Of a stretch of DNA of 64,000 bases, positions 1-64,000 are shown one piece after another (the stretch's first letter is position 1; each line of letters begins with the position of its first letter). The notes beneath the pieces were generated by a model. It saw only the letters and a program-made list of their open reading frames with translations. It ran no database searches and had not been told where the DNA came from. The position numbers and the translations under genes are program-made. The DNA is from a virus. The stretch spans positions 310,001 to 374,000 of IMG/VR virus record IMGVR_UViG_3300044680_000280. The stretch is one strand, 5' to 3'.

Positions 1-189
1 TTCTTTGTCGTCACGCTTCCGCCTCTCGGCGAGCATCGTGTCGGCCATCTCGGCCGCATCGGCGGCAAGATCCTCCCTTTCATCTTCGCCTACCGGGGTC
101 ATGGAGCTGCTCGAGAAGGCGCCCCTGATGACGGCGGCAGCGAAGCGATCCCAGGCCTTGCGCTCCTCTTTCGTTCGAATTCGATCCAT
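1..189 (-). CDS. hypothetical protein, partial (runs off left edge)
   Basis: Sixty-three codons are visible before the gene leaves the window. The product is charged and helical, beginning MDRIRTKEERKAWDRF, with a serine-rich stretch near residue 25 and a glutamate/arginine-rich end. The start is set by a GGTGTA box (reverse of TACACC at 201-206) that ends 11 bases upstream. No family was recognised and the C-terminus is unseen. Confidence 0.7.
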   Translation of the reverse strand, partial: MDRIRTKEERKAWDRFAAAVIRGAFSSSSMTPVGEDEREDLAADAAEMADTMLAERRKRDDKE

Positions 190-289
190 GTTCCTCTACA
201 TACACCGACGCGGAGCGGGAGCCGAGCCCGAAAGGGGCTGGATAGTTGACCGATTTGCATGGCTTCGAGCCGGTGTACTTATATTCTAC

Positions 290-511
290 ATGAGCACAGA
301 GGACATCGTAAGGCTTACGCTCTGCATCATCCTATTCACGTTAATATGTCTCGCCTTGTCGGGCGTCTTGGACGAAGGGTCCGACAAGTCGAAGTCCGTG
401 GCGGAGAAGGGCGACGCTCTGTTCACTGAAGCCTGCGTTAACCAAGAGAACAGCGGGTCACCCCCTGAAAGCGGTGTATGGATAAAAAAGAACACCCATG
501 CCCACCGTTGA
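290..511 (+). CDS. small single-pass membrane protein (73 aa)
   Basis: Residues about 6-26 (IVRLTLCIILFTLICLALSG) form one clear membrane segment. A short polar tail with one cysteine follows. A GGTGTA box at 272-277 ends 12 bases before this ATG; longer in-frame starts upstream run antisense to the partial gene at the left edge and are rejected. The 3' end overlaps the HAD phosphatase gene by 14 bases, so the two are probably co-transcribed. The function is unknown. Confidence 0.7.
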   Translation: MSTEDIVRLTLCIILFTLICLALSGVLDEGSDKSKSVAEKGDALFTEACVNQENSGSPPESGVWIKKNTHAHR

Positions 512-1289
512 CGACGCTGCTTCGCCCCGACCTCAATTTGGCGTCATCTTTGACGTTGACGGGGTCCTTCTGGACTCCCTTCCCGCGCACCTGGACGTTT
601 GTCGAAAAAGGGGTCTCGAGTATGGGCTCAACCTCTCGATCCCGGACCCCGCGGCTTTCCGTTCGATGGTCCGTCAGGGCGTGAAGATCAGCCCCATGGT
701 CGACTTCTTCCGAGCGGTCGGCTTTCCGAGTGACCTAGCCGAACGTGCGGATTACGACTACCAACACAACTTCAGCCGTGAGTACACGTCTCCCCTCTTC
801 CCCGGTGTTTCCGAGATGCTGGCACGGTTCAAGACGGCCAACTGGGAGATGGGAATCGTGACGTCGAATACACGGGGAAATATTCGAGAATCTCTTGGAA
901 GTCTCAAGACGTACTTTCGGCACGAAAGCATATTCACCCGAGAGGACGGGATCTCCAAAGCGGTCGCCATCGAGTGCCTTACCGACCTGTTCTATCTCAA
1001 ACCCCACCAGGTCGTCTATATAGGAGACCAACCCGCCGATGCCAAGGCCGCTCTCGACGCGGGCGTCCGTTTCCTGGGCGTCACCTACGGTTGGGGTATC
1101 GAACGGGGAGACAACGGCATGGAGACGGTCGGTCACCCCAAGGAAATAGCCGATTATCTTCTCGCCGGTTTTACGGGCGGTACAACCCCGACGGAATCTT
1201 CGCCTTTGAGCGAGGATGCCCACATTTCATCAACACGTACATCGGCAAAACCTGCTCCTGCGACGACGCGCCAGTCCAGGAGGTCTTGA
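498..1289 (+). CDS. HAD-superfamily phosphatase (phosphoglycolate phosphatase-like)
   Basis: All four HAD motifs are visible: I, DVDGVLLDS with nucleophile Asp19 and acid Asp21; II, VTSN at 121-124; III, Lys154; IV, GDQPAD at 176-181. The helical cap lies between about residues 27 and 100. Such enzymes hydrolyse small phosphoesters in the cytoplasm through an aspartyl-phosphate; the substrate cannot be read from sequence. The ATG lies inside the end of the preceding membrane-protein gene. Residues after about 225 are low-complexity and Ser/Thr/Pro-rich. The -1 frame from position 1172 encodes a more protein-like, cysteine-containing end, so a frameshift at the TTTT run 1169-1172 is possible. 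Confidence 0.85.
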   Translation: MPTVDDAASPRPQFGVIFDVDGVLLDSLPAHLDVCRKRGLEYGLNLSIPDPAAFRSMVRQGVKISPMVDFFRAVGFPSDLAERADYDYQHNFSREYTSPLFPGVSEMLARFKTANWEMGIVTSNTRGNIRESLGSLKTYFRHESIFTREDGISKAVAIECLTDLFYLKPHQVVYIGDQPADAKAALDAGVRFLGVTYGWGIERGDNGMETVGHPKEIADYLLAGFTGGTTPTESSPLSEDAHISSTRTSAKPAPATTRQSRRS

Positions 1290-1292
1290 AGC

Positions 1293-1575
1293 ATGGGGCA
1301 GACAAAGCACGGCTCTCTAGGTTCAGTAAGCAACCTACACCTAACCACTTTCTTTTGTACGGCGTTGGGAAAGTGGCTTGCTCGCTGACCGTGCTCGGTT
1401 AGACTCTCCGTTGTCGAGGCGGTGAGTCGGTCCTGAGCACGGGCCGGTCTTTACAGCGTCGCAAGCCGGGCGAAACGACCGGCTAGAGCCCTGATTCGGT
1501 GTTCCACCACCGGGTCGGGGCTCGTGACTTTTGTGGGTTTGGATTGCGGCTAGGACTGTGCCTTTCGTCGGACCC
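1293..1575 (+). ncRNA. candidate structured non-coding RNA
   Basis: This 280-base gap holds no convincing ORF but several nested complementary segments. GCACGG 1307-1312 pairs with CCGTGC 1389-1394, enclosing AGGTT 1319-1323/AACCT 1332-1336 and CCACTTTC 1345-1352/GAAAGTGG 1369-1376. Downstream, GGCCGGTC 1442-1449 pairs with GACCGGC 1477-1483, and CGGTG/CACCG forms a small hairpin near 1497-1513. The first set looks like a multi-branch junction. It matches no RNA family I recognise (not tmRNA, RNase P or 6S). Its promoter is not evident; it could instead be a long structured leader. Confidence 0.4.
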
Positions 1576-1593
1576 GCGGTGTATTAAAAAGGA

Positions 1594-2019
1594 ATGTCAA
1601 CAATTAATCCGGGAGACATCGTGCAACTCAAGTCGGGCGGTCCCAACATGACCGTCTCTCACCTCAACTCGGAGGGTGGGCATAGGGCTCACTGCTTCTG
1701 GTTTGATGGAAATACCCGACGAGATGCGGAATTTAATTCATGCACCTTGAATAAGGTTACGCCTAAGGTTACGCCAAAGAAGGAACCTCTCCCTCATGGT
1801 GGGTATCTCGAGTACAGTGGTGTCATCATTAATGTGACGCCTACACACCGCAACTTTGCTGTTTCAGTGCAGGTCGATGGGTTCGGGGATTTCGTGGCGT
1901 ATACCGCAGTCGGTCAACATGCACCACCAGTAGGTGCCGTGGCTAAGATACGAATTTACGAAAATCCCAGTCTCAATCGCATCCTAGAGTGGTCGACTTG
2001 CCATCACTCATCGGTGTAA
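1594..2019 (+). CDS. DUF2158 (YodC-like) protein with extra C-terminal domain
   Basis: Residues 5-55 match the small DUF2158 fold: GDIVQLKSGGPNMTV, then a C-x-W-F strand. This is the first of three copies in the window (also 5246-5518 and 18547-18852). A second beta-rich domain follows at about 70-140 (YSGVIINVTP...). The start lies behind a GGTGTATT box at 1578-1585. The stop codon TAA is itself part of the GGTGTAA box that serves the next gene. DUF2158 proteins have no established function. Confidence 0.75.
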   Translation: MSTINPGDIVQLKSGGPNMTVSHLNSEGGHRAHCFWFDGNTRRDAEFNSCTLNKVTPKVTPKKEPLPHGGYLEYSGVIINVTPTHRNFAVSVQVDGFGDFVAYTAVGQHAPPVGAVAKIRIYENPSLNRILEWSTCHHSSV

Positions 2020-2028
2020 TGGGACGGC

Positions 2029-2340
2029 ATGAGCACCGATAGGCAAACCCTCATCGAGGACATTCCCTACGGCGCCATTGTTACGGTTCACGGAAATGAG
2101 GGCTCCGTCGTGTCCTACATCGAACGCGACCTCAGTATACGGTCATTCACGATGTCCAGGCGACCCTACCACTGGCACCCTTTCTTCATGGTGCCTCACG
2201 TGTCCTTGGAGATGGAACGCTTCTTGATCGACTCCCTCTGGAGGGAGTCGCCACATGCGGACGAGGTAGTGGTCGCTCGAAGCCTCAACTCGGACGGTAG
2301 TGTTGACCGCTTCCTCTGGTCAATCAAACACGTGCTTTGA
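2029..2340 (+). CDS. hypothetical protein (103 aa)
   Basis: A soluble alpha/beta protein with a glycine-turn strand pair near the N-terminus (YGAIVTVHGNEGSVVSYI), which resembles a small beta-barrel. No family was recognised. The GGTGTAA box overlaps the stop of the DUF2158 gene and ends 11 bases before the ATG. The 3' end overlaps the convergent TrpF-like gene by 17 bases. Confidence 0.65.
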   Translation: MSTDRQTLIEDIPYGAIVTVHGNEGSVVSYIERDLSIRSFTMSRRPYHWHPFFMVPHVSLEMERFLIDSLWRESPHADEVVVARSLNSDGSVDRFLWSIKHVL

Positions 2341-3004
2341 CGAATGGTCTTGCCAGTTCGAGCACACGAACGACTTGGGTGAGGTCAAACTGGTCGTCGA
2401 TCCTCACACCGGACTCCATGTCGATCCAGTAGGACTGCTCGAGGGGAATGGCGTTCAACCGTTCGATGACGTCGACGACATTGTCGGGGTTGATGCCGCC
2501 GGCGTACCCCACGGAGATTCCAGGTGGGGGCGCCACCCACTCCGCTTGGGCATCGATACCCCGACCCCCGGATGGGTCCAGGAGAACGCTCGCCGCGTAG
2601 TAATTCCTACCGATCGCTCGAACTTCATCGGCGGCGGCTTTGAGGCTTGGTTCGTTCTTTGCTTGAAGTATGAACTCCAGACGGCGCCAAAGTCGAGCAA
2701 GTTCGACGAAAAGGGGGCTCGGTCGCCAGCCGTTCACTTGAACTCGTTGGTACAAGTGGGATGGGAGACAGAAGCCGCTACCGTCGAGGACGTCTCGGGC
2801 GTAGCTACCGCATAGGTGGGCCGCGAGTGGCATGACGGGCATGCTGGCGACCCATTCATCGCTCGGGTACCGCGGCGTCCCGGTCCGTGCGGCCGAAAAG
2901 AGGATGCCCCATTCGACGAAGGGGAACTCCTTGGAGATACGTCGTAACTCCGAATGGGATACCTCGTCGTCGGCGCCCGTGATCGTGACCTTATTTAGAT
3001 ACAT
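2324..3004 (-). CDS. phosphoribosylanthranilate isomerase (TrpF)-like TIM barrel
   Basis: The 226-residue length suits TrpF. The motif order fits: an N-terminal strand KVTITG, AHLCG at 62-66 (TrpF usually has QLHG), LLDPSGGRG around Asp143 (TrpF general-acid region), YAGGINPDNV at 167-176 and SGVR at 198-201 (phosphate-binding end). The catalytic cysteine of TrpF (KxCG) is Thr9 here, so classical isomerase activity is doubtful. The start overlaps the upstream 71-aa gene by ten bases, indicating translational coupling. No other trp gene is present, so it may act on another phosphoribosyl compound. Confidence 0.7.
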   Translation of the reverse strand: MYLNKVTITGADDEVSHSELRRISKEFPFVEWGILFSAARTGTPRYPSDEWVASMPVMPLAAHLCGSYARDVLDGSGFCLPSHLYQRVQVNGWRPSPLFVELARLWRRLEFILQAKNEPSLKAAADEVRAIGRNYYAASVLLDPSGGRGIDAQAEWVAPPPGISVGYAGGINPDNVVDVIERLNAIPLEQSYWIDMESGVRIDDQFDLTQVVRVLELARPFVKARV

Positions 3005-3210
3005 GAACCTACTCCGACTTTACCGTCACACACCAGGAGCTCTGTGTCGTCGTCCAGCATGTAGGAGTAGCGCTTGTAGACGTCTTTGGCCTTTTCCAGT
3101 GTCTCTGGATCGAGCTTATCGGCCTCCGTTAGGAGCTCAACGGTGTGCTTGATTAGATTCCGCGTTTCACGGAAGAGCTCGTATTGCCAGGGGGCGATTC
3201 CGTAGGGCAT
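2995..3210 (-). CDS. hypothetical helical protein (71 aa)
   Basis: A largely helical, acidic protein without recognised family. It is the first gene of the operon that ends with the TrpF-like protein. The GGTGTAATAG box on the minus strand (3217-3226) ends 10 bases before the ATG. Confidence 0.7.
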   Translation of the reverse strand: MPYGIAPWQYELFRETRNLIKHTVELLTEADKLDPETLEKAKDVYKRYSYMLDDDTELLVCDGKVGVGSCI

Positions 3211-3220
3211 GACTCTCTAT

Positions 3221-3250
3221 TACACCGGCGGTGCCCCCCTTTTGGTGTAA
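3221..3250. promoter_or_regulatory. divergent GGTGTA promoter pair
   Basis: TACACC at 3221-3226 drives the minus-strand TrpF-like operon. GGTGTAA at 3244-3250 points right toward a region without an ORF start, suggesting a small RNA transcript. Confidence 0.55.
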
Positions 3251-3340
3251 AGGTAGAAGGAGGGCACGCCAGTTCTGGTGTCACCGTTGGGAACCCCCCT
3301 CGGCAGCCCTGCAAAAGCTTCAGCCGAGGGGGGCTTCGGT
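3251..3340 (+). ncRNA. candidate small RNA ending in a terminator hairpin
   Basis: Downstream of a type 1 promoter (GGTGTAA 3244-3250) there is no start codon at the usual spacing. Instead the sequence runs into an 11-bp perfect stem, CCCCCCTCGGC 3294-3304 with GCCGAGGGGGG 3323-3333, followed by a pyrimidine-rich stretch with T runs. The promoter-to-hairpin distance gives a transcript of about 80-90 nt. No known family was recognised. Confidence 0.4.
3294..3340 (+). terminator. rho-independent-type hairpin
   Basis: An 11-bp G/C stem (3294-3304 with 3323-3333) is followed by CTTCGGTCTTTCT, a weak T-tract. Confidence 0.5.
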
Positions 3341-3368
3341 CTTTCTCGGGGCGACTGCATTTGAATCT

Positions 3369-3389
3369 CAATCACCCCTCAGTGGGGAC
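3369..3389 (+). repeat. 21-bp dispersed palindromic repeat, copy 1
   Basis: CAATCACCCCTCAGTGGGGAC contains the short inverted repeat CCCC-TCAGT-GGGG. Near-identical copies occur at 14552-14572, 22985-23005, 25968-25988 and 42027-42047. This copy lies in the non-coding stretch before the gene at 3494. Confidence 0.7.
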
Positions 3390-3493
3390 AGGAAGACAAA
3401 CCCGTCGTTTCAATCCTATGTACGGACGGGCGAAGATAAAGACGTCGAGCACCCTGTTGGGGCACTAACCATGTGGGAGGTGGGGTACAAACA

Positions 3494-3736
3494 ATGGCAA
3501 AGACTGCTAAGCAGAAGGAATGGACGCCGAAGCGGCTGCGTAAGGCGGTCACGGCGGGATCGAATGCCGAAAAGGTCGAGCTACTTCAGGAGATCGGGGT
3601 TTTGAAGAGTGACGGCACGCTGACCGAACGCACCGAGGACTGGGGCAATAAGCCAACGCGGACCCCGGAGATTGCGCTGGAGAATAAGAGGGACCCGATG
3701 GTTGAAAGGCCGGCACGACGGAGATCGTGTCGTTGA
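3494..3736 (+). CDS. hypothetical basic protein (80 aa)
   Basis: Lysine/arginine-rich, starting MAKTAKQKEWTPKRLRKAV, which could bind nucleic acid. The ATG at 3494 is chosen over an upstream in-frame ATG at 3473 because of protein-like composition. The 3' end overlaps the GTG start of the next gene by ten bases. No family was recognised. Confidence 0.6.
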   Translation: MAKTAKQKEWTPKRLRKAVTAGSNAEKVELLQEIGVLKSDGTLTERTEDWGNKPTRTPEIALENKRDPMVERPARRRSCR

Positions 3737-3978
3737 AACCGATCAAAATCGGAGAGTACCCCATCAAGGGTCGTGCCGCCGATGTGCTGAAAGAGGCAAT
3801 TCGAGAAGCCAACGGCGTGCTTGCGGGCGGGGGTCTGTACCCTGAGACGCTGACCGTGCTTTCCCGTGCTGTGATCGCCATGGCGCCCGTCGTCGAGGCG
3901 GCGATTCAATACTCTGCCGGTAATGTGCCCCTACTGGAATTGGACGACGCTGTTCTCAAATTTGGGGAGTCGGCCTAG
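3727..3978 (+). CDS. hypothetical helical protein (83 aa), GTG start
   Basis: Mostly helical (AADVLKEAIREANGVLAGGG...). The GTG start overlaps the stop of the preceding gene. No domain was recognised. A GGTGTAA box for the next gene lies just after its stop. Confidence 0.6.
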   Translation: MSLKPIKIGEYPIKGRAADVLKEAIREANGVLAGGGLYPETLTVLSRAVIAMAPVVEAAIQYSAGNVPLLELDDAVLKFGESA

Positions 3979-4012
3979 GACGTGGTGTAAGGTCGTCGCA
4001 GAGGTACCAACC

Positions 4013-4441
4013 ATGATCAAGCAACTTTTCACCACCATTACATTCGCCGCTCCCCTAATGGTGGGCACGGTGCTCTTCGCGGCATGTGCCACCCCACCCA
4101 AGACCTCAGTGACCCCGCCGGCTCCCCCCGTTGTGGTTGCGACGGTCGCGCCCGCTCCTCCGAAGAATTGGTGTCAGGAGGCATGTGACCACATTGCCCA
4201 CACTTTTTCGTGCTCCGAGGGGAACGAAGCCGCGTGTGTTTCGGCCTACGAGACCATCGAAAAGGCGCCCATTCAAGGCATCGGGGGTCCGGGCTTCTGC
4301 CGGCAGATTGCCGAGGCGGCGAACGTCTCTTCGGTGTGTGACATCGGCATCAAGTGTACGGAACCGAATCCTGCGGGGCTCCTGATGCAGCCCCAGCGGT
4401 GCACGTGGGTCGACGTTTGCGGCAACAGGTGTGTCGACTGA
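4013..4441 (+). CDS. cysteine-rich lipoprotein
   Basis: The N-terminus is a classic type II signal: MIKQ, a hydrophobic core, then the lipobox LFAAC with lipidated Cys25. A proline-rich linker and a domain with about ten cysteines follow (CQEAC, FSC, AAC, FC, VC, KC, RC, VC, RC), suggesting disulphides outside the cytoplasm. The start is preceded by a GGTGTAA box at 3984-3990, farther away than usual. It implies export by the host Sec/Lol systems and may modify the cell surface during infection. Confidence 0.7.
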   Translation: MIKQLFTTITFAAPLMVGTVLFAACATPPKTSVTPPAPPVVVATVAPAPPKNWCQEACDHIAHTFSCSEGNEAACVSAYETIEKAPIQGIGGPGFCRQIAEAANVSSVCDIGIKCTEPNPAGLLMQPQRCTWVDVCGNRCVD

Positions 4442-4770
4442 TGTCGGTTCCGGAGTCTCTACGAGTTGTCCTTTTCGTCGAGGGCGATTACTGGATCGCC
4501 CAAGGACTCGAGGTTGACCAGAACGCCCATGCGAGGACGCCCGCAGGGGCGCTTGCGAATCTGAGGGTGATTCTACGTCTACGAGCGGGATTCGATGAGA
4601 AAGCGGGTCGTCCGTTCCTGTCGCGATCTCGCCGGGCGGACGATGAAATGTTTACCCTTTTCGAGGAAGGGCTCCGCTGGGCGTGTCCCCCGAAGTCCAT
4701 GATGGAAGGGACACCGCCGTTCTCTGAGGTCCGTATGGTGCACAGAGCAGATGGAGTGCTCATCGGATGA
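4441..4770 (+). CDS. HicB-like fold protein (109 aa)
   Basis: Residues 8-50 (VVLFVEGDYWIAQGLEVDQ... then TPAGALANLRVIL) follow the HicB/UPF0150 pattern of a three-strand sheet plus a T-x-x-x-AL-x-NL helix. No HicA toxin gene lies next to it, so an antitoxin role is not supported. The ATG overlaps the lipoprotein stop (TGATG), showing translational coupling. Confidence 0.55.
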   Translation: MSVPESLRVVLFVEGDYWIAQGLEVDQNAHARTPAGALANLRVILRLRAGFDEKAGRPFLSRSRRADDEMFTLFEEGLRWACPPKSMMEGTPPFSEVRMVHRADGVLIG

Positions 4771-4997
4771 TGACAAGTAAAGAGCAATGGGGAGTGTGGA
4801 TGCGGCCACTGTATCCCAATGTGGCCGAAGCTCAATGGTACCCGCCGCACTCACCGGACAAAGTTGTGGGGTCCTTGTTATTGGCCACTAGCGAGGCCGA
4901 CAGGCTGACCCGCGACGAATCAGTCGGTGGAGGCACTTGGCCTTGTTGGGCCTTTGAGGCGAAACCCTACGACCCGAGAGTTGGCGCGTCATTTTAA
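4767..4997 (+). CDS. hypothetical protein (76 aa)
   Basis: Tryptophan-rich short protein (WGVWMRPLYPN, AQWYPP, WPCWAFEAKP) coupled to the preceding gene by an ATGATGA overlap. No family was recognised. Confidence 0.6.
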   Translation: MMTSKEQWGVWMRPLYPNVAEAQWYPPHSPDKVVGSLLLATSEADRLTRDESVGGGTWPCWAFEAKPYDPRVGASF

Positions 4998-5010
4998 AGG
5001 AGCAACCGGA

Positions 5011-5178
5011 ATGAGCAACGATTTTGATGTAGAACTTTGGGCAACCTACCTTCGCATCGCCCTGGACAGCACGGCCGGTTCGAGCGACTCCCCATCGAAC
5101 ATCGTGGATAAGGCGAACGAGATCGCCAAGATAGCCGAGAGACTCGAACGAGAGACACGGCTAGCGTCGCGGGGCTAG
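5011..5178 (+). CDS. hypothetical helical protein (55 aa)
   Basis: Starts at an ATG preceded by AAAGGAGCAACCGGA, a clear Shine-Dalgarno site, so it is translated with a leader as part of the operon. It is acidic and helical: DVELWATYLRIALDS, then DKANEIAKIAERLER. Confidence 0.65.
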   Translation: MSNDFDVELWATYLRIALDSTAGSSDSPSNIVDKANEIAKIAERLERETRLASRG

Positions 5179-5245
5179 AGTTCCCATACCCGAGGGCCGA
5201 ACTTTTCGGACGGTCGCGCTATCCCGTCGGTGTAATGATAGAGGT

Positions 5246-5518
5246 ATGAACAACTCCACGTTTGAGGTCGGATCGACGGTTTATCTGAAGTCGGGCGGAC
5301 CCCGCATGACGGTCATCGATGTGAAAGATGGGCCTCTCTACCGAGAGGTCCACTTGGCGTGGTTTTCGAATGGGGACCTAAAAACGGCCCAGATGGTATC
5401 CGATGCTCTGACGGATGTGAATCCCGCGGTTCCGCCGAAGCCCGCCCGTCCACCGGCCATTCCACCGGCTCCCACGAAGGAGTCCCTCTTTGGGCTCCTT
5501 CGTGGGAACTTAGGGTAG
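5246..5518 (+). CDS. DUF2158 protein with degenerate WDHLM-like tail
   Basis: The second DUF2158 copy: VGSTVYLKSGGPRMTVIDV, then VHLAWFSNGDLK. A proline-rich linker follows, and the end PTKESLFGLLRGNLG resembles a worn version of the WDHLM tail. The GGTGTAATGATAGAGGTATG arrangement fixes the start. The last 12 codons lie inside a perfect 12-bp inverted repeat that may also terminate transcription. Confidence 0.75.
   Translation: MNNSTFEVGSTVYLKSGGPRMTVIDVKDGPLYREVHLAWFSNGDLKTAQMVSDALTDVNPAVPPKPARPPAIPPAPTKESLFGLLRGNLG
5471..5506 (+). terminator. 12-bp perfect hairpin inside gene end
   Basis: CCCACGAAGGAG (5471-5482) is complementary to CTCCTTCGTGGG (5495-5506) with a 12-base loop. It encodes most of the protein's tail and lacks a strong T-run, so termination is possible but not certain. 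Confidence 0.4.
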
Positions 5519-5712
5519 GGGTTTGACATCCTATTTCGTACGTGGCATCTTTGACGGCAATGCTGGCCTCTTAGGAGGCGCAGCAAGCCTCTCGTGCTCT
5601 TGCGGTGAGGGCTGATCCAGCGCCAATGAGCCGGAAACGGACGACGCTGGATCGGTTGTTTACCTCTTTAACGGGGATACCGTTCCGAAGGAATGACGAT
5701 GAGAGGTTCACC
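5519..5712 (+). promoter_or_regulatory. non-coding leader with hairpins before HTH gene
   Basis: About 190 bases without a credible ORF. It begins with TTGACA and contains GCCTC/GAGGC and a 9-bp stem GATCCAGCG/CGCTGGATC (near 5620-5655). This could be a structured 5' leader of the HTH gene. No known riboswitch was recognised. Confidence 0.35.
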
Positions 5713-5973
5713 ATGGCAAACGCGACCACGATGAAGGAACTCTACGACGCCTGCAAGGTCTGGAAGGAAGGCGACGACGTAGGCTTCGCCAACGTCATTA
5801 AGTGCTACCTCAGCTTGACAGACCGCAGCCCGCGCGTCTTGGCGGACGAGTTCGAAGCGGCGATCTCGACCGTCTCTCGATGGGCCAGTGGGTTCGCTAA
5901 GCCGAGACCCCGGATGCAGCGGGAGATCGTGGGCTGGATTGGCAAGCAGGCGGAGATGAGGCTATGCACGTGA
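5713..5973 (+). CDS. small helix-turn-helix DNA-binding protein
   Basis: The helices around residues 40-75 (VLADEFEAAISTVSRWASG, then PRPRMQREIVGWI) follow the Cro/XRE-like helix-turn-helix pattern. The same S-x-x-x-x-RW-x-x-G/R...P-P-x-x-x-R-x-I signature occurs in the proteins at 18987-19280 and 49789-50094. GAGAGG before the ATG serves as ribosome-binding site; an upstream in-frame ATG at 5605 lies in the hairpin leader and is rejected. It is probably a local regulator. Confidence 0.6.
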   Translation: MANATTMKELYDACKVWKEGDDVGFANVIKCYLSLTDRSPRVLADEFEAAISTVSRWASGFAKPRPRMQREIVGWIGKQAEMRLCT

Positions 5974-6182
5974 TCAGATCATCCGGTGAGAGGATTCGGA
6001 TCGCACATGCCATTGCCCGATTGAGAATCATCCTAGACCAGGTCGAACAGACGCTCGACGTGGACGCGCCCCCGGGGCCGGATGTCGGTCAAGCGGTCGC
6101 TCATACTGGTGTCGATCTTGCATGTTCGATTGCCCGTCTGGAAGCCTACATGCGTGCGGAAGAAGATAACGGTGGGGCGTGA
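5964..6182 (+). CDS. hypothetical helical protein (72 aa)
   Basis: Two amphipathic helices (IAHAIARLRIILDQVEQTL and GVDLACSIARLEAYMRAEED). It overlaps the HTH gene by ten bases and the next gene through TGATG, so it is operonic. No family was recognised. Confidence 0.65.
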   Translation: MHVIRSSGERIRIAHAIARLRIILDQVEQTLDVDAPPGPDVGQAVAHTGVDLACSIARLEAYMRAEEDNGGA

Positions 6183-6691
6183 TGCCCGATTGGCTCAGTC
6201 ACTTGCTCATCTTTTTCAATGAAACGGGGGTTACCGAAGGCAAGCAGATCCTCTCCCTCTCTGAGCAGTGGCAACCCTTCACGGAAGAACAGTGGGTGAG
6301 ACTGGACTACCGAGTTCGGTCGGTCTGCGTCCGGGAGGCGATGTCGTTCTTCAATATGAGGCTTTTCAAGAGGCTCGGGGTATGTAAGCAGATTATCGAT
6401 CTGTGTGACCGTGCAGGTCGTGGTGAGATAGTCGCCCTTGTTGAGTGGAGCGAAGCTCGCGCCCTGGCGTCAGGTAAGGGTCTGCCAGTCGAGATCGTGA
6501 GAGCAACGCGAGAGCCGTCGTTGGTTGGGTCCTGGGTGGTTCGTGAGTTGGCGTCGTTGGTGTCTAGGAAACGAGGGGCACTGACGTGCGTTGCTCAAGC
6601 CACGTACAAGCTCATCGAGGAAGAGATCCGAGTAACGAGAGCCGCTCGTCTAACCGTCTGGTCGCATCTGATGGACGAGGACTCGGTGTAA
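6182..6691 (+). CDS. paralogue family protein (MP[DE]WL) with WDHLM tail
   Basis: Shares MPxWLSxLL, EEQWVRLDYRVRSVC(V)REA, LCDR-x-GRGE and TRAAR with the protein at 52628-53119, so the two are clear paralogues. It ends LTVWSHLMDEDSV, a full WDHLM tail. ATG 6182 is preferred to the GTG at 6179 because the paralogue begins with the same MP-x-W. Its last codons GTG TAA are the GGTGTAA promoter box of the next gene. The function is unknown. Confidence 0.75.
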   Translation: MPDWLSHLLIFFNETGVTEGKQILSLSEQWQPFTEEQWVRLDYRVRSVCVREAMSFFNMRLFKRLGVCKQIIDLCDRAGRGEIVALVEWSEARALASGKGLPVEIVRATREPSLVGSWVVRELASLVSRKRGALTCVAQATYKLIEEEIRVTRAARLTVWSHLMDEDSV

Positions 6692-6700
6692 GGATAGGCT

Positions 6701-7528
6701 ATGTCCGAACCGAAAGAGCTAATTCGTGGAGTCGCAGACGCAGAAGTGCGTACGGTTTCAATTGACGTGCCATACGGTCAGGGCTGGCGCGTCTCCGTTG
6801 GGAAGGTTTCTCTCACGTCGGATTCGTCTTTAGCGTCCGTCACCGTCGTAGGACCCAACGGGGGCTTGCGGACCATCGGAATCGACTTGGACAAGGTCAT
6901 TTTACTCAATCCGCCGATGGACATTCCGACTCCCGACAGGGCGGTCGTTCACCATGTCGCAAACGTCATGAACGACGTACGGCGCAGTCGCTTGCTGGGC
7001 GGCTCGGTCGCGAACACAGAATCCGCAACGCAGCTTCTTCTTGAACTCGTCCGAGGGGATGAGTCATCTTTGGGGAGAAGCGTCCTCATCCGTAAGGACC
7101 GTACGAAGGGCACCTATACGGCGCGTTGGATGGAACGGAACGTCATCGGACAGGGGATGACGCTTGAACAAGCCCTTCAGGAACTTAAGGCGGTCATCCT
7201 CTTTCAGGAGAAAATTGACGAGGAGGTTCTTGCCGCGGCTGAGGGAGATCAGCGTCTTGGGTCAGACTCTTTCATCGAATTCGCGCTGAACGTTCCCATA
7301 AACGATCAGTGGCGGGTCACCATGGCACGGATCGGTGCGGACTTGGCTCCCATCGCACATGTGGTTTTTCAATGCCTCGACGGGCGAGAGCATATTACGG
7401 GCATCCATCTTGACAAGGGGATCCTGCTGTGTCCACTCATTCACTTACCAAATCCGACCCCTGAGGTCATGAGCCAGATAGTGTCGAGAATGAATGAAGA
7501 ACGGGCTCGGTCACGGACCTACAGGTAG
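6701..7528 (+). CDS. duplicated-domain protein with central HicB-like segment
   Basis: Residues ~18-95 and ~198-270 are two copies of one domain: IDVP-x-GQGWRVSVGK...IGIDLDKVILLNPP and NVPINDQWRVTMAR...TGIHLDKGILLCPL. A third copy seems present in the 32788-33222 protein. Between them lies a HicB-like stretch (TYTARWMERNVIGQGMTLEQ then AL-x-EL). The start follows GGTGTAAGGATAGGCTATG. No known family name can be given for the duplicated domain. Confidence 0.7.
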   Translation: MSEPKELIRGVADAEVRTVSIDVPYGQGWRVSVGKVSLTSDSSLASVTVVGPNGGLRTIGIDLDKVILLNPPMDIPTPDRAVVHHVANVMNDVRRSRLLGGSVANTESATQLLLELVRGDESSLGRSVLIRKDRTKGTYTARWMERNVIGQGMTLEQALQELKAVILFQEKIDEEVLAAAEGDQRLGSDSFIEFALNVPINDQWRVTMARIGADLAPIAHVVFQCLDGREHITGIHLDKGILLCPLIHLPNPTPEVMSQIVSRMNEERARSRTYR

Positions 7529-7611
7529 GTCCACTTCGGTCTCAATTCGCAAAAGCAGTGGGTCGAAACCATGGGTACATTACAGTCCAGAAGGAAAATG
7601 TAGGTGGTCTA

Positions 7612-7839
7612 ATGGGTCGTCCCGGTGGTAACAGTGGCAAAGGTGGGCGCAATTACCGCCTGAACTGGAAAGACCACGACGGAGTGTCAAGATACTCGAA
7701 GTGGTCGATCCACCTCAACTCTGCTGGGAAGGCTGTCATCTGCTTTGACGGGCAACCCATGACGGGCACCCGCTCCTTCGCTTCCGTGGAGAACGCAAAG
7801 CGGCGGGTGGAGAAGATGATAAGAAAGGCGAAACTATAA
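7612..7839 (+). CDS. hypothetical protein (75 aa)
   Basis: Glycine-rich N-terminus, then a beta-rich core (YRLNWKDHDGVSRYSKWSIHL) and a basic C-terminal helix. It resembles a small single-sheet nucleic-acid-binding fold, but no family can be named. An upstream in-frame GTG at 7558 is possible. The stop overlaps the next ATG (TAATG). Confidence 0.6.
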   Translation: MGRPGGNSGKGGRNYRLNWKDHDGVSRYSKWSIHLNSAGKAVICFDGQPMTGTRSFASVENAKRRVEKMIRKAKL

Positions 7840-8042
7840 TGGCTCAGCACGTCAAGCCCGCTGATCACCCGAACTGTCCCGAATGCCGAGGGGAGACGGT
7901 CGAAGAGCTCCCCGGTGCCCCCGAGTGCTCTCTCGGGTGCCACTTCTACATCCGGAGCCTGGGCGCTTGGTTCGACGCTGACGTGCGAGGGGGCCCGCCC
8001 CTCGCAACGCGGCCGCCGTGCGCCCCCGAGGACGTTGTTTGA
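7839..8042 (+). CDS. zinc-knuckle microprotein (67 aa)
   Basis: Two Cys pairs, CPEC at 17-20 and CSLGC further on, make a probable zinc site. It is the last gene of the run starting at 7612. Confidence 0.6.
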   Translation: MAQHVKPADHPNCPECRGETVEELPGAPECSLGCHFYIRSLGAWFDADVRGGPPLATRPPCAPEDVV

Positions 8043-8044
8043 GG

Positions 8045-8073
8045 TTGAACGTGGTTTCGATCTACGCTGTACT
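8045..8073 (+). promoter_or_regulatory. type 2 promoter, leaderless
   Basis: TTGAAC - 17 bp - TGTACT, with ATG of the next gene exactly six bases after the -10 hexamer. Confidence 0.7.
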
Positions 8074-8079
8074 TCCGCC

Positions 8080-8283
8080 ATGGAAACCGTCGAACGTCTG
8101 ATGAAGGAGAACGAAGAGCTTCGGGCTCAGGTCAAAAAGCAACTCGTTTTGCTGAGGTCGGCAGAGTACGAGCTTTACAATGTGCGAGTACGGATGATAG
8201 CCGAAGACAAATACAAAGGCGACGCGTGGACCAGGCTCAACGCGCTACTTCATCTCATTCATGTGGCTACGGTCTCGACATGA
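8080..8283 (+). CDS. coiled-coil microprotein (67 aa)
   Basis: The N-terminal half is a heptad-like helix (VERLMKENEELRAQVKKQL). The start is set by the type 2 promoter six bases upstream. The stop overlaps the start of the next gene (ATGA). Confidence 0.7.
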   Translation: METVERLMKENEELRAQVKKQLVLLRSAEYELYNVRVRMIAEDKYKGDAWTRLNALLHLIHVATVST

Positions 8284-8528
8284 ACGGCAAGGCCCGACTC
8301 ATCGTTCACGGTGTGACAGTAGAGACTTGGACGAAGCGGTACGGCGTTTTACCGTTCAGTCATCCGTGCTCCGAGTGCGGCCGTATGTTGACGACCACGA
8401 TTCCGTTTGCTCAGGGCACGCTTCGCGGCCTGGCGGCTCCTCGCTGCGTTTGCGGAAATGAGGCAACCCCTTACGGTCTCGTTCGAGACTCGGCCTATGG
8501 AGACCTGTTTACGGGTCGGGAACGTTGA
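8280..8528 (+). CDS. zinc-ribbon protein (82 aa)
   Basis: CSEC and CVC(G) pairs about 26 residues apart give a four-cysteine zinc ribbon (HPCSECGRML ... APRCVCGNE). It is translationally coupled to the coiled-coil gene. Confidence 0.65.
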   Translation: MNGKARLIVHGVTVETWTKRYGVLPFSHPCSECGRMLTTTIPFAQGTLRGLAAPRCVCGNEATPYGLVRDSAYGDLFTGRER

Positions 8529-8680
8529 TCGAAGTCGTACACGTCGAAACCGCCGAAGGTTGGGTACAAGGCGACGATCCGGATCTATCGGTCGGGCGGC
8601 GGGTGGTACCCCGGAGCGAGGAGAAGGAGAGGGTCGAAATTCGATCCTCTCTGGTCGGGCGTCGGTGTACCCTGATCGAC

Positions 8681-9124
8681 ATGAGCACACTTCTCGAGGA
8701 GCTGAGAAACGCCGGGTTTCAATACCACTCGAATCCGTTATTGGACCGAGCCGCGGATGAGATTGAACGGCTCACGAATGAGCTGGATGTGCTGATCGAT
8801 AACATTTGGCACGCGGGTAAGAACGAGTCAGACATCGTTGCCATCTCGAAGATCGTGGGGTACGAAGGGATCGGTAACCTCATTAGGATGGTCGAGGACC
8901 TCAAGAAGCGTGCCGACGAGGCCGAGAGTTACAAGGCGCAGGTCGAGGAACTTACGCAGAGGCTCGAAAGGGGGCGCATCCTCGAAGCTGCGGAGTCCGC
9001 GGTGACGTGCTTGTCGCACCGTACAGAGTGTCATGCAACGGGTTGCCTTTGCCATGACTGCCGGTCCTTCCGTTTTGCCACCCAGTTACTCGAATCCGTT
9101 AGAAGGGTTGACTCTAAAGATTGA
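8681..9124 (+). CDS. coiled-coil protein with C-terminal Cys cluster
   Basis: The start is assigned to ATG 8681, 13 bases after a GGTGTA box at 8663-8668. A longer frame back to TTG 8525 exists but crosses the promoter. A helical region (LLDRAADEIERLTNELDVLI, then EDLKKRADEAE) is followed by a compact cluster C-x5-C-x3-C-x-C-x2-C. The 150 bases between 8528 and 8681 remain unassigned. Confidence 0.65.
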   Translation: MSTLLEELRNAGFQYHSNPLLDRAADEIERLTNELDVLIDNIWHAGKNESDIVAISKIVGYEGIGNLIRMVEDLKKRADEAESYKAQVEELTQRLERGRILEAAESAVTCLSHRTECHATGCLCHDCRSFRFATQLLESVRRVDSKD

Positions 9125-9136
9125 TCCGTGAGCGGG

Positions 9137-9164
9137 TTGAACTCCGGCGAATCCCCGCTGTACT
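9137..9164 (+). promoter_or_regulatory. type 2 promoter with leader
   Basis: TTGAAC - 16 bp - TGTACT. Here a 21-base leader containing AGGAGGGAAGGAG precedes the ATG, so this mRNA is not leaderless. Confidence 0.65.
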
Positions 9165-9185
9165 AGGAGGGAAGGAGTTACGACG

Positions 9186-9395
9186 ATGAAAGCCTACGGA
9201 CTCAATCGAATCGAAGATGGGGATGATGACGCGGTTGGCTGCGCCAGCAACGGGCGTGCCACCCACATTTACAGCGTCACTGGACGTTCGTACCGAAGCC
9301 TTCGAGGCGGCCGTAAGGATGCAGCTCGCCGTACCCACAAGCGCCGCGCCCGTGCCGAGGGCAAAAACATTACCCGCAACTGCGGCGAGGAATGA
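9186..9395 (+). CDS. basic microprotein (69 aa)
   Basis: Strongly basic second half (SYRSLRGGRKDAARRTHKRR). It has a strong Shine-Dalgarno (AGGAGGGAAGGAG) and a type 2 promoter. Probably nucleic-acid-binding, judged from charge only. Confidence 0.6.
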   Translation: MKAYGLNRIEDGDDDAVGCASNGRATHIYSVTGRSYRSLRGGRKDAARRTHKRRARAEGKNITRNCGEE

Positions 9396-9408
9396 AAGGG
9401 AAACGACA

Positions 9409-9657
9409 ATGGTGATTGTTCAGACCGACTACCAATACAACGCTGAGGAATGGTGGGACGCGGCTAACGCACTGGCGAACAGCATGCGCGACCCGACGTT
9501 TACGCGCGTTTTCAATCTGATCACGCTGGCCGATGAGGTCAAAGTGGAGGAGAGCGACTTCGAGTCCTTCCTGTCGGCCGCTCGCAAGCTCGAGGGGTGG
9601 AGTGATGGCCCCGCAAAGGCCCCAAATCCGATTCTGTTTTCGTACGAGGAGAACTGA
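9409..9657 (+). CDS. hypothetical acidic protein (82 aa)
   Basis: Preceded by AAAGGGAAACGACA, a leader sequence shared in form with several genes here (GGGGAACGACAATG and similar). Helical and acidic, with YNAEEWWDAANALAN. No family was recognised. Confidence 0.65.
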   Translation: MVIVQTDYQYNAEEWWDAANALANSMRDPTFTRVFNLITLADEVKVEESDFESFLSAARKLEGWSDGPAKAPNPILFSYEEN

Positions 9658-9660
9658 CCG

Positions 9661-10308
9661 ATGAGTCAATGGAGGCTGTTCGAGAGTGGGTTTAACTACG
9701 ACACGATCGAGGCGGAGAGCGTCGAGGCGGCTCTCGAGGTCGCCAAGGACAATGTCGACCGAGACAATTACGAATCGTCCGACAAGACCTTCTACGTTGA
9801 CGTGCTTGTGCAGCGGGACCCGACGTTCGCGGTGTGGGGCCAGGGGGTGAGCAGTAGCGAGCTCATCCGCAACGGGAAGGCAACGGATCGAGCTCGTGCT
9901 CAGGCGGTCGAGCGCTCTGGCCCGATCGAGGGTGATAGGTGGGCGGTCGAGGTCACCTGCTCGAAAGATAAAATCGGCACCGAGGCTATACCCGACGAAG
10001 CGACCGAGTTTTACGCCGAGCTCGAGGGGGAGGAAGAGTCGTCGGCGTTAGTGGCCGTGGAGCCAGAGGAGCCCAAGTGCCCGAACGGGAAACACACGTG
10101 GGAGGAAACGAGCCTCCGTGGTAACGCGGGAGGAGTCATCATCAAGGAAACCTGTTCGACGTGCGGCTGTGTTCGCACGACGAACACGTGGGCTCAGAAC
10201 CCATCGACTGGTCAGCAGGGGCTGAGGTCGGTCGAGTACACCGTTTCGGACGACGACGATCAAGACCAGGTGGTCGACTACCCCGACAGTGCCGAGAGAG
10301 TCTATTGA
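9661..10308 (+). CDS. hypothetical protein with C-terminal zinc motif
   Basis: The N-terminal ~60 residues (FESGFNYDTIEAESVEAALE) resemble a small alpha/beta domain. The middle is acidic. Residues ~140-180 carry C-x4-H-x-W ... C-x2-C-x-C, a zinc-binding pattern common in phage hypothetical proteins. The C-terminus is very acidic (SDDDDQDQ). Confidence 0.6.
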   Translation: MSQWRLFESGFNYDTIEAESVEAALEVAKDNVDRDNYESSDKTFYVDVLVQRDPTFAVWGQGVSSSELIRNGKATDRARAQAVERSGPIEGDRWAVEVTCSKDKIGTEAIPDEATEFYAELEGEEESSALVAVEPEEPKCPNGKHTWEETSLRGNAGGVIIKETCSTCGCVRTTNTWAQNPSTGQQGLRSVEYTVSDDDDQDQVVDYPDSAERVY

Positions 10309-10634
10309 GATCTGTTCAGCCGAAATGCTACCACGCATGCGGTCGCAAAGCCGCGGTTGGGCGACTTTTCTGCTCTACCAAATGTGCCGCAGAATGGGCT
10401 GAGGAACTCGCTCGCGGCAACGAAGACGAATGGTGTGTGCCTTGCCAGGCGTGGCAATCCGCTTCCGTGACGACCACAAACAAGCTCGGATGCGGGCATA
10501 TGCGGGTTGGTCTCCTCGAAGGCATGAAACATGCCGATGCGTCGAAAAAGTACGGGGACGCTATTGGGGGTCAGATAGCGCACTGGGGAGAGGAAAGATT
10601 CACCTCGGAAGAAACACGAAAGGACGAGCTATGA
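10305..10634 (+). CDS. zinc-finger protein (109 aa), TTG start
   Basis: CYHACGRKAAVGRLFCSTKC forms a C-x3-C...C-x3-C finger resembling FCS/MYM-type fingers. A second C-x2-C pair follows (CVPC). No ATG or GTG is available before the finger. The TTG at 10305 overlaps the previous stop (TTGA), suggesting coupled initiation on a rare start codon. Confidence 0.55.
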   Translation: MRSVQPKCYHACGRKAAVGRLFCSTKCAAEWAEELARGNEDEWCVPCQAWQSASVTTTNKLGCGHMRVGLLEGMKHADASKKYGDAIGGQIAHWGEERFTSEETRKDEL

Positions 10635-10855
10635 TAATTTGGTCCGGAGGTCCACCGCCCGTGCATAAGGGCTCTGCGCCAGTCGATTCAAGACGAGAGA
10701 ACGGGTGGGAACCGATACCCCCGCCGCAGAAGTGCGACCTGTGCAATAAGCTGGCTCGGTACCAACACAAGGAGGGCGGGTTTCGGTGCGCGTCTTGCCC
10801 GTGTCCGCCCTCATCGAAATCTCGCCCTGACGGATGGCATTGCGTCGATGGGTAA
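10631..10855 (+). CDS. zinc-knuckle protein (74 aa)
   Basis: A proline-rich N-terminus, then CDLC ... CASC about 15 residues apart: a typical four-Cys site. The ATGA overlap couples it to the preceding gene. Confidence 0.65.
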   Translation: MIIWSGGPPPVHKGSAPVDSRRENGWEPIPPPQKCDLCNKLARYQHKEGGFRCASCPCPPSSKSRPDGWHCVDG

Positions 10856-10866
10856 GGGTTGACCAG

Positions 10867-11082
10867 ATGAGGTACTACATCGAAATCGCCCTTCTCGATC
10901 CCGAGACTGATGCGACGGTCGAGACCAGAAAGATGTCAAACGTCTACGACGACCTCATCGACGCGACGAACGACGTCCGTTCCGTTCTTGTCACTGGCGG
11001 TGATCAGTCCGTATGTGTCAGTGTGCGGAATGTCGCGACGGGCAAATTGCTCTATCAGGAGTTCGGCAAGATCTTCCGATGA
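10867..11082 (+). CDS. hypothetical beta-rich protein (71 aa)
   Basis: YYIEIALLDPETDATVETRK begins an alternating-strand pattern. ATG 10867 is chosen over an upstream in-frame ATG that would overlap the previous gene extensively. No family was recognised. Confidence 0.6.
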   Translation: MRYYIEIALLDPETDATVETRKMSNVYDDLIDATNDVRSVLVTGGDQSVCVSVRNVATGKLLYQEFGKIFR

Positions 11083-11249
11083 ACGGGAGAACCGTTGGTG
11101 TGTGGATTGGTGCCATGCCTACCATTACGGTCCAGTACTTACCGGATACTCTTCCCCCGTCGATCTCCTCGGAGGAAGACTATACGATACGTAGGATAAA
11201 GTATGAACGGTGGGAGCACCTTCGAAGGAAGTGCGTGCTCGAGGGGTAA
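11079..11249 (+). CDS. hypothetical microprotein (56 aa)
   Basis: Coupled to the previous gene by ATGA. It ends KYERWEHLRRKCVLEG; the WEHL is superficially like the WDHLM tail but lacks its other positions. It overlaps the next reading frame by about 40 bases if that gene starts at 11210. Confidence 0.5.
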   Translation: MNGRTVGVWIGAMPTITVQYLPDTLPPSISSEEDYTIRRIKYERWEHLRRKCVLEG

Positions 11250-11761
11250 GCGTCGATGTGCTGCCCGGTGTTGGGGGTATGGTCATCAGCGGATCGGAGC
11301 AGATTCTGAAGTGGTTTCAACTTCCCGGGGGCGTCTTCGAGCAACTCAACTTGAAACTCGTGGAGGAAACGACTTACACGGAAGGGGAGTCGAAAGATGG
11401 CGAGGGCGCAAGTCAGACGTCCGGTGTATGTATGCCCCCTATGGGAACGGAAAAAGGTGACGACGTCGCAGAGCGGTTGGGTAAGGCGTTCGGACGATTG
11501 GAGCAGTGGGACTTACGGGTTCGGGACGTGTGGCTCCATCCGAAGCAGATTGCTGAGCTCAAGGGGTCAAAGGCGTACGATCCCGTGGCGGACCGGCAAC
11601 TGCGGGACTTCTTCATCAAGTTGAGGGGCGCCTCCTACGTTGGCATGATTTATGGTGCCCGTGTCTTCGAGTCCGATGCCGTGCTGGAGGACCACGTCGT
11701 GCTGGCCCCCGACGGGCTTGATGCGAAGATTGAAGGTTCTGCCGCCTGTATGCCGTTCTGA
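11210..11761 (+). CDS. hypothetical protein (183 aa or 160 aa)
   Basis: The C-terminal 80 residues are well structured: VWLHPKQIAELKGS, then DFFIKLRGASYVGMIYGARV and VVLAPDGL. This is reminiscent of the C-terminal strand-turn pattern of HK97-type capsid-like or decoration folds, but that is only an impression. The GTG at 11210 overlaps the preceding gene. ATG 11279, which follows GGTGTTGGGGGTATG, is an attractive alternative start. Confidence 0.55.
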   Translation: MGAPSKEVRARGVSVDVLPGVGGMVISGSEQILKWFQLPGGVFEQLNLKLVEETTYTEGESKDGEGASQTSGVCMPPMGTEKGDDVAERLGKAFGRLEQWDLRVRDVWLHPKQIAELKGSKAYDPVADRQLRDFFIKLRGASYVGMIYGARVFESDAVLEDHVVLAPDGLDAKIEGSAACMPF

Positions 11762-11796
11762 TCGGTGTAAGGACAAGGTTGGAGGGTTTATTCCCC

Positions 11797-12087
11797 ATGA
11801 CCGAGATCGAACGACTCGAGATTCAACGACTGACGGCGGAGATTCGACGTGCGAGCGAGATCAACACTCTCACGTTGCTCGTCCAGAGCAAGATGAGGCT
11901 CACGAACATCTTTTGCTCCGAAGCCACGTGCGGGAAGGTGGCGACGTTGTCCATCGAAGGTGGGGAAGACAGCATCTATTCCATGTGGATCCAATGCGAC
12001 AACCACGGGCGGGACAGAAAGGGCGCTCGGGAATTCGAGTTCGCTAAGTTCTGTCGTCGGCTCAACACTTTGATCAGTGGGGAGTGA
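11797..12087 (+). CDS. hypothetical helical protein with Cys pair (96 aa)
   Basis: N-terminal helix (EIERLEIQRLTAEIRRASEI), then C-x4-C and C-x2-H, a possible zinc site. A GGTGTAA box lies at 11764-11770. The TTG at 11779 fits leaderless spacing better, whereas ATG 11797 is the more usual start; both are in frame. Confidence 0.6.
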   Translation: MTEIERLEIQRLTAEIRRASEINTLTLLVQSKMRLTNIFCSEATCGKVATLSIEGGEDSIYSMWIQCDNHGRDRKGAREFEFAKFCRRLNTLISGE

Positions 12088-12142
12088 TGGAACCTTGCCA
12101 GTGTGGGCGGGTAGAGCCGTGGATCACTGTTTTACTGGGACC

Positions 12143-12436
12143 ATGAAGCATCACGACTGGGTGCAAGAGACCCCACATCAGCCGTTGCATTTCCCCGAAA
12201 ACAAGCAATGGGTATGCCACGGTTGCGGAACTCGCATTATCTCTGTGGCTAGGCCCCAGGTCCTTGAGGATGACGCGGTCTGCTACACCGCGCGGCGAGT
12301 TGACACGGTCACTGGTGACGTTGTCTTGGAATTCTTCGGAAAGAAGTCATTACCTTACATTGTGACAGACTGCAATCTTCAGGGGCTTCACTTACTCTAC
12401 TTCGGTCTCATGGCGACCTGGGTCGCGAAATCCTGA
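12143..12436 (+). CDS. hypothetical zinc protein (97 aa)
   Basis: CHGC near residue 28 is the only clear Cys pair; a beta-rich middle follows. The ATG overlaps the stop of a 19-codon ORF at 12087-12146 (MEPCQCGRVEP...), which may be a coupled leader peptide. The last 40 bases overlap the convergent DUF4326 gene. Confidence 0.55.
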   Translation: MKHHDWVQETPHQPLHFPENKQWVCHGCGTRIISVARPQVLEDDAVCYTARRVDTVTGDVVLEFFGKKSLPYIVTDCNLQGLHLLYFGLMATWVAKS

Positions 12437-12717
12437 GCCTCTTCATCCGCAATCCTAGCGAGGACCTCCCCGTGACACGGTAGCGGGGCACACCAACACC
12501 CGAGGATCTTGCCCTTGAGCTCGTTCTTGACCCTCAGGACCATGTTGGGTTGAGCCAGAAGCCACTCCTCGTAGCGTCTGATCGCTTCCGTTCGAGAGGA
12601 GACTCGGAACTCGGCGAGGGTATCTTTCTTGTGGCTGAACGGGTTTCCCCAGGGTGACGGACGCCCGATGTAGACGTCGTAACGCCTCTTCTTGCAGTGG
12701 ACGACAGAGGTGGTCAT
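12397..12717 (-). CDS. DUF4326 family protein
   Basis: The full family signature is present: YDVYIGRPSPWGNPF at 13-27, EAIRRYEEWLLAQP in the middle and LKGKILGCWCAPLPCHGEVL near 68-87. The conserved Cys/His cluster (CWC...CHG) could bind metal. DUF4326 proteins are frequent in phages and their hosts and have no assigned biochemical role. The start is preceded by AGGAGCAGGGTGGATC. Confidence 0.85.
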   Translation of the reverse strand: MTTSVVHCKKRRYDVYIGRPSPWGNPFSHKKDTLAEFRVSSRTEAIRRYEEWLLAQPNMVLRVKNELKGKILGCWCAPLPCHGEVLARIADEEAQDFATQVAMRPK

Positions 12718-12735
12718 GATCCACCCTGCTCCTCG

Positions 12736-13182
12736 TCACTTTGCCGGGACATAACGGGTAGTTGTACGAGGCCCCCGAGCCATGATGCCGGCCAGGGACG
12801 GGGAGAGACAGCCCTTGTGGTCACCCGGATAGACGATCTCATCTCCCGTACGTTTCGGATCCGGTGTGGGGTGAGCTCTATACTCAAAGACTGCGGAGCA
12901 GATAGCCCATTTCAATACCTCTTGGCCCCATGACCCATCCTTCAACTGATTGGTATCCAACTTCGTACCATCCATGAAAACGTCGAATTCGGAGGCGAGG
13001 ACGCCTAGGCCCCAGGCCCAGACGCCGATTTCCCCGGGACGTGAGTGCACCACGGCCGCGTGGACTTCGATTCTAAGTCTCTCGGCGTCGACGCGGGCCA
13101 TCTTCGCGGTGCCCCGTCGAATGGCCTCCTCTATAGTGAGGCGTTCGTCTTTGGTCAACTTGTACGCGTGATGTGTATGCAT
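12736..13182 (-). CDS. hypothetical protein, paralogue of the 27189-27539 product
   Basis: The N-terminus AYKLT...EEAIRRGTAKMARVDAERLR aligns with AYKLT...SEATRKHAARTAKIDSERLS in the protein at 27189-27539, defining a small family. The GGTGTATCCTGAGGTATG arrangement fixes the start. The stop of the upstream membrane gene overlaps this promoter. Confidence 0.7.
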   Translation of the reverse strand: MHTHHAYKLTKDERLTIEEAIRRGTAKMARVDAERLRIEVHAAVVHSRPGEIGVWAWGLGVLASEFDVFMDGTKLDTNQLKDGSWGQEVLKWAICSAVFEYRAHPTPDPKRTGDEIVYPGDHKGCLSPSLAGIMARGPRTTTRYVPAK

Positions 13183-13185
13183 ACC

Positions 13186-13356
13186 TCAGGATACACCGAC
13201 TCTGTGGAGCCACATAGACACTGCGGCTCCGATGGCGATGATCGTCGCTGCACCCATGACCGCTGGAGCTGAAAAGGCTACTCCGACGGCCGCGAGCAAG
13301 GTCGAACCGACCGCGACGCTAAGCTCCGTAAGAGTGCGGGCTTCGTCTTTAGTCAT
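13186..13356 (-). CDS. small membrane protein (56 aa)
   Basis: A polar N-terminus is followed by two close hydrophobic stretches: VGSTLLAAVGVAFSAPAV and MGAATIIAIGAAVSMWL. AAGGAG seven bases before the ATG is the ribosome-binding site. It overlaps the upstream gene and its TGA lies in the GGTGTA region of the next gene. Confidence 0.7.
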   Translation of the reverse strand: MTKDEARTLTELSVAVGSTLLAAVGVAFSAPAVMGAATIIAIGAAVSMWLHRVGVS

Positions 13357-13597
13357 GGTGCTCTCCTTGGATGACCTTTGGACCGGGGAGACCCGGCTTC
13401 ATTCCGAAGAGCTTGGCGACTCTGTCCAAACAATTCCGGCACGATCCATGCTCGACCAGGTTGGCCATGATCTCACGAGCTTTCGTGTTCTCGTTCTGAA
13501 GACTTTCGATTTCGGCCAGTGCGGCCTCTAGAACCTCAAGTCGGTGTTTGTCCTCCACAATGGCGAACTGGAGGCGCTCTTTCGTAGCTTTGCTCAT
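13349..13597 (-). CDS. coiled-coil protein with CxxC (82 aa)
   Basis: Helical N-terminus (RLEVLEAALAEIESLQNENT), then CRNC, then a Gly/Pro-rich end. The GGTGTAGTATATAGGACATG arrangement fixes the start; it is divergent from the repeat-domain gene at 13646. Confidence 0.7.
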   Translation of the reverse strand: MSKATKERLQFAIVEDKHRLEVLEAALAEIESLQNENTKAREIMANLVEHGSCRNCLDRVAKLFGMKPGLPGPKVIQGEHHD

Positions 13598-13608
13598 GTC
13601 CTATATAC

Positions 13609-13635
13609 TACACCGGGTCCCCGCCCTCGGTGTAA
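13609..13635. promoter_or_regulatory. divergent GGTGTA promoter pair
   Basis: TACACC 13609-13614 serves the minus-strand operon and GGTGTAA 13629-13635 serves the gene at 13646; the boxes are only 14 bp apart. Confidence 0.7.
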
Positions 13636-13645
13636 AGATAGTCTC

Positions 13646-14569
13646 ATGCCGTTGGACGATGATGAGGTGCGGGTCCTAAATCTACGAATCCTGAATCTTG
13701 AGAACCATCTCGCGACGGTCAACGCGGTTCTTTCTCGTATGGCATTGCTTGAGACACCCTCGGTTGAGCCCCCAACCCCACCAGAGACCCCACCAGAGGT
13801 TGAATTCGATGAAACGGACCTCGCACGTATTTGGGTGGAGTGGGGTGAAGTTGAGGGCCGCATTGTTAACGACGGGCACCACCCCATTACTGAGCACTAT
13901 CCCGACAGTGCGTCCGGGTTCGAGTTGTACAGGGAAGAGTGGCTCGAACTACGAATGGGGTCTGAGGAATCGACATGGAACTCAGCTCAACAGAGCGCGG
14001 CTAGAGTTGTCAGGGCTATGCCGAATCCTTATGTGTTACAAGAGAGGGCTCAGGATGCATGGCATTCCATGTCCAGGTACATACAAGAAACGGGGCATCA
14101 TCCGTTTCTGTACGAGGGGAGAGAGTACGCTGATTCGGCGGCGGGGTTCGAGTTGTTCATTGACTATTGGGTAGAGAGATACGTGGGCTTGTGGGGTCGT
14201 GGGTCCTCAAGGTATGAGCTCCAAACCCGCATTGTGAATCGTATTGTCACCGCAACGCCGAACCCCTATTTGCTAAGGGCGCAGGGCCCGGGTCTTCGGG
14301 ATGAATTTCCAATACAGGCCATCGCATTGACCTCAGACTTCGAGGACGTGCCTCCAAACGTCGTCAAGGCCGAGTCAATACTATTGACTCCTGAGGAAGT
14401 GGCTAGACTCACAGGTTACCTCAAACCCTACGAAATGTCGGTCGGTCAGTTGGCCACCAACCTTTTGCGAGAATGGCTCACCACCCATCGAGAGTATGAA
14501 ATTGCAGCGGTGGATCAATCACCCAAGACCATTTGGGACCACATTATGGACGTCCCCACTGAGGGGTGA
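13646..14569 (+). CDS. repeat-domain protein A with WDHLM tail (307 aa)
   Basis: ATG 13646 lies 10 bases after the GGTGTA box; the frame upstream crosses the divergent promoter and is rejected. An N-terminal coiled coil (VLNLRILNLENHLATVN) is followed by two copies of a ~75-residue domain with the pattern HP...Y-x-DS-x-x-GFEL(Y/F)-x-x-x-W ... V-x-A-x-PNPY. The C-terminus is SPKTIWDHIMDVPTEG. Three further copies are in the protein at 15258-16523. No known domain was recognised; the four-gene cluster 13646-16523 may act together. Confidence 0.75.
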   Translation: MPLDDDEVRVLNLRILNLENHLATVNAVLSRMALLETPSVEPPTPPETPPEVEFDETDLARIWVEWGEVEGRIVNDGHHPITEHYPDSASGFELYREEWLELRMGSEESTWNSAQQSAARVVRAMPNPYVLQERAQDAWHSMSRYIQETGHHPFLYEGREYADSAAGFELFIDYWVERYVGLWGRGSSRYELQTRIVNRIVTATPNPYLLRAQGPGLRDEFPIQAIALTSDFEDVPPNVVKAESILLTPEEVARLTGYLKPYEMSVGQLATNLLREWLTTHREYEIAAVDQSPKTIWDHIMDVPTEG

Positions 14570-14572
14570 CTG
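14552..14572 (+). repeat. 21-bp dispersed palindromic repeat, copy 2
   Basis: GTCCCCACTGAGGGGTGACTG, reverse orientation to copy 1 with two changes. It spans the stop codon of the repeat-domain gene. Confidence 0.6.
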
Positions 14573-14574
14573 GG

Positions 14575-14898
14575 ATGGCAAAAGCACGAGGCATGATTGT
14601 CTACCGGGGATCGAGCACCAACCTGCTCGATACGGACAGATTCTACGCAAATTCAGACCCCACAATGGGGTACCGAATTGTGAACCCAGGTTACACACGG
14701 AACGGGGAGACGATAGAGGTCGAAGCTGAACAGGACGGGGAACACGGGAATCGCCCTTCAGGTGAGACCCTCACCTTTCTCTTCATTTCTACCCATTCCG
14801 TTGTGAACATCGTCGGTGGTGCCGATCTGATTCCTATTCCCATCGAACTTAACGGACCTCGGAAGACAATATGGGAACATTTGGTGGGTGAAGGGTGA
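14575..14898 (+). CDS. WDHLM-tail protein (107 aa)
   Basis: A beta-rich protein (GMIVYRGSSTNLLDTDRFY, then TLTFLFISTHSVVNIVG) ending GPRKTIWEHLVGEG. It follows repeat-domain protein A directly. The function is unknown apart from the shared tail. Confidence 0.7.
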   Translation: MAKARGMIVYRGSSTNLLDTDRFYANSDPTMGYRIVNPGYTRNGETIEVEAEQDGEHGNRPSGETLTFLFISTHSVVNIVGGADLIPIPIELNGPRKTIWEHLVGEG

Positions 14899-14919
14899 AA
14901 AGTGGTGTAAAATCGGGGA

Positions 14920-15255
14920 ATGCCTCCCTCTGAGAACCACTCAGAATGTGATGCTCGCATCGAGGCACTCCACTCAGAATGTGATGCTCGCATCGTGACA
15001 CTCCAGTTGGAAGTGCGGCGGCTCGATACACGGCTTATTTGGCTCAATACACGGCTCGTAACTCTAGAGGCAACGGTTGAGGAACGGAATGATGAACCGG
15101 AGACGACCTTAGCTTCCGAGGACGGATCACCCCCGTTCCGTGTGCCCAGTCTCTGGTCCTCGGATATCGTGGTATCCCATATATTCGAAGAACATAAGGA
15201 CGACGGTTCACCTAGGGTCTCAGCTTGGGATCACATAATGAGTGAGGACGCTTGA
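14920..15255 (+). CDS. coiled-coil WDHLM-tail protein (111 aa)
   Basis: The N-terminus has an 11-residue tandem repeat (HSECDARIEAL, HSECDARIVTL) leading into a coiled coil (VRRLDTRLIWLNTRLVTLEA). A Ser/Pro-rich linker ends in SPRVSAWDHIMSEDA. GGTGTAA at 14904-14910 sets the start. The coiled coil suggests oligomerisation that would display several tails. Confidence 0.75.
   Translation: MPPSENHSECDARIEALHSECDARIVTLQLEVRRLDTRLIWLNTRLVTLEATVEERNDEPETTLASEDGSPPFRVPSLWSSDIVVSHIFEEHKDDGSPRVSAWDHIMSEDA
14937..14995 (+). repeat. 26-bp tandem repeat, 33-bp period
   Basis: The 26-bp units at 14937-14962 and 14970-14995 are identical. The 33-bp period keeps the reading frame and encodes the 11-residue coiled-coil repeat. 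Confidence 0.85.
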
Positions 15256-15257
15256 CC

Positions 15258-16523
15258 ATGCCCGACGAAGTCACCACCCGAATTGAAGCGCTCGATAGAC
15301 GGATCTCCGACATCGAATCCCTTTACGGTAACCTCAGGGTGGTCAACTTTGAGAGCCAGGTTCGAGCTGCGTGGGCTCCCATTGAGGAGCAGATCCAATC
15401 GAGCGGACGTCACCCTCTCGAGTTCAACGGTTCTACCTACCCCGACACAAGTAGTGGATTTGAGAGGTTCCGTATCGACTGGATCTACGGCATCGTTGCT
15501 GTTGCTGAGACATCCCCACTGTACAACATCAGACTTCAAATTGCGTCTCTAGTGGTGATGTCAGTTCCCAACCCCTACATGTCACTAATCAATGTAGGAA
15601 ATCCAGACATTAATATGGGCTCCGGGGAGTGGGTACAGGTAGGAACCACTCGGTTTGCTGCTGCATACGAGAGTGCGATTCGAAGCTTATGGGGCAGGGC
15701 GATACCGCAAGAGTACGCGAGAGATTGGGTGGGATTTGAGTCTTTTCGTCAGGATTGGGTGACTCTACAGTTGCAGGATTACCCAACGACGAGTCCCGGA
15801 TACGCCGCTAGGGAGCCTATTATTAGGCGAGTGGTGGACGAGACGCCGAATCCGTATCCACGTATGGACAACCCTCAACGGGACATTCCCACTGCGACGA
15901 CTCTTGTCGATCTCGTACAGGCGGGCTCGTCGGCTGATGTAAGGGTCATCGCATTCATAGGTCGGGTTCGAGCTGCATGGGGGGAATCCGCTGCCTTCAT
16001 TGCGAGTAACGGTAGTCACCCCTTGCGTCCCATCTTTGGCATCTATGGTGAATCCGAAGAAGAGTACAATCGTTTCGTCGAGGATTGGATCAGCACTTTT
16101 ATCAGCGAAGATGTGACTGAGGATGAGCCGGACGACACCTATAAAACGATACTCGCGAATGGCGTCGTGTCTGAGACCCTTAACCCCTTTCGAACTCGTC
16201 GGCTTCACGCCTCGGTAGCCGGTGGTTCGATCGCGCCTACCGGCGGAACAGTTACGAATCAAATCGCCGACGATACGGTCGGATACGACATCGCTCTTCA
16301 GGAGTTCTTCATCCGGTTGCCGAATGTCACGCATTCCCAGATGCTTGAGTTTCAGAACGAAGTCTCTCACGTCGTACCCACCCGGGCGGGGGACGCTGTC
16401 GTTGCCTATATGAGGCGCACGGTAGGGGGTTTTTTCGGGACCGTAAAGCGAGATCCCTCGCCCGTTGAAAAAATTGAACCCAAGGTCTCCATTTGGGACC
16501 ATTTAATGGAAGGAGACCGGTAA
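15258..16523 (+). CDS. repeat-domain protein B with WDHLM tail (421 aa)
   Basis: A short coiled coil (TRIEALDRRISDIESL) is followed by three copies of the domain seen in protein A: HPLEFNGSTYPDTSSGFERF...PNPYM; GFESFRQDW...TPNPYP; HPLRPIFGIYGESEEEYNRF...TLNPF. The end EPKVSIWDHLMEGDR is a full tail. ATG 15258 overlaps the preceding stop region. The middle repeat is the most divergent and lacks the HP motif. Confidence 0.75.
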   Translation: MPDEVTTRIEALDRRISDIESLYGNLRVVNFESQVRAAWAPIEEQIQSSGRHPLEFNGSTYPDTSSGFERFRIDWIYGIVAVAETSPLYNIRLQIASLVVMSVPNPYMSLINVGNPDINMGSGEWVQVGTTRFAAAYESAIRSLWGRAIPQEYARDWVGFESFRQDWVTLQLQDYPTTSPGYAAREPIIRRVVDETPNPYPRMDNPQRDIPTATTLVDLVQAGSSADVRVIAFIGRVRAAWGESAAFIASNGSHPLRPIFGIYGESEEEYNRFVEDWISTFISEDVTEDEPDDTYKTILANGVVSETLNPFRTRRLHASVAGGSIAPTGGTVTNQIADDTVGYDIALQEFFIRLPNVTHSQMLEFQNEVSHVVPTRAGDAVVAYMRRTVGGFFGTVKRDPSPVEKIEPKVSIWDHLMEGDR

Positions 16524-16539
16524 TGAAAGATATGAGGCG

Positions 16540-17028
16540 TCACACATGCCAAAGGAGAGAACGTGGCGCCACGGTGCAGATTCCCTTGGAGGCGGTCACT
16601 AGAGCCGCCTCCTCCCGTGGGTCTAAAGAGACCGTCACCGCGTACTTGGGGTTGCCCGAGATGATCTTAATAGATGGCACATAACGCCGCAGACTCGTAA
16701 TAATGTCCACTTCTCTGCCCGCCGCTGACTCCCGTAGAAGCTCGGGAAGCAGCGTCAAGGTTCTCTCGAGCAGGATTCCTCCCAGTGCCTTTATGGATTG
16801 TTCGAGTGTCACTACCGATGGCAGACGTTCCAGGCTCGAGGTCCGCTGCCAAGCCACGTCGTCTAGTACCTTTGTGGCCGCCAAGACGATCTGGTAGAGA
16901 TCGAGCAGGTCCCTCGCCCTAATGCAGGGCTCATGATTGCATTCCTCAAAAGAACATTTGTGACCCATACCCTCATGGTGGTCTTTACGGTCCTGAGCAC
17001 TTGCTACTGCGTTCACAAAACTACCCAT
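16540..17028 (-). CDS. hypothetical helical protein with Cys cluster (162 aa)
   Basis: CSFEECNHEPC near residue 25 is a possible metal site; the rest is helical (LLDLYQIVLAATKVLDDVAW). ATG 17028 overlaps the end of the upstream WDHLM-tail gene and follows AGGAAGGGCAAGACA. Confidence 0.65.
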   Translation of the reverse strand: MGSFVNAVASAQDRKDHHEGMGHKCSFEECNHEPCIRARDLLDLYQIVLAATKVLDDVAWQRTSSLERLPSVVTLEQSIKALGGILLERTLTLLPELLRESAAGREVDIITSLRRYVPSIKIISGNPKYAVTVSLDPREEAALVTASKGICTVAPRSLLWHV

Positions 17029-17269
17029 TGTCTTGCCCTTCCTCTTCCAGCATGTGTTCAAAGACTGTTTTGGAATTAACCGGTTTTACGGGAATTTCTT
17101 GTGGTTGAGGAACGACTACGGGCTGCTCTGGCACCACCGCTCGTCGGGCTCTCCATCGGTTCCAAAGGGAACCAAAGAGGTTGTTGCGCACCGCGGTGGA
17201 TAGAGCGGCAAAGAACATGCTCACCGCGGTGTATGCCCCAACCTCCATAATGGTGTCGCGCGGTGTCAT
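17021..17269 (-). CDS. membrane-anchored WDHLM-tail protein (82 aa)
   Basis: One membrane segment (VGAYTAVSMFFAALSTAV, ~9-26), a basic stretch, a Pro/Val-rich linker, then NSKTVFEHMLEEEGQDNG, a tail with Phe replacing Trp. If the N-terminus is outside, the tail faces the cytoplasm, which would tether tail-binding partners to the membrane. It starts four bases after the upstream stop. Confidence 0.7.
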   Translation of the reverse strand: MTPRDTIMEVGAYTAVSMFFAALSTAVRNNLFGSLWNRWRARRAVVPEQPVVVPQPQEIPVKPVNSKTVFEHMLEEEGQDNG

Positions 17270-17285
17270 GTCACTTCTCTCGCAG
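17267..17285 (-). repeat. 19-bp repeated gene junction, copy 1
   Basis: The minus-strand sequence CTGCGAGAGAAGTGACATG is identical at 17709-17727. In both places it encodes the last residues (REK, stop) of one gene and the ATG of the next. Confidence 0.75.
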
Positions 17286-17711
17286 TGGCCTGTAGACCCG
17301 AACAATGCTGCCCTCGTATCCGCGTTCTAACCAGTCAGCTAACAGACGAAGTGCTCGTGACCTACTGACGAACTGCGGCTTCTTTGGGGAAGCAACGTAC
17401 CGTCCGTCGTCTTGCACGTACCATCCGTCTGACGTCTTGACGCGGTACCCTACGTACGTACGAATCCTTTTGCGGACCTTACGGATGGCATCATCCCAAT
17501 CATCGGCATTCAGAAGCCCCCTCTCGTCGAGCACTCTCCTCACGGTGAAGTTTAGTATGTTCTGCATGCACCCCCCTTTTTCAAATGGGGGTAACAGGAT
17601 GATAGTGCCCGTTCCTTCATGCCAATAAAATACATGTGCATGAATAGTCTGTTTCGGGGTGAACCCTAGACTCTTCAGCAGGCCGGAGATAAGTCTTGAG
17701 TCGTACAGCAT
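17271..17711 (-). CDS. hypothetical protein with WYV/SRSRAL domain (146 aa)
   Basis: Residues ~88-140 (GYRVKTSDGWYVQDDGRYVA ... FVSRSRALRLLADWLERGYE) match the 25601-25891 protein (GYLVRTQRHKWYV ... VMTRARARELLKAWEDSHHG), a small beta-strand/helix module of unknown role. The start sits in the 19-bp repeated junction after the 272-aa membrane gene. Confidence 0.65.
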   Translation of the reverse strand: MLYDSRLISGLLKSLGFTPKQTIHAHVFYWHEGTGTIILLPPFEKGGCMQNILNFTVRRVLDERGLLNADDWDDAIRKVRKRIRTYVGYRVKTSDGWYVQDDGRYVASPKKPQFVSRSRALRLLADWLERGYEGSIVRVYRPLREK

Positions 17712-17727
17712 GTCACTTCTCTCGCAG
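17709..17727 (-). repeat. 19-bp repeated gene junction, copy 2
   Basis: Identical to 17267-17285; both serve as a translation-initiation region for the downstream minus-strand gene. Confidence 0.75.
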
Positions 17728-18531
17728 GGCGGAGGGGGTACCCCTCTCTTCGAGAAGTTGAAGAACGGTCTTTTTCTGGTCCCGCCAGGCCACGTACTCG
17801 TCCTTCGTCATGCCGAGCCACGTCCAGACCTCGACACTGCGATCGACCGATTGGCGTTTCTTCCAGTCGTCTAAGTCTTTCAAAACCTCTTCTGGCTCGG
17901 CGCACCCGTGATCCAGACGGTCCATGAAAGGACCGTCTATGTAGTCGTCCTTCCACGAATCGAACCGTTGAGCCAGCTTCGCAAGTCGCCTCTTGGCATC
18001 ATATTGGGCTTGGACCTTCCGGACATAAGCCTCTTCGACGCCGTTGTGGTGATTGTGAAACGCTCGGTAGAGGGCTTCGGCGTCCTCGGGGGACAGTTGC
18101 GGGGCAAGCCTATGGTAGAGTGAAAACGAGTGGCGATCGATGCCCGTTGCCACTCGACCGAGTCCGTAGATGCCGTGAGCGAGGAGTAGAAGCGGAGACG
18201 TCAAGATTAGAGCAGGCAGACCGAGAAGAGCAATGCCGATTTCAGCCGAACCGTAACCACTGGTCCCGCTGATCAAATCCCAAGTGACGCGGGTGAAAAC
18301 GTTCTCTTCAGCGTCAATGTTGATCGTCCAGACGACTCCGCCTTCGACCTGACCGTGTATGGCCAATCGGGCGGGCTGTTCTTCTTCGCTCCCAAAATAG
18401 TCCTTCTTGACCTCACGCGGTAGGTGGAGCGCCTGGATAACAGTCAGCTTCTTCGTGCTGGGGAAGTCAAGAGCCAGCACGGGGGCGATGATCTGGGAAC
18501 CGAGAATGGGTCCTAACGCGTCGATGTTCAT
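17713..18531 (-). CDS. membrane protein with C-terminal helical domain (272 aa)
   Basis: An N-terminal beta-rich part (to ~85) is followed by a hydrophobic hairpin (IGIALLGLPALILTSPLLLL at ~97-116) and a long charged helical region. The end WLGMTKDEYVAWRDQKKTVL is a motif seen in many phage hypothetical proteins. AAAAGGACACAAA precedes the ATG. The function is unknown. Confidence 0.65.
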   Translation of the reverse strand: MNIDALGPILGSQIIAPVLALDFPSTKKLTVIQALHLPREVKKDYFGSEEEQPARLAIHGQVEGGVVWTINIDAEENVFTRVTWDLISGTSGYGSAEIGIALLGLPALILTSPLLLLAHGIYGLGRVATGIDRHSFSLYHRLAPQLSPEDAEALYRAFHNHHNGVEEAYVRKVQAQYDAKRRLAKLAQRFDSWKDDYIDGPFMDRLDHGCAEPEEVLKDLDDWKKRQSVDRSVEVWTWLGMTKDEYVAWRDQKKTVLQLLEERGTPSALREK

Positions 18532-18546
18532 TTTGTGTCCTTTTCA

Positions 18547-18852
18547 TCACCCAATGTAGGAGCGCTCGTGACCGCACCCCCGGCAATAATTGCTGGGCCA
18601 AGAGGCCTCGTTTTTGCACTTTTTGTTGAGGCAAGGTACGCCTTTGGACGTATCCTTGGGGGGATGAGGTTTCGGAAGCGAGCTAGGCGGCTTTTCGGTC
18701 GTCAGCATGTCGATGTGAAACAGCTCCTCGTAAACCGACTGGCCGCTGAACCACTTGCAGAGGACCCTGACCCTGTCCTCGGCGATGGTACTGGAGTAGA
18801 TGGTCATGGCTGGGCCGCCAGACTTGAGGTAGACGACGTCTCCGATCCGCAT
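18547..18852 (-). CDS. DUF2158 protein with C-terminal zinc ribbon
   Basis: Residues 1-55 are DUF2158 (GDVVYLKSGGPAMTI ... CKWFSGQ). After a Pro/Lys linker comes a ribbon with C-x4-C...C-x2-C (VPCLNKKCKN ... NYCRGCGHE), related in layout to the CPNxSCQR ribbon of three other proteins. The start follows GGTGTAAGAGTAAGGCATG. Confidence 0.8.
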   Translation of the reverse strand: MRIGDVVYLKSGGPAMTIYSSTIAEDRVRVLCKWFSGQSVYEELFHIDMLTTEKPPSSLPKPHPPKDTSKGVPCLNKKCKNEASWPSNYCRGCGHERSYIG

Positions 18853-18862
18853 GCCTTACTCT

Positions 18863-18976
18863 TACACCGTTTGAGAAGCCCCACCCCGTGTTCTTGGCAA
18901 TTTGGTCGCAACGGGGCGGGGGTGGTCGTAGGCCGGGGAGCTAGATAATCGTAGCATACCGGACGAGACCGGTGTA
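18863..18976. promoter_or_regulatory. divergent promoters flanking a 100-bp gap
   Basis: TACACC 18863-18868 serves the DUF2158 operon and GGTGTA 18971-18976 serves the HTH gene. The gap between is non-coding and may hold operator sites for the HTH protein. Confidence 0.55.
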
Positions 18977-18986
18977 TGGTGTCGGT

Positions 18987-19280
18987 ATGGGTGCACATTG
19001 GGCAACCGAACTCAAGGCGAAGCTGGACGAGGCCGATCCTTCTGATGACGCCGTGTTCGCTGAGCTCGTAGGGACCACTCTCGAAGCGACCAACACGTCG
19101 GACGCAGATGCGGCCGAGATACTGGGCGTCTCCCGTCCGACGGTCACTCGGTGGAGGCTGAGACAGTCCGTACCCCATCCGGCTATTCGGTCGACGATCT
19201 TCAAAATGCTGAAGGATCAGATCAGCCTACACACACTCAAGCATTTTCGTCGGCTTCGGCGCGGACAGAACCTTCTGTAG
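18987..19280 (+). CDS. helix-turn-helix protein (97 aa)
   Basis: DADAAEILGVSRPTVTRWRL (about 42-61) is a clear helix-turn-helix, followed by PHPAIRSTI, shared with the proteins at 5713-5973 and 49789-50094. ATG 18987 lies 10 bases after the GGTGTA box. It is probably a transcriptional regulator, perhaps of the divergent operon. Confidence 0.75.
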   Translation: MGAHWATELKAKLDEADPSDDAVFAELVGTTLEATNTSDADAAEILGVSRPTVTRWRLRQSVPHPAIRSTIFKMLKDQISLHTLKHFRRLRRGQNLL

Positions 19281-19296
19281 GGACTAGGACTTTTTA

Positions 19297-19551
19297 ATGG
19301 CAACTGAATTTATCCAAGCGGTTAGAGACAATGAAGACGTCGAGGGCAGTCCCGTTGCACGAGCACGAAAGGCGATTCTGCTCGCGGTCAACTCGACTCT
19401 CGACAAGGTTGAGGTGGAGTGGGAATACGAAGGTCTGTCCAGCACTCTTTCACATGTTGAGGTAAACTTCACCTTTAAGGATGATGGGGATCGATCCGTG
19501 GCCGCCCGTGTGGGACTCAAGTATTCTTGTCAGACCTCACCCAACGAATAA
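19297..19551 (+). CDS. hypothetical protein (84 aa)
   Basis: An N-terminal helix and a beta-rich second half (KVEVEWEYEGL, VEVNFTFKDDGD). It lies directly downstream of the HTH gene and probably shares its transcript. No family was recognised. Confidence 0.65.
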   Translation: MATEFIQAVRDNEDVEGSPVARARKAILLAVNSTLDKVEVEWEYEGLSSTLSHVEVNFTFKDDGDRSVAARVGLKYSCQTSPNE

Positions 19552-19554
19552 CCG

Positions 19555-19891
19555 TCACGACTCGTCCTCAACGAGGTGGTCCCAAACGGTTCGGCGCGGT
19601 GCTGGAGTCCCCTTTGGGCGGGGATCAAAGGGGATCTTGACGTCCTGTCCAGGTGACAACGGGGGGAGTTTCCCTTCCGCCCTCAACCGTTCCCCTAGTT
19701 CTGAGAAGAGGAGTCTCCCTTGTGCGGTCCTACGATAACCGTCATCTTGGTCAATTGAATCCCAAGGTAAGTCGGCGTAGTACTTTCCGAAGCATCTGTT
19801 GCAGGCCCAATTGACAGAACCCTTCCATAGAAGAATCCCCGCAGCACGGGCACACCGTCAACGGTCCGGTCGCTTCGTAGGTGGGCTTCAT
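19555..19891 (-). pseudogene. frameshifted paralogue of the 21062-21379 WDHLM protein
   Basis: Reading from ATG 19891 gives MKPTYEATGPLTVCPCCG, matching MILQPAYEPEGPLTVCPCCG of the neighbour. The frame then breaks: the neighbour has TGTGGGATC where this copy has TGCGGGGATT. Removing one G restores ...KYYADLPWD...LGERLRAEGKLPPLSPGQDV and the tail PRRTVWDHLVEDES down to TGA 19555. It is either a pseudogene, a sequencing error in the G-run or a programmed frameshift. A GGTGTA box is still present upstream (TACACC 19902-19907). Confidence 0.75.
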
Positions 19892-19918
19892 TCTGCCATT
19901 ATACACCGCCGGTTCCCG

Positions 19919-20143
19919 TTACTTTTTGACCGTCTCGAGGAGTTTGAAGGCCTCATTGAACGGTAGAGCCATGCTGGCAAGTCGCGACGAGGAGACGGTG
20001 TGGGCAAGCTCCCAGATCCCATCATTGGGGTTATAGAACCAAGCGGGACCCTCGACCTTGCGAATGATCCACCTGTCCTTGTCGGCCGTGCGAAAAAGGA
20101 CGACCCCATCTTCGCGTGTGAATACTGTAGCTTCAATTTTCAT
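19919..20143 (-). CDS. hypothetical beta-rich protein (74 aa)
   Basis: MKIEATVFTREDGVVLFRT begins a strand-rich protein with two Trp (RWIIRKVEGPAWFYNP). ATGA overlap with the MazG-like gene upstream. Longer in-frame starts are antisense-like and rejected. Confidence 0.65.
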   Translation of the reverse strand: MKIEATVFTREDGVVLFRTADKDRWIIRKVEGPAWFYNPNDGIWELAHTVSSSRLASMALPFNEAFKLLETVKK

Positions 20144-20667
20144 CGTGGTGGCGCCCCGTTCTGTTCCATGCAGGCGACGCCCATGGCCGCGATTTTTCGG
20201 ACGCTGTGAAGAGCCGCGACGCTGGCCCCCGGGTCCACGTTTCGAGACACGATGCGCATCGCTTCGGTCAGGTAGTCCTGCATGTAGACCAGCCATTCGG
20301 TCACGCTGTGGCGTCCGCCGCTTGACGTGGTCGCCAGATTCCATTTGGCCTCCTGGTACGCACGTTCCACGTTGATGGCTTCGTACACCTCGGCTCTCGA
20401 GGTTAGCAGGGGTACGGTCCGCGTCGGATTCCCGCTGAGTGGGGGTGGGAAGTTCACCGGGTCGCATTTGGAACACCCACATGTCCGCACTAGACCATGA
20501 TTTATGCCTCTCGGGGAGTTGCACGGGCAACCGTCCGTCATCCAAGAGTTTTCTATCAAAAGAGGTTTCCCACAACCTTTACAGTGGAGCGAAATAAGGT
20601 CGCACGCGTGCTTCTCACCACGCCCTCTACAGTTGACGGTTCCGTGTTCACACTCGTTTTCGTGCAT
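20140..20667 (-). CDS. MazG-like all-alpha NTP pyrophosphatase domain with N-terminal zinc region
   Basis: Residues 1-70 are Cys/His-rich (CKGC, CPC, CGCSKC), a probable zinc module. Residues ~92-175 follow a phage MazG-like pattern: EVYEAINVERAYQEAKWN, VTEWLVYMQDYLTEAMRIVS and the typical end VRKIAAMGVACMEQNGAPPR. Such proteins hydrolyse NTPs or are inactive relatives. Gene order from the promoter: 33-aa membrane protein, this gene, 74-aa protein. Confidence 0.65.
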   Translation of the reverse strand: MHENECEHGTVNCRGRGEKHACDLISLHCKGCGKPLLIENSWMTDGCPCNSPRGINHGLVRTCGCSKCDPVNFPPPLSGNPTRTVPLLTSRAEVYEAINVERAYQEAKWNLATTSSGGRHSVTEWLVYMQDYLTEAMRIVSRNVDPGASVAALHSVRKIAAMGVACMEQNGAPPR

Positions 20668-20679
20668 GTGGCCTCCTAC

Positions 20680-20781
20680 CTATCGGCGACTGATCTCGTA
20701 CATTTGCCCGGCCATGAATCCCATGACGAATGCGAGGAAGTAATCATAGTGCGCATTCACCCACATCCACAGGGTCGGCAT
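20680..20781 (-). CDS. tiny membrane protein (33 aa)
   Basis: MPTLWMWVNAHYDYFLAFVM begins it; GFMAGQMYEISRR ends it. One membrane span is predicted (YFLAFVMGFMAGQMY). The GGTGTAGAAAAGAGTCATG arrangement makes the start convincing despite the small size. It is the first gene of the MazG-like operon. Confidence 0.7.
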   Translation of the reverse strand: MPTLWMWVNAHYDYFLAFVMGFMAGQMYEISRR

Positions 20782-20791
20782 GACTCTTTTC

Positions 20792-20817
20792 TACACCGAC
20801 GCCCTCTCCCGGTGTAA
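20792..20817. promoter_or_regulatory. divergent GGTGTA promoter pair
   Basis: TACACC 20792-20797 (minus operon) and GGTGTAA 20811-20817 (gene at 20839) are 13 bp apart. Confidence 0.7.
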
Positions 20818-20838
20818 TGCCTTTTCGCGAGGCGAACG

Positions 20839-21078
20839 ATGGAACAGGTGAAGTACCCCAAGTTCGAGTTTTCGGACCTACTCTACCGCAAAACGGTTGT
20901 GTCCGGGCACACGTTTGTGGCAAAGGAGGACGAAAACACTAGTAACCTCGTCGTCTGCTCCGTGTGCGGACTCGAAGGATGGGGCGTTCGCGAGGCGGGC
21001 GTCGACTCGATCAAGAGCTACTCGCCAAACAAGCCGTGCACATCGAAGGTTAGGACGGTAGTCAATCCTCATTCGTGA
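20839..21078 (+). CDS. zinc-knuckle protein (79 aa)
   Basis: CSVCGLEGWG gives one Cys pair and a later single Cys a possible third ligand. The ATG is 21 bases after the GGTGTA box, so the mRNA has a short leader here. The end overlaps the convergent WDHLM gene by 17 bases. Confidence 0.65.
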   Translation: MEQVKYPKFEFSDLLYRKTVVSGHTFVAKEDENTSNLVVCSVCGLEGWGVREAGVDSIKSYSPNKPCTSKVRTVVNPHS

Positions 21079-21379
21079 GGTGATCCCAGACAGTAAGGCG
21101 AGCCCTCGGGGTGAACGCGACTTGGATGTCTTGATCTGGAGGTAACAAGGGCAGTTTCCCTTCTACCCGCAGGCGCTCCCCGGTCTCTGCGAATAGTTTG
21201 CGCCCTTCTTTGACATGAGAGTTGAGGGGGTCGTGGCCGAGAATTGTATGTGGTAAGTACTGACAATACTTACTGAAACAATCATCGCAGGCGAAAAGTT
21301 GCTTCTTATCCACCGAGATCCCACAGCACGGGCACACCGTCAACGGCCCTTCGGGTTCATAGGCGGGTTGCAATATCAT
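21062..21379 (-). CDS. zinc-finger WDHLM-tail protein (105 aa)
   Basis: CPCCG (18-22) and CDDC form a four-Cys site. The second half is helical with GERLRVEGKLPLLPPDQDI, then RARLTVWDHLTNED. Its frameshifted paralogue is at 19555-19891. The GGTGTAAAGAACCCGCATG arrangement fixes the start. Confidence 0.8.
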   Translation of the reverse strand: MILQPAYEPEGPLTVCPCCGISVDKKQLFACDDCFSKYCQYLPHTILGHDPLNSHVKEGRKLFAETGERLRVEGKLPLLPPDQDIQVAFTPRARLTVWDHLTNED

Positions 21380-21389
21380 GCGGGTTCTT

Positions 21390-21419
21390 TACACCGTAAC
21401 TTTACGGTGTACCGGTGTA
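21390..21419. promoter_or_regulatory. overlapping divergent promoters with palindrome
   Basis: TACACC 21390-21395 faces left; two GGTGTA boxes (21406-21411 and 21414-21419) face right. ACACCGTAA...TTACGGTGT is a perfect inverted repeat, so the divergent promoters share symmetry. Confidence 0.65.
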
Positions 21420-21430
21420 GAGAAGTAATC

Positions 21431-21715
21431 ATGAAAATCACCGACAGACAACAGCAACTCATGGGGGCATATACCCTGGCGTTCGGCACCCCCGCCTTTC
21501 TGCTTCTACTCAACGGTTGGGAGTGGAGTCTCATGACCGACGCCGAGCGCGTCACGTCGCTTCTGGCAACGGTCCTCTTTTCAATCGGCCTTGCCTGCGT
21601 GGTTCATGTGCCGTTTTGTAACGATGTCGTCGTGGCAAAATGTGCACGTGAGGGGTGTCGCCGTCCATGCTCCGACATGAGTTATCTCTGTGAAGTAGAT
21701 CACATGTCCCCGTAG
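21431..21715 (+). CDS. two-span membrane protein with Cys-rich tail (94 aa)
   Basis: Hydrophobic stretches YTLAFGTPAFLLLLNGW and VTSLLATVLFSIGLACVVHV are followed by a C-terminal C-x4-C-x3-C...C-x3-H cluster. The second GGTGTA box (21414-21419) ends 11 bases before the ATG. The function is unknown. Confidence 0.7.
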   Translation: MKITDRQQQLMGAYTLAFGTPAFLLLLNGWEWSLMTDAERVTSLLATVLFSIGLACVVHVPFCNDVVVAKCAREGCRRPCSDMSYLCEVDHMSP

Positions 21716-21716
21716 G

Positions 21717-21741
21717 GATGACCATGGACCGTATGGTCATC
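21717..21741. terminator. hairpin between convergent genes
   Basis: GATGACCAT 21717-21725 pairs with ATGGTCATC 21733-21741 over a 7-base loop. No T-run follows; its position between convergent ends suggests a bidirectional terminator or transcript-end hairpin. Confidence 0.4.
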
Positions 21742-21770
21742 CGCTCGAATCGAGCGATCTAGCAAACTCC

Positions 21771-22163
21771 TCAGGTTGCAGGGGTAACAGCCTCTCGTAG
21801 CAGTCGTATGTCCTCTGGCACTGGAATTTTCCCGGGATGTGCGTATTCGCACCTACAGCAGTCGATCCAATCTCCCCCAACACACAAGGGGGACTTGAGT
21901 TGACGCTTGTCGAAGTCCGCCGTGTAGACGCAATACTCGGGCGTGTGGTGGGACAATGGGACCCCACATTTAGGGCACTCTCGTGAGATGCCCATCATCT
22001 CAAATACGGTGTCGGGGTTGTGGTCGACATGAAGCTCAACTCCCCCAGACGGGGGGTAGTATAGGCGAATATTTTTGAACGACTTCCCCCATTTGAGCGT
22101 GAGATGTTCGACAAGCAGGTCGGTAATTTCAGTGGACGTCCAACTGTATTTCTCGGTGGGCAT
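21771..22163 (-). CDS. hypothetical zinc protein (130 aa)
   Basis: CPKC ... C...C...CCRC give two metal-binding pairs in the second half. GGGAGATGATCGCAG precedes the ATG. It is the last gene of a five-gene minus-strand operon starting at 23298. Confidence 0.65.
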   Translation of the reverse strand: MPTEKYSWTSTEITDLLVEHLTLKWGKSFKNIRLYYPPSGGVELHVDHNPDTVFEMMGISRECPKCGVPLSHHTPEYCVYTADFDKRQLKSPLCVGGDWIDCCRCEYAHPGKIPVPEDIRLLREAVTPAT

Positions 22164-22169
22164 CTGCGA

Positions 22170-22307
22170 TCATCTCCCGATGTAACGTGAATCGTTCCAC
22201 CCGTGGCAGTCCGGGGTGCATTCAATGTACATACTGAATCCGAAAAGGGCGACCAAAACCACAATGGCCCCCAAGGTGAGCACGGTGATGAGGGCGGCGG
22301 TTTTCAT
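22170..22307 (-). CDS. small membrane protein (45 aa)
   Basis: MKTAALITVLTLGAIVVLVA begins a single span ending near Met26; the tail has C-x3-C-H. It fits the gap between its operon neighbours, 3 bases after the upstream stop. Confidence 0.65.
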   Translation of the reverse strand: MKTAALITVLTLGAIVVLVALFGFSMYIECTPDCHGWNDSRYIGR

Positions 22308-22310
22308 TCC

Positions 22311-22691
22311 TCACACCCTTGCGATCCAGCGTTCGGGGTCGTCCAACTCTCGAAATCGGCCTTGTCTGATCCAGGTGAGGGCTTTCGGACCATCATAGAC
22401 CACCTCCACCATGGGGATGCCGTGCCTCCCGTGCATGGCAGTCGCGAACTTATCTCGACCCGTGTATGTTGAGAGCGCGGCGGCTACCCTCTCGTCCTTG
22501 TCGTCCTTGTCAGCTTCGGCGAACCTTTTGTGAAAGACCGCTTCGTCCAGAGCTTGGAACTCCTCCGGAAAACTGCGGATGAGAAGGCGTTGGAGTTTGA
22601 GCCGACGGATCCGCCTCTTGTAGTACTCTTCCTGGGTCTCGTTTCCGCGGGGGTCGGGGTCCGTTGTGAGAAATTCGTAAAGGACGCTCAT
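22311..22691 (-). CDS. hypothetical charged prot (126 aa)
   Basis: Strongly charged helical N-terminal half (EEYYKRRIRRLKLQRLLIR), then a mixed C-terminus with VEVVYDGPKALTWI. The ATG overlaps the upstream stop (ATGA). No family was recognised. Confidence 0.65.
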   Translation of the reverse strand: MSVLYEFLTTDPDPRGNETQEEYYKRRIRRLKLQRLLIRSFPEEFQALDEAVFHKRFAEADKDDKDERVAAALSTYTGRDKFATAMHGRHGIPMVEVVYDGPKALTWIRQGRFRELDDPERWIARV

Positions 22692-22903
22692 CGCCTTGCC
22701 CATTCGGGTAGCCTTTTATTGAGCTGATAAAGAACATTCTTGATGTTCTTTTCAACAGCGAGAGCGGTACGTTCTGGTAGCTCCTCGTGAGTCAGTGGAT
22801 GGTGGTATATGTAATCGGCTCCGTTGCTAAGGTCGCTCTGCACACCATCGATGATGGCCAGGTACGCCATTTGCTTCGGAGTGAGCTTCTTTTCTTTTGT
22901 CAC
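22688..22903 (-). CDS. hypothetical helical protein (71 aa), GTG start
   Basis: Helical throughout. The GTG start overlaps the stop of the upstream gene (GTGA), a pattern repeated at 34733 and 35077. No family was recognised. Confidence 0.65.
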   Translation of the reverse strand: MTKEKKLTPKQMAYLAIIDGVQSDLSNGADYIYHHPLTHEELPERTALAVEKNIKNVLYQLNKRLPEWARR

Positions 22904-23298
22904 AGGTCCGCCTCCTCTTCTGTGAGGTCGAGGGACTCGAGCTGAAGGAGTACGTCGTTTTTGAGTTTCCCGTCGGTCGGACTCGTCCCCATTGAGGGGT
23001 GATTGAGATTCCTACTCAAACGTTCCAAGAAGTTGAGTCGCTCGAGTTGTAGCTTGAGCTTGAGGATTTTGATCGTGCGGTACGGGCGCGAACGTGGCTT
23101 GGCACTGTAGTTCCAAAGTTTGTTGCAGCGGCACATCTTGTCGGCAATCTGGATCGCCTCCTCGTAGGGCCACTCTTTTTTGGGGTACTCCTCATACCAT
23201 TGCGGGTTTCCGTCGTGCCCGACCGGCTCGCACCATACGCCGTACAGCCCGGAGGGCGCGGCGTACACTTCGTTGGGGAGAGTCTCTAGAGAGTCCAT
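22900..23298 (-). CDS. hypothetical protein (132 aa) carrying the 21-bp repeat
   Basis: Aromatic-rich N-terminus (GLYGVWCEPVGHDGNPQWYE), basic centre and acidic end. The 21-bp dispersed repeat at 22985-23005 is in frame, encoding NHPSMGT. ATG 23298 lies 12 bases after a GGTGTA box; the GTG five codons upstream overlaps the box. First gene of its operon. Confidence 0.65.
   Translation of the reverse strand: MDSLETLPNEVYAAPSGLYGVWCEPVGHDGNPQWYEEYPKKEWPYEEAIQIADKMCRCNKLWNYSAKPRSRPYRTIKILKLKLQLERLNFLERLSRNLNHPSMGTSPTDGKLKNDVLLQLESLDLTEEEADL
22985..23005 (-). repeat. 21-bp dispersed palindromic repeat, copy 3
   Basis: On the minus strand CAATCACCCCTCAATGGGGAC, identical to the copies at 25968-25988 and 42027-42047. 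It lies inside a coding region. Confidence 0.75.
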
Positions 23299-23367
23299 GT
23301 GGGATGAATACACCGGCCCTGCTTCTCGGGCTTGAACTTTGTACGACCTTGCGGTGTAATCTGAGCC

Positions 23368-23673
23368 ATGGCAGGCACCAAGTCGAAAATGCTGCGGTTA
23401 CGCGCGGAAGCGATCAAGGACAGTTTGAACTTAGGCCTTGCTCAGTACGAGAGCTTTCTGAAGGAGAACTCTCGGATCCTGGCTTCACTGAAATGGCGAC
23501 GCCAAAACCCCGAGCTCGCTGAAAAGTACGAGAAAATCGCGGGAAACACATTTGATGCGCACAAAATGTGGCTTGCGGAGGTGAAGGTGGACCTCGCGCC
23601 GCTCGTTGCTCGTACCAAACAGAGACTTCAACTCGTGGACGAAATCCTCCAACGTTCCATATCCTCGTCGTGA
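23368..23673 (+). CDS. hypothetical helical protein (101 aa)
   Basis: Basic and helical. The promoter is a hybrid: TTGAAC, 17 bp, then GGTGTAAT, the clearest case linking the GGTGTA box to a -10 element. The stop overlaps the GTG start of the AlkB-like gene. Confidence 0.7.
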   Translation: MAGTKSKMLRLRAEAIKDSLNLGLAQYESFLKENSRILASLKWRRQNPELAEKYEKIAGNTFDAHKMWLAEVKVDLAPLVARTKQRLQLVDEILQRSISSS

Positions 23674-24239
23674 ACCTTCCCGATTGCGTAACCGTCCTCC
23701 CCGATTTTCTGACGGGTTCGGAAGCCGCGTCACTCTTCGATGCCCTCATGCAGGAGGTTGCGTGGCGGCAGACGCATGTTCGGATGTACGGGAAGAGCAT
23801 CCCCGTGCCCCGCCTCATTGCCTGGTACGGAGATCCCGGAGCCAATTACACGTACTCTGGAATCGAGAACGTCTCTCAAATGTGAACGCCCGCCCTCGTC
23901 GGAATCAAACCGAAGGTCGATGCCCTGCTCCCCCGAGGACTCAAATTCAACGGTGTCCTCTTGAATTACTACCGGGACGGAAAGGACAGGATCGGCTACC
24001 ATTCGGACGATGAGAAGGAACTCGGAGAGACTCCGTTCATCGCCTCCCTCTCCATCGGCGCCACCCGGCGGTTCCACCTCAAACACAAGGAAACGAAGGA
24101 CCGCGTCGAGATCCCTCTGACAAGCGGTACCCTCGTCATCATGCATGGGCTATGCCAGAAACTATGGCAACATGCGGTGCCGTCCGAATCTCGACCGACC
24201 GGTCCTCGAATCAATCTGACGTACCGACAGGTCGTTTAG
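23670..24239 (+). pseudogene. AlkB-like 2-oxoglutarate/Fe(II) dioxygenase with in-frame TGA
   Basis: Read through, the frame gives a full-length 189-residue AlkB-type protein: PVPRLIAWYGDPGANYTYSG, then NYYRDGKDRIGYHSDDEKEL with the HxD iron ligands His111/Asp113, IASLSIGATRRFHLKH, the distal His168 (QHAVP) and Arg180/Arg186 in RINLTYR for 2-oxoglutarate. AlkB proteins repair alkylated DNA/RNA bases. Codon 72 (23883-23885) is TGA exactly where the family has Trp before TP-x-L (the W of WTP/WPP). Nothing else is damaged. Either a recent nonsense mutation, readthrough, or a sequencing error (TGG to TGA). Confidence 0.85.
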
Positions 24240-24583
24240 CGGGCCGGCGGGGGAGCCGGGGTGATGTTGACCGTGAAAACGGGCGGAGGCGGCGGAACGG
24301 TTGGAATTAGGCTCGGATTCTTGCTTTGTAGGCTCTTGATCGCAACGTCGTGCCATGCGTCGATGAAAGAGTCGGCGTCGAGGGCCATTGCGATAACCGT
24401 TATCGCCGCAAGAACACAGATGACGACACGGACGATTCGTTGAGTCGTTTGGTATTCGTTGCTGGCGGCCTTCGTTTGGCGGGTCTTCTCTCGCTCGCGA
24501 CGCGTAGCTTCCCTTTCGGTGATCTGGGCCTTTAGGACCTCGGCTCGTTTTTCAGCATTGAGGAGGTAGGTGAATAGGGTCAT
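24236..24583 (-). CDS. membrane protein with proline-rich end (115 aa)
   Basis: A charged N-terminal helix (ITEREATRREREKTRQ), one membrane span (IVRVVICVLAAITVIAMAL), then a linker ending in PPPPPVFTVNITPAPPPAR. Promoter GGTGTAATAAG overlaps the stop of the upstream WDHLM gene. It overlaps the AlkB-like gene end by four bases. Confidence 0.7.
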   Translation of the reverse strand: MTLFTYLLNAEKRAEVLKAQITEREATRREREKTRQTKAASNEYQTTQRIVRVVICVLAAITVIAMALDADSFIDAWHDVAIKSLQSKNPSLIPTVPPPPPVFTVNITPAPPPAR

Positions 24584-24595
24584 GGTGAATACTTA

Positions 24596-24871
24596 TTACA
24601 CCGAGGGATCCATGAGATGGTCCCAAACCGTCTTCACTGGAATCTCTTCTTTCGGGGCCGCGGGCGGGTCATTTCCGTAAATGATTGACTCGCTGAGCAC
24701 GGGATGCCCCTCGCAGCATCTTTCATCCCACACGAAATGCGGATTTGCTGCGTGACGGCGAGTTGCTTTGGCGGCTCGTTCTGCGTCGGAAGGGGAATCA
24801 TGGTCGCTGCATCGAAGGCACCAACACTTTCCGCACCCCGCACACACCACTTCTATGCAATGGTTACCCAC
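24596..24871 (-). CDS. zinc WDHLM-tail protein (91 aa), GTG start
   Basis: The N-terminus is dense in cysteines (CIEVVCAGCGKCWCLRC), a likely zinc module, with CC-x2-H further on. It ends VKTVWDHLMDPSV; the final GTG TAA is the next gene's promoter box. The GTG start overlaps the 25-aa membrane gene by eight bases. Confidence 0.75.
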   Translation of the reverse strand: MGNHCIEVVCAGCGKCWCLRCSDHDSPSDAERAAKATRRHAANPHFVWDERCCEGHPVLSESIIYGNDPPAAPKEEIPVKTVWDHLMDPSV

Positions 24872-24941
24872 AGTGGACTCCCCATATAGCGATCACAGAG
24901 GCGATCGACCACAAGAGAACCGCTACAATGTCGTCTTCCAT
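24864..24941 (-). CDS. tiny membrane protein (25 aa)
   Basis: MEDDIVAVLLWSIASVIAIW then GVHCG: an acidic start and one membrane span. GGTGTAAGATATTTCATG places it as the leaderless first gene of the operon leading to the zinc WDHLM-tail protein. Confidence 0.65.
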   Translation of the reverse strand: MEDDIVAVLLWSIASVIAIWGVHCG

Positions 24942-24950
24942 GAAATATCT

Positions 24951-24975
24951 TACACCGATCGCCCGGGCGGTGTAA
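24951..24975. promoter_or_regulatory. divergent GGTGTA promoter pair
   Basis: TACACC 24951-24956 and GGTGTAA 24969-24975 are separated by 12 bp. Confidence 0.7.
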
Positions 24976-24985
24976 GAAAGATGGC

Positions 24986-25399
24986 ATGGACCTCAGAACC
25001 ACCGCCCTCATCGAGGACTTCGCCAAAGCTATCCTTGAGCTACGGTCCGCTCTCCAGAAGCTCATTGGGTGGACCATGGGGGGCACTTGCTCGGACTGTG
25101 ACAAGTTTCGAGAGGGGGCGCCGCGCGATTGGCTCCATCACGTCGAATGTGATCACCTGAAGGCGATCAACGAGGCCTATGTCCTCCTCGGACTACCTCC
25201 CGAAAAAGGACACACGTACAAAGACCCCAAGGGAGAGATGAAGCGTCTCGCAGACGAACGTCTGGCGGCCTGGTCGGTTAAGTACCGTGAAGCCGCCGAG
25301 GAGCTACGGCATTGCCGTTCGCTTCGGGACGGGGCGAGCGCCGTGACCTGCCCCGAGCCTCCGGAGACCAAAACCACGGAAAGCCCAGAGGGAACATGA
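24986..25399 (+). CDS. hypothetical helical zinc protein (137 aa)
   Basis: CSDC at 35-38 with H-H-x-x-C-x-H nearby suggests a metal site in a helical protein; the C-terminal part is a long charged helix. Leaderless start behind GGTGTAAGAAAGATGGCATG. ATGA overlap with the next gene. Confidence 0.7.
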   Translation: MDLRTTALIEDFAKAILELRSALQKLIGWTMGGTCSDCDKFREGAPRDWLHHVECDHLKAINEAYVLLGLPPEKGHTYKDPKGEMKRLADERLAAWSVKYREAAEELRHCRSLRDGASAVTCPEPPETKTTESPEGT

Positions 25400-25611
25400 A
25401 AAAGACGATCAATGCGAGCGCCAAGCCGTCTAAAAGCTCTACCCGAGCCAAAGAGAAGCGTAAAATCAAAGAGATAATTGATTGCGAGGGCTTCCACTAC
25501 GGCCTCGTCTCCTACAGCGACTTCGAAGACGTCAAGGATGAGCGTTTCCACGAGCTCCTCAAAGCGTATCGTTTGGCCGCGGGGGCAATCGAAGAGTACC
25601 TCAATCTTTGA
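25396..25611 (+). CDS. hypothetical protein with basic N-terminus (71 aa)
   Basis: A lysine/serine-rich start (MKKTINASAKPSKSSTRAK) precedes an acidic helical domain. Coupled by ATGA to the preceding gene; its end overlaps the convergent WDHLM gene. Confidence 0.65.
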   Translation: MKKTINASAKPSKSSTRAKEKRKIKEIIDCEGFHYGLVSYSDFEDVKDERFHELLKAYRLAAGAIEEYLNL

Positions 25612-25891
25612 GCAGATGGTCCCATATGGTCATGGTCGGCTTCTCGCGAACCTCCTCTTTGAGGGTTTTTCTGACCACACGGATGATCTTTGCTCGGTTT
25701 ATGCTTACACGGCCGTGATGGGAATCTTCCCAGGCCTTCAATAATTCACGAGCACGGGCTCGGGTCATGACTTCTGGCCTTTGGTGCGTGTCATACACGC
25801 CCTGCACGTTTAACCCGACCCTCGGGTTAAACGTGACGTACCATTTGTGCCTCTGCGTCCTAACCAGGTACCCTAGGACCTCCTTATTCAT
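25601..25891 (-). CDS. WYV/RARAREL-domain WDHLM-tail protein (96 aa)
   Basis: The first 55 residues match the domain in the 17271-17711 protein (GYLVRTQRHKWYV, VMTRARARELLKAW). The C-terminus KPTMTIWDHLLKD is a full tail. The start overlaps the stop of the 24-aa tail peptide upstream. Confidence 0.75.
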   Translation of the reverse strand: MNKEVLGYLVRTQRHKWYVTFNPRVGLNVQGVYDTHQRPEVMTRARARELLKAWEDSHHGRVSINRAKIIRVVRKTLKEEVREKPTMTIWDHLLKD

Positions 25892-25958
25892 CGTGTGCGA
25901 TCCTCTCCCACACGCTCAACTTGGCGCTGAGCCATCGGGCGATGAAATTGGGAATCAT
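25884..25958 (-). CDS. 24-aa micropeptide consisting of helix plus WDHLM-like tail
   Basis: MIPNFIARWLSAKLSVWERI then AHDE: an amphipathic helix running directly into a tail variant (KLSVWERIAHDE). A GGTGTA box (reverse of TACACC 26017-26022) lies 58 bases upstream; frames extending toward it lack a good start and would read through the 21-bp repeat. It is a minimal tail carrier coupled to a full tail protein. Confidence 0.5.
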   Translation of the reverse strand: MIPNFIARWLSAKLSVWERIAHDE

Positions 25959-25967
25959 GACGTTGGG

Positions 25968-25988
25968 GTCCCCATTGAGGGGTGATTG
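25968..25988 (-). repeat. 21-bp dispersed palindromic repeat, copy 4
   Basis: Identical on the minus strand to copies 3 and 5; here it lies between a GGTGTA box and the 24-aa peptide. Confidence 0.75.
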
Positions 25989-26053
25989 GGAAACCCTTAG
26001 GGTTTCAAAGACCACATACACCGACGCCAAAGGGGAACGACAATGAGAAAGGC

Positions 26054-26081
26054 TTGACACCGCCCGGGGACTCGTTAAACT
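26054..26081 (+). promoter_or_regulatory. sigma70-like promoter
   Basis: TTGACA - 16 bp - TAAACT, the closest match in the window to the bacterial housekeeping consensus. Confidence 0.65.
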
Positions 26082-26102
26082 CCGCTCGAAAGACGAGGCC
26101 CC

Positions 26103-26183
26103 ATGAAGTTCGTTTTTGCCGCCGTGTTTTGCGCCATTTCCGTCACCGGGATTGCCGCCGTTTGCGGTTTCTTCTCTCCCTGA
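26103..26183 (+). CDS. tiny membrane or secreted peptide (26 aa)
   Basis: MKFVFAAVFCAISVTGIAAV then CGFFSP. Almost the whole peptide is hydrophobic and contains a lipobox-like IAAVC. Driven by the sigma70-like promoter 21 bases upstream. Confidence 0.55.
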   Translation: MKFVFAAVFCAISVTGIAAVCGFFSP

Positions 26184-26190
26184 ACTTCCC

Positions 26191-26394
26191 ATGAAGACCA
26201 AACTGACATCTCTCGACGTTGCCCGCCGTATCGCTAACGGTAAGTGCCCGCTCGATATTTTGGATCACGTTCTCGTGGGAGAACTGACCAGGAGAGCCGT
26301 CGAGGACGGGTTCATCCGTCATAACTACGGTTGCAACGACGACTGGGGCGGGTACTCGGTGACCGACAAGGGGCGCAAGGCACTGGAAGGCTAA
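26191..26394 (+). CDS. small winged-helix-like protein (67 aa)
   Basis: Residues ~20-65 (DILDHVLVGELTRRAVEDGF ... GGYSVTDKGRKAL) have the spacing of a winged helix with the common GYSVTDKGRKAL ending. Seven bases after the 26-aa peptide, so co-transcribed. Confidence 0.55.
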   Translation: MKTKLTSLDVARRIANGKCPLDILDHVLVGELTRRAVEDGFIRHNYGCNDDWGGYSVTDKGRKALEG

Positions 26395-26424
26395 CCTACC
26401 GGCTCCGGAATGGTATACTGGTCC

Positions 26425-26559
26425 GTGACCAGGTCTCGCGAGGAAACCTACAGGCTTGCTCTGACCGTGCTCGAGGTAGCCCGTAAGAACGGGGACATCG
26501 TGAGTGCGGCTATCGCCTCCGCGGTCATCGCTGCCATTCACCGGTGCGAAAGGAACTGA
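26425..26559 (+). CDS. small helical protein (44 or 49 aa)
   Basis: RSREETYRLALTVLEVARKN is followed by AAIASAVIAAIHRCERN. A TATACT at 26414-26419 five bases before GTG 26425 suggests a leaderless GTG start; ATG 26410 in frame is the alternative. The stop is followed closely by ATG 26562. Confidence 0.5.
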   Translation: MTRSREETYRLALTVLEVARKNGDIVSAAIASAVIAAIHRCERN

Positions 26560-26651
26560 CCATGCCTGATTTCATCGTCGAAATGAGAATTCTCTGTGAG
26601 ACCCTCAAGCGAATCGAACGGCTGTCAACTCGTCGGTGTAATGGGGCTCTC

Positions 26652-27179
26652 ATGGAAGATGAAGTCACCAAATTGCGCCAGCAGGTCGAACAACTGCTAG
26701 GGGACATCCACGCGGTTTCCGAGGACTATGCGGACGCCAAGAAGCGTGCCGAAGAGGCAGAGGGTAAGCTCGACCGTATCCTCAAGCTGCCCCGGAAGTC
26801 CTACGGAGGTGATGTCAATGCTGACGGTTGGAACAACGCCCTCGATGAGATTCAGATCATCGTCGGGGCTCGGCGGGCCGTTTCACCAGAGGAGCGCGTC
26901 GAGACCGCTCCGTATCATTACACGTTCTACGTGCGTCCCCACAGAAACAGCAAACAAGAACCGTGCCCTATCAACAAACTTCACGTGGCGGTTGAAGCGG
27001 ACGGGACGGCCTGTCCGCCTCCGACGGCCTGTCCGGACTGTAAAACGGACCTGCTTTTTCGCCTCGCCACTAGGGGCCCAGCCAACGTGTTCGAGATCCT
27101 CGACAGAGACGAAGGTGTCGTATACGATGAGGACATCAAGAATCTGTGGGGCTCTCTCCTGGAGTCGGAAACGGTGTAA
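26652..27179 (+). CDS. coiled-coil/zinc protein with degenerate tail (175 aa)
   Basis: A coiled coil at ~1-45 (VTKLRQQVEQLLGDIHAV), a central domain, then CPDCKTD. It ends IKNLWGSLLESETV, a weakened WDHLM-type tail. A GGTGTAATGGGGCTCTCATG site sits exactly upstream of this ATG, inside a longer frame from ATG 26562 that adds 30 residues. Two forms may be made. The final GTG TAA is the next promoter box. Confidence 0.6.
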   Translation: MEDEVTKLRQQVEQLLGDIHAVSEDYADAKKRAEEAEGKLDRILKLPRKSYGGDVNADGWNNALDEIQIIVGARRAVSPEERVETAPYHYTFYVRPHRNSKQEPCPINKLHVAVEADGTACPPPTACPDCKTDLLFRLATRGPANVFEILDRDEGVVYDEDIKNLWGSLLESETV

Positions 27180-27188
27180 GGTAGTAGT

Positions 27189-27539
27189 ATGGCATACAAA
27201 CTGACTGTCTACGATTACACCCCCAACGAGGCGGAGCTTCTCGCGATGTCGGAGGCCACGCGAAAGCACGCCGCCCGCACGGCTAAAATCGATAGTGAGC
27301 GCCTCAGCGTACGGGTCGTGAGCACACAAACTGCTCAGATCAACGACAACCCACTCTATTGTTGCCAAACGGCGACCGAGGTCAAACTCGATGGCCGGGA
27401 CTTGAATACCCGCGTCCCCGAGGAGCGACAAATCTATTTTTCGGTTCGAAATGGAATGTGCCACCAAGAGGCACAAATCATACCGGACCCGAGCCGCCTC
27501 CGTTTGGTGCAAATCATCGAAGGACCGTTGGTTCCCTGA
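27189..27539 (+). CDS. hypothetical protein, paralogue of the 12736-13182 product
   Basis: AYKLTVYDYTPNEAE then SEATRKHAARTAKIDSERLS aligns with the minus-strand protein at 12736-13182. The C-terminal half differs. GGTGTAAGGTAGTAGTATG fixes the start. Confidence 0.7.
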   Translation: MAYKLTVYDYTPNEAELLAMSEATRKHAARTAKIDSERLSVRVVSTQTAQINDNPLYCCQTATEVKLDGRDLNTRVPEERQIYFSVRNGMCHQEAQIIPDPSRLRLVQIIEGPLVP

Positions 27540-27573
27540 CGAAACGAACACCGATCCGGTGTATAACTAGGGC

Positions 27574-27954
27574 ATGAATCGTCGAAGCTTTCTCACGTCC
27601 GCCTTTACGGGCGCTCTCGTGTTTATCGCCAGCAAATTACCGTGGAACAACTACGGCGCCGTGTTCGAGGTCGTCTACGAGGACCCCGATGGGAGCGGGA
27701 TGGACTATAGAGGTCACCTTGGCTCACACGTGTTCAATGCCAAACGATGCTGCAACAACTGCACCATCATCTTTGCTGCATTTGCGCCGGGCTCGGACGT
27801 CGACAACGGACCTTGCTTCGTTCCAGGGGAGCTGAAACCAATCAACGGGGCGGCAAAGAGACTCCAGGCTGAGATCGATGTCTCAAGGTTGGATTGTCTC
27901 GTTCCCCTACAAGAGCAGACTCAACGCACGTGGTACGCCGCGCCGCGAGTCTAG
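27574..27954 (+). CDS. putative Tat-exported protein (126 aa)
   Basis: MNRRSFLTSAFTGALVFIAS has the twin-arginine pattern RRSFL followed by a moderately hydrophobic core. The mature part has CC-x2-C and later Cys residues. GGTGTATAACTAGGGCATG sets a leaderless start. Export by Tat suggests folding before export, perhaps with a cofactor. Confidence 0.6.
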   Translation: MNRRSFLTSAFTGALVFIASKLPWNNYGAVFEVVYEDPDGSGMDYRGHLGSHVFNAKRCCNNCTIIFAAFAPGSDVDNGPCFVPGELKPINGAAKRLQAEIDVSRLDCLVPLQEQTQRTWYAAPRV

Positions 27955-27966
27955 CCTAAGGGAATC

Positions 27967-28317
27967 GTGACACCCCTCGCTGAAGTCGCTCGGTCCCTTC
28001 TCTGCGAGGGCGGTCTCGTTGCCCGCCAGTGGGCTCAAGACACGTCGAGGGAAGGTGTACGGTGGATTTTCATGGAGAAGCCAGAAGGACTCTCTGAAGA
28101 CGAACTGGCACTCGCCGCGGGACTCGTGGAGATGATGGCCGAGAGGGCCGGGCAACTTCCCCCCGACTGGACCGCCTCGGTTACCCGTCAGGGGGAACCG
28201 ATCTACCTCTTTGACCCCTCGCTGTTCCGATCCCGTAGGATGGCAGAGGAAGGTGGTCCGGAGCCCCTTCGGCGACGGGGTATCTACGCCATGCCCAATT
28301 TTCTGACGTGGGCGTAG
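27967..28317 (+). CDS. hypothetical protein (116 aa), GTG start
   Basis: Helical N-terminal half (TPLAEVARSLLCEGGLVARQ). AAGGGA eight bases before the GTG supports the start. Downstream of the Tat gene in the same direction. No family was recognised. Confidence 0.6.
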   Translation: MTPLAEVARSLLCEGGLVARQWAQDTSREGVRWIFMEKPEGLSEDELALAAGLVEMMAERAGQLPPDWTASVTRQGEPIYLFDPSLFRSRRMAEEGGPEPLRRRGIYAMPNFLTWA

Positions 28318-28340
28318 CTGAGCGGTGTAACAGCCTTGTT

Positions 28341-28730
28341 ATGAGCGATCACGCCAAGGTTGTAGAGGACGCCAAGTCGCTCGTAGCAGCGATTAACACC
28401 CTGAGGGGGTTCGGCATCGGGATCCCCCAGGAGTTCGCTCGACTCGGTCAGTTTGCCGAGAGCCTCCTTGAAGCCGTCGAACACTTCGATCGGTGGAACA
28501 CGGAGAACTGCTCCGATGAGCAATCCGTCAAAAACGCCCAGGAGGATCGCGATAAGGTCGAGGCCAAACTAGAAGAGGAGCAGGAGCTACGCAGGATCTA
28601 CCAGGAGAAGCTGTACAAGGCGAAAGACTGGCTTCGAAAGCTGTGTGACGTAGAGTACATCTACAGAGAATCGACCCTTCTCCTAGCGCTCGAGGACCTT
28701 AGGGTGCCTGACCCATATGGTAAGTTGTAG
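28341..28730 (+). CDS. coiled-coil protein (129 aa)
   Basis: A helical protein with a charged coiled-coil core (DRDKVEAKLEEEQELRRIYQ). GGTGTAACAGCCTTGTTATG fixes the start. No family was recognised. Confidence 0.7.
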   Translation: MSDHAKVVEDAKSLVAAINTLRGFGIGIPQEFARLGQFAESLLEAVEHFDRWNTENCSDEQSVKNAQEDRDKVEAKLEEEQELRRIYQEKLYKAKDWLRKLCDVEYIYRESTLLLALEDLRVPDPYGKL

Positions 28731-28797
28731 ACGGTGAACCCAAAGGCCTCAAAAAGAGTGAGACCAACGTCAATTTCGTCGGTGTAGACTTTACCCA

Positions 28798-29250
28798 GTG
28801 GATCCCGTATTCGTAAAAGTCAACGCCCGCGTCGATGCATCAGCGTCGGCCCTCGTCGTGGCCCTAAGTGAGTTCCCCGAGCTCTGCGTGACTGACAGTT
28901 GGGGTGTCGAGTCCTCCTCGCCTACTGTGGACGTATGGTTCACGTACGGGCGGACCCTTCACGAAGCAGCGGAATTCCTCGTGTGGCTCCCCGAGCACAT
29001 GCCCATTTTCCATGACCACGGCGCTACGTTGAAGGGTCGGAGCGTGAGGGTGCCAGACAAAGGAAAGACCCTCGTGTTCGAGTTGAGCGTGCTGCCTGAA
29101 CTCGTCGACCACGTTGCCTCAAACCTCTGTAAGCTGAGTCGTGAGTACAACGGTGAAACATACCCGCCCGTGCCTCCCCCGCAACCCGCGCTGCTCGAGG
29201 CGGCCCCCAAGTCCGAGATCCAACGAGTCCCGACCCGGCGGAAGAGGTAG
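28798..29250 (+). CDS. hypothetical protein (150 aa), leaderless GTG start
   Basis: GGTGTAGACTTTACCCAGTG places the GTG at the standard leaderless position, showing that the system accepts GTG. An alpha/beta protein (VDASASALVVALSEFPELCV) with a Pro-rich end. No family was recognised. Confidence 0.7.
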   Translation: MDPVFVKVNARVDASASALVVALSEFPELCVTDSWGVESSSPTVDVWFTYGRTLHEAAEFLVWLPEHMPIFHDHGATLKGRSVRVPDKGKTLVFELSVLPELVDHVASNLCKLSREYNGETYPPVPPPQPALLEAAPKSEIQRVPTRRKR

Positions 29251-29424
29251 TCAGTCCCTCGAGAAGTCTGTTACTTCTTTCGCAAAGTTCGTGATGCGGG
29301 TACGCGCCTTGCCAAGCACGGAGTCCTTCCCGATATTCTTGATCTTCTTTTGGATCTTGTACGTGGCGACGGCTCCGACGGCGACTCCGCTGATGAACGT
29401 GGCGGCAAAAATGTATAGAATCAT
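29251..29424 (-). CDS. small membrane protein (57 aa)
   Basis: MILYIFAATFISGVAVGAVA is a single span, followed by a basic cytoplasmic-type tail. AAGGAG before the ATG is a clear ribosome-binding site; the ATGA overlap couples it to the upstream gene. Confidence 0.7.
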   Translation of the reverse strand: MILYIFAATFISGVAVGAVATYKIQKKIKNIGKDSVLGKARTRITNFAKEVTDFSRD

Positions 29425-29876
29425 AGGATCTCCTTGGTGACCGGTGACCTGTGTGGGTCGTGAACTCGAACCCCGTCCTCGTAAATACTCTCCGCAAGTT
29501 CGTGAACAATCACACTTGTGAGGAACTGGCGCATGAATTCCCGCCAGTAGTTTTTGGTGAGTTCTGATCCGCTCTCCTCGTAGCTGGTCATCCGTGTGAA
29601 AGACACCTCTACGACCGGGGCGCGCGGCTCGAAGTGGCCATCTCTGGATACCACCCGAGTGTAACACTTGACCAGGATGCCGTTTTCGTCAGCATCGGCG
29701 CTGAGGTTTTCGATCCAAGGGAACGCCGACGGACTCAATTGGAAGGTCCGAGCAAACGCCTGAAGTTCCTCGATGACCCTCTTTTGCTTGGAATCGGGCC
29801 TGAAATGGCAGTCCGAGTAGACATAAATGCCCATGGCCGGCGGGGGCGCGACCTGTCTGATGTTCGGGCTCACCAC
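29421..29876 (-). CDS. hypothetical protein (151 aa), probable leaderless GTG
   Basis: GTG 29876 lies nine bases after the GGTGTA box (TACACC 29886-29891); ATG 29834 in frame is the alternative. The core has IYVYSDCHFRPDSKQKRVIE and a helix VIVHELAESIYEDG. The last could suggest a metal site, but HExxH is absent. Confidence 0.6.
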   Translation of the reverse strand: MVSPNIRQVAPPPAMGIYVYSDCHFRPDSKQKRVIEELQAFARTFQLSPSAFPWIENLSADADENGILVKCYTRVVSRDGHFEPRAPVVEVSFTRMTSYEESGSELTKNYWREFMRQFLTSVIVHELAESIYEDGVRVHDPHRSPVTKEIL

Positions 29877-29885
29877 TCCAACAAA

Positions 29886-29916
29886 TACACCGGGAAGGCA
29901 GGTTCCGTTGGTGTAA
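29886..29916. promoter_or_regulatory. divergent GGTGTA promoter pair
   Basis: TACACC 29886-29891 and GGTGTAA 29910-29916 are 18 bp apart. Confidence 0.7.
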
Positions 29917-29925
29917 TGGTAAGGC

Positions 29926-30396
29926 ATGAGCTTCAAAAGCCAACTCGTCCGGTTCGGGCTCCCTCTCATGCTTCGCACCCACAGCGACATCGAAGCCGTT
30001 TGGGAGAAAGAGTCGAAGCCCGCCCTGACCATGCTCGGAACGGTCAAGGAAATCTGCAAGACCGCTACCGATCTGAAGAAAACCAGCGGCCATGGAGCCG
30101 CCGGCACCTTTCAGATCAATGACGCCTGGCTCATGAGGACCATCGAAAAACACTGCGCGAAGTACCAGCTCGACTACAACAATCCGGTGGGGTCACCTGA
30201 CGACGTCCACTACACACTCGAACCCAAACATACGATCGGGTACCTCGTCAAACACAGTCTGACCGGTTACACGCTCGAGGTGATTGAGGCACTCGATGTT
30301 CGACTCACGGTGCTTCGTCGGTTCGGACGCCTCGCGGGTTGCAGTCTGACGATCGTCACTCGAGAAGAGAAAAGCGGTCCCGTTAAGGTGGTCTAG
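29926..30396 (+). CDS. hypothetical protein (156 aa)
   Basis: A helical N-terminal half and a mixed C-terminal half (HTIGYLVKHSLTGYTLEVIE). The GGTGTAATGGTAAGGCATG arrangement is typical. No family was recognised. Confidence 0.7.
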   Translation: MSFKSQLVRFGLPLMLRTHSDIEAVWEKESKPALTMLGTVKEICKTATDLKKTSGHGAAGTFQINDAWLMRTIEKHCAKYQLDYNNPVGSPDDVHYTLEPKHTIGYLVKHSLTGYTLEVIEALDVRLTVLRRFGRLAGCSLTIVTREEKSGPVKVV

Positions 30397-30399
30397 CCC

Positions 30400-30663
30400 C
30401 TAACTGTACTCCTTCTCAATTCCGTCGTCAGCCCACGGTCCAGTTGGGGCATCGATCGGATCGTCCTGTCCCCGCGCATCGATGCACAGATCGTGCGCCT
30501 CTTGAAGCACACCGTTGAGTATCGCTTGTTGGTTTTGGTTTCGATCGTTGCTGGCCACCCCCAGTGCACGACCGATCTTGCTTTGGAGGCGACCGATCAC
30601 GATGAGCAGGTCCCGACGTGTGGGTTTACGCCTGTCGTTCCGCCTATTGCTCTGCGATTTCAT
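30400..30663 (-). CDS. hypothetical protein with basic N-terminus (87 aa)
   Basis: The first 17 residues are very basic (MKSQSNRRNDRRKPTRR). Helical middle, acidic end. ATGA overlap with the short ORF upstream. Confidence 0.65.
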   Translation of the reverse strand: MKSQSNRRNDRRKPTRRDLLIVIGRLQSKIGRALGVASNDRNQNQQAILNGVLQEAHDLCIDARGQDDPIDAPTGPWADDGIEKEYS

Positions 30664-30770
30664 CGAGTGCGTCGCTGTGCGTCCGTCAGAGGGTCCGAGT
30701 AATACGTTATCCGCACCTTATCGCCGATGACAGAGATAACAGAAACCGCCCTTGCTGCGTTTATCCCCAT
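30660..30770 (-). CDS. possible short coupled protein (18-36 aa)
   Basis: The frame ends GDKVRITYYSDPLTDAQRRT before TGA overlapping the next ATG, a coupling pattern typical here. The start is unclear: ATG 30770 overlaps the upstream gene by 53 bases, whereas GTG 30716 directly after its stop gives 18 residues. Confidence 0.35.
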   Translation of the reverse strand: MGINAARAVSVISVIGDKVRITYYSDPLTDAQRRTR

Positions 30771-31059
30771 GACGTTCGGATCTCTCACACTCTTCGAGAG
30801 AGTCGTACTTGTATTCTGGAAGAACGTCGTCGTCGCACAGATCGGGTGCCGCCTTTCGGACCCGTTTGACGACGAGAAGCCCGTTCCGTAAAACGGCACG
30901 TTCTTCGGTCTCCGCCTCGAACTCCTCGTCGATCATGGCCAGCGCCTCGACGTCACGATCGAGCTTGGCGAGCAGCTCTGGCTTCAGTGTGTCTCCAAGC
31001 TCCTGAAGGTCGAGTAACTCTTGGGGTGTGAGATAAATTTTGTGAATCGGGATTCGCAT
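30718..31059 (-). CDS. hypothetical acidic protein with CxxC end (113 aa)
   Basis: Acidic helical N-terminus (QELLDLQELGDTLKPELLAK), C-terminal C-x2-C-H. Type 2 promoter upstream with a 17-base leader containing AAGAGACGGAA. Confidence 0.7.
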   Translation of the reverse strand: MRIPIHKIYLTPQELLDLQELGDTLKPELLAKLDRDVEALAMIDEEFEAETEERAVLRNGLLVVKRVRKAAPDLCDDDVLPEYKYDSLEECERSERHGDKRSKGGFCYLCHRR

Positions 31060-31076
31060 TTCCGTCTCTTGGATGG

Positions 31077-31105
31077 AGTACAGCGCGCACGATGGTGGAG
31101 TTCAA
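31077..31105 (-). promoter_or_regulatory. type 2 promoter
   Basis: On the minus strand TTGAAC - 17 bp - TGTACT; it lies inside the end of the upstream gene. Confidence 0.65.
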
Positions 31106-31425
31106 GCCGATTTTTTCTTGACCGCCTGGTTGATGTCCAGCAGGGCCCGACAGATCTGACAGACATCGCAGGTGCATGGGGACTCTGTCTTGTTCGCGTT
31201 AAGGCGTTCTCCTGCCAATCGGGCGCCTTTTCGCAGGATTCCCCGGATCTGTTTGAGCACCTTCTTCTTCTCGTTCAACTCGGCATGGATGACGTCCGTC
31301 TGCTCGTTGGTCGTCGTGAGCATCATGTCGAGCTCTTCAATACGGGTTTTCAGCCCGTCGTTTTCGGTGGTGAGTTTTTTGATCACCATCTTGTAGCCTC
31401 TCGAAATCAGATCTAGAGTGCTCAT
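31102..31425 (-). CDS. coiled-coil protein with Cys cluster (107 aa)
   Basis: Helix KMVIKKLTTENDGLKTRIEE and further heptads, then CTCDVCQIC, a probable zinc site, and a basic end. GGTGTAAAGATGTGACATG fixes the start. Confidence 0.7.
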   Translation of the reverse strand: MSTLDLISRGYKMVIKKLTTENDGLKTRIEELDMMLTTTNEQTDVIHAELNEKKKVLKQIRGILRKGARLAGERLNANKTESPCTCDVCQICRALLDINQAVKKKSA

Positions 31426-31435
31426 GTCACATCTT

Positions 31436-31497
31436 TACACCGAAAACCGCCTCGCTCGGGGTTGAAATGGCCTTTCGCTCCGGACGGTTCGGTGTAA
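31436..31497. promoter_or_regulatory. divergent GGTGTA promoter pair
   Basis: TACACC 31436-31441 serves the coiled-coil gene; GGTGTAA 31491-31497 serves the zinc-repeat gene. Confidence 0.65.
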
Positions 31498-31506
31498 GGA
31501 TGGGGT

Positions 31507-32154
31507 ATGGGCCAAACGACCGAGACGAACCCTCTCCTCTGCGTTGATTGCGGCGCTCCAGAGGACTCCCCATGCTCTCCGACGTGTTCCGTGCACTCCG
31601 TTCCCCCGTGCCCCGAATGCGGCGCCCCGGCCGATACGGACTGTCTCCCTTCGTGCTCTGAAGTAGAGGTGGAGGTAGAGGAACCGCCCTCCGACGAGTT
31701 CTTGGACAAGATCATTGAGTGCTATGCATGTTCCCCGCCGGAAGTTGAGACTCGGATGAGATACTCGATCGAACTTCTGGCGTGGCTCATTTCTGTGTAC
31801 CCCGTGTCCGTTAAGGCGGGGGACATGGACGGAATCGAGCTTCCTTGCGAAATCGATCTTGCGAAATTTCTCGGCCTCCTCGATGAGGTATCCTGGGTCG
31901 GAATTACCAACACATTCCCGGCTACCCGTACCCTCAGTTACGGCGCCGCTGTCGAGGGTGTGTACAGAGGGAGACATGTCGTCGTCATGCTTTTTACTCG
32001 AGCTCCGGACAACGTCAAACCTGCGTACGAGATGGTCGTGAATGAGGGAGGCAAGGAGCTCACGTTCGTCAAGCTCGAGGAGCCGCCGACAACTGACGTT
32101 GCTCCGACTGCGGAGCCCGCGGCAGCCCCATCTGAGGCAGCTACGGGGACTTGA
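31507..32154 (+). CDS. protein with N-terminal zinc-knuckle repeats (215 aa)
   Basis: Two tandem units of C-x2-CGAP-x-D...C-x3-C at residues 12-51 (CVDCGAPEDSPCSPTC and CPECGAPADTDCLPSC). A Glu/Val linker leads to an alpha/beta domain (~70-185) and an Ala/Pro/Thr-rich tail. Leaderless start behind GGTGTAAGGATGGGGTATG. The function is unknown. Confidence 0.7.
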   Translation: MGQTTETNPLLCVDCGAPEDSPCSPTCSVHSVPPCPECGAPADTDCLPSCSEVEVEVEEPPSDEFLDKIIECYACSPPEVETRMRYSIELLAWLISVYPVSVKAGDMDGIELPCEIDLAKFLGLLDEVSWVGITNTFPATRTLSYGAAVEGVYRGRHVVVMLFTRAPDNVKPAYEMVVNEGGKELTFVKLEEPPTTDVAPTAEPAAAPSEAATGT

Positions 32155-32155
32155 C

Positions 32156-32236
32156 GTGATCGTTTACTACCTTTTCGGAGCATTTGCGGGCATGTGCCTC
32201 CTGGCGTTCGTCGTTGGCATGCTTTGGCCCCGCTGA
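32156..32236 (+). CDS. tiny membrane protein (26 aa), GTG start
   Basis: After the GTG, IVYYLFGAFAGMCLLAFVVG forms one membrane span ending MLWPR. It starts one base after the stop of the zinc-repeat gene, so it is operonic. Confidence 0.6.
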   Translation: MIVYYLFGAFAGMCLLAFVVGMLWPR

Positions 32237-32242
32237 AGTCGG

Positions 32243-32271
32243 TTGAACCTTTCGACGTCTCGCGTTGTATT
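32243..32271 (+). promoter_or_regulatory. type 2 promoter with leader
   Basis: TTGAAC - 17 bp - TGTATT, with a 22-base leader carrying AAGGGGAACGACA before the ATG. Confidence 0.7.
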
Positions 32272-32293
32272 CTTCTCCAGAAGGGGAACGACA

Positions 32294-32488
32294 ATGACTC
32301 GAAGCATGGCGGTTCAGCTCGACAAAAAGGGCGACATTTACGTGGACAATTGGGAGGACGGTTTCGGGGTGTTCGGCACGGAATCGGGCTTCTGCTACGA
32401 GCTGTGCTCTGACAGGGGGACTGCTGAGGAGCAGGCAAAGAACCTCCGTGAGAAGCTCGGCATCGTTTCGTGGGGTCAGGATCTGTGA
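32294..32488 (+). CDS. hypothetical protein (64 aa)
   Basis: Beta-rich start (MAVQLDKKGDIYVDNWEDGF) and a helical end. Leader sequence AAGGGGAACGACAATG. TGATG overlap with the next gene. Confidence 0.65.
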   Translation: MTRSMAVQLDKKGDIYVDNWEDGFGVFGTESGFCYELCSDRGTAEEQAKNLREKLGIVSWGQDL

Positions 32489-32700
32489 TGCCCGAGACCC
32501 ATCGGCACATCGAGGCGAAGTGCGAGAGCTGCGGAGCAAAACTTCGCGTTCGCGTCGGCCTCAAGTCGACCGCCCGTTCGATCAACTGCTCGTGTGGGGT
32601 CCGGTATGTGTACTCGTGCTGGAATCTTCGAGAGTTGCCGGATGGAGGGGGTTTCGTCGACAAGTTCGAGGCGTATCCGATTCCGAAAAAGACCCGGTGA
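32488..32700 (+). CDS. zinc-ribbon protein (70 aa)
   Basis: CESCGAKLRVRVG and CSCGVRYVYSC give a rubredoxin-like four-cysteine ribbon. Coupled to the preceding gene. Confidence 0.7.
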   Translation: MPETHRHIEAKCESCGAKLRVRVGLKSTARSINCSCGVRYVYSCWNLRELPDGGGFVDKFEAYPIPKKTR

Positions 32701-32764
32701 CTTTCACTGCCGGGGTGCTAAAGTGTATCCCAATGACGTTGTGCGCGTTTGCGGCGCGTCAGGT

Positions 32765-32795
32765 TGAGCCCCCGTAAGGGGGCTCAGTCATTTTG
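32765..32795 (+). terminator. rho-independent terminator
   Basis: TGAGCCCCC 32765-32773 pairs with GGGGGCTCA 32778-32786 over a 4-base loop, followed by GTCATTTTG. Confidence 0.7.
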
Positions 32796-33222
32796 TCACC
32801 ATCGGGTTCTCTTTGTAGACCGGTGTGATGACGACGTTGGGGTTTGGTAGGTCGTCGCCGTCGTCGTCGTAGCACTCGTAATTCCAAATAGACCATCGGG
32901 CGAACTGCATTGAGTTGATGGCGGCGGCTAGTTCGCTCGGGTAGATGATCGACGCGATGTCCGCCGAATTAATGGCAACACCTTTGATCAAGTCGATTTG
33001 ACCGAAGGTGTCCGTACTTGGGTCATCATTCTTTCGAAACAGGATGGTGCACAGCCCTGGGTATCGAATCTTCCCACTGATGCGGCCTTCCACGATTTGC
33101 CAGCCATTTCCCAGGGGAATGTCCGAGAGTTGGACACGGTAGTACACCACCTCAAGAGATGGCCTCACCCCTTCGTGTGGGATAGTAGCTCCGCAATTCG
33201 GACATTCGATGGGTGTGGTCAT
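32788..33222 (-). CDS. zinc-finger plus GW-domain protein (144 aa)
   Basis: CPNCGATIPHEG at 8-19 is half of a zinc ribbon. Residues ~28-100 (VQLSDIPLGNGWQIVEGRIS ... QIDLIKGVAINSADI) resemble the duplicated domain of the 6701-7528 protein. Last gene of a three-gene minus operon. Confidence 0.6.
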   Translation of the reverse strand: MTTPIECPNCGATIPHEGVRPSLEVVYYRVQLSDIPLGNGWQIVEGRISGKIRYPGLCTILFRKNDDPSTDTFGQIDLIKGVAINSADIASIIYPSELAAAINSMQFARWSIWNYECYDDDGDDLPNPNVVITPVYKENPMVTK

Positions 33223-33235
33223 GACTCGTGATCCC

Positions 33236-33565
33236 TTACGCGACTAGGGTTCCGCACCAGTAACAGTTTCGTCCGACGTCGTTGACTCGTTGGCAACTGG
33301 AGTTTGGGCACGGGGCCTCCCTCGGCGGGATGAGCTTCCACTGTCCAGTAACCCTGGCCGTATGGTGCATGTACAAAACCCTACCACGGTGTCTTGGAGC
33401 GACATACTCCACCGGGGCCATCACCCACGAGTCCTCCCCGGCATCGTTCTCTTCGTTCGGGCGGATCACGTAGCAATGGGCTCCGACGAGCATGTCCTTG
33501 ATCGAAGCGGATGTGTTGTCGCTTCCAACGAATTCCCAAACCTGCCCCACCCTCACGTCGGTCAT
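33236..33565 (-). CDS. small barrel domain with CPNxSCQR zinc ribbon (109 aa)
   Basis: N-terminal VGQVWEFVGSDN starts a beta-barrel-like domain with CYVIRPN. The end APCPNSSCQRVNDVGRNCYW then CGTLVA is a C-x4-C...C-x2-C ribbon shared with the proteins at 51779-52288 and 57791-58255. Start next to the upstream stop. Possibly a nucleic-acid- or partner-binding module. Confidence 0.75.
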   Translation of the reverse strand: MTDVRVGQVWEFVGSDNTSASIKDMLVGAHCYVIRPNEENDAGEDSWVMAPVEYVAPRHRGRVLYMHHTARVTGQWKLIPPREAPCPNSSCQRVNDVGRNCYWCGTLVA

Positions 33566-33568
33566 GGG

Positions 33569-34156
33569 TCAATATCCGCCACGAATGTGTTTCTGAAGGT
33601 CCAGGTCAAGAGCAATGCGAGTGAGGGCATCCGCGTGGTGGAGAAACTCGTTTCTTCGGTCGAGCCTTCGCGCGGTTTCCTGATCCTCTTTATCAAAGTC
33701 ATCGGCAACGTGCCGAGCCGCACTCCTCAGTTCTTCTGCTCGAGATCGAATGTATCGTACGACCGGATCTCCGAGACGAATCTCGATCTCTTCAGGTGAT
33801 AGTCCCCCCGCGAGCATGGCAGCAATACGAGCTCGTCCATCGAGTCTGTTAAACGCCACACGAATGTTCGGGTGATCGGAGGCGAATCTCCGCATGTCTT
33901 GCACTTCGATACAAAAGCGCCAGCCTTTTTCCTCCTCATGGGTGGATGCCCGGGCACTCAGGTAGAAACCCAGGGCGGGCGGGAACACCGTTGGGTCGTC
34001 GGATGCGAGCACATTCACCGGGGTGTGCTCGTTGTTCGTGCTCAACAGAATGACACCCACGTGTATCGCCCCCATAAGGTCGAGTACGTTCGAGTACGTG
34101 GTGATGGTTTCTGGTTCGGGCATCGAGAGGTACTTCAGACACTCGCGGGTCAACAT
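33569..34156 (-). CDS. hypothetical protein (195 aa)
   Basis: N-terminal alpha/beta part, then ARIAAMLAGGLSPEEIEIRL and a long charged C-terminal helix. GGTGTATTAACAGAGCATG sets the start. First gene of the operon ending in the GW-domain protein. Confidence 0.7.
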   Translation of the reverse strand: MLTRECLKYLSMPEPETITTYSNVLDLMGAIHVGVILLSTNNEHTPVNVLASDDPTVFPPALGFYLSARASTHEEEKGWRFCIEVQDMRRFASDHPNIRVAFNRLDGRARIAAMLAGGLSPEEIEIRLGDPVVRYIRSRAEELRSAARHVADDFDKEDQETARRLDRRNEFLHHADALTRIALDLDLQKHIRGGY

Positions 34157-34166
34157 GCTCTGTTAA

Positions 34167-34198
34167 TACACCGGGAGCCGTCGCTTCAGATGGTGTAA
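34167..34198. promoter_or_regulatory. divergent GGTGTA promoter pair
   Basis: TACACC 34167-34172 and GGTGTAA 34192-34198; the right-facing box has the standard ATG at 34208. Confidence 0.65.
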
Positions 34199-34207
34199 GA
34201 ATGGGGT

Positions 34208-34330
34208 ATGCGCATCATCGGGCGGATCGGATACGCTGACCATCAAGATGCGAGAACCTCTCGGGGAGCTCTCGGACGAGCAGGTTGCGGCTCTTATGGC
34301 TCCGCGTACCGGTCAAGTGGGCGTTTCTGA
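34208..34330 (+). CDS. ambiguous short coding locus
   Basis: The leaderless ATG 34208 gives a 40-residue Gly/Ser/Arg-rich frame of doubtful quality. Within it, ATG 34248 in another frame encodes MREPLGELSDEQVAALMAPR then TGQVGVSD (to 34334), which looks more natural. An indel between the two frames is possible. Confidence 0.3.
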   Translation: MRIIGRIGYADHQDARTSRGALGRAGCGSYGSAYRSSGRF

Positions 34331-34359
34331 TTGAACCTTGATCCCTTCCGTGCTCTATT
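34331..34359 (+). promoter_or_regulatory. type 2 promoter
   Basis: TTGAAC - 17 bp - TCTATT, eight bases before ATG 34368. Confidence 0.6.
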
Positions 34360-34367
34360 GACCTCCC

Positions 34368-34736
34368 ATGAGCAGCACACCCATTGAGATACCCGTTGCC
34401 ATTCGTAGGGTACGTTTCAATCCGTTACCCGGGGTATCTTTTCGCCTCACCATGTGGGAGACTCGCGAAAAGTCCCTCCTGGGGGGCAACACGATCAGTT
34501 ACCGTCTCATGATGCACGTGACGGGGCATCCGGCCGTTGAGCTCTTCAATGGAACCCAGTTCTCCGTACTCAAACACACTACGGAGTCGGATGAGGCTCT
34601 GAGCCTTCTAATGTTTTACCTTGTGTTCGCGAAAGAGGCGAACCCCGCTACTGCGAAACATCACCAGGAATTCGTCGAAAAATACGCCGTCACCCTTTGG
34701 TCCGAGGTAGAGGACCGATTTGGAGGACTCCCGTGA
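34368..34736 (+). CDS. hypothetical protein (122 aa)
   Basis: Beta-rich first half (VRFNPLPGVSFRLTMWETRE), helical second half. Near-leaderless behind a type 2 promoter. GTGA overlap with the next gene. Confidence 0.7.
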   Translation: MSSTPIEIPVAIRRVRFNPLPGVSFRLTMWETREKSLLGGNTISYRLMMHVTGHPAVELFNGTQFSVLKHTTESDEALSLLMFYLVFAKEANPATAKHHQEFVEKYAVTLWSEVEDRFGGLP

Positions 34737-35080
34737 TTGAGAGAGCTGTGGAACGAGTGCGTGTAGGGGCGGCCATTGGGACAGCGTACCTGTCCACCGG
34801 GGTTGCGTATCTGTCGTCCGGTCTGGCCAAGCTGGGGGTCGTTTCCCACGGGTACGCTTGCGGTAGGCACATGGACGCTATCGATGCCCACGAGCTGTGC
34901 CACGACTGGAATGGGACCACGCGGCACATCGAACAGATGGCGCTGGAAGTCGAGCTTCAGAAGGCATGGGAACTCACCGAGGAGCTCCGCCTTCGGGAAC
35001 GACGGTTCGGCCCCCTACCTGCTGACGAAGTCAACCAGATGAAGGCTGAGTCCACCGTGCGGCTTTCGGGGTCCAAGTGA
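34733..35080 (+). CDS. hypothetical protein (115 aa), GTG start
   Basis: Weakly hydrophobic N-terminal part (VGAAIGTAYLSTGVAYLSSG), then a charged helical C-terminus with EVELQKAWELTEELRLRERR. Coupled on both sides by GTGA overlaps. Confidence 0.65.
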   Translation: MIERAVERVRVGAAIGTAYLSTGVAYLSSGLAKLGVVSHGYACGRHMDAIDAHELCHDWNGTTRHIEQMALEVELQKAWELTEELRLRERRFGPLPADEVNQMKAESTVRLSGSK

Positions 35081-35511
35081 GCGCGGCGCCCGGCTACTAC
35101 GTGTCGGCTATAAGAGGAGAACTCGTTGCATTGCCCGCCGGACCGTTTGCAACTCATGCCGAGGCCATCGCATCCGTCGACAGTGTTCGAACGCGATGGG
35201 CGGATTTGGACCCGTCAACACACTTTGCGGCCTGGGGCACGTGCCGGGTTCGCGCGGATGGAGAGGCTGCTCCCGAGAAGCCGAAGCGCCGTGTGCGCCT
35301 GCCGCTGTTTGATCCGTTGCCGAGCAAAGGTCGATTTCGCGTGTACGTGAACTCTATCGGCTCACTCTGTTGGCGCCCCGCTGGCGCCCCGATCCCCGAT
35401 AACGGACGATGGGAAGAACTTGCACGCGTGAACATGCCGCGTGGACGAGAAACCGACCTCAACGGCGTGTTTGCTGCATATGACGCGTTGCTTAGGGTGT
35501 ACGCGTTATGA
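35077..35511 (+). CDS. hypothetical protein (144 aa), GTG start
   Basis: Contains a small domain YYVSAIRGELVALPAGPFAT then HAEAIASV that looks like an alpha/beta fold, and a basic linker. Third gene of a coupled operon. No family was recognised. Confidence 0.65.
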   Translation: MSAAPGYYVSAIRGELVALPAGPFATHAEAIASVDSVRTRWADLDPSTHFAAWGTCRVRADGEAAPEKPKRRVRLPLFDPLPSKGRFRVYVNSIGSLCWRPAGAPIPDNGRWEELARVNMPRGRETDLNGVFAAYDALLRVYAL

Positions 35512-35564
35512 GTACGGATCTCTACTCTGGTGAGTGCAAGCATTCTTGTGCGTCAACCGGATAA
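35508..35564 (+). CDS. possible 18-aa Cys peptide
   Basis: MSTDLYSGECKHSCASTG, started by ATGA overlap with the previous gene. Very short, supported only by coupling and the C-x3-C spacing. Confidence 0.35.
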   Translation: MSTDLYSGECKHSCASTG

Positions 35565-35571
35565 GCATGGC

Positions 35572-35599
35572 TTGAACTTCTCGCTGGCCGGGCTGTACT
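35572..35599 (+). promoter_or_regulatory. type 2 promoter with leader
   Basis: TTGAAC - 16 bp - TGTACT; the 22-base leader contains CAAGGAAG. Confidence 0.7.
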
Positions 35600-35621
35600 C
35601 CCCCCAAGGAAGAAAAAACGA

Positions 35622-35852
35622 ATGATTACATTTGCAGCCGTGATGTCGTGCGACCATCCTGAATGTGAAACGAAGGTTGAAGTTAAACTTTACCTCAGGA
35701 TGAAGACTGGACGAGTCGGGTATGACGGAGGAGTGGGACGAGAAGTCCCAGAGCTGGGTTTTAATCACCCCTTAGGTTGGAGCGAGGAGCAGGACTGTTC
35801 CGGTCGGATGCGAAACTTTTGTAAGGAGCACGTCCAGGGGGAACGACGATGA
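35622..35852 (+). CDS. zinc protein (76 aa)
   Basis: C-x2-H-x2-C near residue 10 and C...C-x3-H near the end: a treble-clef-like arrangement. Type 2 promoter with leader. ATGA overlap downstream. Confidence 0.65.
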   Translation: MITFAAVMSCDHPECETKVEVKLYLRMKTGRVGYDGGVGREVPELGFNHPLGWSEEQDCSGRMRNFCKEHVQGERR

Positions 35853-36130
35853 AGGCCGCCGACAAGATTTGGATCTACTACCAGTTTTTCACGAAGGAGC
35901 CCGCGTTCAAGGAGATCCTTCGTGATGATCCGAGGCTCGAATGGGACGCTCCGGGCACCCCTCCGGGCACAGTCCGTTACTCCCATCGAAAAGGGGGGAA
36001 GTGGACCTACGCCAACTTCGGCAACACCAAGCAGGAAGCCGCGGACAGCGCCAATCGTTACGATTTCGAAAAGATCGCGAAACTCGAAGCCGAGATCACT
36101 AGGATCAAGGCGAGACTCGTCAAGCCGTAA
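35849..36130 (+). CDS. hypothetical protein (93 aa)
   Basis: Aromatic N-terminus (IWIYYQFFTKEPAFKEILRD), Gly/Pro loop, basic helical end (KIAKLEAEITRIKARL). Preceded by GGGGGAACGACG. Confidence 0.65.
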   Translation: MKAADKIWIYYQFFTKEPAFKEILRDDPRLEWDAPGTPPGTVRYSHRKGGKWTYANFGNTKQEAADSANRYDFEKIAKLEAEITRIKARLVKP

Positions 36131-36133
36131 AGG

Positions 36134-36162
36134 TTGAACTTCCCTCACTCCAGCGCTGTACT
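36134..36162 (+). promoter_or_regulatory. type 2 promoter, leaderless
   Basis: TTGAAC - 17 bp - TGTACT, then six bases, then ATG 36169. Confidence 0.75.
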
Positions 36163-36168
36163 ACTCCC

Positions 36169-36528
36169 ATGCTCACCAACTTTTCGATCGGTCGCCGCTA
36201 CCTTTGCACTCCAAAGGGTCGCGCCCACTTCTACTTCACGATCCTCGGTCCCGGGCCGAACTACGCGGACAAGCCGTCGAAGACGCACAAACTGTGCCGC
36301 ATCGACGTTCTCCCCGACCATCTCAACATGCCCGGCGGATCGTCCAACGGTTCCGTGGCGACCTACTCCCACTCACATTTGAAGAAATACGGGAAGCTCG
36401 TCGAGGTCAAGTCGCTCGAGGTGAAGCCTGGGGCCTTCTGTATGTACGCGGAGTATGTTACGCTCGAGGGTGAGACCGTCTCGATCAGTCTGGAGGGCGA
36501 GAACCGAGCCCCCGCGAGCCTCACATGA
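36169..36528 (+). CDS. hypothetical protein (119 aa)
   Basis: Basic N-terminal half, beta-rich second half (VKSLEVKPGAFCMYAEYVTL). Exact leaderless geometry. ATGA overlap with the next gene. Confidence 0.7.
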   Translation: MLTNFSIGRRYLCTPKGRAHFYFTILGPGPNYADKPSKTHKLCRIDVLPDHLNMPGGSSNGSVATYSHSHLKKYGKLVEVKSLEVKPGAFCMYAEYVTLEGETVSISLEGENRAPASLT

Positions 36529-36725
36529 AAACTCGAATGACCAAGGTCGACCGTACTGCCGCGTGGTCCAGGCTCGGTAAAGAGATCTCGCGCTGGCAGA
36601 AGCTCAGTGAAACGGACCTCTTTGAGGAGGTCAAAAGGGAATGGCCCAGCGTCGTCAGCGCGACGCGCGATGAGTGCCTACGATTTCTCGTGCTCAACTT
36701 TGTGTCGCGTCACTTCGACGCGTAG
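36525..36725 (+). CDS. hypothetical helical protein (66 aa)
   Basis: Helical, Trp-containing (WSRLGKEISRWQKLSETDLF). Coupled by ATGA. No family was recognised. Confidence 0.65.
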   Translation: MKTRMTKVDRTAAWSRLGKEISRWQKLSETDLFEEVKREWPSVVSATRDECLRFLVLNFVSRHFDA

Positions 36726-36758
36726 TAGTCGGAGTCGGAGTCGGTGTACTGATAAGGC

Positions 36759-37007
36759 ATGGACGATCCTCACGTTGAGGTTTGGGTAAAGTGTCTCCCG
36801 TGCAACGGAACGGGTGACGAGCCCCATTTGCCTTTCGAGCAGTACAAGCCCTGGGAAGTACCGCTGGACATCATTGCGACCGGTCATCCACGTCCGTGCC
36901 TCCAGTGCAATGCTCATCACACTGGGAAGCATCCTGGACGAGTTATGATTCTGGTGCCGGTGTCTGAGCTCAAGCCCGCCGTGGACCGTGGGGTGGTCGA
37001 GGCATGA
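36759..37007 (+). CDS. DnaJ-type zinc-finger-like protein (82 aa)
   Basis: CLPCNGTGDE and CLQCNAHH resemble half of a DnaJ cysteine-rich domain (CxxCxGxG). GGTGTACTGATAAGGCATG sets the start; the promoter is preceded by a GTCGGA tandem repeat. Confidence 0.65.
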   Translation: MDDPHVEVWVKCLPCNGTGDEPHLPFEQYKPWEVPLDIIATGHPRPCLQCNAHHTGKHPGRVMILVPVSELKPAVDRGVVEA

Positions 37008-37303
37008 AGCCCTGCCCCAACTGCGGCTCGACGAGCCCACGGCGCTTGCACGACCCGGACACGGGGGTCTGCAAGAACGAGTACGGTTGTCTCTCCCGCT
37101 GCTGCCGACGCCGCAAGGAAGAGGACGACAAGCGATTCGGGGGCAAGCGGCGGGTGCAGTGCACCGCAACGACCGGACATCTGAGCATCACCTTCTGTGA
37201 GCTGGGAGAAGGGCACACGGGACTCCACCAACGCAATACGAAGCAGTGGGGAGGTAACTGCACGCACCCTCTGGCCGCCGCTCTCCACGCGGGGCTCGCG
37301 TAA
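37004..37303 (+). CDS. zinc protein (99 aa)
   Basis: CPNCGS at 4-9, then C...C...CC and a later C...H...C set: two candidate zinc sites with a basic linker (RRRKEEDDKRFGGKRR). ATGA overlap with the previous gene. Confidence 0.65.
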   Translation: MKPCPNCGSTSPRRLHDPDTGVCKNEYGCLSRCCRRRKEEDDKRFGGKRRVQCTATTGHLSITFCELGEGHTGLHQRNTKQWGGNCTHPLAAALHAGLA

Positions 37304-37311
37304 ACCCATAC

Positions 37312-37794
37312 CTACTTCCGAAGGGCTAGCTTCGTTCCCGTGGCGACCGAGTTAACGAAGATCAAGTACCCGAGAGCGACGTACGGCATCGCGTGAAGAA
37401 TCTCGGGCATCGGGGTGATCAGGACGAGCTCGATGAGTGCGACGAAACCGAGCGCCTTTCGCTTGCAGAAAAACGCACGAGCCGTCCACTCGTAGACCGT
37501 CGGGGCGCTGAAAAGCAGGGCTCCCGCGACGATGACGAGGTAGGAGGCGAGGAGCGGCATCGGGGTCGTCGCCGTGATCGCCAGGTGGCTGATGCAGTAG
37601 GCAAACGACGGGACGACTGCTCCGAACGCCCCACCCATTAGGGTAGCAAGGCAGTTCTCCGGGCGGCACGCAACCTGAATCTGCTCGACCACACCCATCG
37701 CATTGATTTCGGTCTTCGACCGCTTCGCGCTGACCTTGCGGGCCGACTTCGGTGACTCTTCCTCGGGTCCAATGAGCTTCAGATTCGGGTTCAT
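37312..37794 (-). CDS. multi-span membrane protein (160 aa)
   Basis: A basic cytoplasmic N-terminus (ARKVSAKRSKTEIN) is followed by three or four hydrophobic segments: GGAFGAVVPSFAYCISHLAI, LLASYLVIVAGALLFSAPTV, ALGFVALIELVLITPM, YVALGYLIFVNSV. ATG 37794 follows CAAGGAGACAACG. Type 2 promoter upstream. Confidence 0.75.
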   Translation of the reverse strand: MNPNLKLIGPEEESPKSARKVSAKRSKTEINAMGVVEQIQVACRPENCLATLMGGAFGAVVPSFAYCISHLAITATTPMPLLASYLVIVAGALLFSAPTVYEWTARAFFCKRKALGFVALIELVLITPMPEILHAMPYVALGYLIFVNSVATGTKLALRK

Positions 37795-37813
37795 CGTTGT
37801 CTCCTTGGGAATG

Positions 37814-37842
37814 AGTACAACGCGACAAGTGGGAAGGTTCAA
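37814..37842 (-). promoter_or_regulatory. type 2 promoter with leader
   Basis: Minus strand TTGAAC - 17 bp - TGTACT, followed by a leader with AAGGAGACAACG. Confidence 0.75.
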
Positions 37843-37878
37843 ACCCCAAATGGAGTGAATCGGTGTATACGCCTATTC

Positions 37879-38340
37879 ATGACGAAGGACGAACGAATTC
37901 AAGCTCTTTGCATCAGCCTCGCCAGCTTCATTGCTGAGATTGACACCAGTAGCATCAAGGTCGCGACCTATTTGGAACAGAGGTTGCGTCCGATTCTCTC
38001 CGAAGTAAGCAATGACCTGCTTGACCAAGTCGGGAACGACGGTCGGAAGTTGCTCGAGCCATCAGCGCTACCACCGGGCGACGTGGTGAACCCCGTGGAC
38101 TGTCGCCATGGGAATTCCGAATCCGAATGTTGGGTGTGTGCTGACAGCCGTGCCGATGAGACCATTCAAAAACTCCGAGATTCTCTTATCTCTTCAAGGG
38201 AAACTCTGCTCGACTGCCATCGAGCCCTGAGAAGTCTGAAACCGTATCAAGCGATGCTCGTCGCCGAGCTCGAAGAGGCCTTCAAGAAGATCGATGAGAT
38301 TCTCAGTGGGACTTGCGGAGGTCCACGCTCCGAGATATAA
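37879..38340 (+). CDS. hypothetical helical protein (153 aa)
   Basis: N-terminal helices (ALCISLASFIAEIDTSSIKV), a central C...H...C-x2-C set, and a coiled-coil C-terminus. GGTGTATACGCCTATTCATG sets the start. After its TAA the same frame continues with a zinc-like segment (see 38341-38468). Confidence 0.7.
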   Translation: MTKDERIQALCISLASFIAEIDTSSIKVATYLEQRLRPILSEVSNDLLDQVGNDGRKLLEPSALPPGDVVNPVDCRHGNSESECWVCADSRADETIQKLRDSLISSRETLLDCHRALRSLKPYQAMLVAELEEAFKKIDEILSGTCGGPRSEI

Positions 38341-38468
38341 TCATGGGGATCCTCGGAAGATATTGGCGCCTTAGATCCGAAGGGGTTGTGCTGGGGCTGC
38401 GACCAAGCTTACTGGCACCCCGTGGGGTTGACCGACCGTAACAAGTCGGCGGCCCCACGTTCTTTCCA
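38341..38468 (+). other. non-annotated gap with protein-like same-frame continuation
   Basis: Directly after the TAA at 38338-38340 the frame continues open and encodes LDPKGLCWGCDQAYWHPVGL, later FHQNC: a plausible zinc ribbon. Only a TTG (38386) could start it. A C-terminal extension lost through a stop mutation is possible. Confidence 0.3.
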
Positions 38469-39239
38469 TCAGAATTGCAGTTTCGGACTGTCGCCCGGGT
38501 CGTCGCCCGCTATCGGCTCATCGTTCAATATGCCTCTGGCGATGCATATATCCCAGAAGGCATACCAAACAGTTCGAGTCTCCGCGCGGACTGCATTCAA
38601 GGCGCGGAGAACAATGTTTTTGTCGTCCTCGTTTTCTGCCTTCTCGTAGATGTCTCGTAGATGTTGGATACTGGTATGGAGGACACCCAATCCTGACACC
38701 CAATCCACGTCCTGTTTGATATTTGAGTCGTCGGGTATCAACTTCGTCAGGGCCCAAAGGACACGGTAGATGTCCCCCGTTGAGAGGACGAATCGGTCAG
38801 GATCAGAAGAGTTCCACCGTTTCTCGAACTCGGTTTTCCATTCAGGAGGGGGGTAGAGAGGTGCTTCTGGCGCCCCTCGGAGAAGGAACTTCTTGAGGCT
38901 CGGGAACTCTTGAGCGAGCTTGCATACGCTTGCCCACTGTCGGCTCGTCGGAGCCCTCAGAACGCCATCGAGCGCCTCATTCAAGTGCTCAACCGGGATT
39001 CCGTGCTCAGTGGCGAAGTGAGCACACTGTCGGTCATTTGGATCACAATCCCAACGACGGCCTCGGATAATACGCTTGAGCTCAGTGGCAAGCGAGACGT
39101 TCGTGTAGGCGGCGATGTCGGTCGGAAGCGGGGGCTCGACGTAGACGTACGGTCTCTCTTCTTCCTCGAGAATGTGTTCCCACACCGACTTTTTCGGCTC
39201 CCGCATGGGAGCCTTTGCACGGCGCAAGCTGATTGCCAT
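38469..39239 (-). CDS. 256-aa protein with N-terminal WDHLM motif
   Basis: EPKKSVWEHILEEEE lies at residues ~14-28, not at the C-terminus; this is the only N-terminal example. The rest is helical (VEHLNEALDGVLRAPTSRQW, VLWALTKLIPDDSN). GGTGTACGTATAGGTGCATG fixes the start, so the motif position is not an artefact. No family was recognised. Confidence 0.75.
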   Translation of the reverse strand: MAISLRRAKAPMREPKKSVWEHILEEEERPYVYVEPPLPTDIAAYTNVSLATELKRIIRGRRWDCDPNDRQCAHFATEHGIPVEHLNEALDGVLRAPTSRQWASVCKLAQEFPSLKKFLLRGAPEAPLYPPPEWKTEFEKRWNSSDPDRFVLSTGDIYRVLWALTKLIPDDSNIKQDVDWVSGLGVLHTSIQHLRDIYEKAENEDDKNIVLRALNAVRAETRTVWYAFWDICIARGILNDEPIAGDDPGDSPKLQF

Positions 39240-39261
39240 GCACCTATACGTACACCGATCC

Positions 39262-39657
39262 TCACGAGACGACTAGAACGGTTTTTGGGGCTAGTTTCCT
39301 GTCAACCGACACGTGCACGGCGCTGGGTGAACCGTCATCCATGAGCGATAAACACCCTAGGATGCCCCGACGGTTCAAGGCCGAGTCGACGACCATCTTG
39401 ATCCGATGCCACGCGTACTGGCGGATGGCGGCGAAGTCCTCCGGGTACAGGGCGATTTGTATGGCCTCCGTAGGGATTCGGTTGATCAAATCGAGGACTT
39501 CGGGCGGGCACCTATTGTCCAGCTCTTTTTCCAGCTCTTGTATTCGATTCCACAAGAGAACTTCCTCTCGAGTGGCTTCGTGTTCTTCACAAGGTGAGCG
39601 GAAACCGACTCTTTCAATCCACCCCGTCGAGTCTTTGTAGTTGAAATCGAAACCCAC
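39262..39657 (-). CDS. hypothetical protein (131 aa), leaderless GTG start
   Basis: GGTGTACTGATACGGTGTG places GTG 39657 at the usual distance. Acidic helical middle (LLWNRIQELEKELDNRCPPE) and a beta-rich end. No family was recognised. Confidence 0.65.
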   Translation of the reverse strand: MGFDFNYKDSTGWIERVGFRSPCEEHEATREEVLLWNRIQELEKELDNRCPPEVLDLINRIPTEAIQIALYPEDFAAIRQYAWHRIKMVVDSALNRRGILGCLSLMDDGSPSAVHVSVDRKLAPKTVLVVS

Positions 39658-39794
39658 ACCGTATCAGTACACCGACGCCCGTAAAATCCTAGGTAGACCG
39701 TTCCCACAAATAAAACGCTTGTACACCCACCCTAAGCTTCAAACGCCGAAGACATTGTCAGGCAAAGCCCGACGCAACGACGGAATGCGTGTCC

Positions 39795-40346
39795 TTACAT
39801 CAAATCGGCGGGGTCGCCCGGCTCGGCGTCCGCCGGACCATCGAACTCAACCGAACCCTTGACGAGGTCCTTTTTGAACTGTCGCTTGAGGAACTTCTCG
39901 AGCGCGACCAGGAACTCGGGCGAGTTGGCGACATCCGAGACGTCCGCCGTCGCTGTAAATAGGACGTTCATCTTGTGGTAAAAAGGCTGCTTGTTCATGG
40001 TGTCAGTACGGCGTGGCGAGTGTGGGGGTTCAAGTGCTTCGTCCATGAGGTGGCTCCAAATGGTGCGACGCGGTCCGTTTGGAGCCACCTTGGGCTCCTC
40101 CTTCAGCTCTTCGACCAAAGACTGACGCTCATCCCGCTCTCGAATGATTCGTCGTAAGACGTCGACGGCGCCCCCATCCGGCCCATGTTCACCGACGTGT
40201 TGGACGAGTATTTGTAGCAGCTCCCCGTACGTGCCTGGAACCGCCATTGCTTCCCCATCCTGAAGCTGAGACAGGAGATCGGAAACGGCATCGAGCTCCC
40301 CTGGGAGCAGGTCACCGAGCAAGTCTCGTTGGAGGGTAAAAGGCAT
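39795..40346 (-). CDS. protein with internal WDHLM motif (183 aa), possible gene fusion
   Basis: Residues ~1-90 are a helical domain with an acidic linker, ending GPRRTIWSHLMDEA at ~92-105, which looks like a normal protein end. A linker (LEPPHSPRRTD) and a second domain starting MNKQPFYHKMNVLFTATADV follow without a stop. This suggests a fusion after loss of the stop, or an internal start at that Met. Promoter GGTGTAGGTAAATC upstream. Confidence 0.7.
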   Translation of the reverse strand: MPFTLQRDLLGDLLPGELDAVSDLLSQLQDGEAMAVPGTYGELLQILVQHVGEHGPDGGAVDVLRRIIRERDERQSLVEELKEEPKVAPNGPRRTIWSHLMDEALEPPHSPRRTDTMNKQPFYHKMNVLFTATADVSDVANSPEFLVALEKFLKRQFKKDLVKGSVEFDGPADAEPGDPADLM

Positions 40347-40485
40347 CGTCAGATTTACCTACACCGGATCTGGACTTACGGCCCGACGGGGGTTTCATCT
40401 TCCACTTGTCGATCGCGTTAGGGTATGATCCCCCTCGTGGCTCGCGTTGTGAGACGTGGTCGGAACTTTTAGGAACTGTTTTAAG

Positions 40486-40514
40486 TTGAACCCTAGGGGA
40501 GACCGCGCTGTACT
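40486..40514 (+). promoter_or_regulatory. type 2 promoter, leaderless
   Basis: TTGAAC - 17 bp - TGTACT, six bases, ATG 40521. The 140 bases upstream (40347-40485) are non-coding with no clear feature. Confidence 0.75.
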
Positions 40515-40520
40515 CCCCCC

Positions 40521-40880
40521 ATGGAAGACCGGCTCATTCTAATCTCAGCCTTTTGGCGGAACGATTGCCCCGACGGAGTCGGCTGCACGTTCGAGTTCCA
40601 AGGGAACGATGGGGAAACGATGGCGAAGTTGATCGAGGATACCGTCAAGGTGTACGATCAGCACCCTGAGGTTCCCGTCGAGGAGTACGTTGAACAGTTG
40701 CGAGCGATTGGGCTGACCCCGATAGATCTCCGAGACGAGCAGATGCTGATGCTCGCGATGATCAACATCGCCTGGCTCGAGCGTCGCGGCCACATTCCGA
40801 CGGATGAGTTCAACGGAATGCTCTACGTGCGGTTGATCAAAGGTGAACCCACTCCGTCGAAGGTGCCCTTCACCAACTGA
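40521..40880 (+). CDS. hypothetical protein (119 aa)
   Basis: Helical (MAKLIEDTVKVYDQHPEVPV; LMLAMINIAWLERRGHIPTD). Exact leaderless start. It ends four bases from the convergent Tat protein gene. Confidence 0.7.
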   Translation: MEDRLILISAFWRNDCPDGVGCTFEFQGNDGETMAKLIEDTVKVYDQHPEVPVEEYVEQLRAIGLTPIDLRDEQMLMLAMINIAWLERRGHIPTDEFNGMLYVRLIKGEPTPSKVPFTN

Positions 40881-40883
40881 GTC

Positions 40884-41558
40884 TCAGAGGTGGTGGAAGT
40901 CGATTTCGATGTGGCTGATTTCGTTGCGATCGATTCGGCGAGGTAGGTAGTCCAGTGGGTACTTGCCGTTTGTTTTGTAAACTTGCCGCCGATGGTCGGC
41001 TCTTTCAATGTTGATGATCGCATCGGTGACCCGCGTCCAACCACCACGAAACACACGGACAGCATCCAAGGACAGTGGGTTGGCGGTGTAGAAGGGCGGT
41101 ATCTGTGGGTGAATGCTCGAGCCGTCGTGGAAGTACATCACTGGGGGTGTGGAGAAAAGCAACCCCTCTTTCTCTCCCCAGAGCTTCCCATCTTGCGTGA
41201 AGACTCGCAGCTCCATTGATGTGTCGATCCTCGGGACGTCCGTAATGGAAAGAACCGCCTCTTTGAAGGTTCTTACGATGCGGGACCCTCTTCTGGCGGC
41301 GCACTGCTCCTCGTACATCTGACGTATGCGGCCCGGTTCTAAATTGCTGAATGGATCGTTCTCTCGTCGCGGCCACAGGCGATTGAGCTCGTTGAGGTCG
41401 ACGGGTAGGGAAATCCGACTGAACCTCGTTCCAGGGAGTTTATCCTCGGGAGTTCTCTCGACAGCCTCTTTGGTCGCTGCGTTGGCACGGGAACCCGCAA
41501 AGAGAGCGGTGGGAATGGCGGCAAGGCCGGATAGAAGGGATCTTCTGGTGGTGTGCAT
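40884..41558 (-). CDS. putative Tat-exported protein (224 aa)
   Basis: MHTTRRSLLSGLAAIPTALF then AGSRANA: twin arginine, hydrophobic core and AxA cleavage site near residue 27. The mature ~197 residues contain tryptophan/arginine-rich segments and a HIEIDFHHL end but no recognised family. GGTGTAACCTTTCTCCATG fixes the start. Confidence 0.7.
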   Translation of the reverse strand: MHTTRRSLLSGLAAIPTALFAGSRANAATKEAVERTPEDKLPGTRFSRISLPVDLNELNRLWPRRENDPFSNLEPGRIRQMYEEQCAARRGSRIVRTFKEAVLSITDVPRIDTSMELRVFTQDGKLWGEKEGLLFSTPPVMYFHDGSSIHPQIPPFYTANPLSLDAVRVFRGGWTRVTDAIINIERADHRRQVYKTNGKYPLDYLPRRIDRNEISHIEIDFHHL

Positions 41559-41568
41559 GGAGAAAGGT

Positions 41569-41623
41569 TACACCAACGCCTGGGCGTTTTGGGATTCTTC
41601 GGCAATTTCTCCCAACGGTGTAA
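41569..41623. promoter_or_regulatory. divergent GGTGTA promoter pair
   Basis: TACACC 41569-41574 serves the Tat protein; GGTGTAA 41617-41623 serves the gene at 41634. Confidence 0.65.
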
Positions 41624-41633
41624 TCTTTCTCCC

Positions 41634-41981
41634 ATGAGCACCCAATTGCAAATGAATGCTCGGTATGCCGAGACCCGCATCGAAAACGCGAAGGGTCAGA
41701 CCATGGACGAGGTGGTCGAGGAGATGCGACAGAAGCACTGGGTGCCACTTCGCCGGGCTCTACTGCTGGAAGGTGTGACCCTAAGTCGCTACTGCGACTT
41801 TCTCAACGCTTGGCGAAAAGGGATCACGCGTTACATAACCCACGGTTGGCCGGAATTTTGCTACATTCGTCTGCAACCGGGGTCGATTTCGTCGCTGGCG
41901 CACCCGGATCAAGGTCGCGGGCTGACCGAGGTAGGGGTTGTAGACGAGGTTCATGCAGGAAATACAGCGAATGAGCTCTAG
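41634..41981 (+). CDS. hypothetical protein (115 aa)
   Basis: Helical central part (WVPLRRALLLEGVTLSRYCD, then FLNAWRKGITRYI) that could be a small DNA-binding bundle. Leaderless start behind GGTGTAATCTTTCTCCCATG. A type 2 promoter and an ORF run antisense to its 3' half. Confidence 0.65.
   Translation: MSTQLQMNARYAETRIENAKGQTMDEVVEEMRQKHWVPLRRALLLEGVTLSRYCDFLNAWRKGITRYITHGWPEFCYIRLQPGSISSLAHPDQGRGLTEVGVVDEVHAGNTANEL
41654..41674 (+). repeat. 21-bp imperfect palindrome, copy 1
   Basis: GAATGCTCGGTATGCCGAGAC, 20/21 identical to the minus strand of 49706-49726; core CTCGG-TA(C/T)G-CCGAG. Confidence 0.6.
41781..41954 (-). CDS. candidate antisense protein (57 aa)
   Basis: A perfect-geometry leaderless type 2 promoter (41961-41989) sits six bases before ATG 41954. 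The frame is MNLVYNPYLGQPATLIRVRQ and onward, basic, to TAG 41781. It lies wholly antisense to the 41634-41981 gene; one of the two may be non-coding. Confidence 0.4.
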   Translation of the reverse strand: MNLVYNPYLGQPATLIRVRQRRNRPRLQTNVAKFRPTVGYVTRDPFSPSVEKVAVAT

Positions 41982-41989
41982 AAGTTCAA
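41961..41989 (-). promoter_or_regulatory. type 2 promoter, leaderless, antisense
   Basis: Minus strand TTGAAC - 17 bp - TGTATT, six bases, ATG. Confidence 0.6.
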
Positions 41990-42026
41990 GAGTTGCGGGA
42001 AGCTAAAGTTTTCCGGAAACCCTACC

Positions 42027-42047
42027 CAATCACCCCTCAATGGGGAC
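42027..42047 (+). repeat. 21-bp dispersed palindromic repeat, copy 5
   Basis: CAATCACCCCTCAATGGGGAC in an intergenic region. Identical to copies 3 and 4 in reverse orientation. Confidence 0.75.
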
Positions 42048-42130
42048 GAGTCCTGGAAGGCCCCGAGACGGGTCGAGTCGTGACGGGACTCACTCGAGGT
42101 ACGCTGAGAACGGAGCGTTGAATTTTTCAC

Positions 42131-42159
42131 TTGAACCCGGGTCGGGTTGTGGCTTTACT
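42131..42159 (+). promoter_or_regulatory. type 2 promoter with leader
   Basis: TTGAAC - 17 bp - TTTACT, leader with AAGGAGACAACG before ATG 42180. Confidence 0.7.
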
Positions 42160-42179
42160 GTCAACACAAGGAGACAACG

Positions 42180-42443
42180 ATGAAGACTTTTCAGGTGGCA
42201 GATCGTGAACACATGGGCGGACACGTTGCGGTTCTCAAGCGGGTGGACAACGCCGAAGTTCAAGTGCCCCCGTCGAAGGGGTTCTACGTCCGGGCCATCC
42301 GAGCCGATGGTTCCCCCAGCACGATCGGCTTCTACTCCGACGAGCATACGGCCAACACCGAAATCTCGTTCCTGAAAGGGAACCGTATCCCGGACCCCAA
42401 GCTGGCGGACGCCGTCGACTTCGACATCGTTCCCGGCCGCTGA
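42180..42443 (+). CDS. hypothetical protein (87 aa)
   Basis: Mixed alpha/beta protein (GFYVRAIRADGSPSTIGFYS). Strong ribosome-binding site AAGGAG. Followed by a small gene and a strong terminator, so probably highly expressed. Confidence 0.7.
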   Translation: MKTFQVADREHMGGHVAVLKRVDNAEVQVPPSKGFYVRAIRADGSPSTIGFYSDEHTANTEISFLKGNRIPDPKLADAVDFDIVPGR

Positions 42444-42486
42444 TTCCGACACACAGAAGACCTCTCACCCACACGCAAGAAAGACC

Positions 42487-42624
42487 ATGGAGACCGACAA
42501 CCAGACCAACGAACAGAACGAGCAGACCAACGAACAGGAGATGCCTGACGCCGAACCGGAGTTCAAACTCACGGTACGGAAGCTCGAAATGCCCGTGCGA
42601 CCGCGCGGCGTCCTGGCCGAGTAA
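42487..42624 (+). CDS. Gln/Asn/Glu-rich microprotein (45 aa)
   Basis: METDNQTNEQNEQTNEQEMP opens with repeated Q-T-N-E units; the second half FKLTVRKLEMPVRPRGVLAE is basic/hydrophobic. The layout (acidic leader, distinct core, abundant transcription unit) is reminiscent of a modified-peptide precursor, but no maturation gene is adjacent. Confidence 0.55.
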   Translation: METDNQTNEQNEQTNEQEMPDAEPEFKLTVRKLEMPVRPRGVLAE

Positions 42625-42639
42625 CCGACAACCAAAAAC

Positions 42640-42684
42640 AAACGGGGTGTGGGCCTTAAAAGGTTCACACCCCGTTTCTATTCC
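42640..42684 (+). terminator. strong rho-independent terminator
   Basis: A 12-bp stem, AAACGGGGTGTG 42640-42651 with CACACCCCGTTT 42666-42677, then CTATT. It acts between convergent transcription units. Confidence 0.75.
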
Positions 42685-42695
42685 ATACCGTGGAA

Positions 42696-43046
42696 TCACT
42701 CGTCTTCCACGAGGCGTTGCCATAAGGTCGTTCGTGGCTCGGAAGGGGGCTCCTCAGGGCACGGTTCTTTCGTGAGGGTTAGGAGGTACTTCCAGACAGG
42801 ACAGTCGTTGTCGTGTCGCCTCTCGTTGGGCATGATGCTTTCAGAGTCGAATCCGCAGAACAGACATTCCCCTGCCTGTTCTGCGTACTCAACGGCATCC
42901 TGACCGATTTCGGCTCGGGCGATGAGCTCCTCAAGAACGCTTTCAAATTCATCCCACACCTTCTTGGCGTATTCGGGCGAACTGAGCGCCTGGGTCCTCC
43001 TGGCTTTTTTCAGGAGCGCAAGGGCCTCTTCCCCGGAACAGGGCAT
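42696..43046 (-). CDS. zinc WDHLM-tail protein (116 aa)
   Basis: Helical N-terminal part (YAKKVWDEFESVLEELIARA), then C-x2-C...H-x4-C, and the tail EPRTTLWQRLVEDE (H replaced by R). TGATG overlap with the upstream gene decides ATG 43046 over longer frames. Confidence 0.75.
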   Translation of the reverse strand: MPCSGEEALALLKKARRTQALSSPEYAKKVWDEFESVLEELIARAEIGQDAVEYAEQAGECLFCGFDSESIMPNERRHDNDCPVWKYLLTLTKEPCPEEPPSEPRTTLWQRLVEDE

Positions 43047-43333
43047 CAGTTCGCGGCCGTGTTCCGCGGAGAAGCCTCGGGAGTCGGCATGGCGTCGTTG
43101 TGTCCCCTGTCCCAAGCTTCAACCTGCTCCATAGTAGGCTCGCACCCGACCCAAATTCGTTGTGCGTTGTAGGCCGACATGTCGTAGGAGATGGGGTCGA
43201 CGAGGGCCGCCGTCTCCGCGGCGGCTTCCGTGAGGGTCTCGAGGATTTCGTCGAGATCGAACTGCTCCTTCTTAAGTTCAGCCTCCACGAGGGCCTTGAT
43301 GGATCGCTGAAAGTCCGAGAGCTCTCTGGTCAT
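43046..43333 (-). CDS. hypothetical helical protein (95 aa)
   Basis: Acidic helix KALVEAELKKEQFDLDEILE, later Trp-containing end. GGTGTAACGCTTAGAGCATG fixes the start. Operon with the tail protein. Confidence 0.7.
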   Translation of the reverse strand: MTRELSDFQRSIKALVEAELKKEQFDLDEILETLTEAAAETAALVDPISYDMSAYNAQRIWVGCEPTMEQVEAWDRGHNDAMPTPEASPRNTAAN

Positions 43334-43344
43334 GCTCTAAGCGT

Positions 43345-43404
43345 TACACCGCCCGGAGCCCCGGGGACGAATCTTTTTCGATCTTCCGCTTCCCGTCGGT
43401 GTAA
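43345..43404. promoter_or_regulatory. divergent GGTGTA promoter pair
   Basis: TACACC 43345-43350 and GGTGTAA 43398-43404. Confidence 0.7.
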
Positions 43405-43413
43405 TGCTAGAGC

Positions 43414-44424
43414 ATGGAGATCACCGAGGTGGACGCCATTCGGCTTACTCACTGTGGCCCTATCGCGAAACGGCCCTGTTTCGAATGTGACTTGCCTTGG
43501 ATCGAACGGACCTGTAAAAAGATCGAGGAAACTGAGGTCGTAAGTCTTGCTCCGTGGATCGGTCAGACCCTGCAAACGGCCGTCGAGGCAATTATTGCCG
43601 ACACCTCGAAGAAAAAGGAGTACCTATCCTCCTTCAATTTGTTGGTTCGGAACGATCGTCATATCGATCGTTCCCCGGACCCGGAGTTTCCCGAACTCGC
43701 GGTCAATAAGTATGGGTGGTCGTATAATGTGTCACGGGACTATGTCGTCCAAAAAGGAGACGATATTTTACTCTGGGTCAACACTTACTACCACCATTTG
43801 TGCAGCAAAAGGCGCGTGGAACGGCTCTATCGCGAGCAGTTTGAGGGCATTTTCAAGTCGGCTGGAGTAGAAGCAACCCTCACCAGCATTCCCAACGAAT
43901 ACTGCCCATGCGATAATTGCGGACCCTGGTTCACGGCTCAAATGCCGTTCGGAACGCTGAAGCTTGGGTGGCGGAAAAGGGTCATCAACATCGATTGGTC
44001 TGACACGGGTTTGGACCTACAAGACCTCTTTATCAATGAGAGCACGACCAAAGGCGCGCATTTCATTCACGCTTGGGGTGTCAAGAAGGCGGTCGAGTAC
44101 CTACAGTTGATAGTGAAACATATGCCTGCGAACAACGACCTCGAAGTGAAGAGACGAGAGATCCTCGCGATCCACTACCACAACGCTTTGCTCCACACGG
44201 TCAAGTTGCAAGACGCTTTAAAAAAGGTCGTCAGTTTACTCGGTAGCCCCGAGGCTACCGCTCAACTATCAGCCTTCTCCGTGGCCAAAGCCGCTCTCGA
44301 GAGCACCGTCTCCCCTCCCAACCCTCTTGCCAACCTTTATGATCAGGGGTTCCATACGGGTCACTTGTTTCCCGAGTACATGCATCTGCCTATGAGACCG
44401 GAAGACCCGTACATCGAGCCTTGA
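43414..44424 (+). CDS. unknown protein with zinc pairs (336 aa)
   Basis: C-x2-C pairs at residues ~22 (CFEC) and ~168 (CPCDNC) frame a mixed alpha/beta domain; TLKLGWRKRVINIDWSDTGL and HFIHAWGVKKAVEYLQLI are well conserved-looking segments. The C-terminal third is helical. Leaderless start behind GGTGTAATGCTAGAGCATG. One of the largest unknowns here; it precedes another ~330-aa unknown. Confidence 0.7.
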   Translation: MEITEVDAIRLTHCGPIAKRPCFECDLPWIERTCKKIEETEVVSLAPWIGQTLQTAVEAIIADTSKKKEYLSSFNLLVRNDRHIDRSPDPEFPELAVNKYGWSYNVSRDYVVQKGDDILLWVNTYYHHLCSKRRVERLYREQFEGIFKSAGVEATLTSIPNEYCPCDNCGPWFTAQMPFGTLKLGWRKRVINIDWSDTGLDLQDLFINESTTKGAHFIHAWGVKKAVEYLQLIVKHMPANNDLEVKRREILAIHYHNALLHTVKLQDALKKVVSLLGSPEATAQLSAFSVAKAALESTVSPPNPLANLYDQGFHTGHLFPEYMHLPMRPEDPYIEP

Positions 44425-44613
44425 CAGTTACGGTGGGGTGACTTACTCATGTGGTGGGCCCTACCATCGTAGGCCTCATCTCGCTCTGTTCGACCTACCC
44501 TCGAACTCACTGCGGGACAAAGAGGGAGATCCTCGGCGGGGTGCATTTTTCTCTAGTGCGCTGGTCGGTTTCGGGGTGGGCGGGAGCGACCAGTTGCTCG
44601 CTGGAGAACGACG
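44425..44613 (+). promoter_or_regulatory. 190-bp leader with short peptide and hairpin
   Basis: It begins with TTGACA (44422-44427) and a 7-codon frame MWWALPS at 44450-44473. A stem CTGGTCG 44561-44567/CGACCAG 44587-44593 lies just before the ribosome-binding region GGAGAACGACG. It could be an attenuating leader; no known riboswitch was recognised. Confidence 0.35.
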
Positions 44614-45612
44614 ATGCCCACCAACAAGAAGAAGCGAATCCGTGCCCGCATGGCCAAAACGGGTGAGTCCTACGTGACCGCCAAACGCCACGTCGATCCG
44701 CCGCCGACCGAAGAGAAACCCCTCGTTGAGGAGCGGCCCGTTGCCCACTTCAGAGATGAAAAAACTGGGTTGTACTTGGATTCGTATCCGCCCGAAATCA
44801 CATATGACAACCTGAACGACAAAATGGCCCGAGCCCCAACCTATGCAACGATAGGTGAGGGTCACGCCCACTACATTTATCAGAAGCACAATGCCCCATT
44901 GAGAGTTCGCGAAGATGCCACAAGCTTCGTCGTCACTATGTACTATGACTTTGATGAGGCGGCAGCCATTCGAGATCTTTGCAATGTTGGTTGTAATGAA
45001 ATCCTCATCGTTCGGGACGAAATAGGATCTATCGGGGGAGCCACGGGAAGCCGCCCCATCATAGCATCTTGGCTCGGTTCGACCGTACAAAGTACAAGTG
45101 GTAAGTACTACGACTCCATCGGTGAACTGCAACAGGTTATCCTGTACTATAAGAGACTCAAGGGAAGCCTCCCCATCGTCGCGATCACGCATCCTAAAGA
45201 GCTGCGATGGGAATTCAAAGCTGGAAACCTGTCGTGGTTTATTAGAGTCTCGACTTTGGTGAAGCACGGCAACAAGGAATCGGTTCTCAGCTCCTACTTC
45301 AAGACGGATGAGGGACTGAAGGCTCTCACGTCCTTGTGGAACAAAGGCTTCGAGCCTGTTACGCCCTTCGTTGAGACTGTGCTTCGCACGAAGGCCCCTA
45401 CTCCCGAGGTTAACGAACAGGCGGTCGAAATCCTTGCAAAGTCCGAAGTAGCACGGCTACGGCGTGTTGAAGCTGCGGCTAGGACGTGTCTCGAACAACT
45501 TCGAACCCCGAGCTCCACGTACACCCTCAGGGAAACCTCACTTGAGTGCATACTCCTTCAGGCGTTCGACGTTCAGGTTCCCCTTCAGAATCAACCGCCA
45601 CCGACTTCTTGA
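44614..45612 (+). CDS. unknown protein with basic N-terminus (332 aa)
   Basis: MPTNKKKRIRARMAKTGESY then VTAKRHV resembles the basic RARMAxTGExYxxAxR segment found at the start of various phage/plasmid and actinobacterial proteins. A large alpha/beta domain (~75-250) and a C-terminal helical part follow. GGAGAACGACG precedes the ATG. The role is unknown; nucleic-acid contact is plausible from the start. Confidence 0.7.
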   Translation: MPTNKKKRIRARMAKTGESYVTAKRHVDPPPTEEKPLVEERPVAHFRDEKTGLYLDSYPPEITYDNLNDKMARAPTYATIGEGHAHYIYQKHNAPLRVREDATSFVVTMYYDFDEAAAIRDLCNVGCNEILIVRDEIGSIGGATGSRPIIASWLGSTVQSTSGKYYDSIGELQQVILYYKRLKGSLPIVAITHPKELRWEFKAGNLSWFIRVSTLVKHGNKESVLSSYFKTDEGLKALTSLWNKGFEPVTPFVETVLRTKAPTPEVNEQAVEILAKSEVARLRRVEAAARTCLEQLRTPSSTYTLRETSLECILLQAFDVQVPLQNQPPPTS

Positions 45613-45641
45613 ATTTTAGGCCTTTTGGTGTAAGGTAGAGG

Positions 45642-46298
45642 ATGACCGCGTACTTCGACAAGAAGGGCATCGACCTGGCGAACATGGAGAGGTCGCTGAA
45701 AAACGGCGTCCTCTCTCTGACAGCCTTCGGGACGCAGATCGACGAACTCGAGCAGGAACTCGTCTGGGATGTCACGATCGCAACAGAGTTCCCTGGGTTC
45801 CCGCCAGACCTAGCAACCGAGGTCAATGAGGCCATCCTCAAACGTGGCACGGTGACTCAACCCCTCAACGCCTCTCGCCCGTCGTTCGAGACAGTGGAAG
45901 ATCACGTGTACAACTTGTCGTCTCTTGTCGGAGACTTCCACTCAATCTTCCACAAAGTCTCACAGCGCAAGATTGTCGGGTTCTCCGACGATCCTCGGAG
46001 CCCGCTCCGAGTCCTCTACGCGAAGTCCGAGGAAAAACGGGAAATGATGGTCGAGAGGAAAAACAGGGACGCCAAAATCAAGGAGCTTTACGTCCAACGC
46101 CGCCCCTTGACTCGAAAGAAGCGCCTCAAGGGTCATTTGTCCGAAAAAGACGCTGCTGACCTCGCTCGAATTGAGAGAGAGATCAATGACCTACAGATGT
46201 TGGAGGCGGCGGCCCAACCTCCGTTCGCGAACGTTCTCATAGAGGCGCTGGAAGACTTGAACAAGACGATGGAGCTTCACTTTCGGGTCAAATCTTGA
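45642..46298 (+). CDS. coiled-coil protein (218 aa)
   Basis: Helical with a basic stretch (RRPLTRKKRLKGHLSEKDAA) and a coiled-coil end. GGTGTAAGGTAGAGGATG fixes the start. No family was recognised. Confidence 0.7.
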   Translation: MTAYFDKKGIDLANMERSLKNGVLSLTAFGTQIDELEQELVWDVTIATEFPGFPPDLATEVNEAILKRGTVTQPLNASRPSFETVEDHVYNLSSLVGDFHSIFHKVSQRKIVGFSDDPRSPLRVLYAKSEEKREMMVERKNRDAKIKELYVQRRPLTRKKRLKGHLSEKDAADLARIEREINDLQMLEAAAQPPFANVLIEALEDLNKTMELHFRVKS

Positions 46299-46328
46299 GT
46301 CGATTTTTTCTTGCATCCGGGTTCCGAT

Positions 46329-46524
46329 GGTGTATAACTTTGATGTGCGCCTGGAGCCGGGACACTGATGGCCCGACTCAGCCGCAGTTACGTGAGTAAG
46401 GAGAGCCCTCGAGCCTAGTCCAACAGGGGGTGTTGTGGGGTCGGGTTAGCTACCCGAATGATTCGGATTCCCCAGTCCGCACGGCCGCCGCCCTTGGATC
46501 CAGGACGGCGGCCGTTTCTTTTTG
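46329..46524 (+). ncRNA. terminator-bounded short transcript (RNA or 18-aa peptide)
   Basis: GGTGTATAACT at 46329-46339 starts it and a very strong terminator ends it. It contains the hairpin TCGGGT-TAGCT-ACCCGA (46441-46457). ATG 46342 sits at leaderless spacing and encodes MCAWSRDTDGPTQPQLRE, so the product may be a peptide, a small RNA, or both. Confidence 0.45.
46481..46524 (+). terminator. very strong rho-independent terminator
   Basis: ACGGCCGCCG 46481-46490 pairs with CGGCGGCCGT 46506-46515, followed by TTCTTTTT. Confidence 0.8.
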
Positions 46525-46559
46525 GTTCCTCTCACGTCTCTTCGGTGTAGCTACTCAGA

Positions 46560-47090
46560 ATGCCCTCAGAGATCAGCAAGAAGTACACGCCCAAAACCAC
46601 TCCGGAGAAACTGGGCTACCTCGTAGAGGAGTGTGGAGAAACCCTCGCGGCAGTGGGCAAAACTCTTCGGTGGGGGTTGGAGAGCTACAATCCCGAGCTC
46701 CCCGTCGCTGAGCGGGAAACAAACCGTGATTGGATCCTGCGGGAGATTCACGACCTCGAGCGGGCGATCACCCTCGTCCGAGAGGCCCTTACAAAAGTCC
46801 GGGTCACCTACGACCACAAGAGTGACGTCCTCTACGTGAAGAATACGGAGACGGACATCTACAGCAGTCAGGAGCTCCCGGACGACACCTTCGTCATTGT
46901 GAACCGAGACTACCACGGGAATCCCGTTGGTCTCCAAGTCCTCGAAGCGAGCAAGACGACCACGGCTTGGCACCTCTACGAGAAGGCTATTCCCAAATAC
47001 TTGTTTGTCGCGGTCTCCGATTGGATCAGTCGGCTCGGTACTCGAGCCGAACTCATCGGTCATTTAGTACAAGGAGAGGAAAAGTCATGA
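46560..47090 (+). CDS. MazG-like NTP pyrophosphatase domain fused to DUF2283
   Basis: Residues ~15-78 (EKLGYLVEECGETLAAVGKT ... NRDWILREIHDLERAI) follow the MazG-like helical pattern with the acidic EExxE-type and ExxDL motifs. Residues ~85-130 (RVTYDHKSDVLYVKNTE ... NRDYHGNPVGLQVLEAS) are DUF2283. The fusion is unusual. Leaderless start behind GGTGTAGCTACTCAGAATG. It may hydrolyse (deoxy)nucleotide triphosphates. Confidence 0.75.
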   Translation: MPSEISKKYTPKTTPEKLGYLVEECGETLAAVGKTLRWGLESYNPELPVAERETNRDWILREIHDLERAITLVREALTKVRVTYDHKSDVLYVKNTETDIYSSQELPDDTFVIVNRDYHGNPVGLQVLEASKTTTAWHLYEKAIPKYLFVAVSDWISRLGTRAELIGHLVQGEEKS

Positions 47091-48043
47091 ACATGGCCGA
47101 ACTAGAGTTACGGTTGCGCCGCCAATTTTCCATCGACGCTGGGGAAGCCCTTGTCGACTACATGAACGCCACCGTGGTGAGTAAACTTCAAGCGCTCAAT
47201 GTCATCTGTCGGCACAGCATCTGTCCGCCCGGGGCTTGCGGCCCCTGTTACGACGATAGAGAGTGGCAGGATGAAGTCGCACGAGCCTCTTACGGTAACT
47301 TCTGTCCCCAATGTGGGGCAAAAATGCCCGGTCAGCACGAACTGTCCTGCATGTATGTGTTACCGGCCGATGAGTGTGTTGACGCACTGGTCGATGAGGG
47401 CGTTAACGTGCCCACGCCACCTTCTTCCGAGTCTGAAGATTCGCGCGACCACCTCATCGACGATCTCAGTCGCCAACTCACCGAAATGACCGAACGTTAC
47501 TCGATGGCAATGGGGCCCGGTTCATCGTTTGCCGTCGTCAACCACTTTGAGCGGGCTAAAGAGCTCCTCGGCGCCGGTCAGGAATTCATCGACGAAGCCG
47601 TCGAACGGGTTCTCAAGGCTCGACAAGAACGGGAAGCTGCCCTCGAAGCCGAACTCGCTGAGGCAAAGAAGGACCGCGACACCCTACGAGACCGTGCGGT
47701 CGAAGCTCTACAGCAAAGGGATCGAGCCCGGGATGAAACGGACGCTATTCGAAAGGAGCTGAACGCCCTTAAAGACCAGGGACCATTTGTGCGTTCCGTC
47801 AAAAAATCGCCCAAATCTGACACGTACCGCGTCCCCCGAGCAAAGTGCATCACGTGTGATACGGAATTGAGTTTCCGCCAACACCTTCCCGCCGTACCCG
47901 AGTCTCCTGAAGACCCACCCGGGCCGGCTTTCAATGTTTTCGTTCACACCGACCCCTGTTCGCAAGGATGGGTGTGTCCAGCCGGGGGAAAGATCATCGG
48001 GGCGAATGGATTGGTGCGTTTAAACGAAGCGCCGATGCCCTAG
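47087..48043 (+). CDS. zinc and coiled-coil protein (318 aa)
   Basis: Cys-rich N-terminal third (C...CPPGACGPC, CPQCGAK), a long coiled coil at ~185-255 (ALEAELAEAKKDRDTLRDRA) and a C-terminal zinc part (CITC...C...C). ATGA overlap couples it to the MazG-DUF2283 gene, suggesting joint action. Confidence 0.7.
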   Translation: MNMAELELRLRRQFSIDAGEALVDYMNATVVSKLQALNVICRHSICPPGACGPCYDDREWQDEVARASYGNFCPQCGAKMPGQHELSCMYVLPADECVDALVDEGVNVPTPPSSESEDSRDHLIDDLSRQLTEMTERYSMAMGPGSSFAVVNHFERAKELLGAGQEFIDEAVERVLKARQEREAALEAELAEAKKDRDTLRDRAVEALQQRDRARDETDAIRKELNALKDQGPFVRSVKKSPKSDTYRVPRAKCITCDTELSFRQHLPAVPESPEDPPGPAFNVFVHTDPCSQGWVCPAGGKIIGANGLVRLNEAPMP

Positions 48044-48297
48044 CCGTTCCATGTTGTCCGCTTTAGCCATTGCTCGCGCTGCCAATCGGGACCCGTGGTG
48101 ACGGTAGCTTGGCGATCCCGTAGAGTCTTCTCCCCAAGAGCGGCGACCTCGAGCTTGTCCGCAATGCGATCTAGCTCGATGGCGGCCTGCCTAGGATTGA
48201 ACCCTAAGGGCTTGGTCAAAAGGCGGTGTCTCAGGCTGTCAAGTTCCCGAAGAACCGTGTTCACGTCCGTCACTTTGAAATTCTGCTGAAAAGGCAT
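48040..48297 (-). CDS. hypothetical helical protein (85 aa)
   Basis: Starts MPFQQNFKVTDVNTVLRELD; helical. No clear promoter box on this strand; the start is chosen by protein-like composition. It overlaps the convergent gene by four bases. Confidence 0.6.
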   Translation of the reverse strand: MPFQQNFKVTDVNTVLRELDSLRHRLLTKPLGFNPRQAAIELDRIADKLEVAALGEKTLRDRQATVTTGPDWQREQWLKRTTWNG

Positions 48298-48333
48298 AGC
48301 GCGACCCTCATTCGTCCGGTGTACTACTGTAGG

Positions 48334-48549
48334 ATGAGAGTTCTCTGGTGCTCGTGCCAATGGCAGGTACAACTTTTCAGTAGGGTGTGGACAATTCGTA
48401 GCCCTCTCTGTCAGGCTCACGGGTGGAAGTCCCTTCACCGCTGGCACCGACTGGGGCCCAAGAAGCGGTCTGTCCTGGCTCCAAAGAGCATCCTTCGGAG
48501 CCTCGGAACGGAGCGTCTCAAAAAGGCATTGGATCCGACGAAGCCCTGA
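48334..48549 (+). CDS. basic Trp/Cys microprotein (71 aa)
   Basis: MRVLWCSCQWQVQLFSRVWT opens a basic protein with C-x-C and a later C...H. GGTGTACTACTGTAGGATG supports the start. It overlaps the convergent gene by 32 bases. Confidence 0.6.
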   Translation: MRVLWCSCQWQVQLFSRVWTIRSPLCQAHGWKSLHRWHRLGPKKRSVLAPKSILRSLGTERLKKALDPTKP

Positions 48550-49030
48550 CCCGGAGGCGAACCTCGTTTGCCTCTTTCAGCGAAAAAAGCCTCAGATCGG
48601 TGATGTTCTGTGGGCGTTCGGTCGCCAAACGCGACACGAACGCCCGTACCGCCATCCCGATCTTTTTGTCCTGCTCCTCGAGTGACGGATCCAAGTGCAC
48701 CCACGGGCCGTCGAACAGGTAAACATGCCCAAAGATTTTGGGCGGCTCATCCGAATTCCACGCACGGTACTCGACGAAAGCGTCCGGCTCCTTACCGCGG
48801 CAATACTCCTCTTGGGCTTCCGTCAGAATCCGTTCGGTCTCCTCCTCGGTGTCCATGTAGTTACGCCAAGCGCCCGTGAGGATCGACTGGATCTCTCCGT
48901 CAACGTAACGGACGAGTTGGTCTCGGTTGGGTCCGTTCCACTGTCGTCCGCCGTTAGCCACGTTGCCGATCCCAGCGGCGAGGTAGTTCGTGATGGCGAC
49001 AACGATCTGGTCGATTTTTTTGGGTTCCAT
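48518..49030 (-). CDS. hypothetical protein (170 aa)
   Basis: Helical N-terminal half (IDQIVVAITNYLAAGIGNVA), then a mixed domain with FGHVYLFDGPWVHLDPSLEE. ATG 49030 is fixed by GGTGTACTATGGTCAAATG. No family was recognised. Confidence 0.7.
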   Translation of the reverse strand: MEPKKIDQIVVAITNYLAAGIGNVANGGRQWNGPNRDQLVRYVDGEIQSILTGAWRNYMDTEEETERILTEAQEEYCRGKEPDAFVEYRAWNSDEPPKIFGHVYLFDGPWVHLDPSLEEQDKKIGMAVRAFVSRLATERPQNITDLRLFSLKEANEVRLRVRASSDPMPF

Positions 49031-49040
49031 TTGACCATAG

Positions 49041-49063
49041 TACACCGGTCGTGAGTGGTGTAA
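49041..49063. promoter_or_regulatory. divergent GGTGTA promoter pair
   Basis: TACACC 49041-49046 and GGTGTAA 49057-49063, the closest pair in the window. Confidence 0.7.
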
Positions 49064-49074
49064 TCCTAGAAGGT

Positions 49075-49392
49075 ATGGCTTACGATGCGGACACCGTCAC
49101 GGCTCAGGTGGCTCCTCAGTTGGACCGTCTGTTCGCCCCCTGGCGGGTAGGTCGACCCGATGGGTGGATTCCCGACCCACGAACGAAGGAACTCGTCTGC
49201 ATCGGTCTGTGGCTCCGTGAGGAACTCACCCGTCTAGGACTATCCGATACGGACCGTAAGACGCAGGAAGGCTACTATCATCGGCACAGCCGTAGCGACG
49301 AGAACCTTTACGAGCTTGCTGCCAAGGTTCTCAATGATGCGGTCGCTGGGGATATTCCTCAGAATCGCAAACCTCATCGACGGTGGGGCTGA
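49075..49392 (+). CDS. hypothetical protein (105 aa)
   Basis: Helical; LFAPWRVGRPDGWIPDPRTK and LVCIGLWLREELTRLGLSDT are its distinct segments. Leaderless start behind GGTGTAATCCTAGAAGGTATG. Confidence 0.7.
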   Translation: MAYDADTVTAQVAPQLDRLFAPWRVGRPDGWIPDPRTKELVCIGLWLREELTRLGLSDTDRKTQEGYYHRHSRSDENLYELAAKVLNDAVAGDIPQNRKPHRRWG

Positions 49393-49394
49393 CC

Positions 49395-49607
49395 TCAGTC
49401 CTTGTCGTTGATGCGATAGAGGTTGATGTAGACGTTGTCCTTCCACGAGATCACGGCGCAAGGATCGAGTTGAATCGAGATTCCTTGCTCGTCTTCCCAA
49501 GCCGCACCGATTCGGTGAAAACGTTTCGCTTCTTTATCCCCTTTGTCTCCCGTCGGCTTGACCTTTACGGTCATGATGTAGTCCGGTTTTCTCGACGCGT
49601 TTGCCAT
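49395..49607 (-). CDS. hypothetical small barrel-like protein (70 aa)
   Basis: Basic, beta-rich (YIMTVKVKPTGDKGDKEAKR; ISWKDNVYINLYRI), a layout seen in small phage proteins. Exact leaderless type 2 start. Confidence 0.7.
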   Translation of the reverse strand: MANASRKPDYIMTVKVKPTGDKGDKEAKRFHRIGAAWEDEQGISIQLDPCAVISWKDNVYINLYRINDKD

Positions 49608-49613
49608 GAGTCG

Positions 49614-49642
49614 AATACAACGCAGGTAGTCGAAAGGTTCAA
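49614..49642 (-). promoter_or_regulatory. type 2 promoter, leaderless
   Basis: Minus strand TTGAAC - 17 bp - TGTATT, six bases, ATG 49607. The region 49643-49788 holds a palindromic repeat and a possible 23-codon minus-strand ORF, nothing firmer. Confidence 0.75.
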
Positions 49643-49705
49643 GAGTACGTGGCTAGGAGATTTTGCACAGGAGCTTGTTGGCTCCGTACAAGCCAGAGTA
49701 GGTCT

Positions 49706-49726
49706 GTCTCGGCGTACCGAGCATTC
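49706..49726 (-). repeat. 21-bp imperfect palindrome, copy 2
   Basis: Minus strand GAATGCTCGGTACGCCGAGAC; one base differs from 41654-41674. It lies just beyond an HTH gene and could be an operator. Confidence 0.6.
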
Positions 49727-49788
49727 GTTTGAAGTGTAAGGTCGATGCTTACACGAGCACTTCCCCGCCACACCCCGCGCAACGTTTG

Positions 49789-50094
49789 TCAGGCATCCGG
49801 ATTAGATACCTCAGACTTGAGTTTCGTCAAGAGTCGCTCGATTCCGAGGGCGATGTTGTCGTAAATGGGGCGCCTCATCGCTGGGTGCGGGGCGGTCCGA
49901 CCGTTTTTCCAACGTTCGAAACTCGACACGCTCAAACCGAACCGTACTCTGAGGACCTTCTCCTCGTCAAATACCCTCAGTTCTACCATCCGGTTGATAA
50001 GTTCTCGAAAAGTATCAGAGCTGTGCGTGGGGGCCGCCTTCAGATCCTCCATGAGTTTCGTGAGTTCTGCGATACGGTTGGACACGGTAAACAT
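49789..50094 (-). CDS. helix-turn-helix protein (101 aa)
   Basis: EEKVLRVRFGLSVSSFERWK is the helix-turn-helix; NGRTAPHPAMRRPI matches the signature of the proteins at 18987-19280 and 5713-5973. ATG 50094 follows GGTGTAGTAGAATG. Divergent from pyrF, which it may regulate. Confidence 0.75.
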   Translation of the reverse strand: MFTVSNRIAELTKLMEDLKAAPTHSSDTFRELINRMVELRVFDEEKVLRVRFGLSVSSFERWKNGRTAPHPAMRRPIYDNIALGIERLLTKLKSEVSNPDA

Positions 50095-50099
50095 TCTAC

Positions 50100-50141
50100 T
50101 ACACCAAGATTCTCGATGAGTCAAGACCTCAGCCGGTGTAA
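50100..50141. promoter_or_regulatory. divergent promoters of HTH gene and pyrF
   Basis: TACACC 50100-50105 and GGTGTAA 50135-50141. Confidence 0.7.
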
Positions 50142-50151
50142 CCTGGGAACT

Positions 50152-50886
50152 ATGGGCAACCCGCAAGACCGCATCATTTTCGCTTTGGACCTTCCCACCT
50201 ACAAGGAAGCCGCCGGTTACGTTTCCGCTCTGCGGGAACACGTCGGCTGCTTCAAGGTGGGGCTCGAGCTTTTTATGGTTGATGGCCCTTTAATGGTTCA
50301 CCATATTCAACACGTACACAAAAGGTCGGTCATGCTCGACCTGAAGTTTCACGATATCCCTGAAACCGTTGCGCGAGCCCTCGTCCAGGCGGGGGATATG
50401 GGCGTGCGGTTCGCCACGATTCACGTGCAGCAAAGAGCAACGATGAAGAAGGCTGTCACGGTGGCAAAGCAGTACGGCATCCAACTCCTCGCCGTGACAG
50501 TTCTGACGTCGATGACGGACGATGACCTTTTCGACCTGGATATGTCGCCGCCGTTCCTTGGTTTTTTCCCCGGTGGAGTATCGAACCGTGTCGAACGTCT
50601 GGCAAAGCTTGCCTGGTCGGAGGGTGTCACGGGCTTCGTTTGCTCTCCCATGGAGGTGAAGCGGCTCCGTAACAGTTTGCCCAATGCTGTCCTCGTGACC
50701 CCAGGAGTGCGTCCCGCGGGTAGTGATGTCGGAGACCAAAAACGAATCGGGACGCCGTCTCAAGCTATTTCTGACGGAGCAAACTACATCGTCGTAGGTC
50801 GTCCGATTCGAGATGCCGCCGATCCTGTCGCCGCCGCGGCTCTGATCGCAAAAGAGATCGACTTCGACTTGGTGGACTCCCCTTGA
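50152..50886 (+). CDS. pyrF: orotidine 5'-phosphate decarboxylase
   Basis: Converts OMP to UMP plus CO2, the last step of de novo UMP synthesis. Visible motifs: FALD at 10-13, KVGLELF from Lys36, the catalytic DLKFHDIP (Asp63, Lys65, Asp68), VTPGVRP and the phosphate-binding VVGRPI. The 244-residue length is normal. ATG 50152 lies 11 bases after the GGTGTA box; a frame from 49729 is an open upstream extension and is rejected. With the pyrE gene at 60552-61163 the window encodes orotate to UMP completely. Confidence 0.95.
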   Translation: MGNPQDRIIFALDLPTYKEAAGYVSALREHVGCFKVGLELFMVDGPLMVHHIQHVHKRSVMLDLKFHDIPETVARALVQAGDMGVRFATIHVQQRATMKKAVTVAKQYGIQLLAVTVLTSMTDDDLFDLDMSPPFLGFFPGGVSNRVERLAKLAWSEGVTGFVCSPMEVKRLRNSLPNAVLVTPGVRPAGSDVGDQKRIGTPSQAISDGANYIVVGRPIRDAADPVAAAALIAKEIDFDLVDSP

Positions 50887-50910
50887 CGTGTTCCCCGGAC
50901 GGGGTAGGAT
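50883..50910 (+). promoter_or_regulatory. sigma70-like promoter
   Basis: TTGACG - 16 bp - TAGGAT, overlapping the pyrF stop and 10 bases before ATG 50921. Confidence 0.55.
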
Positions 50911-50920
50911 TCGAGCCACC

Positions 50921-51031
50921 ATGAAACAAGAAAGCTCCGAAACCGTTCTAAACATCGTCATTACGACCGCCCTTCTCGCCCTCGGGGTGGCGTTCATCAT
51001 CGGTTCTTACCAAGGGTGGCTCACGCAGTAA
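50921..51031 (+). CDS. tiny membrane protein (36 aa)
   Basis: MKQESSETVLNIVITTALLA then LGVAFIIGSYQGWLTQ: one membrane span after a short polar start. Confidence 0.65.
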   Translation: MKQESSETVLNIVITTALLALGVAFIIGSYQGWLTQ

Positions 51032-51033
51032 GG

Positions 51034-51062
51034 TTGAACCGACCGCCCTTCCGTGTTGTACT
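51034..51062 (+). promoter_or_regulatory. type 2 promoter with leader
   Basis: TTGAAC - 17 bp - TGTACT; leader with AAAGGACGAG before GTG 51085. Confidence 0.7.
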
Positions 51063-51084
51063 CCCGTTAAAGGACGAGCGAACC

Positions 51085-51429
51085 GTGGCGAACAAGATCA
51101 AATGGGCGTGCCCCAGGTGCGGCGCTCCGGCAAACGAACACGGTAAGGGTGGTCACGACACATGCCACTCTCATAAGCGCGGTGCGGATCCCAACAACGC
51201 ATGCATGGGGTTCATCTGCGATTGCGACTGGGAGACCGGACCTGAGCACGGAGAATCCTACCAGGATCCGTGCGAGGAAGCTTACTGCTACCATTGCGGA
51301 TGGGGTGGCACGTTTCCCGAGAAGCCGAAGGGTCTCCAGTCGTGGGAAAAGAAAGCCCTTGATGCAGGGTGGACGATGCCCGAAGCTCGTATGGCAGAAC
51401 TCGGGCTCGCCACGGAAAAGAAGAAGTAA
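51085..51429 (+). CDS. multi-zinc protein (114 aa), GTG start
   Basis: CPRC...C-x-H, CDC, and CYHCGWGG give at least two zinc sites. AAAGGA supports the GTG at 51085. Confidence 0.7.
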   Translation: MANKIKWACPRCGAPANEHGKGGHDTCHSHKRGADPNNACMGFICDCDWETGPEHGESYQDPCEEAYCYHCGWGGTFPEKPKGLQSWEKKALDAGWTMPEARMAELGLATEKKK

Positions 51430-51433
51430 CCCC

Positions 51434-51721
51434 ATGTCCGTCTTTGTCACGAAAGGCATGCGAATTCGAGCCAAGTGGTTCGAGGCTCGCCTGGAGTCCC
51501 TCTCTGGAGGAGTGCCCAAGGTCGGAGCCGTCGAAAAGGTGGTGACGGGCGTCGTCCGTCACGTTCGTGGAGATCATCCGACGGATCCGAAGACGGTTCG
51601 GGTCTACGTGGAGTCGGAGGACGGACTTGGCGTTCCGTGTGGCCGCTGTCAGGTTCGCGAGATGGAGATTCACCCAGAACACATCGTCGAGGTACTCAAT
51701 TCCCGGACTGTCGTCGGCTAA
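51434..51721 (+). CDS. hypothetical beta-rich protein (95 aa)
   Basis: Strand-rich (MRIRAKWFEARLESLSGG; VVTGVVRHVRGDHPTDPKTV) with C-x2-C (CGRC), like a small SH3-type barrel. Four bases after the zinc gene. Confidence 0.7.
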   Translation: MSVFVTKGMRIRAKWFEARLESLSGGVPKVGAVEKVVTGVVRHVRGDHPTDPKTVRVYVESEDGLGVPCGRCQVREMEIHPEHIVEVLNSRTVVG

Positions 51722-51782
51722 GTACCCGCCAAACGAACGCGGCGCCGAGGATCGCTCCGATGATTGTCGCTGCTTTGATCAT
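51696..51782 (-). CDS. tiny membrane protein (28 aa)
   Basis: MIKAATIIGAILGAAFVWRV then LSRRQSGN: a single span with a basic end. ATGA overlap with the zinc-ribbon gene upstream. Confidence 0.65.
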   Translation of the reverse strand: MIKAATIIGAILGAAFVWRVLSRRQSGN

Positions 51783-52288
51783 GGTCCTACCACCTTCGTC
51801 CCGCACCAGTAGCAGTTCTTTCCGATGTCGTTTTTCCGTTGACAGCTAGAGTTCGGACAAAGAGCCTCCTTCGGGGCTCCTGTCGTTGCTGTCGAGTCGC
51901 CAGCCTGAACGGTGAGTTGCCACCAATTGTAGAAGTCGAATCGTTCGATCTGCGTTGTGCCGACGGGCTCTACTTCAATGGTCGGTTCCCCCAGCCGATT
52001 ACCTAAGGTCACTAAGTGCCTACGAAAGGTGAACTTCTGACCTTGTGACCAAATCCTTGACCCCGTGCTCACTACGATGGTGTCCCCATCCTTGATGGGT
52101 GTGAGGTCCTTCTCGTGAAAGGTGTGCATGGACGTGTTCGTTGGATCCACACTGAACCGTATAGACCATAGTCCCGACGGGGGAGTACCTCCGATCTGGT
52201 CGTACACGACTCCAAGCCAGGACGAGGTTGGTACCCGGACGGGATCCCCTATTTTGGGGACGTAAGAAGCAGCGGCTACGGGATACAT
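51779..52288 (-). CDS. barrel-domain protein with CPNxSCQR zinc ribbon (169 aa)
   Basis: KOW/SH3-like segments (GDPVRVPTSSWLGVVYDQIG; LTPIKDGDTIVVSTGSRI) fill the first ~140 residues. The C-terminus LCPNSSCQRKNDIGKNCYW then CGTKVVGP is the ribbon shared with 33236-33565 and 57791-58255. ATG 52288 is preferred to TTG 52312. Confidence 0.75.
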   Translation of the reverse strand: MYPVAAASYVPKIGDPVRVPTSSWLGVVYDQIGGTPPSGLWSIRFSVDPTNTSMHTFHEKDLTPIKDGDTIVVSTGSRIWSQGQKFTFRRHLVTLGNRLGEPTIEVEPVGTTQIERFDFYNWWQLTVQAGDSTATTGAPKEALCPNSSCQRKNDIGKNCYWCGTKVVGP

Positions 52289-52313
52289 CCCGCCAAACGG
52301 GTACCCGAACAAC

Positions 52314-52562
52314 TCAGCCCTCTTTGGTCTTCAGTTTCGAAGCGTTGTCGTCGAGGAAGCCGCGAATCTCGTCGGCCATGTCGAGCACCTTCTCCCACTG
52401 CTCCTTGTAGAGCGTGACGGGGAAGCGCCCGAGGCCGTAGAGCGAGACGCCGCCCTTCTCGGAAACCTTGAGGCTGATTGCTCGCTTCGGTTGAGCCTTG
52501 AGCTTCTCGTTCTCAGCTCGGAGTCGATTGAGTTCGGCTTGGACTTCGGGATCGAGGGTCAT
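52314..52562 (-). CDS. conserved phage-type small protein (82 aa)
   Basis: N-terminal coiled coil (EVQAELNRLRAENEKLK), then LKVSEKGGVSLYGLGRFPVT and LYKEQWEKVLD, a pattern I recall from conserved phage proteins of unknown role. GGTGTAATAAAAAGGCATG fixes the start. Confidence 0.7.
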   Translation of the reverse strand: MTLDPEVQAELNRLRAENEKLKAQPKRAISLKVSEKGGVSLYGLGRFPVTLYKEQWEKVLDMADEIRGFLDDNASKLKTKEG

Positions 52563-52572
52563 GCCTTTTTAT

Positions 52573-52616
52573 TACACCGTTTTTTTACACTCGCCGCAGG
52601 TTTTTGGCTCGGTGTA
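52573..52616. promoter_or_regulatory. divergent GGTGTA promoter pair
   Basis: TACACC 52573-52578 and GGTGTA 52611-52616. Confidence 0.65.
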
Positions 52617-52627
52617 CGCTATTGGGT

Positions 52628-53119
52628 ATGCCGGAGTGGCTTTCTAGCCTGCTCAGATTATTCACCGATAATGGGGTCAGGAACGGGATCGTCTCGGATC
52701 TAGCCAGTCGGTGGGGCGTTCTGTCTGACGAACAGTGGGTGAGACTGGACTACCGAGTCCGGTCGGTTTGCATCCGTGAAGCGGTGAGTCACACGAACGG
52801 TATTACGATTCTCGCTGTTTGTGAGACCGCGGCAACTCTATGTGACCGTAGAGGTCGAGGTGAGCCCGTCACTGATGCCGAATGGTTGGACGCCCGCCGC
52901 AAGGCGTCGGCGGTGACAGGGAGTCCGGCGGTGGTGGCGTTGGCGTCGACGTTGGCAGCATCGAATTCGATGCCATGTGCATGGTTGGCGGCGAGTTCGG
53001 CATCGTCGTTGACCCGCATTGCCCAAGCCACCTACGACCTCATCGACCAAGAAATCGATTTGACGCGAGCCGCCAGACCCAAAGCCATGACGATCTGGGA
53101 GCACATAATGGAGAATTGA
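52628..53119 (+). CDS. paralogue family protein (MP[DE]WL) with WDHLM tail (163 aa)
   Basis: Paralogue of 6182-6691: MPEWLSSLL, DEQWVRLDYRVRSVCIREA, LCDRRGRGEP, LTRAAR. It ends KAMTIWEHIMEN. GGTGTACGCTATTGGGTATG fixes the start. The Ala/Ser-rich region at ~100-130 is longer than in the paralogue. Confidence 0.75.
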   Translation: MPEWLSSLLRLFTDNGVRNGIVSDLASRWGVLSDEQWVRLDYRVRSVCIREAVSHTNGITILAVCETAATLCDRRGRGEPVTDAEWLDARRKASAVTGSPAVVALASTLAASNSMPCAWLAASSASSLTRIAQATYDLIDQEIDLTRAARPKAMTIWEHIMEN

Positions 53120-53141
53120 CCCTAGAACCTGCGGTCGCAGT

Positions 53142-53366
53142 CTAGAAGCAGTCCTCGTTGCTGTACTCGATGCTGTCGGTTCCCATATCGTCGGCGGAGA
53201 CGGGGGCGCGCCTTGAGGTGTGGCGAACGTGGGCCGCGGCGGGGGGTGCCGCCTCGCAAACCGCGTGACGGACGGGGTTGCCCTTCACCCATTCGATTTT
53301 TTCGCCGACACGGACGCGGCGGTTGCAGACCTTGCAGAACGAAGCGAACTTTGCTGTGAGGACCAT
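53142..53366 (-). CDS. PARP-type zinc-finger-like protein (74 aa)
   Basis: AKFASFCKVCNRRVRVGEKI then EWVKGNPVRHAVC: C-x2-C...W-x-KG-x3-RH-x2-C, a small finger common in bacterial and phage proteins. GAGGGAG before ATG 53366 decides the start. Confidence 0.7.
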   Translation of the reverse strand: MVLTAKFASFCKVCNRRVRVGEKIEWVKGNPVRHAVCEAAPPAAAHVRHTSRRAPVSADDMGTDSIEYSNEDCF

Positions 53367-53451
53367 TTTTCTGTTCTCCCTCTCACTCATATAGAACGGA
53401 CCGTTCCGGAGGAACTTGAGAAAAATTCGGCGTTGCGGTGTAAGGGACCGC

Positions 53452-54024
53452 ATGCTCTCGGATCAAACGAAGGAAGCCATTCTCACCGAGTATCTCAAAA
53501 ATGGTGGGCGTCACCAAAAGCCGCCTGAGACCTCATTTGGACCGAAAACTGGGTTCCGTTGTACGTGCGGCGGCCCCCTTTACCAAAGGTACGACCTCTT
53601 CGAGTCGCGACTTCCCCCGCGCAAAGGTCCTCGTCGTAGCAAAAACCGTCGGATCGCCAAAAAGCAACTCAAGAGGTGGCTCGAGGAAGAATGCATGCTT
53701 TATCGGTTCGAGTTCGCGTTGAACCTTCTACGAGGCCCCCGCGGGTATATCTGCGGCTCTTGTTACAGAAACGTTGGATTTTACGAGGCCATCGGCCGCA
53801 ACACCTTCATTGTTGAGCAACTCCCGGACGGCGCTCTGCCGATTTACGACCGAGATCCTGATGTTACGGCGTTCGATCCCGCCTCAGGACAAGCTCTTAC
53901 GGTAGAGAACGTCCTCCCCGGCTCCCAAACCGTAGAGGTCCTCGATCGTTTGGATCCGATACCCCTCCCCAAAGAGGAAGGTACGGATCTCCAGGTTCCC
54001 AACCTTGGCGTCGACGAGGACTGA
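53452..54024 (+). CDS. zinc protein (190 aa) overlapping a convergent gene
   Basis: CTCG...C...C-x2-C (GYICGSCYRNVG) form a zinc site with a basic middle (RKGPRRSKNRRIAKKQLKRW). GGTGTAAGGGACCGCATG fixes the start. The last 47 codons are antisense to the GNAT gene, so the natural end may be earlier in an undamaged relative. Confidence 0.65.
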   Translation: MLSDQTKEAILTEYLKNGGRHQKPPETSFGPKTGFRCTCGGPLYQRYDLFESRLPPRKGPRRSKNRRIAKKQLKRWLEEECMLYRFEFALNLLRGPRGYICGSCYRNVGFYEAIGRNTFIVEQLPDGALPIYDRDPDVTAFDPASGQALTVENVLPGSQTVEVLDRLDPIPLPKEEGTDLQVPNLGVDED

Positions 54025-54366
54025 ACGGACGCCGAACTCACGGGCGCCCTCAACCTCGACGTTCCGGACGAGGAAGGAAGCGATGTGCCGACCCCGCATG
54101 TCGGGACGGACCGTGATGTTTTTAATCTCGAGCGCGGTCGGTTCTGCCATGTGCCGCTGGTAGATTACGGCTCCGATGACATTCCCTCTTGAAAGAGCCA
54201 CGAGAGCCCGTTTGGTCTCATCCTTGAGCTGGGAGTGGACCTTTTGGAGCCATCCGTCGAAGTCTGGGTAGTCCTCGTGTGGGATCCAGAGTCGCGGTCC
54301 CCGCAGGTAGTTCAAGATCTCATCCGCCCGCCGGTCCATCCCGTCGCTGGTGAACAGGAATTCCAT
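53884..54366 (-). CDS. GNAT-family N-acetyltransferase
   Basis: Residues ~80-135 hold the GNAT core: LEIKNITVRPDMRGRHIASF with the acetyl-CoA R-x-x-G-x-x loop, then EFGVRSVLVDAKVGN and a final strand GYRIQTIEDLYG. GNAT enzymes transfer acetyl groups to amines; the substrate is unknown. It starts three bases after the upstream stop. Confidence 0.8.
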   Translation of the reverse strand: MEFLFTSDGMDRRADEILNYLRGPRLWIPHEDYPDFDGWLQKVHSQLKDETKRALVALSRGNVIGAVIYQRHMAEPTALEIKNITVRPDMRGRHIASFLVRNVEVEGAREFGVRSVLVDAKVGNLEIRTFLFGEGYRIQTIEDLYGLGAGEDVLYRKSLS

Positions 54367-54369
54367 GGC

Positions 54370-54603
54370 TCAGACCTTCCGCTTTTTTGCCGTCTTTTTC
54401 TTCGCCTGCTTCTTTGGCGCCGGGGCCTTGATCTCGGTAGCCGCAATCAACCAGTCGAGATGTGACAACTCGGCGTTGTTCACGAGCATATTGTAGGCAA
54501 TATGCTCGGCGAGCTCCGTAGGTGTGTAGAGCTTGTAAAAAATGCTCCTCCACTGGAGCTCGACTTCGCACTCGAAGTTTACGAGAAACGTTCGCATCCC
54601 CAT
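54370..54603 (-). CDS. hypothetical protein with lysine-rich tail (77 aa)
   Basis: A beta-rich start (MGMRTFLVNFECEVELQWRS), helical middle, and an Ala/Lys tail (KKQAKKKTAKKRKV). GGTGTAATAGAAGGAGCATG combines the box with an SD-like GAAGGAG. First gene before the GNAT gene. Confidence 0.7.
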   Translation of the reverse strand: MGMRTFLVNFECEVELQWRSIFYKLYTPTELAEHIAYNMLVNNAELSHLDWLIAATEIKAPAPKKQAKKKTAKKRKV

Positions 54604-54622
54604 GCTCCTTCTATTACACCGT

Positions 54623-54651
54623 TTGAACTTCGGGCAACCCCGGGTCGTACT
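54623..54651 (+). promoter_or_regulatory. type 2 promoter
   Basis: TTGAAC - 17 bp - CGTACT, with GGAGAGG before ATG 54664. It is divergent from the lysine-tail gene. Confidence 0.7.
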
Positions 54652-54663
54652 GGAGAGGAACAC

Positions 54664-54861
54664 ATGGCCACCAAACCCGTCTTCCCGATTGGCGCCGCCG
54701 TCTACATCGATGGTCGCGATGCCGCGATCGTTCGAGCCGCCTTTCCCGAGGGCTCGTCATCTTTTCTGTTCCCGCACTACAAGGTGCACGTCATCGGCGG
54801 CGACAGAAACATGGCCGTTTCGATGTCCCGCGTTGGGGTGAAACGGAAGGAATCGGTGTAA
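54664..54861 (+). CDS. hypothetical small barrel protein (65 aa)
   Basis: FPIGAAVYIDGRDAAIVRAA then FPHYKVHVIGG resembles a small SH3-like barrel. Its final codons GTG TAA belong to the next promoter box. Confidence 0.65.
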   Translation: MATKPVFPIGAAVYIDGRDAAIVRAAFPEGSSSFLFPHYKVHVIGGDRNMAVSMSRVGVKRKESV

Positions 54862-54870
54862 CTGTACAGA

Positions 54871-55179
54871 ATGGCCCACGTGTGGACTACAACGCTGCCC
54901 GACAAGACTACAGTGTGGGTGTATTCGCGCTTCTACCATCAGGGTGTCCACTACAACGGGACCTGCTGTCAATACTGCGGAGCCCAAAAGTGCACCGTTC
55001 CGGGGAGCCGTGCGGGTCTTGTTCGCACCCTCTACATCACATTCAAATACGGCAAACCGTATCGTTTTAGTCCCAAAGCCCCGATCTGCATTCGAGAGGA
55101 CGAGACCTTTGCCGTTGAGGTACCCAAACCTCTCCCGAACAGGATGACGGTCTATGACCATCTGCTGAGCCCGAGCTAA
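54871..55179 (+). CDS. zinc WDHLM-tail protein (102 aa)
   Basis: CCQYC...C near residue 32 is a zinc-type cluster; basic middle; end NRMTVYDHLLSPS is a tail with Tyr for Trp. Leaderless start behind GGTGTAACTGTACAGAATG. Confidence 0.75.
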   Translation: MAHVWTTTLPDKTTVWVYSRFYHQGVHYNGTCCQYCGAQKCTVPGSRAGLVRTLYITFKYGKPYRFSPKAPICIREDETFAVEVPKPLPNRMTVYDHLLSPS

Positions 55180-55225
55180 AGTTTCTCAGGGGACTTCCGT
55201 TCCATTGAGTAAGAGGGTACGAACG

Positions 55226-55438
55226 ATGCGAGACTTCACCAACATCTCCCTGCACAGCCCCCGCATGATGGAGCACCACGAGACGGATCCTCGGTTCGAG
55301 CGGTTCGTCAAGCTCGCCAGCAGCATGACCGCCTTTCGGGTCTCGGTGCACGAGGTGTCCAGCGCCCTCAGGTCGATGGGCGCCAACGAGGGCGAGATTT
55401 TCATCGTCATCCACGCTGTGAAAATACTGGAGTCTTAG
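55226..55438 (+). CDS. hypothetical helical protein (70 aa)
   Basis: AAGAGGGTACGAACG before ATG 55226 favours this start over TTG 55205. Helical, with VSVHEVSSALRSMGANEGEI. No family was recognised. Confidence 0.65.
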   Translation: MRDFTNISLHSPRMMEHHETDPRFERFVKLASSMTAFRVSVHEVSSALRSMGANEGEIFIVIHAVKILES

Positions 55439-55465
55439 CCTGCTCATCCGGTGTAAGGTTCTCTT

Positions 55466-55738
55466 ATGAACCGCACCGTTGTCGCTGCCATCCTCTGCGC
55501 CCTTTCCGTCGCCGCCTGCGAGGGTCCCCAGACGCAGCACATTTTTCGCATCCGAGCTCCGTCCGACGTCGTCTACGTTCCCATCGTCGACCACTCGAGG
55601 GAGCACGACAAGGCACTGCAAGAAGCCATCGATAAGGCCGTTCGGGCACAGGAAGTGCAAGATCTCCGGCAAGAAGTTCGTTCCGAGTTGCTCGATATCC
55701 CGAACGGCCCGTCGACCCGCTCGCTCACTCAGCAATAA
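55466..55738 (+). CDS. lipoprotein (90 aa)
   Basis: MNRTVVAAILCALSVAACEG: signal peptide with lipobox SVAAC, lipidated Cys18. Polar, helical mature part. Leaderless start behind GGTGTAAGGTTCTCTTATG. Confidence 0.7.
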   Translation: MNRTVVAAILCALSVAACEGPQTQHIFRIRAPSDVVYVPIVDHSREHDKALQEAIDKAVRAQEVQDLRQEVRSELLDIPNGPSTRSLTQQ

Positions 55739-55754
55739 CCGTGTAGGCTTACGT

Positions 55755-55925
55755 GTGCCTAAATTCACCATCCAAGTCCGTCAGTCTCCCCTCATACCTG
55801 ACATCCGGTGCAGGGGCTGCAACGTTCGGCCACCTCGAGACGTGACAGGATGGTTTATCGCAGCCGTCCATCTGATTCTCTGCCCCGATTGTCGTAAGAA
55901 ACCGCTCAAACGTCATCATACGTAG
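55755..55925 (+). CDS. zinc protein (56 aa), GTG start
   Basis: CRGC and CPDC about 25 residues apart. CGTGTAGGCTTACGTGTG resembles a one-mismatch GGTGTA promoter with a leaderless GTG. Confidence 0.55.
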   Translation: MPKFTIQVRQSPLIPDIRCRGCNVRPPRDVTGWFIAAVHLILCPDCRKKPLKRHHT

Positions 55926-55947
55926 CATTCTGGTGTACGGATAAAAC

Positions 55948-57309
55948 ATGCGAACCTCCTTCTGTGGGCGACTTCGAGACCGTGCTGAGGCCTTTTGGCA
56001 AAAGCACAAGAACTGGGAAGCCCCGCCGATCCCGAAGAACGTTCGACGAGTCGTGGGTGCGGTTCAAACTTTGCTCCCATTCCTGGCGGACAGGGAGGAC
56101 ACCCTTATCCAAAAGACGCTGAAGGGCATCTCTCTCGCTGAAGCCGTATACCGCATAGTGGAGGGGAACCGCCTGATTTCCGAGTATTCGGCGTACCTAG
56201 AACAGTGGGATTTGGTCCAGTCGTCAAACCGTAACCTTGCCCAACTGCTCTCTCAGTCGAAGATCTTGGAGATGCTTCCCTGCAATGAGATCCCGCTTTC
56301 CCACGGTGAGGCCAAATTCTGGGAGATTAATTCCGAGCAGGGGAAGTTTCTACTTGGAATTGGCGAGTACAACTCCAGCCTCGCTTATCCGGAGAATTTC
56401 GACGTACCAGGACTCCTGAACAGCCTCTGGAGCTGGTACGGGAACTGTATAACGATAAGTGTCCCTAAAAGGGGACACGGTAATCTGAGTTTGGAGTCCT
56501 TCCAAGAGCACCACGGGGAAATCCTCGGGAGCGCAAAGGCCACGTACGAACACTTCCTCTCGCAGCATCGCCGCTTTAAGGCGAATGGTAAGTCACGAAC
56601 TTACCTCTTCTACGGACCCCCCGGCACCGGAAAGAGCACCTTTTCTCGTAGACTGGCCTTGGAAACGAGCTCCCGCGTGCTCATCATCGACGCAACCTCC
56701 ATCTCTTTTTGGGGGTGCGACGAACTTCTCTACCTGCTATCAGCTCTTCAACCGGAGTTTGTTCTGCTGGACGACATTGATCGTGCTTCGAGTTCCATGT
56801 TTCTGCCGCTCCTCGAAAGGGTCAAACAAGAGGTGCCGGAAACGTCGTTCGTAATCACGGTCAACGATGTCTCGAAGCTCGACAAGGCACTGTTTCGACC
56901 CGGTCGGATCGATACCGTGCATGAATTTCTTTCTCCGGTGGAGGACGACCGCCGTGAAGTCATCTTGGGTTATCTCAAGCAGAGTCTTCAAATCGTGGAC
57001 AAGGAGACCCTGGAATTCCTAGTCAAAAGTACGGAAGGAATGTCTCAAGACTACCTCAGAGAGCTCGTTCTACGCCTCGACTACGAGGATGTGCCGAGCG
57101 CCCTCCTTTCTGTCATGAATCTGTGGAATCTTTCAGGCGGGAAATCTTCGAACAGCGCACCGGTTCCGGTCGGGTCTTCGTCAGAGCCAGAAGAGTCAGA
57201 GTCGGAGCCAAAGTCGGATAGACAACCACCGGTAAATATGACCAAAAGCACCGTTTCCTGGCGGTCTGTAAAAGATGGCTCAGTTTCGTCATACCCGATT
57301 GCCCGTTGA
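55948..57309 (+). CDS. AAA ATPase, BCS1-like (453 aa)
   Basis: Walker A GPPGTGKS at 223-230, Walker B VLLDDID at 272-278, sensor-1-type FVITVND at 301-307 and the RPGRID segment at 317-322, which is diagnostic for BCS1/FtsH-type AAA proteins. The first 200 residues have no membrane segment, unlike mitochondrial BCS1. The C-terminal ~60 residues are Ser/Pro/Glu-rich. Likely an oligomeric remodeller or unfoldase whose target is set by the N-terminal domain. Start fixed by GGTGTACGGATAAAACATG. Confidence 0.85.
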   Translation: MRTSFCGRLRDRAEAFWQKHKNWEAPPIPKNVRRVVGAVQTLLPFLADREDTLIQKTLKGISLAEAVYRIVEGNRLISEYSAYLEQWDLVQSSNRNLAQLLSQSKILEMLPCNEIPLSHGEAKFWEINSEQGKFLLGIGEYNSSLAYPENFDVPGLLNSLWSWYGNCITISVPKRGHGNLSLESFQEHHGEILGSAKATYEHFLSQHRRFKANGKSRTYLFYGPPGTGKSTFSRRLALETSSRVLIIDATSISFWGCDELLYLLSALQPEFVLLDDIDRASSSMFLPLLERVKQEVPETSFVITVNDVSKLDKALFRPGRIDTVHEFLSPVEDDRREVILGYLKQSLQIVDKETLEFLVKSTEGMSQDYLRELVLRLDYEDVPSALLSVMNLWNLSGGKSSNSAPVPVGSSSEPEESESEPKSDRQPPVNMTKSTVSWRSVKDGSVSSYPIAR

Positions 57310-57310
57310 G
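57289..57310 (+). repeat. 22-bp direct repeat, copy 1
   Basis: The 22 bases, starting TCATACCCGATTGCCC, are identical to 57831-57852. Here it covers the stop of the AAA gene, encoding SYPIAR, in a different frame from copy 2. Confidence 0.8.
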
Positions 57311-57318
57311 TCTCAATT

Positions 57319-57771
57319 ATGAGTAAACTTCACCACATTTCCCGCAGGTTCGGTTCCCAAGACTCAGCGCGAAGAGCCGTAAGCGCCCTCGTTTCCTCCC
57401 TCCTGGATTACGTTGAGGTTCATGCAACGGGGGACGTTCGCAACGGTCGTCTAGCACCATTTACGGTCTCTGTGACCGTCGATAACCTGGACGATAAAGT
57501 CCTTGCCGTGTCCCTTATGGGAGCGTTCGGCGCTCTTTCTCCGACGATGGCGGAGGACTCGGCGATCGGGTTCGAGGATTCGAACTGGCACCCCCGAGTC
57601 CTGACCTGGGGAGATGAGAAATGGGGAAGCGTGGACCCGACAGTCATGATTCCCTCGTCCATTCGGGTCTACAGCGACGGTTCAGCTCTGGCGGTCCATG
57701 ACGGGGAGGTGAGTAAACCGTTCCCGTCCCTGTCCGAACTCTCAACAACATATCGCATCGACGTCCATTAG
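57319..57771 (+). CDS. hypothetical protein (150 aa)
   Basis: Alpha/beta protein (AVSALVSSLLDYVEVHATGD; FTVSVTVDNLDDKVLAVSLM). Nine bases after the AAA ATPase gene and therefore probably its partner. No family was recognised. Confidence 0.7.
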   Translation: MSKLHHISRRFGSQDSARRAVSALVSSLLDYVEVHATGDVRNGRLAPFTVSVTVDNLDDKVLAVSLMGAFGALSPTMAEDSAIGFEDSNWHPRVLTWGDEKWGSVDPTVMIPSSIRVYSDGSALAVHDGEVSKPFPSLSELSTTYRIDVH

Positions 57772-57790
57772 CTCGGTGTATACTAAGGGG

Positions 57791-58255
57791 ATGGTGTATC
57801 AGCCTAGGTCGGGAGATATTGTTCGGAGTGTCATACCCGATTGCCCGTTGAGCGCTCGAATTGGTGTGGTGCGGTCGCTGACTCCGGGTGGGTCGTACAA
57901 CGTTGCCTTTTCGAATACCTCCGTGGCCGTGTATACAGCCGATGAGATCGTCCCGCTCGTGGAAGGGGTAAATCGAGTCGAGCTGATCGGCGGTGTAAGC
58001 GCCATGGGTACTTATGCTGGGAAGTACCTACATAGTCCGGTGCACGGAATCTCCATCGACTGGGACCAGCACGGACGTGGAACTTTTCTGTTCGTCAACT
58101 CCGTACAAGCGTGTGATTGGGATCGTCTCAGACTCGTTGACAAAGTTGGTATGTCGATGACAGCCCCGAGGGAGATCCCGTGCCCAAACAAGAGCTGCCA
58201 ACGGAAGAACGATATCGGACGAAACTGCTACTGGTGCGGAACCCTCGTAGTATAA
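57791..58255 (+). CDS. two-barrel protein with CPNxSCQR zinc ribbon (154 aa)
   Basis: Two KOW/SH3-like units (GDIVRSVIPDCPLSARIGVV; GYGx-type strands to ~135) and the C-terminal ribbon IPCPNKSCQRKNDIGRNCYW then CGTLVV, shared with 33236-33565 and 51779-52288. Leaderless start behind GGTGTATACTAAGGGGATG. Confidence 0.75.
   Translation: MVYQPRSGDIVRSVIPDCPLSARIGVVRSLTPGGSYNVAFSNTSVAVYTADEIVPLVEGVNRVELIGGVSAMGTYAGKYLHSPVHGISIDWDQHGRGTFLFVNSVQACDWDRLRLVDKVGMSMTAPREIPCPNKSCQRKNDIGRNCYWCGTLVV
57831..57852 (+). repeat. 22-bp direct repeat, copy 2
   Basis: Identical to 57289-57310; here inside the zinc-ribbon gene, encoding VIPDCPL. Confidence 0.8.
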
Positions 58256-58264
58256 TCAAGGCTC

Positions 58265-58651
58265 ATGCCGTATAGCGAAAAAGTCATCAATCACTTCGAG
58301 AATCCTCGCAACGTTGGCTCCCTCGATAAGAACGATCCGAACGTCGGAACGGGCGTCGTCGGCGCCCCGGCCTGTGGAGACGTGATGAAGCTCCAGATCC
58401 TCGTCAACGACGACGGGGTCATCGAGGATGCTAAATTCAAAACCTTTGGGTGTGGAAGCGCGATTGCCAGTTCGTCCCTCGCGACCGAGTGGATCAAAGG
58501 CAAAACGCTCGACGAGGCGCAAGCCCTCAAGAACACGTCCATCGTCGAGGAACTCTGTTTGCCTCCCGTCAAAATTCACTGCTCTGTCCTGGCCGAGGAT
58601 GCCATCAAGAGCGCCATCGCTGATTACAGGAAAAAGAAGGGTTTGACTTGA
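58265..58651 (+). CDS. iscU: Fe-S cluster assembly scaffold IscU
   Basis: Full-length and very close to proteobacterial IscU from residue 1: YSEKVINHFENPRNVGS, VVGAPACGDVMKLQI, FKTFGCGSAIASSSLATEWI, LPPVKIHCSVLAEDAIKSAI. Cluster ligands Cys37, Cys63, His105/Cys106 and Asp39 are present; Cys98 is extra. IscU receives sulphur from IscS and passes [2Fe-2S]/[4Fe-4S] clusters on with HscA/HscB; none of these is encoded nearby, so host partners would be needed. TATAAT at 58251-58256 lies eight bases before the ATG. Its high similarity to cellular proteins suggests fairly recent acquisition. Confidence 0.93.
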   Translation: MPYSEKVINHFENPRNVGSLDKNDPNVGTGVVGAPACGDVMKLQILVNDDGVIEDAKFKTFGCGSAIASSSLATEWIKGKTLDEAQALKNTSIVEELCLPPVKIHCSVLAEDAIKSAIADYRKKKGLT

Positions 58652-58671
58652 CTGGCTGGGGTGCATACGTT
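58643..58671 (+). promoter_or_regulatory. type 2 promoter, leaderless
   Basis: TTGACT - 17 bp - TACGTT, six bases, ATG 58678; it overlaps the end of iscU. Confidence 0.65.
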
Positions 58672-58677
58672 GTTGTC

Positions 58678-58947
58678 ATGAATCGTACACTGTTGGTCAA
58701 GTTTCCGTTTTTCCACGCTTTCAAATTACTGTTTGGGTATGGCGCAGTGGTCTGTCTGGACGATGGTCTGGAGGGCCACGAACCAGATTTGTACGTTACG
58801 GTGTCTGTCCGACCAGAAGTTGGAGACGGTAAATCTAGATCCACCATCCAAGGTAAGCTGACTCGCGAGGGCTTCTTTCCACGGGGAACTTGGGGAGGCG
58901 GTGGAACGTGGGGTGAATCAGGTTTAAGGTGGGGTAAGAAAGCCTGA
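58678..58947 (+). CDS. hypothetical Gly/Trp-rich-ended protein (89 aa)
   Basis: Hydrophobic beta-rich start (LLVKFPFFHAFKLLFGYGAV) and a C-terminus of Gly/Trp repeats (GTWGGGGTWGESGLRWG). Leaderless start. No family was recognised. Confidence 0.6.
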   Translation: MNRTLLVKFPFFHAFKLLFGYGAVVCLDDGLEGHEPDLYVTVSVRPEVGDGKSRSTIQGKLTREGFFPRGTWGGGGTWGESGLRWGKKA

Positions 58948-58977
58948 AGGCTCACTCCCTCTTTAATTCGTGATACC

Positions 58978-59009
58978 GCTCTGTCTCTTTCAATTCGGCT
59001 TGACAGAGC
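58978..59009. terminator. hairpin between convergent genes
   Basis: GCTCTGTC 58978-58985 pairs with GACAGAGC 59002-59009; a T-rich loop, no strong T-tail. Confidence 0.4.
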
Positions 59010-59016
59010 CTAACAC

Positions 59017-60090
59017 TTAAACAGGATGACTCTCAATCCAATCCAACACTCGACGAACAATAAGGTTGACTGACTCCAGAGCCTCTCGGGCCTCCTCCGG
59101 TCGGACACCGGGTAACGGTCCAGAGGGATTGTCCGCCAAGAGTCGCCCAGGGTGGATCCACTGGCGAGTTTGACAGAGGCGATCTGCTCTGTCCCGAGCC
59201 TTCGGATCTAGGATCGCGTTCGGTCCCCCTTTTGACGCGCTACTCAAAAGCTCATCAAATGACCACCTTGTAGGTGATTCATTGAAGGTCTTAGACGCTA
59301 GTGTGCCAGAGCCTGTATCTCTAGCCCGCTTGACGACGAACGTTAAAGCCCCCTCCGATAGCGCTGCCGCAAGAACACATATTGTGATGGACGATGTGGA
59401 CGGATTCGCCCTTTGTAGCTCGTCGCATGTGGCGGTCCACCACACTCGAAATCTTCCGTGTCCCAGCGACTCCAATACAGATCCAAAAGCTATTAGGGGT
59501 TCAACAGAGACAGGGCGACCGCTCGTACGTTTTTGAATTACATCTTTGACAATACCGTGGATTTCCGCCATACCGGAACGAGGCTGCTTGTGGAATTGGT
59601 GCGGGACAGTATGACTCGGAAGCCACTGACTATAACTTCGCCCCCGTGGAAACGTAATCATACCGTCGTCTCGCAAAGTGAGCGCCCGGTCATGCAGGTA
59701 GAGGGTGATGGCCACCTCCACATCGTTTTCCGGAATACCATCTTTAATCGCGTTTGCTACAATTACATTGCGAGGCGCCATCGCATTAGCCATCGTCTCC
59801 AAGCGCCCGATATCCTGTAGATAACTGATAACGAAATCAAACGCAAGTGCGTTCCTGTATTCAGGTTCGTAGCCTATGGAAAAATTGGTCAGCATTCCAT
59901 TTTGTGGAAGTTGGTGGCGGCCTTTTTGCGCAGGAAACCCCCGTAACCCGTCGATGATTTCTCCTCGCCGAAAATTCAACCGACTGGCCACCTCAATCAA
60001 CTCATCACACGTCAATCCAGGTTCACGCGGACTATGGTAAACACTGCACTCCAAAGCCCACATAATAACATGCTCAACCGACAAACTCAT
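59017..60090 (-). CDS. unknown protein with possible HEPN-like C-terminus (357 aa)
   Basis: An N-terminal winged-helix-like part (PREPGLTCDELIEVASRLNF), a central domain and a C-terminal helical stretch (ARDRADRLCQTRQWIHPGRL ... EAREALESVNLIVRRVLDWI) resembling DUF4145/HEPN-type helices seen in defence proteins. This is tentative. Codon use looks less GC-biased than the neighbours, which suggests transfer. GGTGTATGGAGGAGAGTATG fixes the start. Confidence 0.6.
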   Translation of the reverse strand: MSLSVEHVIMWALECSVYHSPREPGLTCDELIEVASRLNFRRGEIIDGLRGFPAQKGRHQLPQNGMLTNFSIGYEPEYRNALAFDFVISYLQDIGRLETMANAMAPRNVIVANAIKDGIPENDVEVAITLYLHDRALTLRDDGMITFPRGRSYSQWLPSHTVPHQFHKQPRSGMAEIHGIVKDVIQKRTSGRPVSVEPLIAFGSVLESLGHGRFRVWWTATCDELQRANPSTSSITICVLAAALSEGALTFVVKRARDTGSGTLASKTFNESPTRWSFDELLSSASKGGPNAILDPKARDRADRLCQTRQWIHPGRLLADNPSGPLPGVRPEEAREALESVNLIVRRVLDWIESHPV

Positions 60091-60121
60091 ACTCTCCTCC
60101 ATACACCAACGGTTCTCCCGT

Positions 60122-60301
60122 TTATCGAAACATCGGGTCGTCCGAATCCGTCTCGATGATAAGGTCACCGTTCCTTACATCGTCGATCTCGAGAAACTCG
60201 TAAAGCCCAGCCTCTTTGCCGTTGATCTCGAGACATGCCCATCTCCCCTTCGGGAGCACGGCTCCGTCCGGGTGATGTCTCAGGTACACTAAAATGTTCA
60301 T
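60122..60301 (-). CDS. hypothetical acidic protein (59 aa)
   Basis: MNILVYLRHHPDGAVLPKGR then an acidic end. ATGA overlap; last gene of the pyrE operon. Confidence 0.65.
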   Translation of the reverse strand: MNILVYLRHHPDGAVLPKGRWACLEINGKEAGLYEFLEIDDVRNGDLIIETDSDDPMFR

Positions 60302-60552
60302 TGGACGTCGTCCTCGACTCCGCCGCCGCCCATGAGCTGGGCCTCCAGGCAATCGTACACGCTCTCGGTGATGAGCATGCACCGCATCATTGCTCGATTG
60401 GACAGGGCCTGGGAGTGATACTTGCACGACGCGATCAGTCCTCCGGTAGAGGAGTAGAATACCGTCGGCTTGTTTACGCATACGAAGGGGTTATCGTTGT
60501 CAAGATTCGCCAGGAATAGTGAGGCGAACCCCATGCAGCAGATCCTAGCCAT
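60298..60552 (-). CDS. hypothetical Cys-containing protein (84 aa)
   Basis: Possible weak signal-like start (MARICCMGFASLFLA), several scattered Cys. TAATG overlap with the pyrE stop. No family was recognised. Confidence 0.65.
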   Translation of the reverse strand: MARICCMGFASLFLANLDNDNPFVCVNKPTVFYSSTGGLIASCKYHSQALSNRAMMRCMLITESVYDCLEAQLMGGGGVEDDVQ

Positions 60553-61163
60553 TAGCGAGAAAGGTCCGTGATGTGAAACAGACTTAGAACTCGGTAAATT
60601 CGGCCCCTCTCGGTGTCCTTCAATGGGACATCGAGGTTTGGGTATCTGCGCTCGACAACGGTCACGATTCCGACGACCAAGTATTGGTTGGAGTCCTCGA
60701 GTGCTCGGATGGCTTTAATGGAGGACCCGCCCGTTGTGACAACGTCCTCAACCAAAACGACTCTGTTTAGCCTACCCTCGACCGGAGCGGGACCCTCGAT
60801 GAGATTCTTCGTTCCGTGGTCTTTTGCTTCCTTGCGAACGTGAAGGACGTCCAGGGGGAGGTCCTCGAGTGCGGCTTGGAAGCCCACGAGGCTTGCCAGG
60901 TGGCACCCGCCGAGGGCAACGCCCGCCACGGCATCGAATTGACTAACACCGACGAGCTGAAGCACGTGTTGGTGTAGGACGTAGGCGAGGGTCCGTTGAA
61001 TCGAATGGTGCATCGACGACTTTTTGACGTCGATGTAAACGTCCGACTTCTCTCCAGAGGCGAGGGTGAAGGGCTCCCCCTCCGGTGCGATTCGAACGGA
61101 TCGCTCTTTCATGACATCTCTGATTCGATTCAAATGAGGACGGAGATTCTCTCGGATGCTCAT
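60552..61163 (-). CDS. pyrE: orotate phosphoribosyltransferase
   Basis: Makes OMP from orotate and PRPP. Visible: FTLASGEKSDVYIDVKK (32-48, orotate side), HVRKEAKDHGTKNLIEG (108-124, flexible-loop residues) and the PRPP motif VLVEDVVTTGGSS (136-148). The length of 203 is normal. The ATG overlaps the upstream 157-aa gene. Together with pyrF it completes UMP synthesis from orotate; no earlier pyrimidine genes are present, so orotate must come from the host. Confidence 0.95.
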   Translation of the reverse strand: MSIRENLRPHLNRIRDVMKERSVRIAPEGEPFTLASGEKSDVYIDVKKSSMHHSIQRTLAYVLHQHVLQLVGVSQFDAVAGVALGGCHLASLVGFQAALEDLPLDVLHVRKEAKDHGTKNLIEGPAPVEGRLNRVVLVEDVVTTGGSSIKAIRALEDSNQYLVVGIVTVVERRYPNLDVPLKDTERGRIYRVLSLFHITDLSR

Positions 61164-61633
61164 GTGTTCTCCTTCGCCATGCGGGTGCGGTAGCCCGGGA
61201 TGTAATCGTCGAGAATGATGGTGATGCCATCAACGTAGACGTCCCACTCCACTTTCTCGTCGCCCCAGCTCTCGCAGAGAGTGAGCTCATGCGTAACGGG
61301 GTAAGAGGTGTAGATCGAGTTCTTCCATGTGACGGCGAGGTAGTTGTATCTAAGTTGCTGGTTTTCCCCGACTCGAACTTCCGGTCGGTCGATTGCGTAC
61401 AGGTGAATCCCGACGCTTTCGAGAGTCACGTCATTCTGACCTTTTCCGACGTCCTCGGTTGGAGTCAGACGCTTCTGCCTTTTTCCTTCTTCGCTCGAGT
61501 GAAACCCATTGTGTCGACCCGCAAACACCCCGCACTCTTTGCGGCCCTGATCCGAATCGATCAGGACGGCGAGGGTCGTCTGGTACTGGTGGGGGTCGAT
61601 GACGAGCCGTCCCTGGGAGAAGTCGATGAGCAT
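61160..61633 (-). CDS. hypothetical protein (157 aa)
   Basis: Beta-rich (GRLVIDPHQYQTTLAVLIDS; LAVTWKNSIYTSYPVTHELT). GGTGTAAGAATCACCCATG fixes the start. First gene of the pyrE operon. No family was recognised. Confidence 0.7.
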   Translation of the reverse strand: MLIDFSQGRLVIDPHQYQTTLAVLIDSDQGRKECGVFAGRHNGFHSSEEGKRQKRLTPTEDVGKGQNDVTLESVGIHLYAIDRPEVRVGENQQLRYNYLAVTWKNSIYTSYPVTHELTLCESWGDEKVEWDVYVDGITIILDDYIPGYRTRMAKENT

Positions 61634-61667
61634 GGGTGATTCTTACACCAGGTTCCGCGAAGGATGG

Positions 61668-61695
61668 TTGAACTTTCGGGCGGGTGTGTTGTATC
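61668..61695 (+). promoter_or_regulatory. type 2 promoter, leaderless
   Basis: TTGAAC - 16 bp - TGTATC, six bases, ATG 61702. Confidence 0.75.
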
Positions 61696-61701
61696 TATTC
61701 C

Positions 61702-61896
61702 ATGTCTAAGCGCGGGTTTCGATTCTTCGATGATAGGGAATACATGCTCGTTCAGAAGCACACGGGAGAACTCTCTAAGGAAGCGGCCGATGAGCAGGCC
61801 GATCGTCTCCGTAAGGAGGGCTTCTTGGTGCGGGTCGTCAAGAGTGGCCGCTTTTCACACTCTGTCTACTCGCACCTACCGGACGACTCCCCGTAA
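61702..61896 (+). CDS. hypothetical protein (64 aa)
   Basis: FRFFDDREYMLVQKHTGELS then KEAADEQADRLRKEGFLVRV: a strand-helix-strand pattern like small phage nucleotide- or DNA-binding microproteins. The end overlaps the convergent gene. Confidence 0.7.
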   Translation: MSKRGFRFFDDREYMLVQKHTGELSKEAADEQADRLRKEGFLVRVVKSGRFSHSVYSHLPDDSP

Positions 61897-62157
61897 TTTC
61901 GCCACGGACGCGAGCAGGTCGGATGCGTCCTTGGTCTGCCTCGTCGGCGGACGGTCATCCTCATCGTCGTCCTCTGGTGGAGTCGGTTGAGCTTCGGGAG
62001 GTTTGGGGGTTACGGGTTGGACGGTGTGCTTGATGGGCTTTCCGACGATGAGCTTGGCGATGAAGTCGTCCCAGCTCATGTTGCCCTTCAGTTGACGGGC
62101 GGTCTCGTAGACCTCGTCGCTGAGCTGGGCTTTAATCCATCGGTAACCAGCGGCCAT
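61876..62157 (-). CDS. ribbon-helix-helix-like small protein (93 aa)
   Basis: RWIKAQLSDEVYETARQLKG then MSWDDFIAKLIVG has the strand-helix-helix layout of small ribbon-helix-helix repressors. A Pro/Asp-rich C-terminal half follows. GGTGTAGTAACAG upstream. Confidence 0.6.
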   Translation of the reverse strand: MAAGYRWIKAQLSDEVYETARQLKGNMSWDDFIAKLIVGKPIKHTVQPVTPKPPEAQPTPPEDDDEDDRPPTRQTKDASDLLASVAKLRGVVR

Positions 62158-62172
62158 GACTCATTCTGTTAC

Positions 62173-62214
62173 TACACCGATCCTGGAAGACTCGGGCATT
62201 TAATCCCGGTGTAA
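62173..62214. promoter_or_regulatory. divergent GGTGTA promoter pair
   Basis: TACACC 62173-62178 and GGTGTAA 62208-62214. The rightward transcript has a ~50-base leader before the next gene. Confidence 0.55.
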
Positions 62215-62269
62215 CTGGAAGTTCACTCTCCGATCCCGTCCTCGTCAAACTGACCAAGTAACGTAATGG

Positions 62270-62479
62270 GTGCGGCGCCGTCGACATCCACTTCGTCTCG
62301 TGTGGTTGTTGATTGTGCTTTGGTTTCGGAGCTGGCGGCTTCTCTGGAGGTGCCCCATCTGCTCGAAGGTCAGGCGCTGGGGAACCGAACACCCGCTCGA
62401 CACGTATCCGATGTTATGCGACATGTGGAACCAGCCGGAGTGCTGTCGTCGAGAGTTTCCTAAATGGGCGTACGCTTGA
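62270..62479 (+). CDS. membrane-anchored zinc protein (69 aa), GTG start
   Basis: Basic start, one short hydrophobic span (LVWLLIVLWFRSWRLLW), then CPIC ... C...CC, a compact zinc module. The overlapping frame from ATG 62266 is less protein-like. Confidence 0.5.
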   Translation: MRRRRHPLRLVWLLIVLWFRSWRLLWRCPICSKVRRWGTEHPLDTYPMLCDMWNQPECCRREFPKWAYA

Positions 62480-62504
62480 ACTTTCCGATGCTCCGCGCCG
62501 TACT
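62476..62504 (+). promoter_or_regulatory. type 2 promoter, leaderless
   Basis: TTGAAC - 17 bp - CGTACT, six bases, ATG 62511. Confidence 0.75.
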
Positions 62505-62510
62505 CCCGCC

Positions 62511-62933
62511 ATGGGTCTCATCGAACGTTTAATGCGGGAATTCCAGGATCGAAAAGCTCGTTGGCAACCAATTCGAGCAGCCATCCTCGCCCTTTCTGCC
62601 GAAGAACGCCTACAGTTCCTCGCGGAAATGATCACTGAAATCGAGGACAAAACCCCTAAAGGCAGACAGCTTAACAGCCACGATCACCTGTTAGCCGGGC
62701 CCGGTGAGTACACGTTTGGAGCGTCCAGGTTCCGCCTCAGTCGCAAAGTTGCAAAGAGGGTGGATCGCATCGCCAATGCGCACGGCTTTTGTCTGATTGA
62801 GGTCTCGAACTTTCCTGGTGGCGTGGAGTACCAGCGGTGGTTTTCTGGTCCGAGTCGTGGCAGCCCCATCGATGAAGAGACTGAGGTTGCCATTCTATCC
62901 GACATCGAGAAGGATGGGATCCCCTTGTGGTGA
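62511..62933 (+). CDS. hypothetical protein (140 aa)
   Basis: Helical N-terminal half (ALSAEERLQFLAEMITEIED), mixed C-terminal half (VAKRVDRIANAHGFCLIEVS). Exact leaderless start. No family was recognised. Confidence 0.7.
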   Translation: MGLIERLMREFQDRKARWQPIRAAILALSAEERLQFLAEMITEIEDKTPKGRQLNSHDHLLAGPGEYTFGASRFRLSRKVAKRVDRIANAHGFCLIEVSNFPGGVEYQRWFSGPSRGSPIDEETEVAILSDIEKDGIPLW

Positions 62934-62943
62934 CACTCGACGT

Positions 62944-62972
62944 TTGAACTTTCGGCTACACCACGCCGTACT
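62944..62972 (+). promoter_or_regulatory. type 2 promoter with leader
   Basis: TTGAAC - 17 bp - CGTACT; ATG 62993 follows a 20-base leader containing ACAGGAA. Confidence 0.65.
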
Positions 62973-62992
62973 TTCATGAGACAGGAACTTCA

Positions 62993-63175
62993 ATGTCACG
63001 CCCTACCAAAGCATCGCAATTCGTAGAAAGCCTTACAACGACTCAACGTCTCGCACTGATCGAGCTCATTGCTGGTACTGACGAGCTTGTCGGGCAGAAG
63101 AAGGCGACGTGCATACGTGACGCCCGGGCGCTCCTAGTGGGTGCCCTCGATCGCCTCTGCAAAGAATCTTGGTAA
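62993..63175 (+). CDS. hypothetical helical protein (60 aa)
   Basis: Helical throughout (FVESLTTTQRLALIELIAGT). No family was recognised. It ends two bases before the convergent WDHLM gene. Confidence 0.65.
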   Translation: MSRPTKASQFVESLTTTQRLALIELIAGTDELVGQKKATCIRDARALLVGALDRLCKESW

Positions 63176-63177
63176 CC

Positions 63178-63471
63178 TCAGTCGTCTCCCATCATCTGCT
63201 CAAAAATACTCTTCCGGGGCGGCGGTTCAGGAGGCGCGGGCGGGGGAGACGACGGTGTTCTCGGACGGTTCCCATGCCACGCCTCGATGTTCTCCAGGCT
63301 CCGCCTAGTCGTCGACGGACACGGTAGCTTCTCAGGATCGGTCTCGCCCGTAAAGTTGATTCCCCACGCCTCCCGCAACTCCTGCCATTCTGGGTGGCTA
63401 TCACAGTACTCACATTTTGCGGGGGCATGAAGTACGGATGAGTCGCAGTGGGGGAATTGCTCGATGGGCAT
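63178..63471 (-). CDS. zinc WDHLM-tail protein (97 aa)
   Basis: C...C-x2-C-x-H near the N-terminus (CDSSVLHAPAKCEYCDSH), a proline-rich linker, then PPRKSIFEQMMGDD, a tail with Phe and Gln substitutions. ATG 63471 follows GGTGTATGGAAGGGAATG. Confidence 0.7.
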   Translation of the reverse strand: MPIEQFPHCDSSVLHAPAKCEYCDSHPEWQELREAWGINFTGETDPEKLPCPSTTRRSLENIEAWHGNRPRTPSSPPPAPPEPPPRKSIFEQMMGDD

Positions 63472-63521
63472 TCCCTTCCATACACCACGCACCGTGCCGA
63501 CGGGCGGTGAGTCCGATGTTC

Positions 63522-63872
63522 CTACCCCAGGTCCCCGTCCCGATAGGGCCCGTGATCGTCGCCCAGGCTCGGGCGCGCAAGCACGGACATCGCTCCATGC
63601 TTGGGACCCAAGCATCGGCAGGAATGGCCTTCCTTAGATGGCGCCTTCTCCAGCTCGGGAAGGAGCTTCTCAATGGCGGCCTGGACCTTCTTGAAGTCGC
63701 CTACATAGAGCACGTTCGCGCGCCCTCCCGAGTAGTGCCAGTCCACGGCCTGACCGCTCTCCTTGGCGACGGCCTTGACCCACTTCTCGACCCGGTGCGA
63801 ACAGCCGTCGAGAATGATGGCCGAGTGGCCTTTCTTGAACACCTTGTCGTTGCAGGGCGGCGGCGAGGGCAT
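63522..63872 (-). CDS. hypothetical protein (116 aa)
   Basis: CSHRVEKWVKAVAKESGQAV then DWHYSGGRANVLYVGDFKKV suggests an alpha/beta domain, followed by a loop with C-x-C. ATG 63872 follows GGTGTATAGATATGGTATG. No family was recognised. Confidence 0.7.
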   Translation of the reverse strand: MPSPPPCNDKVFKKGHSAIILDGCSHRVEKWVKAVAKESGQAVDWHYSGGRANVLYVGDFKKVQAAIEKLLPELEKAPSKEGHSCRCLGPKHGAMSVLARPSLGDDHGPYRDGDLG

Positions 63873-63879
63873 ACCATAT

Positions 63880-63957
63880 CTATACACCGGCGACGCGTCT
63901 GCCGAGCTTCTTGTTCGCCATGAACGGAACGACACCCACAGGACTCGGGAACTTCAC
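63880..63957 (-). CDS. basic micropeptide (25 aa), GTG start
   Basis: After the GTG: KFPSPVGVVPFMANKKLGRR then VAGV. Its TAG stop lies in the GGTGTATAG box of the next gene, and its GTG overlaps an upstream TGA (GTGA): the two coupling patterns typical of this window. Confidence 0.5.
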   Translation of the reverse strand: MKFPSPVGVVPFMANKKLGRRVAGV

Positions 63958-64000
63958 GGGTTTCCCGGTTCACTTTCGTCGATGTCTGGCATCGATGACC
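63954..64000 (-). CDS. end of a gene entering from the right edge (partial)
   Basis: The frame ends MPDIDESEPGNP then TGA 63954, overlapping the next GTG. Too little is visible to say more. Confidence 0.3.
   Translation of the reverse strand, partial: SSMPDIDESEPGNP

Follow-up and report, generated by a model that had tools for sequence, protein, structure and literature searches.

In phage T4 the capsid-targeting sequence lies at the N terminus of few clients and is removed by the head protease, and the cargo-loading peptide of encapsulins is a short C-terminal stretch, placed past a flexible linker, by which unrelated cargo docks inside an HK97-fold shell. In known biology, a peptide common to tens of unrelated proteins almost always serves as an address or a degron. 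The T4 sequence is a short peptide that targets proteins to the prohead (Mullaney and Black 1996, cited in PMC10052503), and dedicated cargo loading is described for encapsulins (PMC8346489). For the giant phage SPN3US, more than 50 head gene products and eight substrates with N-terminal propeptides that are cut after AXE are reported (PMC10052503).

The window analyzed here is a stretch of 64,000 nucleotides, bases 310001-374000 of the 406,734-base IMG/VR record IMGVR_UViG_3300044680_000280; positions are those of the window unless the record is named. Genes for a portal protein, baseplate wedge, head-maturation protease, GroEL, NAD-dependent ligase and helicases were found in the record, which therefore belongs to a jumbo myophage. 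We refer to this phage as G000 and to related genomes as G001-G007, G009-G011 and G019, and all genes are simple ORF calls made within the analysis. Judged by portal and major capsid protein, the nearest named relatives are LR745208 (an uncultured huge phage), Tunturiibacter phage Tunturi_5 and Bacillus phage G, with portal identities of 51%, 37% and 26%, respectively. Tunturi_5, the nearest relative in culture, has an Acidobacteriota strain as its host. Portal relatives were present at 47 IMG/VR loci, of which several were examined as genome stretches, and the INPHARED phage collection yielded no close DNA relatives. G001, G002, G003, G007, G010, G011 and phage G (~48%) were sampled in part, and Tunturi_5 and LR745208 were covered close to their whole genomes in the tag search.

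A four-gene cluster and its repeat

Four consecutive plus-strand genes form a tight cluster at 13646-16523, as originally predicted, and encode proteins of 307 (gene 1, 13646..14569), 107 (gene 2, 14575..14898), 111 (gene 3, 14920..15255) and 421 residues (gene 4, 15258..16523). A promoter-like element, CGGTGTAAAGATAGTCTC (13628..13645, plus strand), lies directly 5' of gene 1. Since gene 1 starts 18 bases past the start of this element and the consecutive genes are separated by at most 22 nt, the cluster is likely to be one transcription unit. The proteins end, at two cuts, in TIWDHIMDVPTEG / KTIWDHIMDVPTEG (gene 1), TIWEHLVGEG / RKTIWEHLVGEG (gene 2), SAWDHIMSEDA / RVSAWDHIMSEDA (gene 3) and SIWDHLMEGDR / KVSIWDHLMEGDR (gene 4). 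A shared tail on all four was thus correctly recognized from the start, although the literal WDHLM attributed to it occurs in gene 4 only. The tandem duplication of 11 residues noted in gene 3, a putative coiled coil, is real but not exact: the two 11-mers are identical at 9 of 11 positions, with a 26-nt exact DNA repeat at a 33-nt period that encodes HSECDARI twice.

Genes 1 and 4 had been proposed to contain two and three copies of a repeat of ~75 residues, and profile comparison confirmed all five units. In gene 1 they lie at 13829..14035 (E 9.1e-30) and 14051..14272 (E 8.3e-36), and in gene 4 at 15360..15581 (E 3.6e-34), 15696..15860 (a shortened unit, E 3.5e-23) and 15966..16193 (E 1.8e-32), all on the plus strand. 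When HMMs were built from four units and used to find the fifth, every unit was recovered with E between 8.6e-9 and 3.4e-20, against E 0.6 for the best of 1977 shuffled proteins. The first unit of gene 4 is predicted by AlphaFold2 to fold into three helices and a short hairpin (pLDDT 94.7). Neither Pfam nor PHROG gave a match spanning the repeats, a fold search of the unit model against PDB and BFVD gave no match (best E ~2), and no relatives of gene 4 were found in IMG/VR. Lack of conservation of the cluster in relatives had been named as an outcome that would refute the reading discussed next, and the result goes against that reading: among the 35 records searched, the repeat is confined to G000.

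The four genes had further been taken to encode a dedicated multiprotein assembly. A common partner is plausible, because the genes adjoin, follow one promoter-like element, have a common tail and, in two cases, contain a genuine repeat. A dedicated four-protein assembly is unsupported, because a further ~22-24 proteins of the phage, encoded on either strand along 100 kb, carry the tail, and because relatives have tagged proteins without having the repeat proteins.

A C-terminal tag worded differently in each phage

In G000 the tail follows the consensus [ST]-[VI]-[WFY]-[DE]-H-[LI]-[LM]-x-[DE]-[DE] and is found on ~26-28 accessory proteins encoded on both strands, all but one at 280-384 kb of the record; such counts vary with the pattern chosen, and a few of the short ORFs among them are doubtful. 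Among called genes, the tag is enriched in 280-385 kb relative to the rest of the genome (Fisher p = 7e-6). The pattern [WFY][DEN]H[LIMV] has 12 C-terminal matches in the window, RWEHLRRK at 11249 among them being probably a chance match, versus 2 internal ones, of which one is an N-terminal tag copy. A de novo search was also made for patterns overrepresented among the 20 C-terminal residues relative to internal windows of the same proteins, with 20 within-protein shuffles as control. Over the whole of G000 the best score was 35.5 (13 C-terminal and 0 internal matches), compared with 21.3 for the best shuffle.

Outside the cluster, tagged genes of the window lie on the plus strand at 6182..6691 (tail RLTVWSHLMDEDSV) and 52628..53119 (AMTIWEHIMEN), which have paralogous bodies, and at 54871..55179 (RMTVYDHLLSPS). 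Minus-strand tagged genes lie at 17021..17269 (SKTVFEHMLEEEGQDNG), 21062..21379 (RLTVWDHLTNED), 24596..24871 (VKTVWDHLMDPSV), 25601..25891 (TMTIWDHLLKD), 25884..26192 (KLSVWERIAHDE), 42696..43046 (RTTLWQRLVEDE) and 63178..63615 (RKSIFEQMMGDD, after a Pro-rich linker), together with a tagged ORF of uncertain start codon at 19555..19857 (RRTVWDHLVEDES). The second-strongest tag cluster occupies 292.2-295.7 kb of the record, with the tails KKSVWEHLLEED, KKSVWEHMLEDEG, KKSLWEHLSEDDTDAV, RKTVFDHLLGESE and SKSVWEHLLEDG. Nearly all clients have the tag at the C terminus; three G000 proteins have it at the N terminus or internally, among them a 245-residue protein with the N-terminal copy MREPKKSVWEHILEEEE (38469..39206, minus strand) and a 183-residue protein with the internal copy RRTIWSHLMDEALE (39795..40346, minus strand). 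At the C termini examined, the tag is absent from the portal and major capsid protein of G000 and from the polymerase, clamp-loader, UvsX and DnaB/helicase relatives. Transmembrane content and net charge did not differ significantly between tagged and untagged proteins.

Related phages have a tail of the same architecture in their own wording, such as LWDHL, RFDR[DE], LDR[IV]L, WxRLM or [FY]D[RK]LM, on about ten to eighty-five proteins per phage across the clade. The de novo search gave a C-terminal motif above the best of 20 shuffles in G000, G002, G003, G005, G006 and G007. The tails of G001 and G011 were seen by inspection and seeded patterns only, as the top de novo pattern in G001 was not the tag and the best score in G011 did not exceed the shuffles; the search found nothing in the 120 kb sampled of G010, though one family discussed below is tagged there. 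The consensus reads TLWDHL in G006, [FYW]D[RHK]L[LM][DE][DE]D(LF) in G003, TAWxRLMxDD in G001, [ST]xLDR[IV]L in G011 and [ST]R[FY][DE]R[DE][DE]V[LI] in G005, where ~85 genes are tagged, many of them in tandem runs. Among 311 core genes called in further stretches of G005 and G006, only three tags were present. No C-terminal tag on unrelated proteins was found in Tunturi_5 and LR745208 (close to whole genomes) or in the ~48% of phage G that was sampled. C-terminal motif matches in LR745208 were rejected as a tag on inspection, and the motif of phage G comes mostly from a paralogue array of ~190-residue genes, not from unrelated bodies. A search of the open-access literature returned no shared C-terminal tail in jumbo phages.

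The 181 tagged proteins fall into 154 body families, and homology was rejected as the source of the tag because the bodies are unrelated. All 24 of the 24 G000 tags compared differ in DNA and use synonymous codons freely, showing that it is the peptide that is under selection. Gene conversion and a DNA or RNA signal both fail to explain such tags, and a DNA-level or ribosome-site signal was rejected on these codon data. In five of six genomes, proline makes up 11-19% of the linker in front of the tag and 5-7% of the corresponding region of untagged proteins; the exception is G006, at 5%. Family searches on tagged proteins returned RNase HII, a D12 DNA-adenine methylase and DUF3268/zinc ribbon in G001 and DUF1643 in G000, other matches being single or weak, and from this scatter no function common to the tagged proteins emerges. 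Some tagged clients have untagged homologues elsewhere.

What we regard as the strongest evidence for reading the tail as a tag comes from fam1, a family of ~165 residues that was found by its body, without the last 20 residues, in six tagged phages at E 1e-50 or better. Its tails are VKTVFDHLLKDDEDT in G000, LTAYDHLLGDTLGEDE in G001, KTAFDHLLEGDDDEDTP in G003, VSRFTREADDIVGDD in G005, ANLYDHLLEDE in G006 and KTTLDRLMDTSPFDDEDD in G011; at a shorter cut, the tails from the six phages read KTVFDHLLKDDEDT, LTAYDHLLGD, KTAFDHLLEGDD, NLYDHLLEDE, TTLDRLMDTSPFDD and SRFTREADD. Further members end in PNLYDHLMGDE (G007), ANLFDHLLDDED (G010), SSTLFRLLKDPE (G004/G019) and EQIDRILEDEGDAEEDDD (G002), the more distant tails at the shorter cut being NLYDHLMGDE, NLFDHLLDDED, STLFRLLKDPE and EQIDRILEDEG, and the most distant member, in G009, has only a weak WWDD tail. 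A second family, fam2 (~250-520 residues), likewise ends in the flavour of each genome. Because the tails of both families follow the genome, the wording belongs to the genome and not to the protein. Fam1 is absent from the whole records of LR745208, phage G and Tunturi_5, and single-protein scans of IMG/VR returned only the same or near-identical contigs and one homologue. A fold search with fam1 gave no match at E <= 0.001; its N-terminal 50 residues alone resemble a generic Tudor/SH3-like barrel. Altogether, the tag is common to unrelated bodies, is selected as a peptide, has a genome-specific wording and is kept on orthologues.

Possible destination of the tagged proteins

We propose that a C-terminal docking-tag system spans the whole phage and that the four proteins of the cluster are among its clients. 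The general tag would be [ST]-x-[W/F/Y/L]-[D/E]-[H/R]-[L/I]-[L/M] followed by acidic residues, usually behind a Pro-rich linker. An S/T N-cap, a D/E at the third residue after it, hydrophobic positions i, i+3 and i+4 and acidic ends suggest that the tag is probably a short amphipathic helix, which could dock in a hydrophobic groove of one common putative receptor and so deliver unrelated accessory proteins to one place. That the tail is a modular docking or targeting tag at the C terminus appears very likely. We see an even chance that it represents clade-wide protein addressing, in which a genome-private docking helix could be fused to any new gene, would bring tens of unrelated effectors to one phage-encoded putative receptor and would co-evolve with it, giving every phage an address code of its own. 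The 34 G000 proteins with relatives in G005 and G006 and none in Tunturi_5, LR745208 or sampled phage G are receptor candidates. The capsid protein is unlikely to be the direct receptor, because those of G003, G005 and G006 are 90-92% identical to that of G000 while the tags differ strongly.

The weakest step of the proposal is the destination. It is tempting to speculate that the tag is a cargo-loading peptide for the inside of the growing head, and that accessory effectors would be packaged there and then ejected with the DNA. Prohead loading gives the best fit to the tag distribution, as the untagged portal, capsid protein, polymerase, UvsX, clamp loader and helicases would need no tag, and the accessory proteins are tagged. 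A docking-tag system with prohead loading is the best explanation as a whole, with a probability of roughly 45%; prohead loading as the destination, considered separately, is put forward tentatively. An import signal for a replication compartment is disfavoured by the absence of the tag from polymerase, clamp loader and packaging proteins.

Several observations run against head loading. The tailed RNase HII of G001 would be odd head cargo, and the three G000 proteins with an N-terminal or internal tag are exceptions. The promoter-like element that precedes the cluster also stands before many accessory genes, including several tagged ones, with the ATG 17-18 nt past its start. It occurs ~139 times in the accessory 166 kb, with ~23 expected by scaling from base composition, and ~32 times in the 220 kb of the core (20-240 kb), where the virion genes lie, with ~30 expected, i.e., at chance level; this pattern is no less compatible with early expression than with late head loading. 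Upstream k-mers specific to tagged genes were not convincing in G000 or G006, and those enriched in G005 resemble codons of the tag that ends the gene before.

In the strongest alternative, the tag would dock early host-takeover and anti-defence proteins on a putative phage-encoded hub in the infected cell, not in the virion, in keeping with a fast-turnover accessory region that has its own promoter-like element and with client bodies that are rarely common to several phages; the fast-evolving ones of the 34 clade-specific proteins (e.g., 251195-252322 and 194917-196209 of the record) would be hub candidates. As up to ~85 different small proteins on one hub are hard to explain, we consider this reading unlikely. 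If the tag instead bound a host protein, flavours would differ because hosts differ, which agrees with flavour being a property of the genome and not of the client, and amphipathic helices are common host-binding motifs. This reading leaves the need of so many clients for one host partner unexplained and seems to us improbable.

A sliding-clamp binding motif of the PIP/SLF type has a low probability. The hydrophobic spacing i, i+3, i+4 resembles the PIP box, the adjacent RNase HII and DNA-adenine methylase genes of G001 each have TSLFDLAMSGELDD or a near match as their end, and SLFDLMMEEG occurs in G003; the DNA polymerase, clamp loader, UvsX and DnaB relatives found, however, do not have the motif at the C terminus, and Q is not among the common residues at position -3. 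A degron function, with early proteins made short-lived by the tag, is still less probable. Unrelated proteins are indeed targeted by ssrA-like tags at their C termini, but most of the present tags end acidic, ssrA-DD variants are stabilized against ClpXP, and a degron is not expected to change its wording from phage to phage. The least probable reading is that a single C-terminal cassette is shared by homology or gene conversion, or that the tags are a signal at the DNA level, for example a Shine-Dalgarno sequence for the next gene. Acidic codons (GAG GAG) can serve as ribosome sites for a downstream gene and some clients form small paralogue groups, but the distinct DNA and free codon use of the tags contradict this reading; for many tagged genes, no gene was called close by on the 3' side, and the bodies are unrelated.

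Significance and comparison with known systems

For most accessory genes of huge phages no function has been assigned, and the tag, which marks up to ~1/6 of the genes in a phage, would group them at a glance as one functional class, likely that of effectors sent to one place. It would also allow direct tests of questions such as what proteins a jumbo phage injects and, if head loading is true, would reveal how the protein cargo of large phage particles is chosen. The wording private to each phage would also clearly exemplify joint change of a receptor and tens of unrelated clients.

The heads of phiKZ and SPN3US provide a likeness in that a large bolus of ejected head proteins is packaged with the genome (PMC10052503); SPN3US differs in its N-terminal propeptides, and the passages of that source used here mention no common C-terminal tail. 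Tunturi_5, LR745208 and phage G are near by portal and major capsid protein and differ in that no tag and no fam1 were found in them. The T4 capsid-targeting sequence is likewise a short peptide and sets a precedent for the prohead loading of unrelated proteins that is proposed here. It is, however, N-terminal with few clients, whereas the tag is C-terminal with tens of clients and a genome-specific wording. Encapsulin peptides have another sequence, serve one or few cargos in a bacterial compartment and not in a phage, and dock on the shell, whereas the capsid protein of the tagged phages is too conserved to follow the flavours; they share with the tag the C-terminal position behind a linker, which in the phages is Pro-rich in five of six genomes.

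A promoter-like element of the accessory region

Across the window, a promoter-like element, CGGTGTA(A)..GATA, was observed (for example at 13628, 6684 and 54853), with an ATG lying 17-18 nt downstream of the start of the element, a spacing which suggests that the resulting transcripts are leaderless. Approximately 139 of its 180 instances fall in the accessory region (240-406 kb) of G000, the phage record containing the window; in the core it is no commoner than chance. The element is also commoner in the relatives G001, G003, G005, G006 and G011 than in the more distant Tunturi_5. Other genes in the window encode OMP decarboxylase (PyrF; 49729-50886, + strand, Pfam E 1.1e-45), an AAA ATPase (55948-57309, + strand) related to phrog_7485 (E 2e-16) and matching PF00004, and a PyrE-like protein (60552-61163, - strand), identified from sequence alone.

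Capsid fragments in accessory ORFs

Accessory ORFs contain pieces, ~30-135 aa long, of the major capsid protein encoded by the same phage. In the window, ORF 53395-54021 (+ strand) carries a 31-aa stretch (~53782-53874) with 81% identity to capsid residues 41-71. Further carriers were found in G003 (L125:9696-10403, L126:73-627 and L127:8746-9018), G005 (L083:2960-3856 and L089:10361-10936), G011 (L110:13344, L107:16316 and L106:19515) and Tunturi_5 (ORF172), and at least three carriers bear the C-terminal tag. Such pieces could possibly act as decoys against capsid-sensing host defence or be incorporated into the capsid.

C-terminal patterns in related phages

The neighbouring genes for RNase HII (L070:8737-9432) and a D12 DNA-adenine methylase (9451-10362) in G001 share the tail TSLFDLAMSGELDD, a variant of the tag which is also similar to a clamp-binding motif. 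The tail is absent from the homologues of these proteins in other phages. Many tagged G006 proteins (L133-L134) have a second, [DE]xxW-like Trp ~15-20 residues N-terminal of LWDHL, the tag wording of that phage, perhaps making a two-part tag. Bacillus phage G contains an array of ~11 paralogous genes (L148:1-9300), whose products of ~190 aa each end in YWKE(N/D)D(R/K)YL.KI(L/I)KG.
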